Shown: positions 1 to 21,566 of the stretch, one piece after another
How positions within the stretch are numbered: position 1 is the stretch's first letter
Layout of the letters: each line of letters starts with the position of its first letter
IMG/VR virus record: IMGVR_UViG_3300020420_000655
Coordinates: 1-21,566 of that record
Source: a virus
Length of the DNA stretch: 21,566 nucleotides
Reading direction: 5' to 3' (one strand)
Made by a program: the position numbers and the translations under genes
Notes under the pieces: model-generated
Told to the model about the DNA's origin: nothing
Seen by the model: only the letters and a program-made list of their open reading frames with translations
The model's database searches: none

Positions 1-43
1 ACTCATTACCACTTGCTTTTGCAAGGTCTTTTAATAAATCCAT
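1..43 (-). CDS. uvsX: UvsX-like recombinase, N-terminal fragment
   Basis: An ATG at 43 opens a frame that runs off the left edge after 14 codons (MDLLKDLAKASGNE). A GAGGA Shine-Dalgarno at 51-55 stands 7 bases before it. The short N-terminus resembles the start of UvsX, the RecA-like strand-exchange protein, in marine T4-like phages. Its place just after the gp43 polymerase gene fits T4-type gene order. A near-consensus promoter (69-96) reads into it. Only 14 residues are visible and no Walker motif can be seen, so the identification rests on the N-terminal pattern and synteny. Confidence 0.6.
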   Translation of the reverse strand, partial: MDLLKDLAKASGNE

Positions 44-68
44 AATATATTCCTCGACTTGTTATACT

Positions 69-96
69 ATTATACTATCAATCTCTATTCTGTCAA
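69..96 (-). promoter_or_regulatory. Consensus sigma70-type promoter for uvsX
   Basis: On the minus strand TTGACA (91-96) and TATAAT (69-74) are separated by 16 bases. Both hexamers match the consensus perfectly. The -35 overlaps the TGA stop codon of the polymerase gene. A start site near 62 would give a leader of about 19 bases containing the GAGGA ribosome site of uvsX. This looks like an early promoter read by unmodified host RNA polymerase. Confidence 0.85.
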
Positions 97-2573
97 CTGA
101 AAAAATCTTCTAGGGATGACACTGGTTCAGTCGACCATCCTATCTTTTCAAGTATTAATTTGAAAGGTTCAATAAATGACTTATCAAATTGTAAATCATA
201 ATCTATGTAGTTATGGAGTTCAAACTCTCTAGGTAAAGTATTGATAAACCCAATCACATTTTCTTTAATTGGATTTGGTATTTTTAAATATAAGAATTTG
301 ATATTTTCACCACTTGATATTGGTTCAAATTGCATATCCAATCCTTTTTGTTTCACTAAATGATTAAACATTAAAGAAGCACGAACATGCATTGGTGTTC
401 CTTTTTTATAAATTGATACTGCATTTTCATATTCAAAAACATTGTTAACTCTTCTAGGAAATGCAATCTCATTTGATTCTAATCCTTTAAATTCTGTTCT
501 TGCATCTTCAACAAATTTATGAACAAGTTTTTCATCACCCTTCATAACAACTTTCAATGCATCTTCTAATTTATCACGAACCCATGCTGGTGTTGAACTC
601 TTTGCAGTTTCAATACCCATCATTTTAAGTTTAGGTTCATGCAACCTAACACCTTCATTATCATGAACATTAAGAATGTATCTTTTCTTTGCTGTCCAGA
701 TACCTTTATCTGCAATTACCTCACGACCCATATTCATTTTGTTTTGATATGCATTAGTATAGTCTGCAAGGTCTTCATAACATTTATTAATAACTTCTTG
801 CATTTTACCATTTGCAACTTGGTCAAGAAAATCAACTGGGTTCTTAGGATTTACTTTTTTGATTAATTCATCGAATCTTACATAAATTGAATCAGTATCA
901 ATTGCAACTACATAATCATCTTCTGTATCTAAAATGGTATTTAAATACATGTTAACTGCTTTTTCGACCCATTTAATTGCAAGTTGACCACTAGATGTAA
1001 CTGCCTCTGCAAGACTCAACTCAAAATATCTAAACCATTCATTACCAATTGCACCATAAGCTGAGTTCAATGAAATCTTACGAACCATTTGGTTGTTATA
1101 TGCAATTGCAATTTGACGATTAAGTTCTTGTTTTCGTTTAGGGTCATCTGTAGATTCAAATTCTTTTTGATACTCAATCATCTTGTTCTTCCATAAGACT
1201 CTTTCATCATATAAATTTTCTAGAATCTCTGGTAAAAAACCTTGTTTTCTTTTACTAAATCTTGCACCATTTGGTGTAGTTGCATAATGACTTTGTATAT
1301 CAATCTCTTTGTTTAACATCTTATCTATTGACAAAGTGACATCGGAAGACTCTACAGAGGTCTCTGGACTGATGTTATACTGCATAATTAAGTGTGGATA
1401 CAGACTATTTAAATCAAATGATACAACCCACTCATGCATTCCTACTTGAGGTTCTTTGACATATGCACCCATAAACTTTTGTTTTTTAGGTTGTCCTGTT
1501 CTTGAAGGTGGAACAATAATGTTTTGTTGTTTGAGTCTATTGAATATTAGAATATCCCAATATCTTACTTGTCGAAATGCATCAAGATAATTACACTTTG
1601 CAGAATAAGACATTGCAAGTAATAATCCCATCAATCCTAATTTATCTTCTAGTTCTTCGACTAGGGTTACATCACGAACATTATATTCTAGAAACTTTTG
1701 ATAATCTTTTTTATAGAATAGATGCATTGCACCAAACTCTTCATAATTAATTTTACCTTTACCAAGTTCTATCTGTGATATGTTTTCTAGTTTGTAACTA
1801 TCTCTTCTTTTGAAAGTAAACTTTTGATAAAGTTGCAAGTAATCTACAACCTCAATACCTGTTAGTGTATATGCTTGTTGTTTTTTATTAAATGTATCCC
1901 ACTCACGAACTGTAGTAATATTCCATGGAGATAGTTGGTCTGCAATTGTAGAACCAAATAGTTTGTTGATTCTATTATAAAGATAAGTTATATCAAACTG
2001 GTCAACATTCCAACCAGTTATAATATCTGGATAATTTTTTTTGTATTCTTCTAGGAAAGTTTTGAGAAGTTGTTTTTCATTTCGACAATGAAAGTATTTA
2101 ATCGTTGGGTCATTGTGTTCCCATGCTTGTGTTCCGAACACATACTTGCTATCTTGTCCAAAAAACTTATATGTAATTGCATTGATTTCTTCTGCAGCTT
2201 CTGTTGGTTCTGGGAATCCATTTTCACACTCACATTCTATATCAAGATTCATAATACGAATGTGTCGCATCATCCACTCAATATCTTGAGGAAAATACTC
2301 TGCAATATAAGCGTAAGGATGTCTCTCTATTCCATGAATATCAAATCCCTCAACACCCTTCCATTTTTCACGAAACTGTCGTGCTTGTGCAATCGAACTA
2401 AATTTTTTGGGTTCTAGGTTTTTACCTTTGATACTTCTGAATGAAGAGTCTTTGTTTGTTGGAACATAGAAAGTAGGTTTGTATTGTACTTGTTTTTGAA
2501 TGTACTCACCATCCTTGAACTCACGAACAAGGATTAGATTTCTATGTTGATAGACATTTGTATAGAAGTGCAT
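93..2573 (-). CDS. 43: Family B DNA polymerase, gp43
   Basis: This is the replicative DNA polymerase with 3'-5' proofreading (826 aa; T4 gp43 is 898). The exonuclease motifs are present: Exo I D111-x-E113, Exo II GWNVDQFD at 187-194, Exo III Y297xxxD301. The polymerase motifs are also intact: motif A DLNSLYP from D387, motif B K499xxxNSAYG, motif C DTDS at 559-562, followed by a KKRY element. The N-terminus MHFYTN aligns with T4 MKEFYI, which supports the start. No Shine-Dalgarno precedes the ATG. Instead a TATACT -10 element ends only 6 bases upstream, so the mRNA may be leaderless or translated by coupling with the 71-aa gene that ends 15 bases earlier. It works with gp45, gp44 and gp62 encoded elsewhere in the window. 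Confidence 0.97.
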   Translation of the reverse strand: MHFYTNVYQHRNLILVREFKDGEYIQKQVQYKPTFYVPTNKDSSFRSIKGKNLEPKKFSSIAQARQFREKWKGVEGFDIHGIERHPYAYIAEYFPQDIEWMMRHIRIMNLDIECECENGFPEPTEAAEEINAITYKFFGQDSKYVFGTQAWEHNDPTIKYFHCRNEKQLLKTFLEEYKKNYPDIITGWNVDQFDITYLYNRINKLFGSTIADQLSPWNITTVREWDTFNKKQQAYTLTGIEVVDYLQLYQKFTFKRRDSYKLENISQIELGKGKINYEEFGAMHLFYKKDYQKFLEYNVRDVTLVEELEDKLGLMGLLLAMSYSAKCNYLDAFRQVRYWDILIFNRLKQQNIIVPPSRTGQPKKQKFMGAYVKEPQVGMHEWVVSFDLNSLYPHLIMQYNISPETSVESSDVTLSIDKMLNKEIDIQSHYATTPNGARFSKRKQGFLPEILENLYDERVLWKNKMIEYQKEFESTDDPKRKQELNRQIAIAYNNQMVRKISLNSAYGAIGNEWFRYFELSLAEAVTSSGQLAIKWVEKAVNMYLNTILDTEDDYVVAIDTDSIYVRFDELIKKVNPKNPVDFLDQVANGKMQEVINKCYEDLADYTNAYQNKMNMGREVIADKGIWTAKKRYILNVHDNEGVRLHEPKLKMMGIETAKSSTPAWVRDKLEDALKVVMKGDEKLVHKFVEDARTEFKGLESNEIAFPRRVNNVFEYENAVSIYKKGTPMHVRASLMFNHLVKQKGLDMQFEPISSGENIKFLYLKIPNPIKENVIGFINTLPREFELHNYIDYDLQFDKSFIEPFKLILEKIGWSTEPVSSLEDFFS

Positions 2574-2579
2574 ATAACT

Positions 2580-2608
2580 AGTATACTACTAGATTACTTT
2601 TTGGTCAA
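2580..2608 (-). promoter_or_regulatory. Sigma70-type promoter abutting gene 43
   Basis: TTGACC (2603-2608) and TATACT (2580-2585) are 17 bases apart on the minus strand. The -35 lies in the last codons of the upstream 71-aa gene. The predicted start site falls at or within a base or two of the polymerase ATG at 2573, leaving essentially no 5' UTR. Confidence 0.65.
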
Positions 2609-2804
2609 CAAAATGTTTTTGCAATACTTGGATGTTTTCTTCTGCAGCTGCAATTTTTACAATTTGAGAATTGATTGCATCTAATACATCTGGATGTTCT
2701 CCAATACCTGCTGGGTTATGTAAATAGATTTCTATGTTTGCTTTTGCTTCTGCAATTTCACCTTCGTACTTTTTAACAAGTGCTTTTACTATTTGTACTT
2801 TCAT
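2589..2804 (-). CDS. Conserved small coiled-coil protein, unknown function
   Basis: This encodes 71 aa, rich in Ala, Glu, Lys and Ile, reading as two charged helices separated by a short loop around residues 31-40 (NPAGIGEHPD). There is no membrane segment or signal peptide. Its style resembles small conserved proteins of marine T4-like phages, but I cannot assign a function. The start overlaps the stop of the Sm-like gene by one base (TAATG), with no strong ribosome site of its own, so translation is probably coupled. The gene 43 promoter lies in its 3' end. Confidence 0.75.
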   Translation of the reverse strand: MKVQIVKALVKKYEGEIAEAKANIEIYLHNPAGIGEHPDVLDAINSQIVKIAAAEENIQVLQKHFVDQKVI

Positions 2805-3103
2805 TATGTAATAATTGATGGTTCTGGTGGTGTAATTACCTGTCCAGTGATTGACTCGTATTGATTACGAAGTTTTGTTTCTGGTTCTGCTGTAAAGACA
2901 ATATTCTTATGATTTACTTCAATAATTTCATCTTTTGCCATTGAACCATAAGGAACTAATTGTATATTAAAACCCTTTTCTGATTGAGACATAAGAATAC
3001 CCAATGGGTTTGTAAGTTTAACGATAGCACTATATTGACTATCTTCATCATATTGAGTTACAAGTTCTTCACCAGTAACTAATTTCAAATATTTTATATT
3101 CAT
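2804..3103 (-). CDS. Sm-like (LSm-fold) phage protein, putative
   Basis: This encodes 99 aa with the pattern KLVTGEELV near the N-terminus (residues 6-14), then a predicted beta-rich core, an NPLGILM strand and a C-terminal NQY segment. This resembles a family of short marine phage proteins for which a structure from a putative cyanophage source showed an Sm-like fold. If so it may form a ring and bind RNA or protein, but no target is evident. The start overlaps the lysozyme stop as ATGA, with AGAGGA a few bases upstream. The family match is from memory and should be confirmed by a profile search. Confidence 0.55.
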   Translation of the reverse strand: MNIKYLKLVTGEELVTQYDEDSQYSAIVKLTNPLGILMSQSEKGFNIQLVPYGSMAKDEIIEVNHKNIVFTAEPETKLRNQYESITGQVITPPEPSIIT

Positions 3104-3549
3104 ACTTCCTCTAACATTGTCATTAATCGTTCTGCACGATTAGTAACTTGATTATACCATCTTGAATCCCTTCCTTCTTTTGCAGCTTCTTTCCAATCGT
3201 TTCTTTCGATTGCAGCTTTAAAGTTTTTGAATTTAGATAGTCTTGTCATACCCATATTAAAAGTCATGTTAACTAAAACTCTTTGAACTTCGTCTGGATA
3301 ACTTTCTAAGTCTGGATATAACTTTCCACATTCTTCAACATGTTCAAAAAAGTCATGAGCCCAAACTTCATTTACTCTATCTTCTGTGATAGGAGCTCCT
3401 ACAGACATTCCATATTCTGGGTCTGTCTCTTTAACTAGGTGTCCTATTCCAAAAGTAGGATAACCTAAATGGTCTTTATAGATTTCATAAACGACACCTT
3501 CGTCTCTCATGATTTCTTCTTTAAGTTTACTTGGATTCTTGATATTCAT
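3100..3549 (-). CDS. e: T4-type lysozyme (GH24 endolysin)
   Basis: This is a soluble muramidase that cuts the glycan strands of peptidoglycan (149 aa; T4 gpe is 164). Counting from the ATG at 3549, the catalytic triad is E17, D26 and T32, with exactly the E-x8-D-x5-T spacing of T4 E11/D20/T26, followed by FGIGH. The conserved helix NMTFNMG and the C-terminal SRWYNQVTNRAERLM element are also present. The frame stays open up to 3636, but the extra 29 residues lie inside the upstream gene and look non-coding. The ATG at 3549 has a GGAG site 10 bases upstream and gives the MNI start of T4 lysozyme. There is no signal peptide, so a holin is needed for access to the wall. It overlaps the upstream gene by 23 bases and the Sm-like gene by 4. 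Confidence 0.95.
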   Translation of the reverse strand: MNIKNPSKLKEEIMRDEGVVYEIYKDHLGYPTFGIGHLVKETDPEYGMSVGAPITEDRVNEVWAHDFFEHVEECGKLYPDLESYPDEVQRVLVNMTFNMGMTRLSKFKNFKAAIERNDWKEAAKEGRDSRWYNQVTNRAERLMTMLEEV

Positions 3550-3838
3550 CTTTGAGTAACTCCACGGCTTTATCACCTTGTTCTTGTAACAATTCAATAA
3601 GGATATCACCCATGATTTGATTAAACTCTTTATCACTTGATATCGTTTCTTTTAAATCGTCTGGACACTTTCTAACTGCCCTAGTAAAATTTATAGTTGG
3701 TGGTTCATCTTTATTTACTTCTTTAAATTGAACTTCACCATAAGTATATATGACTCCATCAAACTTACCACCCACAATTTCAACTCCATTTTCACCATCT
3801 TTTGCATTGACGACTACTTTGTATTTTGGAAGAGACAT
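3527..3838 (-). CDS. Hypothetical phage protein (103 aa)
   Basis: The N-terminal half is predicted beta-rich, with KYKVVVNAKDGENGVEIVGG at residues 5-24 and a second strand pair near residues 28-40. The C-terminal part (about 60-100) is helical and acidic. There is no membrane segment. The start shares a base with the preceding stop (TAATG at 3838-3840). It lies just before the lysozyme and overlaps its start by 23 bases, so it belongs to the same operon. I do not recognise the family; lysis and virion roles are both unproven. Confidence 0.75.
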   Translation of the reverse strand: MSLPKYKVVVNAKDGENGVEIVGGKFDGVIYTYGEVQFKEVNKDEPPTINFTRAVRKCPDDLKETISSDKEFNQIMGDILIELLQEQGDKAVELLKDEYQESK

Positions 3839-4089
3839 TACTGTGCTTTATAAACTTCGTTTACTATTTTAGCTTTTAAAACTCTTTTATCTACTTCAAT
3901 ACCTAACTCCCTACCTTTTTCTTCTAACTGAACTTTAGTAAGTGCATTAAGTCTTGCTTTAGACATTTTTGTAGGTTTTTCTTTTACTGGTGGTTCACCA
4001 ACAATTTCATCTGCTGTATTTGCAGCTTTGTAAATTATTGCTATCACTATACCAGCAACACCTATTCCGATTAACCAATCTATAATCAT
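3838..4089 (-). CDS. Single-pass membrane protein with C-terminal HeH/SAP-like motif
   Basis: This encodes 83 aa. Residues 2-20 form one hydrophobic segment rich in Ile, Gly and Ala. A Pro/Lys-rich linker (about 30-42) leads to a helix-extended-loop-helix pattern at 47-80 (LNALTKVQLEEKGRELGI followed by KAKIVNEV). This resembles the HeH/LEM, SAP or Rho-N type of small helical domain that often binds nucleic acid. Its start overlaps the peroxiredoxin stop as ATGA with AGAGG upstream. It sits two genes before the lysozyme, so a holin or spanin-like role is possible, but the cytoplasmic HeH domain is not typical of one. Function is unknown. Confidence 0.75.
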   Translation of the reverse strand: MIIDWLIGIGVAGIVIAIIYKAANTADEIVGEPPVKEKPTKMSKARLNALTKVQLEEKGRELGIEVDKRVLKAKIVNEVYKAQ

Positions 4090-4634
4090 TCGTTTTCCTC
4101 TTTACTAATTAAATTCAAACCAAAATGTCTTCGAATTTCTTCTAAGAATATTTCTGGTTTACTTTTTTCATATGGGTCTGTTTGACAATTATCTTGTAGA
4201 TTAGGTTCAATGTTCATTAGTTCGACACTTCCATCGGATACTAACATTGCATATCTCCAAGACCTTAACCCAAAACCTAGATTTTCTTTTTTGACAAGAA
4301 GACCTAGTTGTCTTGCAAGTTCACCATTACCATCTGGTAAAGGTTTTACTTTTTCAATACCTTGTTGTTCGAACCATGCATTCATGACGAATGTATCGTT
4401 TACAGATGTGCAGTAAACTTCATCAACACCAGATTCTATGAACTGGTCATACATTTCTTCGAAGGTAGGTAATTGGAAGGTTGAACATGTTGGTGTGAAT
4501 GCTCCAGGCAATCCAAACACCACGATAGTCTTATCTTCCATTAGACTATCTAAACTGACCTCATCCCAGTCTCCATCTTTCCTTATTTGGAATTGGATGT
4601 TGTGAAGGTCGTTTAATTTTCCTTTGTTTAACAT
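4086..4634 (-). CDS. Peroxiredoxin, Prx5-like
   Basis: This is a thiol peroxidase reducing H2O2 or organic peroxides (182 aa). The Prx signature PxxxTxxC is intact at P43-GAF-T47-PT-C50, with C50 the peroxidatic cysteine. The strand VYCTSVND (73-80) and the segment RSWRYAMLVSDG with conserved arginines (124-134) are typical of the Prx5/AhpC-TSA superfamily. C75 and C150 are the other cysteines; C150, near the C-terminus, is a candidate resolving residue. The start has an AGGA site and a strong promoter (4670-4697) of its own. Together with the preceding hsp20 it forms a stress-protection pair. It is presumably host-derived and protects the infected cell. Confidence 0.92.
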   Translation of the reverse strand: MLNKGKLNDLHNIQFQIRKDGDWDEVSLDSLMEDKTIVVFGLPGAFTPTCSTFQLPTFEEMYDQFIESGVDEVYCTSVNDTFVMNAWFEQQGIEKVKPLPDGNGELARQLGLLVKKENLGFGLRSWRYAMLVSDGSVELMNIEPNLQDNCQTDPYEKSKPEIFLEEIRRHFGLNLISKEENE

Positions 4635-4669
4635 AATATAATCCTATAAAATATTTTTATACTGTTACC

Positions 4670-4697
4670 AGTATATCACGAGACTGGGATGTGTCAA
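4670..4697 (-). promoter_or_regulatory. Sigma70-type promoter for the peroxiredoxin-lysozyme operon
   Basis: TTGACA (4692-4697) and TATACT (4670-4675) are separated by 16 bases, the same architecture as the uvsX promoter. The -35 lies just after the hsp20 stop codon. The start site near 4663 gives a leader of roughly 30 bases with an AGGA site in it. Confidence 0.8.
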
Positions 4698-4701
4698 CCT
4701 T

Positions 4702-5205
4702 TTATTTACTATTAAATCCCCATCCATGTTCTGTTAAGAACTCTTTAGGTAATTTTCTATTCCCAATAGAAATCTTTTTAGGTTTCTTTTCTTCTGGGAT
4801 AATTTTAGTAATAGGAATTCCAAGAATACCATCTTGTATAGATGCAGAACCAACTTCTACATCATCTGCAAGAACAAATTTTCTTGACCATTTCCTAGCT
4901 GCAATACCAGTGTGAATTGCATGATTATTTGCAACTCTTTCTGGGTTTGGATTTGATTTATCACCAACGACTTTTAGTTCATTTTCTTGAACTGTAATGT
5001 CGATATGGTCTTTACCGAATCCAGCACACGCAATCTCGATAACGAAATGTTCGTCATCAATTTTTGTGATATTATAAGGTGGGTATGATTGACTGTTGTT
5101 TCTTTGAACATCATCTATTCTTCGAAAGAAGTCATCCACACCAATTGAGAATGGACTTGTCAGTTTTAACATTTCCTGTAAGTCCAGCGTAGTTAATTTT
5201 ACCAT
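4702..5205 (-). CDS. hsp20: Small heat-shock protein, Hsp20/IbpA family
   Basis: This is an ATP-independent holdase chaperone (167 aa). The alpha-crystallin domain spans about residues 40-138, with the opening YNITKIDDEHFVIEIACAGF, the core ITVQENELKVVG, the segment AARKWSRKFVLADDVEV and the closing hydrophobic strand ILGIPI in place of the usual I-x-I. The N-terminal arm (1-38) contains a Phe-rich stretch. A full AGGAGG ribosome site stands 5 bases before the ATG. Hsp20 genes are widespread in marine T4-like phages, particularly cyanophages. Upstream lies a 77-base leader with a small hairpin and only a weak promoter candidate, so it may also be read from the promoter at 5466-5493. Confidence 0.94.
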   Translation of the reverse strand: MVKLTTLDLQEMLKLTSPFSIGVDDFFRRIDDVQRNNSQSYPPYNITKIDDEHFVIEIACAGFGKDHIDITVQENELKVVGDKSNPNPERVANNHAIHTGIAARKWSRKFVLADDVEVGSASIQDGILGIPITKIIPEEKKPKKISIGNRKLPKEFLTEHGWGFNSK

Positions 5206-5242
5206 TTTTGCCTCCTGTTTTTAGCAAGGTTAAATTGTATTT

Positions 5243-5264
5243 GGAATCTCCCAGTGAGCATTCC
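5243..5264 (-). other. Small hairpin in the hsp20 leader
   Basis: An inverted repeat GGAAT/ATTCC plus CTC/GAG forms 8 base pairs with a one-base bulge and a 5-base loop. No T run follows on either strand, so it is unlikely to be an intrinsic terminator. It lies about 25 bases before the AGGAGG site of hsp20 and could shape the leader RNA. Confidence 0.4.
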
Positions 5265-5270
5265 TATTAG

Positions 5271-5300
5271 TATATATGGGGATTAATCTTTAGAATTCAA
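5271..5300 (-). promoter_or_regulatory. Weak promoter candidate for hsp20
   Basis: TTGAAT (5295-5300) and TATATA (5271-5276) are 18 bases apart on the minus strand. The match is poorer than the other promoters here, and the -35 lies within the 58-aa gene. It is the only candidate I see directly upstream of hsp20. Confidence 0.3.
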
Positions 5301-5459
5301 GTATTTTTCAACAATTTCTTTAATTTTATCTAATTTATACCATAAACTAGAGTAAACTTCTATTTTATTGTCTGGATACTCTACAATGTATCGTTTATAT
5401 CCAAATATTCTTTCTGAAAAGATTCTGACATCTCCATAACTTACTTCTAATAATCTCAT
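5283..5459 (-). CDS. Small charged protein of 58 aa, unknown function
   Basis: An uninterrupted frame from ATG 5459 to TAA 5283 encodes MRLLEVSYGDVRIFSERI at the start, then an aromatic central part and a Lys/Glu-rich helix near the C-terminus (KLDKIKEIVEKYL). Its composition and A/T-ending codons match neighbouring genes, which supports coding. There is no good ribosome site. The -10 element GATAAT ends 6 bases before the ATG, so the mRNA may be leaderless. It is shorter than usual gene-finder cut-offs. I know of no family for it. Confidence 0.6.
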   Translation of the reverse strand: MRLLEVSYGDVRIFSERIFGYKRYIVEYPDNKIEVYSSLWYKLDKIKEIVEKYLNSKD

Positions 5460-5465
5460 ATATCT

Positions 5466-5493
5466 ATTATCTCATAAAACTCTTATTTGTCAA
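5466..5493 (-). promoter_or_regulatory. Sigma70-type promoter before the 58-aa gene and hsp20
   Basis: TTGACA (5488-5493) and GATAAT (5466-5471) are 16 bases apart. The -35 is in the last codons of the cyclase gene. The predicted start site falls next to the ATG at 5459. It marks a promoter change after the late curli/cyclase operon. Confidence 0.65.
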
Positions 5494-7351
5494 TAGAATA
5501 AATTGTAATCGGTTCTTCTTTACCTTTTACTTTAATTGTATCTACTTTTGTAAAGGATATGTCTGGACATTTCATGTAAGTAAACTCAGATATCAATACT
5601 TTGTTATCTAAGTATTTACCTCTTGCAGCTTGTGCTTCTAGTCTTGCACCTAGATTTACTGCATCTCCAATAACTGAGTAATCAAATCTTAATTCACTTC
5701 CCATGTTACCTACAATACAATCTCCTGTATTGATTCCTATGCCTACATTGATAGGTGGTAGTTTAAGTGGTTCAAGTTCTACATTTAACTGTTCTGTTGC
5801 ATCAATAATTTCTCTTGCAGATTCTACAGCTTTACTTGGATGGTCTTCACAATCTAGTGGAGCTCCCCAGAATGCCATAATACAGTCGCCCATATACTTG
5901 TCAATTGTTCCACCATATTTGAGAATGATTTTTGTTTGCATATCTAAGAATTTGTTTACCAGATTAACTAGTCCCTCTGGGTCATCTCTATTCTTATAAG
6001 CTTCACTTATGGGAGTAAATCCTACAATGTCAATGAACATGAAGGTCATTTCTTTTCTATCACCCCCCAGTTTTAATAACTCTGGGTTATTAGCAAGTTT
6101 GTCAACCATCTCTGGTGATAAGTATTTTTTAAATTGTCCTTTGATTTGTTCCTTTATCTTGTAGGTTACAAAGTATTTGTTGAAGGATGCGTGTCCAAAG
6201 ACTACAATCCCTGTAAGTGCAGAATACAATGCATCAAACAGTATTAAATATTCTATCCATAACCAGTATGATATTCCAACTGAAAGTCCTATTGTTCCGA
6301 TTGACAAAATACCAGATACATATGTTGGAGTTTGATACACCAAGAGTAATACTAAAAGACCTAGACCGATGACTAAAACTATTTCTACAAAGTCTAAAAG
6401 AAAATTATTCTGAATAGTTTCACCAGAGATGACAGTTTGTAGTAGGTTAGCTTGCACTTCATGAGGATACATGACACCTTTTGGTGTTGATACTGGATTA
6501 TTAAATCCTTCTGCTGTCATCCCCCAGATAAGTATTTTGTCTGAAATACCATCATGACCATGTAATGTTTTTTCAGTTAGGTCTGATGCAGATATTCTAT
6601 CAAAGTCATTCCAATATGTAATCATAACATCCGATGTAGATGTAGTTTCTATAGGTGGTTGTCGACCCATTCGTATCCATTCGATTCCAACTTCTGGTGT
6701 CACTCTGGTTTGATAATTAGGTTGGTCATAAAATGCACGAAGAGTTTCAAGTGCAACCGATGGATATATTTGGTCATTTGCAGATACTATAAGTGGTGCA
6801 GACCGAACAGTTCCATCAAAGTTTGGTGTATCTGGTAAAGGTGGAGTAGAAACTGTCACTCCTACACCATAAGTGTTATCTTGTAGTATTTTAATTGGTG
6901 CAGACATGCCAGAAAAACTCCAGATAGAATCTTTAATATCTCCACCACCAAAAACCGAAGTCTTTACATATGGTGCAGAACCAGTATCTTTTTGACTTGT
7001 AGGAGCTGCAGATAAAATACTTAATCTATTAACTAATCCTTCTGCAAACTTTTCATCTCCACCAAATCTATCTGGTTGATTGAATACTTGAGTAAATACA
7101 TGAGTATTGGAATAATGTGTTTCTAACATTATCTCAGAATAGATATTACGAGGCCATGGATATTGTCCATACTTATCTAATGACTTTTCATCTATATCGA
7201 CAAGTAAAATATTATCTACGAGTTGTGATTCTTTTTGTTGATGAAGAACATCAAAGTAAGACCATTTGATATTATCAACAAGGTAAGGTGACCATATTTT
7301 TAATCCTACCAACACTCCAAGTGTAAGTAGAACAGTTTTCCAATTATACAT
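5483..7351 (-). CDS. CHASE2-domain receptor adenylate cyclase (class III)
   Basis: This is a 622-aa membrane receptor enzyme predicted to make cAMP from ATP. Residues 1-20 form an N-terminal membrane anchor. Residues 30-310 form a CHASE2-type periplasmic sensor (IDEKSLDKYGQYPWPR early; PHEVQANLL near its end). Three hydrophobic segments follow at about 320-340, 345-368 and 370-388. The cyclase domain spans about 432-622. Metal-binding D441 (FIDIVGFT) and D489 (DKYMGD), the adenine-selecting pair K485 and D557, and the transition-state residues N566 and R570 are all present, so the domain appears active and ATP-specific rather than GTP-specific. It is the last gene of the curli-like operon and starts with a TAATG overlap with the 71-aa gene. 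CHASE2 cyclases are often neighbours of FecR-domain genes in bacteria, as here. The signal sensed is unknown. A full-length receptor cyclase is most unusual in a phage. Confidence 0.93.
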   Translation of the reverse strand: MYNWKTVLLTLGVLVGLKIWSPYLVDNIKWSYFDVLHQQKESQLVDNILLVDIDEKSLDKYGQYPWPRNIYSEIMLETHYSNTHVFTQVFNQPDRFGGDEKFAEGLVNRLSILSAAPTSQKDTGSAPYVKTSVFGGGDIKDSIWSFSGMSAPIKILQDNTYGVGVTVSTPPLPDTPNFDGTVRSAPLIVSANDQIYPSVALETLRAFYDQPNYQTRVTPEVGIEWIRMGRQPPIETTSTSDVMITYWNDFDRISASDLTEKTLHGHDGISDKILIWGMTAEGFNNPVSTPKGVMYPHEVQANLLQTVISGETIQNNFLLDFVEIVLVIGLGLLVLLLVYQTPTYVSGILSIGTIGLSVGISYWLWIEYLILFDALYSALTGIVVFGHASFNKYFVTYKIKEQIKGQFKKYLSPEMVDKLANNPELLKLGGDRKEMTFMFIDIVGFTPISEAYKNRDDPEGLVNLVNKFLDMQTKIILKYGGTIDKYMGDCIMAFWGAPLDCEDHPSKAVESAREIIDATEQLNVELEPLKLPPINVGIGINTGDCIVGNMGSELRFDYSVIGDAVNLGARLEAQAARGKYLDNKVLISEFTYMKCPDISFTKVDTIKVKGKEEPITIYSIDK

Positions 7352-7566
7352 TATACATTTAATTCATCTTCTAGTTCTATTATATAGTCTTTCATATCAA
7401 TCATCCATTCTTTGAGTCTAAGATATTGTTTGTTATGAAAATCTTTATATTTTTTATCAGTTGATAGGATTGACATCTTTTGATGATAATCCATAGTCTT
7501 GAGTACCAAGGCAATTGCATCTTGATAAGGCATTCTTACTGTGGTTGAAAATTCTCTTTTTGACAC
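7351..7566 (-). CDS. Hypothetical helical protein (71 aa), GTG start
   Basis: This encodes a soluble, mostly helical protein with several Met, Lys and Asp residues and an acidic C-terminus (IIELEDELNV). The first codon is GTG at 7566, chosen because a TAGGAG ribosome site overlapping the stop of the preceding curlin-like gene lies 9 bases upstream. An in-frame ATG at 7533 would shorten it by 11 residues. It ends in a TAATG overlap with the cyclase, so the two are probably co-translated. I do not recognise a family. Position suggests a partner or regulator of the cyclase, but this is inference only. Confidence 0.7.
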   Translation of the reverse strand: MSKREFSTTVRMPYQDAIALVLKTMDYHQKMSILSTDKKYKDFHNKQYLRLKEWMIDMKDYIIELEDELNV

Positions 7567-7578
7567 TCAAAATAGCTC

Positions 7579-8238
7579 CTAGTTTCCTTGGGTCACAGTT
7601 ATAGAACAACCACCAGTAGTATAACAAGACTGATTTAAAATATAACTTTGATTCGTACTACCTTGTTGTGTTAGATTCAATGTTACTGGTTGATTACCAT
7701 AAATTCTAATTTGTGAGTTATGATTTGCATCACCAGTTTGAGATACATTAGTATCTGAACCATGAGTACTTCCATAAAAATATGTTTGATTGTAATGACT
7801 TCCTTGTCCATCTTGCCAAACATCATGGTCAACATTACTTACATGAATATCTAAATTATGTGTATGAGTCCCATTTTGATAAATGTCCACATCATTATTA
7901 TTACCCCAGATATGTCTACCATAAGTTGCACCATTTAATTGCATGACTGCTTCATTATTATTTACACCATCAACATCACCACCCCATGACTTACCAGAAC
8001 CCCAATAAGATACCCAACCAATGTAGTTGTCATTTCCACTTTGTGATAAATTAAATACATTACCAGAATGGTCAAATGAAAATTCTATTGTATTTCCATA
8101 TCCCATTTGGTCAATGTTAAGTTCTAAATCGTCTCCACTACCAACCTGTTCTACATGAACATGGTTGTCATCTGTAGGGCCTGCATTTACAGACATACTG
8201 ACACTAATTAGACTGATTAATAATAATCCTCGAATCAT
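7579..8238 (-). CDS. Secreted curlin-repeat protein (second curlin-like subunit)
   Basis: This encodes 219 aa from the ATG at 8238. That start has AGGGG 6 bases upstream and gives a clean signal peptide (MIRGLLLISLISVSMSVNA, cleavage before GP); an ATG at 8244 sits too close to the site. The mature protein is rich in Asn, Gly, Gln, Ser, Thr and His and carries Q-x-G-x-x-N motifs (DQMGYGN, SQSGNDN, SQTGDAN, TQQGSTN), the signature of curlin amyloid repeats. The C-terminus has a Cys pair (CYTTGGC) and the curlin-like ending ITVTQGN. Repeat spacing is less regular than in CsgA. It would be exported by Sec and then through the CsgG pore encoded upstream. It overlaps the FecR gene by 35 bases. Confidence 0.82.
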   Translation of the reverse strand: MIRGLLLISLISVSMSVNAGPTDDNHVHVEQVGSGDDLELNIDQMGYGNTIEFSFDHSGNVFNLSQSGNDNYIGWVSYWGSGKSWGGDVDGVNNNEAVMQLNGATYGRHIWGNNNDVDIYQNGTHTHNLDIHVSNVDHDVWQDGQGSHYNQTYFYGSTHGSDTNVSQTGDANHNSQIRIYGNQPVTLNLTQQGSTNQSYILNQSCYTTGGCSITVTQGN

Positions 8239-9346
8239 CTCCATCCCCTATAAGTATTATACCTTCGTATCCTTCTACTATTGTTTCTAAGTATACATTT
8301 GAACCACTGTCAAATGCAATTTCTATAACTCCATTTACATCTCTAAAGAAAACTAATTTTTCATCTTCTATAAAGACATTGTATTGTGAGTCTTGGTTTA
8401 GTCCTTGTACTGCACCATCAACTCTAAAACTTCCGATACTACCACTTGCACCATCGGCTGATGAACCTCTTACTTTTTTATCTAATGCTTCTACAACATC
8501 AAGAACATCTCTAAGTAAATCAACATTCAATGCATCTATATCTAATGCAGAATATTCTAAATCTTCTTCGGTTTCTTTAAGTTCATCTGTTTCTAAATCA
8601 TTAAACTCTAAAAAATCTACTTCTAAAATTCCTTGGTCTTTATCTAAATCGTCCTGTGCTTGTTCTTGCACTGCAATTTTAACTTCCTGTGGTGGATTAA
8701 CGATAAACATATTGTTAATCATTGAAGGTGTAATATTCTGTATCGTTACTGCAACTGTTGGTGGTGTCTCAAAAGACGATACCATTGTTGCTTGATAAGG
8801 TTCATTTAGTATTTGTTCACCACCTTCATTTATTACCACTATCTCTCCAGATGCTTGTCCATCGTCATCTGGAAGCAAAACTACAAGTGACCTACCAAGT
8901 TCATCAATTGTAGTTGTAAAATCTGTTCCATTTATGGCTATCTGTGCAGTTGGCGTTGTGATATCAATATTTGCTTTGTTTATCTTTTTTCCATTACCAC
9001 TTGCAAATCTAGCTGTTCCTTGCACCATTCTAATTGACATTTTAGACAATGATGGATTAGGGTCATAATAAACTTCATCAATATACACTTGAGTATGTTC
9101 TGTCAATGCAAGTTCTTCTTTATCTAAGAACTCAATTAACATACGACCATTACCTGTTCGTGCTTCATCATATAACACAATATCTGAACCGATATCATGT
9201 GGTAAGGTTTCATTGTTTCTAACAATTCCACCTATACCTGTAGATTCGACTATATCACCTATGGAGTCAGCATAAACCGACCCCATAAAAGTGAACAGAC
9301 TAACTGTCGTTAGAAGAATCTTTTTGATTAATTGTGACTGTTGCAT
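8204..9346 (-). CDS. FecR-domain periplasmic protein
   Basis: This encodes 380 aa with a signal peptide at 1-26 (cleavage after VYA). A FecR-type beta domain spans about residues 30-150: GDIVESTGIGGIVRNN, ARTGNGRMLIEFLD, then an IRMVQGTARF segment and the characteristic ITTPTAQIAINGTDF near 129-143. The middle (about 225-295) is very acidic with helical LLRDVLDVVEAL. The C-terminal part (about 300-380) is predicted beta-rich. FecR proteins classically relay outer-membrane signals across the periplasm, but stand-alone FecR proteins of this type also occur beside CHASE2 cyclases. It lies between two curlin-like genes and overlaps both. Its own ribosome site is weak. It may couple the secreted fibre or CsgG to the cyclase sensor. 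Confidence 0.85.
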   Translation of the reverse strand: MQQSQLIKKILLTTVSLFTFMGSVYADSIGDIVESTGIGGIVRNNETLPHDIGSDIVLYDEARTGNGRMLIEFLDKEELALTEHTQVYIDEVYYDPNPSLSKMSIRMVQGTARFASGNGKKINKANIDITTPTAQIAINGTDFTTTIDELGRSLVVLLPDDDGQASGEIVVINEGGEQILNEPYQATMVSSFETPPTVAVTIQNITPSMINNMFIVNPPQEVKIAVQEQAQDDLDKDQGILEVDFLEFNDLETDELKETEEDLEYSALDIDALNVDLLRDVLDVVEALDKKVRGSSADGASGSIGSFRVDGAVQGLNQDSQYNVFIEDEKLVFFRDVNGVIEIAFDSGSNVYLETIVEGYEGIILIGDGDDSRIIINQSN

Positions 9347-10037
9347 TATCAGAATTCACATCTAAAACAATTGTCGAATTAGGTGTTGCACATCCATTAC
9401 CAGCACCAGAAACACATGTTCCAGATACTTGGTTAATATCAATATCCCCACCATCACCTGTCCAATCGACAGTTTGTGTGTGAGCACCATCTTTCATTAA
9501 TACATTTAGATTATTACTGTCACCAGTAATCTCCCAATTAAATGTGTCATCATCAGATTCAAAATCTAAATCAAATACATTTGAACTACCTAGGATAGTC
9601 ATATCTAAGTCTAGTCTTTCAGCACTAAACTGATATCCTTGGTCTAAATCCCATGTGTTTGAATCACCTGTGACTGTGATGTCAAATGTTGAATCATCAC
9701 TAGACCCAGTATAACCAATGTTCCAATCTAAAACATTTGAATCCCCTGTGAAAGACAAGTTGTAATCACTTGTATCTGCAATCAAAGGCCCAAAGATTTT
9801 ATTTTGGTTTCCAATTTGGTCAATGTCAATATTAAGCGTAGTACCTGTAATAACCATCTTGTCATCGTAAGCATTAGTTTGAGAAATTTTGTTTCCAAAT
9901 CCTACTTGGTCGATTAACAAAGTTAGTGTATCACCTTCTTGGTCTATCCTAATTTCGTTATCATCAGTCGCTTGTGCAAAAAGAATATTAGTCGACAAAA
10001 ATCCTACAAAGATTAAACTTATAAGTTTTTTATTCAT
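9300..10037 (-). CDS. Secreted curlin-repeat protein (first curlin-like subunit)
   Basis: This encodes 245 aa from the ATG at 10037, which has GAGGAG about 10 bases upstream and a good signal peptide (cleavage after LFA). The longer frame upstream has no such support. The mature chain is Asp/Asn/Thr-rich with a G-x-x-N repeat: GFGN, GNQN, GDSN, GDSN, GSSN, GDSN. Successive motifs are spaced 30, 22, 26, 26 and 22 residues apart, close to the 22-23-residue period of E. coli CsgA. Several are preceded by DQ as in curlin repeats. A C-terminal Cys pair (TCVSGAGNGC) and a final VTINQ strand parallel the second curlin-like protein. It overlaps csgG by 8 bases and should be a CsgG-exported fibre subunit. 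Confidence 0.82.
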   Translation of the reverse strand: MNKKLISLIFVGFLSTNILFAQATDDNEIRIDQEGDTLTLLIDQVGFGNKISQTNAYDDKMVITGTTLNIDIDQIGNQNKIFGPLIADTSDYNLSFTGDSNVLDWNIGYTGSSDDSTFDITVTGDSNTWDLDQGYQFSAERLDLDMTILGSSNVFDLDFESDDDTFNWEITGDSNNLNVLMKDGAHTQTVDWTGDGGDIDINQVSGTCVSGAGNGCATPNSTIVLDVNSDNATVTINQKDSSNDS

Positions 10038-11022
10038 TTTCGTTAAGCTCCTCGAAAGGTTCTGCATCACTATCAATAATCTCGTTTAGTTCATCGTACC
10101 ACTCATGTAGTTCGTTTTCACCATCCGATTGATGTGGATGTCTATGTCCTTTCTCTATTACCCAATAGCCCCTATCGTGACCTTGGTAAATTAATTCCAA
10201 CACTCCTGCTTCAATAGCACTTCGTGTTGCATATGTCACCGACTCATTATTACCCACTCCATCCTCTATCTCGACTAGTTGAGTTCCTTCTTCGATGAAT
10301 CTAAAAACATCGCCCCCAGAACCATAACTTAAAATAGTCTTACGACTTTGGACATTCAATAATACTTCACCTGTTAGAACTGAAACAGCTCTAATAGAAA
10401 CTGTAACTGCATCTTGACGATACTGTTTACTAAATCCTATACCTAATGTTCTTGCACCGCGTCCACCAGTTTTTAAATTGGTGTCATAGCCAATAATTCC
10501 ACCTTCTATTATCATTCCTGCGAATAGAAGTGGTGCAATTCCATTTGATTCTTCATTGTTTGCTTCTGCCCATTCTTTACGAGCAGAACGAATAATTTGT
10601 CTTTCACGAACTAAATTATCCAAACCTGTTCTTTCAACAACTCTGAACCATGTTCCACCACCTGCTGTTTTTAGTGCATCTATTAACATTGCACTAGAAC
10701 CTTGAGTCACAGCAGTAGAAAATGATGCATATGCATCTAATTGTTTTCTTTGACCTGTTAAATCATTGAAAGTATATACTGCAACAATAGGTTTTTCTTT
10801 TGCTGGTGGTAATTCTAGTAACTCTAAGTATGCTGGTAATCTTACTGCTGTAGGATGTTCAACACAAATATATTTCCTAGACAACTGTTTTTTTACAGCT
10901 GTATATAAATCTTTAGATAACCCTTCGTCCCATCTACTACAGTCCTGTGGATTTTCACTCCATTGTGGGAATGATGCACAACCTGTAAGAATCGAAAGGG
11001 ATAAAATTAAAAACCATTTCAT
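10030..11022 (-). CDS. csgG: CsgG-type outer-membrane curli secretion lipoprotein
   Basis: In E. coli CsgG forms a nonameric outer-membrane channel that exports curlin subunits. This protein (330 aa; E. coli 277) starts with a lipoprotein signal whose lipobox is LTGC (12-15). The CsgG domain spans about 63-290 and shows many hallmark stretches: NDLTGQRK, FSTAVTQGSSAMLIDAL, RFR-equivalent FRVVERTGLDNLVRERQIIR, EGGIIGYDTNLKTGGRGAR (174-191), SRKTILSYG, VFRFI and AIEAGV. In the constriction loop F101 aligns with E. coli F56, while Asn55 is replaced by Ser. There is an N-terminal insert with C28 and C53, and a His/Asp/Glu-rich C-terminal tail of about 40 residues. It is coupled to csgF by TAATG and precedes two curlin-like genes. 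Confidence 0.95.
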   Translation of the reverse strand: MKWFLILSLSILTGCASFPQWSENPQDCSRWDEGLSKDLYTAVKKQLSRKYICVEHPTAVRLPAYLELLELPPAKEKPIVAVYTFNDLTGQRKQLDAYASFSTAVTQGSSAMLIDALKTAGGGTWFRVVERTGLDNLVRERQIIRSARKEWAEANNEESNGIAPLLFAGMIIEGGIIGYDTNLKTGGRGARTLGIGFSKQYRQDAVTVSIRAVSVLTGEVLLNVQSRKTILSYGSGGDVFRFIEEGTQLVEIEDGVGNNESVTYATRSAIEAGVLELIYQGHDRGYWVIEKGHRHPHQSDGENELHEWYDELNEIIDSDAEPFEELNENE

Positions 11023-11567
11023 TAGCCATCCCCATCAGAACTACCACTACCATCGTCACCAAAATATCCAGTTCCGATTGGTATCTCAATAACTGTTGTA
11101 GAACCTTCTTGGTCTACAATGGTCATTCTAATAAACTCTGTACCATCTTCATTAGTAAGTACTTCGTATGTGACTGTTGAACCTTCTAAGACAAATGACC
11201 CAAATCTAACTGGGTTATCATTAGAGAACATAGATTCTACTAATTGTTTTGCCATCTGAGCATAAATTCTGCTTTCAAGGTTTCTAATAAATTTTGCAAG
11301 CGTTGTGTTGTCTGCTTCTCTCTCTGCAGCTTTTCTTGCAGCTTCTAAAGCATCTTCTATTGCTTTCTTTCTGCTATGTTCTTGATTCTCAATGGTAAGA
11401 TAATGTGCGCCTGTTCCTATACCACTAAAGCTTGGGTTTTTAAACTTATGTTTAATTTCGTCTGCACTTATATTTGGTGTTAGTGCAAGTAATGATAATA
11501 CAAAGAAGGTAACTAAAACACCTACTTCAAAATTATCACTTGTAAAAATCTTTTTTCTCTCTTTCAT
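11022..11567 (-). CDS. csgF: CsgF-like curli assembly factor
   Basis: CsgF binds the outer face of CsgG and couples secretion to fibre nucleation. This protein (181 aa) has a charged n-region, a hydrophobic segment at about 14-33 and a cleavage site after NISA (residue 35). The mature start contains FKNPSFSG (42-49), matching the FxNPxFGG motif by which CsgF inserts in the CsgG pore. The later part has a helical Ala/Glu-rich section (67-110) and a closing beta pair with ITV-type strands (GSTTVIEI) like CsgF. The C-terminus is Gly/Ser/Asp-rich and the helical part is more charged than in E. coli. It overlaps the preceding gene by 32 bases and shares the TAATG junction with csgG, as expected for a CsgG-CsgF pair. 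Confidence 0.87.
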   Translation of the reverse strand: MKERKKIFTSDNFEVGVLVTFFVLSLLALTPNISADEIKHKFKNPSFSGIGTGAHYLTIENQEHSRKKAIEDALEAARKAAEREADNTTLAKFIRNLESRIYAQMAKQLVESMFSNDNPVRFGSFVLEGSTVTYEVLTNEDGTEFIRMTIVDQEGSTTVIEIPIGTGYFGDDGSGSSDGDG

Positions 11568-11865
11568 TCTGTTCTTCCAATGCCAATATATTATTTTGGT
11601 CGTCTATAATCTTTTGTCTTTCACGATACTCTAAGACGACATTTACTTTTTCTTGAAGTCTAATTAAATCTTGGTCTAACATACGCACTTGGTCTATAAC
11701 CCTAATAAGTTGCATATGCATTTCTTCTATCTTTGGGTCTACCTCTTTTGAGATAAAGTTCCATATGTAATAGATGAAATATGCTAAACCTATAACAGCT
11801 GTAATTGCAAATCCAAACTCTGCAAGTACTTGGACGATAGTAAATTCTGGTGCTTGGACTTCCAT
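11536..11865 (-). CDS. Single-pass membrane coiled-coil protein (109 aa)
   Basis: A short N-terminal tail is followed by one membrane segment at about 16-38 rich in Ile, Ala and Tyr, then a long charged coiled coil (about 41-105). It has the same plan as the next gene upstream, so the two may be paralogues or partners. This topology (N-terminal membrane helix plus coiled coil) resembles BhlA/UviB-type holins, but the sequence gives no decisive motif. It starts with a TAATG junction and overlaps csgF by 32 bases, which ties it to the curli-like operon. It may be an inner-membrane component of the export system or a lysis protein. Confidence 0.8.
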   Translation of the reverse strand: MEVQAPEFTIVQVLAEFGFAITAVIGLAYFIYYIWNFISKEVDPKIEEMHMQLIRVIDQVRMLDQDLIRLQEKVNVVLEYRERQKIIDDQNNILALEEQNEREKKDFYK

Positions 11866-12161
11866 TAGTCTCTCCTAGAATCTATCTTTCCATCTTCGAC
11901 ATAGTTTTCTGCTCTTGCAACCCTTTCAATATCTGGTTTTAAATCTAAAGCACTTGATACTAACATATCAATTTTAATCAATTCATTGTTCATGGTTCTT
12001 GCTCTGTTCTCTAATGCCTTAGTAAAGTTCATCAAAGTGTCAACATTATCGACAACACCTTGTAAAAGTTGTTTCATTACTAGAAATATAAAGAACCCAG
12101 AAGCTAATGCACCACCGATAGGTAAACCGACTTCACCTATCAACACTAATATATCTTCCAT
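11865..12161 (-). CDS. Single-pass membrane coiled-coil protein (98 aa), first gene of the curli-like operon
   Basis: The membrane segment is at about 4-29 (Gly-rich, then FFIFLVM), followed by a helical coiled-coil region with an acidic, hydrophilic end. GGAG lies 6 bases before the ATG. It is the first gene after the TATAAATA late promoter. It shares its architecture with the next gene. No family is recognised; holin-like and secretion-accessory roles are both possible. The E. coli periplasmic adaptor CsgE has no obvious counterpart here, and these two proteins are not CsgE-like because they lack a signal peptide and CsgE motifs. Confidence 0.8.
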   Translation of the reverse strand: MEDILVLIGEVGLPIGGALASGFFIFLVMKQLLQGVVDNVDTLMNFTKALENRARTMNNELIKIDMLVSSALDLKPDIERVARAENYVEDGKIDSRRD

Positions 12162-12171
12162 TTCATTCTCC

Positions 12172-12193
12172 AGTTATACAACTATTTATAACT
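12172..12193. repeat. Inverted repeat spanning the late promoter
   Basis: Perfect 7-base arms AGTTATA (12172-12178) and TATAACT (12187-12193) flank 8 bases. The right arm overlaps the TATAAATA element. No T run follows, so it is not a convincing terminator. It may be an operator, or partly a by-product of an AT-rich promoter. Confidence 0.45.
12183..12190 (-). promoter_or_regulatory. T4-type late promoter for the curli/cyclase operon
   Basis: An exact TATAAATA lies on the minus strand in the 41-base gap between the IscA-type gene and the 98-aa membrane protein. This is the consensus -10 of T4 late promoters, read by RNA polymerase carrying gp55. The start site near 12176 gives a 15-base leader holding GGAG. 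It implies that the nine-gene curli-like operon is expressed late in infection. Confidence 0.8.
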
Positions 12194-12202
12194 AGAGAGG
12201 TC

Positions 12203-12562
12203 TTAAACTGGGTTAAAAGTCATAGAAACACCACATCCACACGATGCAGTGACATTTGGATTGTTAAATGTAAATTCCTCTCCTAATCCAGTTCTAACAA
12301 AATCTAAAACTAAATTTTCTAGGAAAGGTCTAGAGTTATTATCAATGTGAATAGAGAATTTACCATAATCTATTACTTGGTCAGAAGGTTCATTGGTGGT
12401 ATTGAAATCGAATATGTATTCATACCCATTACAACCACCACCAGTGACACCTAGTCTGATTTCAGAGAAACCCTTTTCCTCTGCTTTCTTAACCAATTGG
12501 ATAATTGCAGAGTCAGTTAACTCAATATTAACTGTCGGCTTTGAATATGCGATAGGCTCCAT
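12203..12562 (-). CDS. A-type iron-sulfur carrier, IscA/ErpA family (HesB-like)
   Basis: This encodes 119 aa from the ATG at 12562, chosen for AGGA 7 bases upstream; a longer frame to 12583 is possible. The core begins with IELTDSAIIQLVKKAEEKG. The three cluster-binding cysteines are present: C44 in GGGCNGY, and C108 and C110 in SCGCGVS near the C-terminus, preceded by the NNPN element. Such proteins bind and deliver Fe-S clusters or iron to apo-proteins. In a phage it is an auxiliary metabolic gene. The Fe(II)-dependent oxygenases of the modification cassette could create iron demand, though that link is speculative. It overlaps the 59-aa membrane gene by 35 bases. Confidence 0.93.
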   Translation of the reverse strand: MEPIAYSKPTVNIELTDSAIIQLVKKAEEKGFSEIRLGVTGGGCNGYEYIFDFNTTNEPSDQVIDYGKFSIHIDNNSRPFLENLVLDFVRTGLGEEFTFNNPNVTASCGCGVSMTFNPV

Positions 12563-12707
12563 AGACCAGTCCTGCCCAAGCAAGATACTTGACTATTGGT
12601 GCAAGTAAGATTGCTCCTAATGATATTCCGACTATAATAGCACCATCTAAAGATGATAACTCTCCTAGTCTCTCTTTCATGTATTCTTTAATGAAATTAA
12701 TATCCAT
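12528..12707 (-). CDS. Small membrane protein of 59 aa
   Basis: A frame from ATG 12707 to TAA 12528 has a GGGAG ribosome site 8 bases upstream that overlaps the stop of the 79-aa gene. The first 20 residues are charged and helical (MDINFIKEYMKERLGEL). Residues 23-54 are hydrophobic with Gly/Ala and Tyr (AIIVGISLGAILLAP, then KYLAWAGLVYGAYRIF), giving one long or two short membrane helices. It is short enough to be missed by length cut-offs. Its 3' end overlaps the IscA-type gene in another frame. Function is unknown. Confidence 0.72.
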   Translation of the reverse strand: MDINFIKEYMKERLGELSSLDGAIIVGISLGAILLAPIVKYLAWAGLVYGAYRIFKADS

Positions 12708-12719
12708 TTATAATACTCC

Positions 12720-12959
12720 CTATTTGAACTCAGATATATTACCAGAAGTATCTCTTGTAACTATATTAAGTTTCCCACTCTTTTGTCGTCTAATCAACTC
12801 ATTCTTTACTTTTTGTCTGAGTTTTGGTTTAGTGTTGTCATTATTATAACATTCTAATAACTCTTTCAATGATTGAGTTTTCATATAGTAATGTGTAGTG
12901 ATAACTTTTTTGCTACCTCTTTGCACTACTGATTGAGTTGGTTTATACTTTACTGGCAT
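12720..12959 (-). CDS. Hypothetical basic protein (79 aa)
   Basis: This is a small Lys/Arg-rich soluble protein with an N-terminal strand-like part (KPTQSVVQRGSKKVITTHYY) and a helical part around residues 28-60 (SLKELLECYNND, then KVKNELIRR). No family is recognised, though the basic character would suit nucleic-acid binding. The ATG at 12959 has no ribosome site and lies only 8 bases after an exact TATAAATA late element, so the mRNA may be leaderless. An internal ATG at 12884 also lacks a ribosome site. The next gene follows with its ribosome site over this stop. Confidence 0.7.
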   Translation of the reverse strand: MPVKYKPTQSVVQRGSKKVITTHYYMKTQSLKELLECYNNDNTKPKLRQKVKNELIRRQKSGKLNIVTRDTSGNISEFK

Positions 12960-12967
12960 AGTGTAGG

Positions 12968-12975
12968 TATTTATA
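12968..12975 (-). promoter_or_regulatory. T4-type late promoter element
   Basis: An exact TATAAATA on the minus strand lies 8 bases before the ATG of the 79-aa gene. Transcription starting 6-7 bases downstream would begin within a base or two of that ATG. It would carry the 79-aa gene, the 59-aa membrane gene and the IscA-type gene. Confidence 0.65.
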
Positions 12976-13035
12976 AGAATTGAAATGTGTCTTAATTGTT
13001 ACAAATGTGTGACAATTTGGTGTCTAAATATATGT

Positions 13036-13203
13036 ATGATTGATATATTTTCTATACTTATATTATTGTCTTTACCATTTGGAATCGTTGGTTGGTATAT
13101 TTTATTTACTGACCCTACCGATAATAGGTCAATATGGATGAAATTCCATTCTTTGATGAAATCTGGAAGACTTAATAAAGTCGTCAAAAAAATTACTAAT
13201 TAG
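13036..13203 (+). CDS. Lone plus-strand small membrane protein (55 aa), tentative
   Basis: A plus-strand frame from ATG 13036 to TAG 13203 encodes one hydrophobic segment (MIDIFSILILLSLPFGIVGW, continuing YILF), then the hydrophilic DPTDNRSIWMKFHSLMKSGR and a Lys-rich tail. The frame is open further upstream to 12985, but those residues are Cys-rich and look non-coding. It fills a 236-base stretch otherwise without a gene and ends 8 bases inside the convergent 81-aa gene. There is no good ribosome site. It would be the only rightward gene in the window. The protein-like topology is the main support; a 62-aa minus-strand frame over the same bases is less convincing. Confidence 0.45.
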   Translation: MIDIFSILILLSLPFGIVGWYILFTDPTDNRSIWMKFHSLMKSGRLNKVVKKITN

Positions 13204-13441
13204 AATTCTGTTTTTTTCTACTTTGATTTCTATCCAAGTATAAATCGTCTAGGTCTTCTTCTAGTGCTTTAATACGCTCTTCTAAAAGTGGATGTTTCTC
13301 AAACCACTTCTTTTCTTGTTTAATTAAATCCAGACCTATTTTTTCTTCTAGATACCTATCAAGTTTTAATACCTTGGGATGGTTTTTAACATATGGTATC
13401 TTTAAAAGTAATCTGAATACTGTCATTAACATTTGAAACAT
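13196..13441 (-). CDS. Hypothetical small helical protein after RegA (81 aa)
   Basis: This encodes 81 aa. The N-terminus (1-18) is hydrophobic to amphipathic (MFQMLMTVFRLLLKIPYV). The rest is Lys/Glu/Leu-rich and predicted to be a coiled coil (about 27-72), ending in a very hydrophilic tail. It starts with a TAATG overlap with the RegA stop, so it is the last gene of the replication/modification operon. No family is recognised; weak membrane association is possible. Confidence 0.72.
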   Translation of the reverse strand: MFQMLMTVFRLLLKIPYVKNHPKVLKLDRYLEEKIGLDLIKQEKKWFEKHPLLEERIKALEEDLDDLYLDRNQSRKKQNSN

Positions 13442-13839
13442 TACTTGTTAACTACTCCTATGTTGTATTTTGGAACTAAATCCCATTCATTTTTCTCCCT
13501 ATGTGGAAGAACTTTAATCTGACTCATCGGTGCAATTGGGTCTTGATGATTGTTAGATATAACTTTGAGTAATCCCCATTCTTCTAGAAGTTTTGCAATT
13601 GCATTTCTTCTACCTATATCAGATTCGACAAAAGAACTATCTTTACCATCAAGTAAAAACAATTCTTTAAAGTGGACAAGGTAGTATTTACCTCGTTTAT
13701 GTAATATGTGGCAAGATTGGTAAAGTATTTTTTCTTTACGAGATGCAACTCCTATTCGAGTTAGTGTTTCCTTTACTTTTAGAAAATCATCCTGTTGTTT
13801 CAACTCTACCTCTACCATGTTGGAGAGGTCATAGTTCAT
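13441..13839 (-). CDS. regA: RegA translational repressor
   Basis: T4 RegA binds the ribosome sites of early mRNAs, including those of genes 44 and 45, and represses their translation. This protein (132 aa; T4 122) contains DFLKVKETLTRIGVA, LYQSCHILHKRGKYYLVHFK, LLEEWGLLKV and the C-terminal EWDLVPKYNIG, each nearly identical to T4 RegA. The start at 13839 is supported by GGGAG 6 bases upstream and a TAATG overlap with gp62. The internal Met8, which would match the T4 start better, has no ribosome site. In T4 regA lies between 62 and 43; here gene 43 is about 11 kb further downstream. Confidence 0.97.
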   Translation of the reverse strand: MNYDLSNMVEVELKQQDDFLKVKETLTRIGVASRKEKILYQSCHILHKRGKYYLVHFKELFLLDGKDSSFVESDIGRRNAIAKLLEEWGLLKVISNNHQDPIAPMSQIKVLPHREKNEWDLVPKYNIGVVNK

Positions 13840-14216
13840 TACTTTCTCCCACCTGTTTTCATTCTCTCTTTCATAATTCCTATTTCCTTTGCAGTAAGAA
13901 TCTTATAGTATTCTTCTGCTTTACTCATAGAACAGTCATAATAAGTTTGGATGACTTTCATATCTTCCAATACTCTAGGTTTGTTCCATTTAGCAAACCT
14001 TTTTCTTTTTCTTAAAGTATTTAGGAAATAATGGAATTGTAGAGACGAATCTAGGTGCTTTCTAGAGTTCATTTCATTAACATACATGATACAATCTTGA
14101 TGATAAGATAGAGACTTATTAGTCAAGAATGGTGAATATGACTTTTCTGCAACATCATCTACCATGATATCTTTCTTGGAAAAGGTTATTGCAGTGACAA
14201 AATCAAATGGATTCAT
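13839..14216 (-). CDS. 62: Clamp-loader small subunit gp62
   Basis: gp62 joins four gp44 ATPase subunits to form the loader that places gp45 clamps on DNA. At 125 aa it is shorter than T4 gp62 (187), as in marine T4-like phages. Recognisable stretches are MNPFDFVTAITFSKKD, the central LSYHQDCIMYVNEMN, and the basic LNTLRKRKRFAKW (65-77). It is followed directly by regA. The start overlaps the stop of the cytidylyltransferase-like gene as ATGA with no clear ribosome site. Its translation therefore seems to depend on the last gene of the modification cassette, whereas in T4 it follows gene 44. Confidence 0.9.
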   Translation of the reverse strand: MNPFDFVTAITFSKKDIMVDDVAEKSYSPFLTNKSLSYHQDCIMYVNEMNSRKHLDSSLQFHYFLNTLRKRKRFAKWNKPRVLEDMKVIQTYYDCSMSKAEEYYKILTAKEIGIMKERMKTGGRK

Positions 14217-14611
14217 TTTTGAGATATTACTTTTTCTTTGAGGTTAGTAGTTGAAAAGGAATGTTCTCTACTAGTGTAGTAGATTTCATGAAGTCCTTTC
14301 CCTGTAAATTCTTTGTTTGCCCAGTCCTCTCCTATAAATCTTAAGTGGATGGGTTTTGTTGCTTCTAGTAAATCAAGTAAACTTTGTTCAGTGTCATAAG
14401 GTATAATCTCATCAACATACTTGATTGCATCCAATTGTATAAATCTTTCATATACAGATTGAATAGGTTGACTTTTTTCTTGTCTATCAATCGATGGGTC
14501 TGTTTGTAATCCTACAATAAGATAATCACAATTCTCTTTTGCTTCTTTCATCATTACTACATGTCCAGAATGTAATAAGTCGAATGCACCACATGTAAAT
14601 CCTACTTTCAT
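14213..14611 (-). CDS. Cytidylyltransferase-like nucleotidyltransferase (TagD/HldE-C type)
   Basis: This encodes 132 aa, the length of a single-domain HIGH-type nucleotidyltransferase. It has the opening VGFTCGAFDLLHSGH, whose HSGH (14-17) is the HxGH nucleotide-binding motif, and a C-terminal STT (120-122) matching the RTxGISTT element in a divergent form. The family activates glycerol-3-phosphate, sugar phosphates or similar compounds as CDP- or ADP-derivatives. Here it follows two glycosyltransferases with ATGA coupling, so it may supply an activated donor for decorating DNA, lipid or a surface glycan. The substrate cannot be read from sequence. It ends in an ATGA overlap with gp62. Confidence 0.88.
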   Translation of the reverse strand: MKVGFTCGAFDLLHSGHVVMMKEAKENCDYLIVGLQTDPSIDRQEKSQPIQSVYERFIQLDAIKYVDEIIPYDTEQSLLDLLEATKPIHLRFIGEDWANKEFTGKGLHEIYYTSREHSFSTTNLKEKVISQK

Positions 14612-15780
14612 AATACTATATCCATCATATCTTTAAAAACAAAATCAGAATCATAATAAGAATAAAAGTCTAAAGCATTCTTTCTATATTCATTTCTCAT
14701 ATCATTATCATTTGTAAGTTCTACTATTAGGTTTTTACATTCTTCCATATTATTTTCCGATAACCATATTGTCCCACTGTTATCGATATCTGTCAAGGGT
14801 TTATCGTAGTATCGATGAATACAAAGGTCTCCATATTCTTTTCTAAAAACTGGAACTGCCCCAACTGCAACTGGTTCTAAATGTGTAAACTCTAAAGACT
14901 TTGCCATATACTTTTCTCCTAGAAGACTCAACTGATATCCATAAGAAGATAAAGATAATCTTTCTAGTAATTCATCATTTACATATTGACCAAACACTGT
15001 AAATTTATCACCATACCTTTCTAGTAAATCTACTTCATTTACATCTGAGTTTATTTCATTGTAAAAGTCATATTGGTTTTTAAACTCTATAAAGACTGGA
15101 CTTCGTTCTATCCCTTCTAATGTAGTTAGATGACCAGCACCCTTTAAATACTCATCATGGAATCTAATCATCAAGTCATAACCTTTCCATCTTGAAGTTC
15201 TACCTATCCATTTATGATGATGTGCATCTTGTTCCTCAATTCCTTTCCAATACTTTTTGTAATTTGAAAATGATATTGCAGGCTGCATTAAGTGAATTGT
15301 TCTGTCTGCATCCAAATCAAAAAGATTTGGTGTGTTTACTATTTCTGCAAAATCACCAGTTTGAGAATGTGCAAAGATATAGTCTACCTTTTCATATGAT
15401 TCTTGTAATAAAACATTTCTTCTAAGTGATGATATGTTATGGTCATGTTGTATGGAAACCTTTTTAGTTTTTAAATCAAATAGTTTAGAAAAGTTTTCAA
15501 TGCATTCTTTACTATGATTAACAGATGGAAGAGAATTGAAAATTATTATATCTGATTCTTTGCATCCTTCATAAACCTCATCAAAATCATCACGACCAAA
15601 ATGAACATGAACTAAATTATGAAAAGTATGTGAATCATTTCTTGACCACTTCTTATCTTTAGATGCATAGACAGTTGTATCATGAGAGTTTTTAATTAAC
15701 CAATCTTCTAACTCAACGCAGTATTTGGTTACTCCACAACCCTCAACTCCTCTGCCCATTACTATTGCAATCTTAGACAT
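14608..15780 (-). CDS. GT-B fold glycosyltransferase, GT4-like
   Basis: This encodes 390 aa from the ATG at 15780, which gives a proper first Rossmann strand (MSKIAIVMGRGVEGCGVTKY); the frame extends 11 codons further into the upstream gene. The N-terminal domain continues with IIIFNSLPSV, the linker region contains IGRTSRWKGYD, and the donor-binding part has THLEPVAVGAVPVF, matching the E-x7-E/EPxxxGxPV region of GT4-type retaining transferases. It overlaps the GT8-like gene by 8 bases and the cytidylyltransferase by ATGA. In this context it may add sugar to an oxidised methylcytosine, but an acceptor in a glycan or protein is not excluded. Confidence 0.85.
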   Translation of the reverse strand: MSKIAIVMGRGVEGCGVTKYCVELEDWLIKNSHDTTVYASKDKKWSRNDSHTFHNLVHVHFGRDDFDEVYEGCKESDIIIFNSLPSVNHSKECIENFSKLFDLKTKKVSIQHDHNISSLRRNVLLQESYEKVDYIFAHSQTGDFAEIVNTPNLFDLDADRTIHLMQPAISFSNYKKYWKGIEEQDAHHHKWIGRTSRWKGYDLMIRFHDEYLKGAGHLTTLEGIERSPVFIEFKNQYDFYNEINSDVNEVDLLERYGDKFTVFGQYVNDELLERLSLSSYGYQLSLLGEKYMAKSLEFTHLEPVAVGAVPVFRKEYGDLCIHRYYDKPLTDIDNSGTIWLSENNMEECKNLIVELTNDNDMRNEYRKNALDFYSYYDSDFVFKDMMDIVL

Positions 15781-16423
15781 CGTAGTCACTCTCATTAAAT
15801 GTTTTTGTTCCACCAGATGTGTTTATGTGAGTTATGTATTTTCCTTTCTTTGACCAATGACCCCAATCATTTGAAAGAAGATTGTAGTTTCCATAATAGT
15901 TATTACACAAAATATTAAATAGTGATTGGTCATGTTGTGGTTGTGGTTTTTCTAATTCTTCTCTCCAGTGGTCTTTGGTATTTTCATAAAACTTTCTATC
16001 AAACAACATAGTTCCAGAACAAAAATAATTATAGTCTTCTCTAAGGTTAAATCTTTCTTTATCTCTTTGTTGTTTTTGAAGACCACTAGGTGTATTACTT
16101 TTATCTTGCATAGCAGAGAATACATCATATTCAAAAATGTTAGGACAATCTTCTCTTACTATTGCATCACTATCTAAGTAAAAAATTTTATCATATCCTT
16201 CTTTAAACAATTCGTATATGTATAACTTATGATATGCTGGAGAATATTCTTTTCCTAACCACTCATCACTTTTCAAACAAAAATAATCTGCTTCAGTAAA
16301 CTCTGCATATGCTAATGCTTTCTTAGATGAGAATTTATATAAATCTTCAACATAATGAAATACTTTTCTACCTTCTGACCTTCCACCATTTGGTGGTATT
16401 TGAACTTGAAAAACTAGGTTCAT
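15773..16423 (-). CDS. GT-A fold glycosyltransferase, GT8-like
   Basis: This encodes 216 aa. The metal-binding DxD is D84-S-D86 in KIFYLDSDAIV. It is followed by the CSGTMLFD element (135-142), the HDQSLFN segment (164-170) and a late HINTSGGTK (199-207), the order seen in GT8 (glycogenin and LPS galactosyl/glucosyltransferase) enzymes, which use UDP-sugars. It starts with an ATGA overlap with the TET-like gene and GGAG 8 bases upstream. It is the first transferase after the oxygenase, making it the best candidate to glycosylate the base that oxygenase produces. That substrate is inference. Confidence 0.85.
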   Translation of the reverse strand: MNLVFQVQIPPNGGRSEGRKVFHYVEDLYKFSSKKALAYAEFTEADYFCLKSDEWLGKEYSPAYHKLYIYELFKEGYDKIFYLDSDAIVREDCPNIFEYDVFSAMQDKSNTPSGLQKQQRDKERFNLREDYNYFCSGTMLFDRKFYENTKDHWREELEKPQPQHDQSLFNILCNNYYGNYNLLSNDWGHWSKKGKYITHINTSGGTKTFNESDYDV

Positions 16424-17421
16424 AGAAATGACTCCAAACTACCTTTCTCTTCATACTTACTTGCATGTTGACCAATAGGTTTTTCTGTTTTACCACCATA
16501 TCCTTTTGTTGCAACATCTGTTGAACAATATGCAACACATGATAATCTTATTCCATCACCTTCAATCTTGGTGACTCCATGTATCTCATTTGAATCTGCA
16601 ATCAATACATCACCATCATCTGCTTCAATGGCAACTCCATATCTTGGGAATACCAAGTATGCACCACCAAAGTCACCTAGTCTAAACACGCACATAGTAG
16701 TCATACCAAACTCTAGGTCTTTACCATCAACATGTGCCGACATCTTTGCAGTTCCTTCACTTGAATATCTATTTGCAGATAGAGTTGTTATAGGAGCTCC
16801 ACCCAAGTGATACTTCTCTTCAATACATTCATCTGCATATGTTCTTTGTAATTTCCAGATATCTGGACATCCTTTCTTAAGTGCTTGTTCATTGATAGTT
16901 GCAATCTGTTGCATCTTCTCCCACTTTTCTACATTAGATTTCTTTTCACACCAGTTTGATAATCCTATCATACCATTGAATCGACCTCTCTTATAACCAG
17001 CAAATACAGAATGAATTGCATTTGCCTCTGCAATACGATTGAACTCTCCATTCTTTTTAAGTGGATAGTAAGAGTTTGGTGTTCTTAAAACATAATCTTT
17101 ACCTTCAACCAATCCTTTCTTTTTCATTTCTTCATGGTCAATAGGGCCAGATGCATTTGCTCTCATAGTTGATACATCATCTATAGAATACAATGTATCT
17201 TTTACTTCGTTGTAGGTATCACCTGTATATGCATTCTTTACGATACATGCAAGTAATGGTTTATCAAATAATGAACCACTTGGTTTATATATTCTTATGA
17301 TATCATCTTCGACACCAATAGATGATACAACATCATCATACGATGTTTCATCTAACCACTTACCATTAAACTGGTCGTGTGTTTCTTTTTTCCCTAAGTC
17401 TTTTTTTGCAGTGAATTCCAT
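16420..17421 (-). CDS. TET/JBP-like 2OG-Fe(II) dioxygenase (5-methylcytosine oxidase candidate)
   Basis: This encodes 333 aa, a length typical of phage TET-like proteins. The double-stranded beta-helix core lies in the C-terminal half: HxD at H230-V-D232, a FGGAYLVFP strand (251-259), GDVLIADSNEIHGV with distal H281, and the 2OG-binding R292 in IRLSCVAYC. The N-terminal 200 residues contain a PLKKNGEFNR region and a helical stretch with several Trp and Cys, as expected of TET/JBP relatives rather than prolyl hydroxylases. It overlaps the C5-methyltransferase gene by 28 bases. Phage TET enzymes that oxidise 5mC made by a co-encoded methyltransferase have been described, and this pairing reproduces that layout. 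The start lacks a clear ribosome site and is probably coupled. Confidence 0.85.
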   Translation of the reverse strand: MEFTAKKDLGKKETHDQFNGKWLDETSYDDVVSSIGVEDDIIRIYKPSGSLFDKPLLACIVKNAYTGDTYNEVKDTLYSIDDVSTMRANASGPIDHEEMKKKGLVEGKDYVLRTPNSYYPLKKNGEFNRIAEANAIHSVFAGYKRGRFNGMIGLSNWCEKKSNVEKWEKMQQIATINEQALKKGCPDIWKLQRTYADECIEEKYHLGGAPITTLSANRYSSEGTAKMSAHVDGKDLEFGMTTMCVFRLGDFGGAYLVFPRYGVAIEADDGDVLIADSNEIHGVTKIEGDGIRLSCVAYCSTDVATKGYGGKTEKPIGQHASKYEEKGSLESFL

Positions 17422-18659
17422 GGTTCTAATACCTGTTGTTTAATTTGCTCTACTAGGTAATGCAAACATAATGGTGCAACCATTAATCCTATTCTTGCAC
17501 CTTTGTCATTATAATCTCCTGTCATCTTATAATCATTTGGTAATGTCATAAGTCTGACCATTTCTTTTGGTGTGTATATTCTTTTACCACTATAATAAAA
17601 ATGATTACCACCCATAAACTTTGGTTGACATCCTTGTTCAGTTAAAGAATGTGCTGGAAGAAATTTAGGAACAATCCTTGACATGTAGTAGGAATGTTTT
17701 TCGTCTTCTGGTTTTAAGTGTCCATTTTTAATTTGTTCTTGAAACCAAGGTTTAACAATATCATCACCTATAGATATATAGGGCCTATTTTCAAGTCTTT
17801 TCATAACTGGTTCTAATCCTTCACATGGGCCACAATGTGCATAATTTGGGTCTGGATGTTTTTCAAATCCAGTTATCCAATGTGCTTTAGATGATTTTAA
17901 CATTTCACCCTCAAGATATTCTGCATCTTTTTGATTCTCTTCATCGTCTACTAGGTCATCTATTGCTTCTCCGATTGATGTTCTTTCACTTGTAGTCTCT
18001 GGAAACAATCCACTCAGACACATAAAAGGTAATCCTATTGCATCTAATACATCATCCCTTACTGCAACTATAAACACTCGTTCCCTTTTTTGAGGAACTC
18101 CATGTTCATGTCCCTTCATAATCTTCCATGTAACTGAGTATCCTATCTTTTCAAAGTCTACTATCATCTTGTTTAGATGGTCTCTTGCATAATCCATGGA
18201 AAGACCTTTTACATTTTCACATACAATAACTTTAGGCATGACTTCTTCTGCAATTCTAATCATTTCCCATGTAAGGTCTTCAATGTTTTGTTGTTTCATT
18301 CCATATGCAACTTTTTCTTTGTTCCATCCTTCTCTTTTAGAACCAGCCATAGAAAATGGTGGACATGGTGGAGAACCATCCATAATATCAAGTTCACCTT
18401 TTTGTAATCCTGTCATTTCTAAAATATCTTTACCACTGACCTCTTTTATATCTTTACATTCATGAACTGTGTTTGGAAAGTTTGCAAGATAAGTATCAAC
18501 ATGTATTTGTTGAAACTCATTCATATACTTTACATCACCACCAGAAAGTTTATATGCACATGATGAACCACCACCGCCTGCAAAAAAAGTAATGTAATTA
18601 AACTCTTTTCTTGCAGAGTTTTTATGTAAATCATCTAATGTGTATTGAAAATAACTCAT
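17394..18659 (-). CDS. DNA (cytosine-5-) methyltransferase
   Basis: This encodes 421 aa from the ATG at 18659, chosen because AGGAG lies 5 bases upstream and the ATG overlaps the preceding stop as ATGA. Motif I is FFAGGGGSS (25-33). Motif IV GSPPCPPFS contains the catalytic C99. Motif VI ENVKG (148-152) and motif VIII QKRERVFIVA (190-199) are intact. Motif X reads RIGLMVAP where the canonical form is QIGNxVPP, so the Asn and one Pro are replaced. The target-recognition region lies about 230-345. Here it would install 5mC as substrate for the adjacent TET-like oxygenase rather than act as a restriction-evasion enzyme alone. No cognate endonuclease is nearby. The target sequence is unknown. Confidence 0.94.
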   Translation of the reverse strand: MSYFQYTLDDLHKNSARKEFNYITFFAGGGGSSCAYKLSGGDVKYMNEFQQIHVDTYLANFPNTVHECKDIKEVSGKDILEMTGLQKGELDIMDGSPPCPPFSMAGSKREGWNKEKVAYGMKQQNIEDLTWEMIRIAEEVMPKVIVCENVKGLSMDYARDHLNKMIVDFEKIGYSVTWKIMKGHEHGVPQKRERVFIVAVRDDVLDAIGLPFMCLSGLFPETTSERTSIGEAIDDLVDDEENQKDAEYLEGEMLKSSKAHWITGFEKHPDPNYAHCGPCEGLEPVMKRLENRPYISIGDDIVKPWFQEQIKNGHLKPEDEKHSYYMSRIVPKFLPAHSLTEQGCQPKFMGGNHFYYSGKRIYTPKEMVRLMTLPNDYKMTGDYNDKGARIGLMVAPLCLHYLVEQIKQQVLEPWNSLQKKT

Positions 18660-19435
18660 TGTTCTCCTTTCCATAAATCTGGAAATGGTATTGCTTGATA
18701 CATTTGCCCATCAAGTCCCCATTCAAAATCTATATGTTTTTGTTCAGAAAAATAAATAGATTCTGGAAAAATATCAAATGCAACTGTTACTCTTGGTTTA
18801 TCTCCTGTCCAAGGAGACGATGCATGTTCAAATCCACTAGAAGAATATATCAACATATCATCATAATCTTCATGGACAATCCACTCACTCTCTGGTTGTT
18901 CTGGCCCTATTCTATAAGTTGTTGTAGATGGTTTTACATTTGCACAATAGAATCCATGGTAGATGTGTGGATGCATATCTTCAATGTGTTTATGAAAAGG
19001 TATATGGTCGTATCCTTTATCATTTTCTCTTTTTGTATAAACATTAAACCATCCATGTATATAATATGATTCACCAGATTCTTTAACCTGTGAATTACTA
19101 TAAAAGAAACGATTTAGTTTCCAGTAAATATCTGAAAAAGGTCTTAGTCCAAATGTAAAAGGATTATAGGTATAAAAGTCTTGTCTTTCTTTTGTGTCTA
19201 AATCAAATTGATGCTCTTTTTCTTCTTTAGATAAATCTGCACCTTCTTTAGATGCACGAACATATCCACGAAGATTATTACTAAATTGATTTGGTATTGC
19301 AATTCCATCCTCATCGTGTGCAAAGAATGGATGATTTTCGTGTTCAATACACCAATCAGTAATAAATTCATAATCTATCCCACAATCCTTTTGGATAAAA
19401 AAATCAGAATTCTTGAGTGTTACTTCTGTCTTCAT
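18656..19435 (-). CDS. Second 2OG-Fe(II) oxygenase (phage hydroxylase family)
   Basis: This encodes 259 aa. A likely jelly-roll core occupies about 120-225: the histidine-rich HIPFHKHIEDMHPHIYHGF (144-162) containing the probable H150-x-E152 iron ligands, a CANV strand, then SSSGFEHASSPW with distal H204 and PRVTVAFDIF with R215 for 2-oxoglutarate. This H-x-D/E...H...R arrangement recalls the many 2OG-Fe(II) oxygenases of marine T4-like phages, which have mostly unknown targets. It lies directly before the C5-methyltransferase with ATGA coupling. It could act on the modified base, on a protein residue or on a sugar donor. It overlaps the small membrane gene by 32 bases. Confidence 0.75.
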   Translation of the reverse strand: MKTEVTLKNSDFFIQKDCGIDYEFITDWCIEHENHPFFAHDEDGIAIPNQFSNNLRGYVRASKEGADLSKEEKEHQFDLDTKERQDFYTYNPFTFGLRPFSDIYWKLNRFFYSNSQVKESGESYYIHGWFNVYTKRENDKGYDHIPFHKHIEDMHPHIYHGFYCANVKPSTTTYRIGPEQPESEWIVHEDYDDMLIYSSSGFEHASSPWTGDKPRVTVAFDIFPESIYFSEQKHIDFEWGLDGQMYQAIPFPDLWKGEQ

Positions 19436-19592
19436 ATTCTAACTTAACTATTACATGTTCATTTTTTCGAACACCTTTATTGTATAGATGTGAATACATT
19501 TCATCTGCACCTTTTCGTATTCCATTATATTCTCCCCATGAGTATATAGCAAAAAACAAAATGCAAAGAAATATAAATGTTATTATTTCCAT
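19404..19592 (-). CDS. Small single-pass membrane protein (62 aa) after gp44
   Basis: The start is ATG 19592 with GGAG 5 bases upstream; a GTG at 19598 is less likely. Residues 3-20 are a hydrophobic segment (IITFIFLCILFFAIYSW), followed by a basic, hydrophilic domain with Tyr and Asn. It overlaps gp44 by 10 bases and the second oxygenase by 32. It is the first gene of the inserted cassette. No family is recognised, and nothing links it to DNA modification except position. Confidence 0.68.
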   Translation of the reverse strand: MEIITFIFLCILFFAIYSWGEYNGIRKGADEMYSHLYNKGVRKNEHVIVKLEYEDRSNTQEF

Positions 19593-20515
19593 CGACACTC
19601 CATCATTAATTCAGTTAGACATGCAACGATATTCACCTCTTGGTCAACCACAAATGCAGACTTATAACTATAATCTGCAATAATAATTACAGCCTGTGGT
19701 ATACTTTGTGGTTCTAATACATCATAAAGTGTATCGTAAATCTTTCTAAATAATTTTACTGGGTCGTTGTCGATATTAGTTGCAACCCATTTTCTCATAT
19801 CTGTAAATCTTTTTGTTTTGACATGTCCAAGTAATTCTTGAAGACTCTCTTCTGCAATATTAGATAGTATTCCTACATCTATCTTACCACTTACTGCATA
19901 TCTTTGTAATTCATTAATGGTTCTACGAAAGTCTGGAAAATATTTCATGACTAATTCTTGTAAAACTTCATTGTTATATTCAACACCTTCATCATCAAGA
20001 ATCAACATAAGTCTTGCAAGAAATACAGATGCAAGTCTTGGTCTTTCACTTGGTGGTATCTTAAAGTCAATTACAGTGCATCTTGAATGCAAAGGTGCAA
20101 TCAATCTGTTTTTATAATTACATGTAAAGATAAATCTACAATTTTTATGAAACTCTTCTATAAATCCACGAAGAGCTGGTTGAGTTGATTGTGGATTTAG
20201 ATAATCTGCTTCATCAAGAATAACTACCTTGTTCCCACCACTTAGTGAAACTGTAGATGCAAAGTTTTTGATTTTAGTTCTCAGAACATCAATACCACTT
20301 TCTTCTGAACCATTGATTAAAATATAATCACAATTGTGCATTTCACATAATGCTTTTGCAATTGTAGTTTTACCAGTTCCAGCAGTTCCAGTAAGAATCA
20401 TGTTTGGTATTTCATCTTTGATATCAAAAAATGTTTGTTTGATATCGGATGGTAAAACACAATCTTCTATTGTTTTAGGTCGATACTTTTCAACCCATAA
20501 GAAATCTTCATTCAT
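19583..20515 (-). CDS. 44: Clamp-loader ATPase subunit gp44
   Basis: This AAA+ ATPase opens the gp45 clamp and loads it at primer-template junctions (310 aa; T4 319). It starts with FLWVEKYRPKTIEDC, the usual RFC-box-like opening. Walker A is GTAGTGKT (43-50), Walker B VVILDEAD ends with D101-E-A-D, sensor 1 is TCN (131-133) and the arginine-finger SRC is 144-146. The C-terminal part is the helical collar domain. GAGG stands 7 bases before the ATG. Just upstream is AATGAGG, resembling the RegA site known at T4 gene 44, after a 122-base leader. The next gene is not 62, as in T4, but the modification cassette. Confidence 0.97.
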   Translation of the reverse strand: MNEDFLWVEKYRPKTIEDCVLPSDIKQTFFDIKDEIPNMILTGTAGTGKTTIAKALCEMHNCDYILINGSEESGIDVLRTKIKNFASTVSLSGGNKVVILDEADYLNPQSTQPALRGFIEEFHKNCRFIFTCNYKNRLIAPLHSRCTVIDFKIPPSERPRLASVFLARLMLILDDEGVEYNNEVLQELVMKYFPDFRRTINELQRYAVSGKIDVGILSNIAEESLQELLGHVKTKRFTDMRKWVATNIDNDPVKLFRKIYDTLYDVLEPQSIPQAVIIIADYSYKSAFVVDQEVNIVACLTELMMECRWK

Positions 20516-20637
20516 TCACACACCTCATTATAAAAAGATAACTCATAATCCCACCATTATGAATCGAGTCCAACCCCAAGAGAGAGAACAGTTGAACACC
20601 CTCAGATACCAATGTCTAGCACCTACAAAAGTATTTA
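20516..20637 (-). promoter_or_regulatory. Structured leader between genes 45 and 44
   Basis: This is the longest non-coding gap in the left-directed operon. The segment 20561-20610 is 50% G+C (25 of 50), well above the surroundings. Two stems can be drawn on the transcript. The first pairs 20591-20597 with 20568-20574 (GUUCAAC with GUUGGAC, 7 pairs including one G-U, 16-base loop). The second pairs 20556-20562 with 20543-20549 (UCAUAAU with AUUAUGA, 7 perfect pairs, 6-base loop). A TATAAT at 20528-20533 has no matching -35. A one-mismatch late element (AATAAATA) lies near 20632-20639. I see no tRNA fold or open reading frame. Confidence 0.55.
20523..20529 (-). promoter_or_regulatory. Candidate RegA operator at gene 44
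   Basis: The transcript carries AAUGAGG seven bases before the gene 44 start. T4 gene 44 is repressed by RegA through a site that, as I recall it, contains GAAUGAGGAAAU. The shared core AAUGAGG at the same place, plus a closely T4-like RegA in the same operon, suggests conserved autoregulation. Confidence 0.5.
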
Positions 20638-21309
20638 TTAAGAACCAAATGTTGAATCTGGTTCTAATGCAATAAAATACTCAAGTCCTTTATTCTTTGC
20701 AACAAAATGTGCAAGACCTTTAGACGAAACATAAACTGTATATTCATCTTTTACAATTTTAATGTTTTCCATTTTGAAATTCATTGCATATGATTGTCCA
20801 TCACCATCCATGATTACTTCACTAAATTCATTAGTTGATGGATTCTTTTTATCTCTAACAGATAGTGATACTACAGTCCCATTACTTTCCAATACTAAGT
20901 CTGGAAGAGATAACACTGCACTTGCTTTTTGTAACTTAGTTAGCAAGTTAGTATCCAAATCAAAAACCACTTCTGGATTAGGCATAGTAATATCTTTTTC
21001 TGGTGGTGCAATAATCATTGATGCATCTGCATAATTATATGTTGCACTTGCACCATTACCACTAATGTTTACAGAATTTTCACCGAAGTCAAATTCTGCA
21101 TCATTACCTAACAACGAAATAGTTGCAAGAAACTCTGGTAAATCATATACAGAAAACTGACTTGTAAAGTTATCTGATATCGTTGCTTTACCAAAGATAT
21201 TTTTCATTGGTGAAATTGTTTTAATTTCACTCCCTGTTTGCACTGTAATACCATTATTGATACTACTAAAGTTTTGTAAAACTTCTAAAGTACTTTCACT
21301 TATTTTCAT
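20638..21309 (-). CDS. 45: Sliding clamp gp45
   Basis: gp45 is the trimeric processivity clamp of the replisome and, in T4, also the mobile activator of late transcription (223 aa; T4 228). The N-terminus MKISESTLEVLQNFSSINNG aligns with T4 MKLSKDTTALLKNFATINSG. YDLPEFLATISLL and the C-terminal YFIALEPDSTFG match T4 conserved segments (YDLNGFLGILSL, YVVALEADST). TAGGAG just before the ATG overlaps the stop of the DUF3310 gene. Since late promoters of TATAAATA type occur in this window, its role in late transcription is probably conserved. Confidence 0.96.
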   Translation of the reverse strand: MKISESTLEVLQNFSSINNGITVQTGSEIKTISPMKNIFGKATISDNFTSQFSVYDLPEFLATISLLGNDAEFDFGENSVNISGNGASATYNYADASMIIAPPEKDITMPNPEVVFDLDTNLLTKLQKASAVLSLPDLVLESNGTVVSLSVRDKKNPSTNEFSEVIMDGDGQSYAMNFKMENIKIVKDEYTVYVSSKGLAHFVAKNKGLEYFIALEPDSTFGS

Positions 21310-21317
21310 AATTACTC

Positions 21318-21566
21318 CTATAAGGCAGCTCTCTTGTCCACTTCTTTATCATGCACATGGAGAGCAAATAGTGCATAGTGTAAAACTTTCATAAGGTCTG
21401 CACGATTATGGCCTTGTTTCTTACCATACCTTTGTGCATATTTGAGAATGTTTCCAATACAGAAACCTTCTCCATGACCACCATCAATTATAAATTCTGT
21501 TGCTTGATATTGGTTTTGTGAATAATGTTGGTCATAGGTTTTATTCACATATTCAACCAATTGTGC
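21318..21566 (-). CDS. DUF3310-type small protein, 5' end outside the window
   Basis: The visible part (about 82 codons) contains YDQHYSQNQYQATEFIIDGG, GEGFCIGNILKYAQRYGKK and DLMKVLHYALFALH, the pattern of the DUF3310 family of phage proteins, sometimes annotated as nucleotide-kinase-like. The frame is open to the right edge. A TTG at 21560 is not preceded by a convincing ribosome site, so the gene most likely begins beyond the window. It ends 8 bases before gene 45 with gene 45's ribosome site on its stop codon. Confidence 0.8.
   Translation of the reverse strand, partial: AQLVEYVNKTYDQHYSQNQYQATEFIIDGGHGEGFCIGNILKYAQRYGKKQGHNRADLMKVLHYALFALHVHDKEVDKRAAL

Follow-up and report, generated by a model that had tools for sequence, protein, structure and literature searches.

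The DNA analysed here raises the question of why a marine phage should carry genes for curli-type secretion together with those for a FecR-domain protein and an adenylate cyclase, and what these genes could do in an infected cell. The window, by which we mean the whole stretch of 21,566 nucleotides analysed, is a 21.6 kb IMG/VR record of a T4-like marine phage with a GC content of 0.33, and besides the curli module it encodes a family-B DNA polymerase, Hsp20, peroxiredoxin and phage lysozyme. Identity of the polymerase to those of Synechococcus phages and of the Methylophilales phage Melnitz is about 47%. Known hosts of phages with related modules are SAR11 (HTVC008M) and OM43 (Melnitz).

A curli cluster in pelagimyophages was described earlier (Zaragoza-Solas et al., 2020; PMC7029224), and the ordered genes for CsgF, CsgG, CsgA/B, FecR, a second CsgA/B and adenylate cyclase have been reported from podo- and myo-type pelagiphages (Wittmers et al., 2022; PMC9599517), where exporter, fibres, FecR and cyclase were presented as one module, preceded by one or two genes labelled as histidine kinases. 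This module is widespread in GOV2.0 and its viral genes are expressed in metatranscriptomes (PMC9599517). The deposited records of the Pelagibacter phage HTVC008M and of Melnitz show the order coil-coil-CsgF-CsgG-curlin-FecR-curlin-cyclase. The suggestion in an earlier note on this DNA that the complete unit of exporter, fibres, FecR and cyclase is novel is therefore rejected, based upon this literature and these records. Aggregation, superinfection block, surface change and release have also been put forward previously, as proposals, for its role (PMC7029224, PMC9599517).

Gene content and spread of the module

The nine tightly overlapping genes claimed for this region were all found as ORFs on one strand, spanning positions 5483-12161, with overlaps of 1-47 bases and a single 12-base gap (Table 1). 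The matches to the Pfam models for CsgG, CsgF, FecR, CHASE2 and Guanylate_cyc all exceeded their cut-offs, which upholds the curli-type secretion assignments, and the module is almost certainly of the pelagiphage curli (type VIII secretion) type. A search of the window against Rfam gave zero matches.

Table 1. Features of the curli module and its putative promoter in the window.
Feature	Coordinates	Strand	Characteristics
T4-type late promoter -10 element, TATAAATA	12183..12190	-	Position conserved across relatives
Coil A, 98-aa single-span membrane protein with coiled-coil	11865..12161	-	phrog_18771 7.5e-24
Coil B, 109-aa single-span membrane protein with coiled-coil	11536..11865	-	phrog_18771 3.1e-24
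CsgF homologue	11022..11567	-	PF10614 8.8e-14; signal peptide; FKNPSFSGxG CsgG-binding-type segment
CsgG lipoprotein pore	10030..11022	-	PF03783 9.7e-54
Curlin-repeat protein 1	9300..10037	-	Signal peptide; beta-rich; Curlin_rpt in 30/31 family members
Exported FecR-domain protein with C-terminal curlin-like strand (...IIINQSN)	8204..9346	-	PF04773 5e-09
Curlin-repeat protein 2	7579..8244	-	Signal peptide; PF07012 1.5e-4, above cut-off
71-aa protein	7351..7566	-	No family match; close relatives only
CHASE2 receptor class III adenylate cyclase	5483..7351	-	PF05226 1.7e-28; PF00211 1.5e-20

At least 436 relatives of CsgG were found in IMG/VR in one scan. The loci examined comprised 80 fetched from IMG/VR, the two isolates HTVC008M and Melnitz, and the window. 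All eight core genes were complete in 40 of them and the cyclase was present in every locus with ample room, while the flanks differed among the phage loci; the gene for the 71-aa protein is represented by 17 ORFs, restricted to close relatives of the window. Immediately upstream of the operon lies a gene for an A-type iron-sulphur cluster biosynthesis protein (12203-12583), whose homologues adjoin or sit within the module in other loci (L031, L059, L067 and L072). Downstream of the cyclase gene are those for peroxiredoxin and Hsp20 (4086-5205), and an Hsp20 gene also comes after the module in many relatives. Elsewhere in the window (14608-18674), genes for a T4-type DNA alpha-glucosyltransferase, a GT8 glycosyltransferase, a Tet/JBP oxygenase and a C5 cytosine methylase stand in tandem, which suggests that cytosine in the phage DNA is methylated, oxidised and glucosylated.

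The components of the exporter are well conserved. A lipobox is present in all 83 CsgG relatives and the sequence SFSTAVTQ or DFSTAVTQ in 81 of them, and 75 of the 81 CsgF relatives carry an N-terminal segment of the F-x-NP-x-F type, by which CsgF is predicted to bind CsgG. These characteristics support a putative outer-membrane pore formed by CsgG and topped by CsgF. The periplasmic gate CsgE, claimed to be absent by the earlier note, was indeed not found in the window or in the complete HTVC008M and Melnitz genomes, nor in three large contigs and two bacterial genomes (L089 and L090) discussed below; CsgE has been described as non-essential (PMC7029224). A further CsgG relative, 44% identical to that of the window, is present in the 1.5 kb INPHARED record OR851715.1, which is unannotated and labelled Salmonella phage S.Kent 1-2-1, possibly in error.

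Curlin repeats had been claimed for both of the curlin-like proteins. For protein 2 the match to the Curlin_rpt model is above the cut-off, whereas protein 1 of the window falls slightly below it (E 0.0019-0.0021) and is recognized through its family, where the best E-value is 8.6e-6. The GxxN-type repeats exceed chance in protein 1 (p 0.006) but not clearly in protein 2 (p 0.1). Strand endings of the form hydrophobic-x-hydrophobic-x-Q scored above all 1000 composition shuffles in both proteins, and a comparable C-terminal strand is present in all 78 first curlin proteins and in 54 of the 63 second ones. The two proteins also matched the NCBIfam CsgA model (2.9e-6 and 2.1e-4), at levels well short of its equivalog cut-off. 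The AlphaFold2 model of protein 1, for which the ATG at 10037 is a more likely start than the TTG at 10076, is almost all beta (pLDDT 76.9), and a fold search of the PDB with it gave no significant match. Weak matches to CsgH in this family (7/31, best 0.008) were treated as chance. Overall, the signal peptides and repeats support the two proteins as the predicted fibre subunits, and curlin fibres are probably made.

The FecR protein, the cyclase and their bacterial counterparts

The FecR protein consists of a signal-peptide-like N-terminus, a FecR domain (residues 61-153), an acidic linker and a curlin-type C-terminal strand, with no internal span above the hydropathy threshold. The model of its FecR domain resembles the C-terminal cell-surface signalling domain of PupR (6ovk, E 9.1e-4); the tail was modelled at low confidence. 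The arrangement of anti-sigma FecR proteins, in which a single span joins a cytoplasmic anti-sigma domain to a periplasmic FecR domain, was not observed, and a role as an iron or anti-sigma regulator was rejected because the architecture does not match, the protein looks wholly exported and the N-terminal anti-sigma part is missing. The tail ends, as curlin repeats do, in hydrophobic-x-hydrophobic-x-Q followed by zero to four residues. This motif is present in all 77 curli-linked FecR proteins, viz. 69/69 from phages and 8/8 from the genome collection (two of them bacterial), and in none of 79 FecR controls from loci without curli or of 395 unrelated phage ORFs. The split between curli-linked and control FecR proteins is complete, although the counts overstate its independence, since the pattern was written post hoc, after inspection of the sequences, and the controls are more distant homologues.

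The transmembrane CHASE2 cyclase has what is predicted to be a complete active site. The two metal-binding Asp, the substrate-binding Lys and Ser/Thr, and the transition-state Asn and Arg of class III enzymes are all present, and among the phage relatives D441, K485, D489 and R570 are found in 44/44, N566 in 43/44 and S559 in 42/44. No cNMP-binding domain was detected in eight phage records, of which two are complete genomes, or in 95 of 99 Pelagibacter-family genomes, some of which are incomplete MAGs. Hence, if the host belongs to SAR11, the cAMP would be left without an evident receptor, and the published CRP/CsgD-like route is unlikely in such a host. The target of cAMP may lie outside the known receptors, or the host of the window phage may be a different one.

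According to a published statement, FecR and cyclase do not occur within bacterial T8SS operons (PMC9599517). Two freshwater alphaproteobacterial contigs, binned as Caulobacteraceae (L089:5110-11130 and L090:5073-11130), are a counterexample to this, as both carry CsgF-CsgG-curlin-curlin-FecR-CHASE2 cyclase. In midpoint-rooted trees of CsgG and of the cyclase, their sequences join those of the phages, to the exclusion of the other bacteria sampled, with 100/100 support, and no cellular relatives closer to the phage module were found in this analysis. The neighbours of the L089 operon are genes for an amidohydrolase, an acyl-CoA dehydrogenase, and B12-binding and DsbA-like proteins, at a GC content of 0.54, and both genomes encode several cNMP-binding domains. 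No FecR and cyclase genes were seen beside curli in the fetched flanks, some limited by contig ends, of 16 other alphaproteobacterial CsgF loci, and on this basis their linkage to curli as a general bacterial trait was rejected. Bacterial FecR genes also lie near CHASE2 cyclases where curli genes are absent (e.g., L116, L133, L153, L162, L205 and L228). In a contig from a Neomarinimicrobiota MAG (L088:8-4592), a gene for a DNA cytosine methylase-like protein stands between the curlin and FecR genes and that for the CHASE2 cyclase; this is the module with an inserted gene, and the contig is apparently of phage origin, judging from our reading of its helicase- and nuclease-like genes.

Predicted late expression and alternative readings

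The earlier note had pointed to an exact TATAAATA before the operon and to late expression. The element is present there, but it is not significant by count alone (two in the window versus 3.4 expected), and its conserved position was used in place of its number. In 55 of 78 loci, which are related and thus not independent, the first gene has an exact TATAAATA close by, and the remainder mostly have NATAAATA, with one mismatch; the background rate is 2.5% of random 160-nt windows. Within the same loci the contrast between genes is clear: it occurs zero or one time each near the CsgF, CsgG, coil B, first curlin, FecR and cyclase genes and in 5 of 67 cases near the second curlin gene. The placement of this T4-type late element at the operon start upholds the claim of late expression, its simplest reading is a single late transcript, and late co-transcription of the module genes is predicted with considerable confidence. 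A second exact copy (12968-12975), directly upstream of a small ORF (12720-12959), is perhaps a further late promoter.

The first two genes of the operon encode paralogues, both matching phrog_18771, which across relatives are 83-122 aa long and combine a single hydrophobic span with a long, charged coiled-coil, with a charge distribution that suggests a cytoplasmic C-terminus. Where a phage locus extends far enough, they are nearly always present. HTVC008M and Melnitz are the only INPHARED phages in which they were found, and the L089/L090 operon lacks them. For 36 members, none of the 25 families listed, out of 30 Pfam families matched at E<=1, was a kinase domain (HisKA or HATPase). Based upon this and upon their size, the published label of histidine kinase was rejected.

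These small proteins bear upon the proposal, made for Melnitz (PMC9004378), that the CsgG-CsgF pore has become a device for lysis or for release that resembles a pinholin or secretin, with the other genes timing it. Their size is holin-like, with weak YvrJ matches in 7/36 members (best E 0.044), the operon follows a late promoter, and 1.8 kb downstream from the cyclase there is a phage lysozyme gene. However, the inner membrane is where the timing of lysis is normally decided, whereas CsgG works at the outer one, and the proposal leaves unexplained both the pair of conserved, exported curlin-repeat proteins and the FecR protein with its curlin-type tail. Further, the Melnitz paper (PMC9004378) assumed that curlin genes were absent, but they are annotated in Melnitz's own record, and we regard such a device as unlikely.

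Equally improbable, in our assessment, is that the fibres or the pore defend the infected cell from other phages through changes to its surface, which was proposed in PMC9599517; PMC7029224 proposed surface change in a general sense. The late promoter is awkward for this reading, and aggregation or release agrees better with late timing than superinfection exclusion does. Exclusion usually requires early expression, as in T4. Lastly, that nutrients or siderophores enter through an ungated CsgG pore while FecR senses iron, as was also proposed (PMC9599517) and as the failure to find CsgE would allow, is very improbable for a FecR protein that looks wholly exported, lacks the N-terminal anti-sigma part of true FecR, has a curlin-like tail, and has no TonB-dependent receptor or sigma factor noticed adjoining its gene.

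Proposed function and comparison with known systems

The best model, to which we give slight preference overall, is that the module exports fibres late in infection and that its FecR protein informs the cyclase of the state of the fibre. The module would be transcribed as one late operon, and CsgG:CsgF would let out the curlin subunits, which would then assemble into polymers on the infected cell at a late stage. By its curlin-like tail the FecR protein would enter the fibre, or a pool of unexported subunits, and its FecR domain would be presented to the periplasmic CHASE2 domain, so that the cyclase output reports the state of fibre or export. The two phage-only coil proteins may act as accessory factors at the inner membrane. 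The most plausible use of the fibres would be to bind the infected cell to its neighbours and to new virions at about the time of lysis.

The best-supported parts of this model are the predicted export through CsgG-CsgF, which rests on homology, and the putative link from fibre state to cyclase through FecR, which rests on the tail motif and gene pairing. The model is favoured by the domain matches, the conserved gene order and late promoter, the split in the FecR tail motif, the bacterial FecR/CHASE2 pairings in loci without curli, the pairing of FecR with a CHASE2 kinase in Burkholderia (PMC5192318), and the expression in metatranscriptomes (PMC9599517). It is weakened by the lack of clumping in Melnitz cultures (PMC9004378), the failure to find CsgE, the non-significant fold search for curlin protein 1, the missing cNMP-binding domains, the post hoc definition of the tail motif and the low-confidence model of the FecR tail. 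The coupling of FecR to the cyclase appears evenly balanced, and a benefit from aggregation is tentative. Similarly speculative is a more specific version, in which the FecR tail lies within or caps the fibre while its domain signals to the cyclase, forming a feedback circuit shared with some alphaproteobacteria.

With these phages a complete system for amyloid export reaches streamlined ocean bacteria, hosts that reportedly have none, and if it works, the module alters how dispersed cells and virions meet. With a curlin-tailed FecR beside a CHASE2 cyclase, in bacteria as well as phages, the reason why these operons include FecR and cyclase becomes directly testable, and there is a lead on what CHASE2 domains sense.

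The enterobacterial curli system (csgBAC/csgDEFG) shares CsgG, CsgF and curlin repeats with the window, but is distant in sequence, and the window differs in having FecR and a CHASE2 cyclase and in that CsgE was not found. In the Burkholderia biofilm operon (BiofilmReg), the gene for an exported LysM-FecR protein likewise adjoins that for a CHASE2 receptor (PMC5192318); the link to biofilm is that of Burkholderia, where a histidine kinase and LysM take the place of the cyclase and curlin tail and no curli genes are described. The L089/L090 operon shares six of the eight core genes and the curlin-type FecR tail with the phage module, but it lacks the coiled-coil proteins, has both curlin genes before FecR and stands among bacterial metabolic genes. 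The closest system is the published pelagiphage T8SS/curli module (PMC9599517; HTVC008M; Melnitz), with the same genes in the same order and homologous cyclase, FecR, CsgG and CsgF, to which the window adds the 71-aa gene before the cyclase. The pair of small proteins does not match the histidine kinase label given to them there. The original observation was read correctly for a system already described, and it is refined here by the conservation of the promoter, the coil proteins that show no kinase domain among the Pfam families listed, the FecR tail, the bacterial operon and the gap in cNMP-binding domains.

Follow-up and report, generated by a model that had tools for sequence, protein, structure and literature searches.

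The window analysed here, the whole 21,566-nucleotide stretch of viral DNA, derives from a marine T4-like virus of bacteria in which the clamp-loader genes gp44 and gp62 flank a set of DNA modification genes. Six linked minus-strand genes (14213-19435) are inserted between them, coding for a 2OG-oxygenase-fold protein (OX1), a C5-cytosine methyltransferase (MTase), a TET/JBP dioxygenase (TET), a GT8-family glycosyltransferase (GT8), a T4-type DNA alpha-glucosyltransferase (AGT) and a TagD-like nucleotidylyltransferase (TagD). We consider it likely that this is, as a whole, a replisome-coupled, post-replicative cytosine hypermodification cassette. The features of the region are as follows:

93-2573, minus strand, phage DNA polymerase gene
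96-116, minus strand, SLEDFFS, C-terminal clamp-binding-like peptide of the DNA polymerase
13839-14216, minus strand, gp62 clamp-loader small subunit, downstream border (PF16790, 3e-12; phrog_225, 2e-37)
14213-14611, minus strand, TagD/HldE-type nucleotidylyltransferase (PF01467, E 3e-14)
14608-15813 (probable start 15780), minus strand, T4-type DNA alpha-glucosyltransferase AGT, slot position 2 (PF11440, E 1.7e-73)
15773-16423, minus strand, GT8-family glycosyltransferase, slot position 1 (PF01501, 2.4e-10)
16420-17421, minus strand, TET/JBP dioxygenase (PF12851 Tet_JBP, 1.2e-13)
16423-16443, minus strand, GSLESFL, C-terminal clamp-binding-like peptide of TET
17394-18674 (probable start 18659), minus strand, C5-cytosine DNA methyltransferase (PF00145, E 8e-48)
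18656-19435, minus strand, OX1, predicted 2OG-Fe(II) oxygenase fold (predicted structure)
19583-20515, minus strand, gp44 clamp-loader large subunit, upstream border (phrog_168, 6.5e-122)
20638-21309, minus strand, gp45-like sliding clamp assigned from its position and size, the predicted partner for tethering

All of the genes named in a preliminary description of this DNA are present where it had placed them, on the minus strand, and its account of their linkage also holds. MTase and TET overlap by 28 bases, ATGA junctions are present at OX1/MTase, TET/GT8, AGT/TagD and TagD/gp62, and GT8 and AGT share an 8-base overlap provided that 15780, the point from which AGT is homologous to its T4 counterpart, is taken as the AGT start. 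The identity of AGT, the gp44 and gp62 flanks, the exchangeable slot and the clamp-like tail were absent from that description. The gp45-like gene precedes gp44, as does the annotated gp45 of Methylophilales phage Melnitz, and syntenic loci preserve this pair. Of the 69 viral contigs retrieved with TET, most have MTase and TET side by side and, because their catalytic residues are also invariant, the pairing is not a matter of chance.

Judged by profile score and predicted fold, the TET gene codes for a true TET/JBP enzyme. By the preliminary description, TET-family scores clearly below those of other 2OG oxygenase profiles would have spoken against its reading, and the reverse was found, with 51.0 bits to PF12851 (cut-off 34.9) and 16.1 bits to the alternative 2OG model PF13640, below its cut-off of 27. 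Searches of the PDB with the OX1 and TET profiles returned nothing useful in either case, and the structures of both proteins were therefore predicted. The AF2 model of TET (pLDDT 85) matches TET2 with a Z score of 21.4 (266 aligned, 3.5 A), NgTet1 with 17.6 and CMD1 with 17.2, compared with 14.3 for the first non-TET match, and TET2, NgTet1, CMD1 and CcTet all rank ahead of FTO and AlkB. Residues H230, D232, H281 and R292 are invariant among 51 sequences, and from what is known of the family we take the first three to be the HxD...H iron triad and R292 to be the 2OG-binding arginine. The adjacent gene is, by its match to PF00145 (163.9 bits) and its catalytic motifs, a C5-methyltransferase, despite an unusual leucine in motif X. 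The SPPC, ENV and QKR motifs are invariant among 47 sequences (S101-C104, E153-V155 and Q195-R197, together with R199). All 47 have GL in motif X, compared with GR in CmoX and GN in the other phage methyltransferases compared, such that leucine replaces the asparagine facing the transferred group (N304 of HhaI), a point that weighs against the proposed cassette; GL is a possible diagnostic for TET-coupled methyltransferases.

The leading gene, OX1, has no match in Pfam, PHROG or NCBIfam. Its AF2 model (pLDDT 80, pTM 0.83) resembles 3bvc and 2rg4 (Z about 13.5) and PHD2 (Z about 13), and H148, H150, H204 and R215 are invariant in an alignment of 18 sequences. A second 2OG oxygenase had earlier been thought to suggest an unusual final base, a suggestion that loses force because OX1 also heads slot variants with neither MTase nor TET (L084, L090 and L100), and is missing where MTase-TET occupies another site. 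Within this phage clade, OX1 consistently opens the gp44-gp62 slot, and we regard it as belonging to the slot rather than to the TET route, and as weak evidence for an exotic base.

Downstream of TET, the second glycosyltransferase is, in sequence, a close homologue of T4 AGT with the UDP-glucose residues intact. It scores 248 bits against PF11440 (profile positions 1-353 of 355), matches T4 AGT structures in the PDB at 4e-86, and is 39-41% identical over 97% to the AGTs of isolates. The residues checked are those that make the phosphate, ribose and glucose contacts of T4 AGT, and all six (G15, H114, H116, H140, R204 and E311) are kept and invariant among eight sequences. The glucose-contact histidines are among these, which points to UDP-glucose as the donor. 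Arabinosylation as in RB69 was also considered and is argued against, since the three glucose histidines kept in the window AGT are missing from the transferase proposed for RB69. The first glycosyltransferase matches PF01501 and not the TAGT family PF20691, and its D84-S85-D86 motif is invariant among six sequences. Sibling slots hold TAGT (PF20691, 'TET-Associated Glycosyltransferase'), and GT8 alternates with TAGT_a across slots. In T6, TAGT puts glucose onto alpha-glucosyl-hmC (PMC13216743), and by analogy GT8 may be functionally equivalent to TAGT and add a second sugar.

The role of TagD is less certain. The closest matches in the PDB are ethanolamine-phosphate cytidylyltransferase (4e-21) and glycerol-3-phosphate cytidylyltransferase (6e-19), and the HxGH and RxHSFS motifs are invariant among 47 sequences. 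The scores fall below the cut-offs both for the glycerol-3-phosphate cytidylyltransferase TagD equivalog (TIGR01518, 69.9 against 165.4 bits) and for the HldE heptose-1-phosphate adenylyltransferase domain (TIGR02199, 77.2 against 181.5 bits). The earlier proposal of a CDP-activated donor is thus in keeping with the nearest solved relatives being cytidylyltransferases, but TagD-like genes accompany several unrelated glycosyltransferase sets, and this together with the AGT histidines argues against TagD as the maker of the AGT donor. TagD also occurs in many contexts without TET. Either it provides one of the slot glycosyltransferases with an activated donor, or it is a passenger.

Between the stop codon of TET and the start of gp62 lies an exchangeable module. 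Homology to siblings resumes at 14216, and AGT plus TagD share about 96-100% DNA identity with L072, compared with about 85% for gp62. All four pairings of GT8 or TAGT_a with AGT or TAGT_c are observed. While the swapping of this segment between phages is seen directly, we infer that it sets the final sugar decoration. With a two-position glycosyltransferase slot, a one-gene swap may change the DNA coat of the phage, which is relevant to how phages evade restriction and DNA-glycosylase defences.

In the route that we propose, MTase would methylate cytosines at C5 in freshly replicated DNA and TET would, in view of its strong homology, convert 5mC to 5hmC. AGT, with its conserved T4 residues, would then transfer alpha-glucose from UDP-glucose to 5hmC, and GT8 would attach a further sugar, the step performed by TAGT in T6, as the slot grammar suggests. 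TET would be held on the gp45 clamp by its polymerase-like C-terminal peptide, placing oxidation at or just behind the fork. The likely purpose is protection from restriction and other nucleases. The post-replicative order from C to 5mC, 5hmC and glycosyl-5hmC had been anticipated in the preliminary description, and is supported by the families, the residues and the predicted TET fold. GpC and CpG statistics gave no separation of genomes with MTase-TET from siblings without it.

The proposed tether derives from a comparison of C-termini. Complete polymerases in related loci end in [ST]L[DE]xFF[GSA], and, of 58 distinct TET ORFs, 56 have a related motif and the remaining two appear to have lost part of the tail. 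The T4 clamp-binding motif, a short hydrophobic and acidic C-terminal peptide, is swappable among gp43, gp33 and gp55 (PMC2988020), and the TET tail fits this pattern, lying behind a divergent linker. In T4, AGT itself binds gp45, and the extent of alpha-glucosylation is not set by that binding (PMC13216743). The motif was not clearly seen in gp55 of Melnitz, or in gp33 of Melnitz and G004. Because a polymerase-like tail recurs on TET and on unrelated slot enzymes, the sliding clamp probably serves as a tether for modification. It is possible, if rather unlikely, that the SLxxF[FL] tail has another role such as folding or dimerisation, or arose by chance, and that modification is untied to the clamp. 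The motif is short, with a chance rate of about 1% per protein (about 1-2 proteins per genome), genome-wide counts of 3-4 per genome are not significant against 1.5-2.1 expected, and the window MTase, GT8 and AGT have no such tail. The tether claim thus depends on recurrence in modification enzymes, picked after the pattern was seen; a rough binomial estimate, with families counted by hand at that stage, gives about 1e-7 for at least 6 of 26 slot families having a tail, and 3e-6 for at least 5 of 25 with TET left out. Against chance or another role, G327, L329 and F332 are invariant after a linker (318-326) that is only 31-76% conserved, similar tails occur on several unrelated enzymes in sibling slots, and the tail is present in the distant TETs of two T4-like isolates and absent from those of two small phages, with the tailless TET of S-CBWM1 as a partial exception. 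The wider reading of tethering, in which T4-like marine phages have replisome-tethered, plug-in hypermodification with tailoring sets exchanged between clamp-loader genes, and at least six families (TET, TAGT-type and other glycosyltransferases, N6/N4 MTase, TGT-like and Mom-like acetyltransferase) have acquired the clamp-binding peptide of the polymerase, seems to us evenly poised. If it is true, the sliding clamp carries a modification line behind the fork, and clamp riding offers a testable reason for operons of this kind adjoining replication genes.

The individual steps of the route also have competing explanations. The use of a non-SAM cofactor by MTase, with a first product other than 5mC, is suggested by CmoX, which acts with Cx-SAM, being its closest solved relative (8yf3, 3.5e-70, compared with 2e-13 for HhaI) and by the motif X leucine, but is very unlikely. 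The equivalent of the carboxylate-reading Arg350 of CmoX (PMC12783734) is that same leucine, CmoA was not found in 12 related records (the genome of the window itself being seen as a 21.6 kb fragment), and the constant neighbour of MTase, TET, is known to act on a methyl group. It is improbable, if somewhat less so, that MTase and TET make 5hmC while GT8, AGT and TagD decorate another target, such as a host surface polysaccharide, to block superinfection. Pelagimyophage and cyanophage GT8 and rfaE/TagD-like genes have been assigned to LPS or O-antigen (PMC7029224, PMC7824862), and the contexts of TagD without TET fit this; however, AGT belongs to a DNA enzyme family and keeps the T4 functional residues, TAGT occupies the same slot in siblings, and AGT also accompanies MTase, TET and either GT8 or TAGT in distant phages with a different gene order (L074 and L079). 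Finally, AGT could act on 5hmC from a T4-like gp42 encoded at another place in the genome, MTase-TET being a separate epigenetic or restriction-related unit. This is the route of T4-like phages, and the window covers just a fragment of its genome, but we think this very improbable indeed: PF00303, the dCMP hydroxymethylase family, has no match in any of the 12 related records (two of about 146 kb) or in Melnitz, while a positive control, a phage that has AGT and uses the T4 route, gave two matches, and AGT, MTase and TET share one overlapping gene block. In the related genomes there is thus no sign of the T4 nucleotide-level route (PF00303) or of the Cx-SAM route (CmoA).

Phage hypermodification clusters with TET and a C5-methyltransferase were reportedly described by Burke et al. 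(PNAS, 2021), and we agree with the preliminary description that the principle is known; the pairing with AGT, the slot grammar and the clamp tails appear to be new. Like those clusters, the window has adjacent MTase and TET genes followed by tailoring glycosyltransferases, and post-replicative 5hmC is predicted, but here tailoring is by a T4-type AGT and GT8 with an additional TagD-like gene, the block lies between gp44 and gp62, and TET has a clamp-like tail. T4 and T6 glucosylation (AGT, PF11440; TAGT, PF20691, beta-glucosyl-HMC-alpha-GT) resembles the window in that AGT is kept and, as in T6, paired with a GT-A enzyme. It differs in that this partner is GT8, and in that MTase and TET would generate 5hmC within DNA, rather than gp42 at the nucleotide level. 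One phage operon would thus combine 5hmC production by TET with glucosylation of the T4 type, both of them known routes, and TET, AGT and GT8 are candidate tools for 5mC/5hmC sequencing.

The CmoX/CmoA/CmoY carboxymethylcytosine pathway of phage S-B43 (PMC12783734) has the nearest methyltransferase in sequence, and S-CRM01 likewise has its CmoA-like and CmoX-like genes next to clamp-loader genes; the window differs in having leucine for the key arginine and TET in place of the ligase, with CmoA not found. Melnitz, a cultured isolate, has adjacent MTase and TET genes (54% identity for each) beside the DNA polymerase gene, a TET with a clamp-like tail, and a curli operon in common with the window, but no AGT was found and other genes follow TET. 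The published Melnitz annotation names just a methylase (PMC9004378).

The window, a virus record of 21.6 kb, comes from a T4-like marine myovirus. Its core genes are all encoded on the minus strand and run clamp (gp45), gp44, cassette, gp62, regA, curli operon and DNA polymerase. The cassette comprises, in order of reading:

18656-19435, minus: OX1, assigned by predicted fold alone as a 2OG oxygenase
17394-18674, minus: C5-MTase
16420-17421, minus: TET
15773-16423, minus: GT8 glycosyltransferase
14608-15813, minus: AGT, T4-type alpha-glucosyltransferase
14213-14611, minus: TagD-like gene

The C5-MTase, TET-like gene, two glycosyltransferases and TagD-like gene that the preliminary description placed at 14213-19435 are all present and overlap-linked. 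ATGA or longer overlaps join OX1, MTase, TET, GT8, AGT, TagD and gp62, such that gp62 now trails the cassette within a single overlapping run; the spacing between gp44 and OX1 is 147 bases.

Gene orders were read by script in 69 TET loci and in loci retrieved via AGT, gp62, OX1 and TagD. In the window's clade the gp44-gp62 stretch opens with OX1 and the rest is variable.

Contents of the gp44-gp62 slot in the window and related loci (L numbers); TAGT, PF20691 glycosyltransferase, types a and c.
After OX1-MTase-TET:
Window: GT8-AGT-TagD
L072: TAGT_a-AGT-TagD
L006: TAGT_a-TAGT_c-TagD
L004, L003 (contig begins inside TET): GT8-TAGT_c
L009: TAGT_c alone
L011: epimerase and TAGT
L080, L082: uncharacterised protein and P-loop kinase
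Without MTase-TET:
L084: N6/N4 MTase
L090, L100: glycosyltransferases, DruA-like protein and TagD
L089: GTP cyclohydrolase and TGT-like protein

GT8 or TAGT_a is followed by AGT or TAGT_c in constant order, with all four pairings seen (4/4); TAGT_a and TAGT_c share about 33% identity. Swapping takes place at gene borders: DNA alignments of the window to four siblings break off at the stop codon of TET (16420-16424) and pick up again at or near the gp62 start (14216), where sequence covers gp62. Between the window and L072, DNA identity is about 96-100% over AGT and TagD and about 85% over gp62, and protein identities among siblings are mosaic in the same pattern. Other phages carry MTase-TET at a second site that is flanked by peroxiredoxin and by a lysozyme-side gene. 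In two distant phages (L074, L079) the set is reordered as MTase, helicase-like gene, GT8 or TAGT_a, AGT and TET; the product of the helicase-like gene (L079:4936-6723) is SF2 helicase/ResIII-like, matches HNH weakly and might act on unmodified DNA.

The window TET exceeds the Tet_JBP profile cut-off, and with its AF2 model (pLDDT 85) TET2 (Z 21.4), NgTet1 (17.6), CMD1 (17.2) and CcTet rank above every other 2OG enzyme in structure comparison. Of the two glycosyltransferases, the second is an AGT of the T4 type (4e-86 against the solved T4 enzyme; 39-41% identity across 97% to isolate phage AGTs) and retains T4 residues G15, H114, H116, H140, R204 and E311, the roles of which are taken from PMC6024577. 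UDP-glucose is the likely donor, because the three histidines are kept here and none (0/3) in the RB69 arabinosyltransferase candidate. The nearest solved relative of the MTase is CmoX, although sequence comparison reveals no equivalent of CmoX Arg350; motif X is RIGLMVAP, with its Leu (Leu397) in 47/47 sequences, compared with GR in CmoX-like enzymes and GN in ordinary phage MTases.

Thymidylate synthase/dCMP hydroxymethylase family proteins were found in none of 12 related records and not in the isolate Melnitz, while the AGT phage Cronus, a positive comparison, shows two; CmoA was not found in the related records either. Because neither was found in these relatives, 5hmC is most likely made within DNA in the window's lineage. 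MTase would convert C to 5mC, TET would oxidise this to 5hmC, and AGT would give alpha-glucosyl-5hmC, with GT8 presumably adding a second sugar; the order of sugars is likewise putative. In T6, TAGT (PF20691) puts a second glucose on alpha-glucosyl-hmC (PMC13216743). The modification would presumably serve as defence against restriction.

The TET C-terminus (GSLESFL) resembles that of the phage polymerase (SLEDFFS), and the motif L-x-x-[FMY]-[FLMIY] ends 56 of 58 distinct TET ORFs. It is also present on slot glycosyltransferase families TAGT_c, GTx425 and GT295 and on complete polymerases, with at most single stray matches in about 30 other families; it is further found on the L084 N6/N4 MTase, as GSLSSFFE, and on the TGT-like protein of L089, as SSSLEGFFE. 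Its carriers in each of three whole genomes are the polymerase, TET and one or two further proteins (chance expectation 1.5-2.1). In an outside set, two T4-like isolates, C48C1 and DLP_6, have distant TETs ending SLEEFFV and TLGDFFV, and the Cr30 TET has a shorter end, ATLF; S-CBWM1 is an exception, and there is no such tail on the TET of P12024L or HTVC112P, both small phages that we take to lack gp45. G327, L329 and F332 are invariant in the TET alignment and the preceding linker is 31-76% conserved, the layout also described for T4 gp55, where a divergent linker leads to the clamp epitope at the C-terminus; gp43, gp33 and gp55 can exchange their motifs (PMC2988020). These similarities suggest that TET binds the clamp through its tail. 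T4 AGT binds gp45, although the same study concludes that how much of the glucosylation it accounts for is not determined by this binding (PMC13216743).

A limited literature search turned up neither clamp-tailed phage TETs nor the gp44-gp62 slot, and AGT is absent from all seven searched genomes of isolate phages with a TET relative. Phage TET hypermodification was reportedly described in 2021, and T4 AGT is a classical enzyme.

Other loci hint at further chemistries. In several dozen, including L036:2824-3357, TET is followed at once or shortly afterwards by a small P-loop kinase (PF18751), a candidate 5hmC DNA kinase that would represent another way of tailoring. The gp62-side slot of L089 (3-2037) is probably a deazaguanine DNA modification variant, with GTP cyclohydrolase and a TGT/DpdA-like protein with a clamp-like tail, labelled from its DSGGLQ-type motif and context rather than from a family match. 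DruA-like proteins (PF14236) beside TagD and glycosyltransferases, without MTase-TET and at both modification sites (L100, L181, L230), possibly represent another chemistry. In Melnitz (L263:44572-45381), a protein annotated DUF465 and ending TATLEGFF appears by eye to be a Mom-like acetyltransferase, and may be one more modification-type enzyme with a clamp-like tail. The genomes of C48C1, Cr30 and DLP_6 (L272, L275, L276) have no C5-MTase, and the substrate of their TETs may be thymine or host-made 5mC.

Elsewhere in the window, a curli-like operon (CsgF/CsgG-like, curlin-repeat and FecR-like proteins) with an adenylate cyclase-like gene lies between regA and polymerase (5483-11567); such operons are known in pelagimyophages and in Melnitz (PMC7029224, PMC9004378). 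A-type iron-sulphur carrier-like (12203-12583), small heat-shock (4702-5205) and peroxiredoxin-like (4086-4634) genes are also present.
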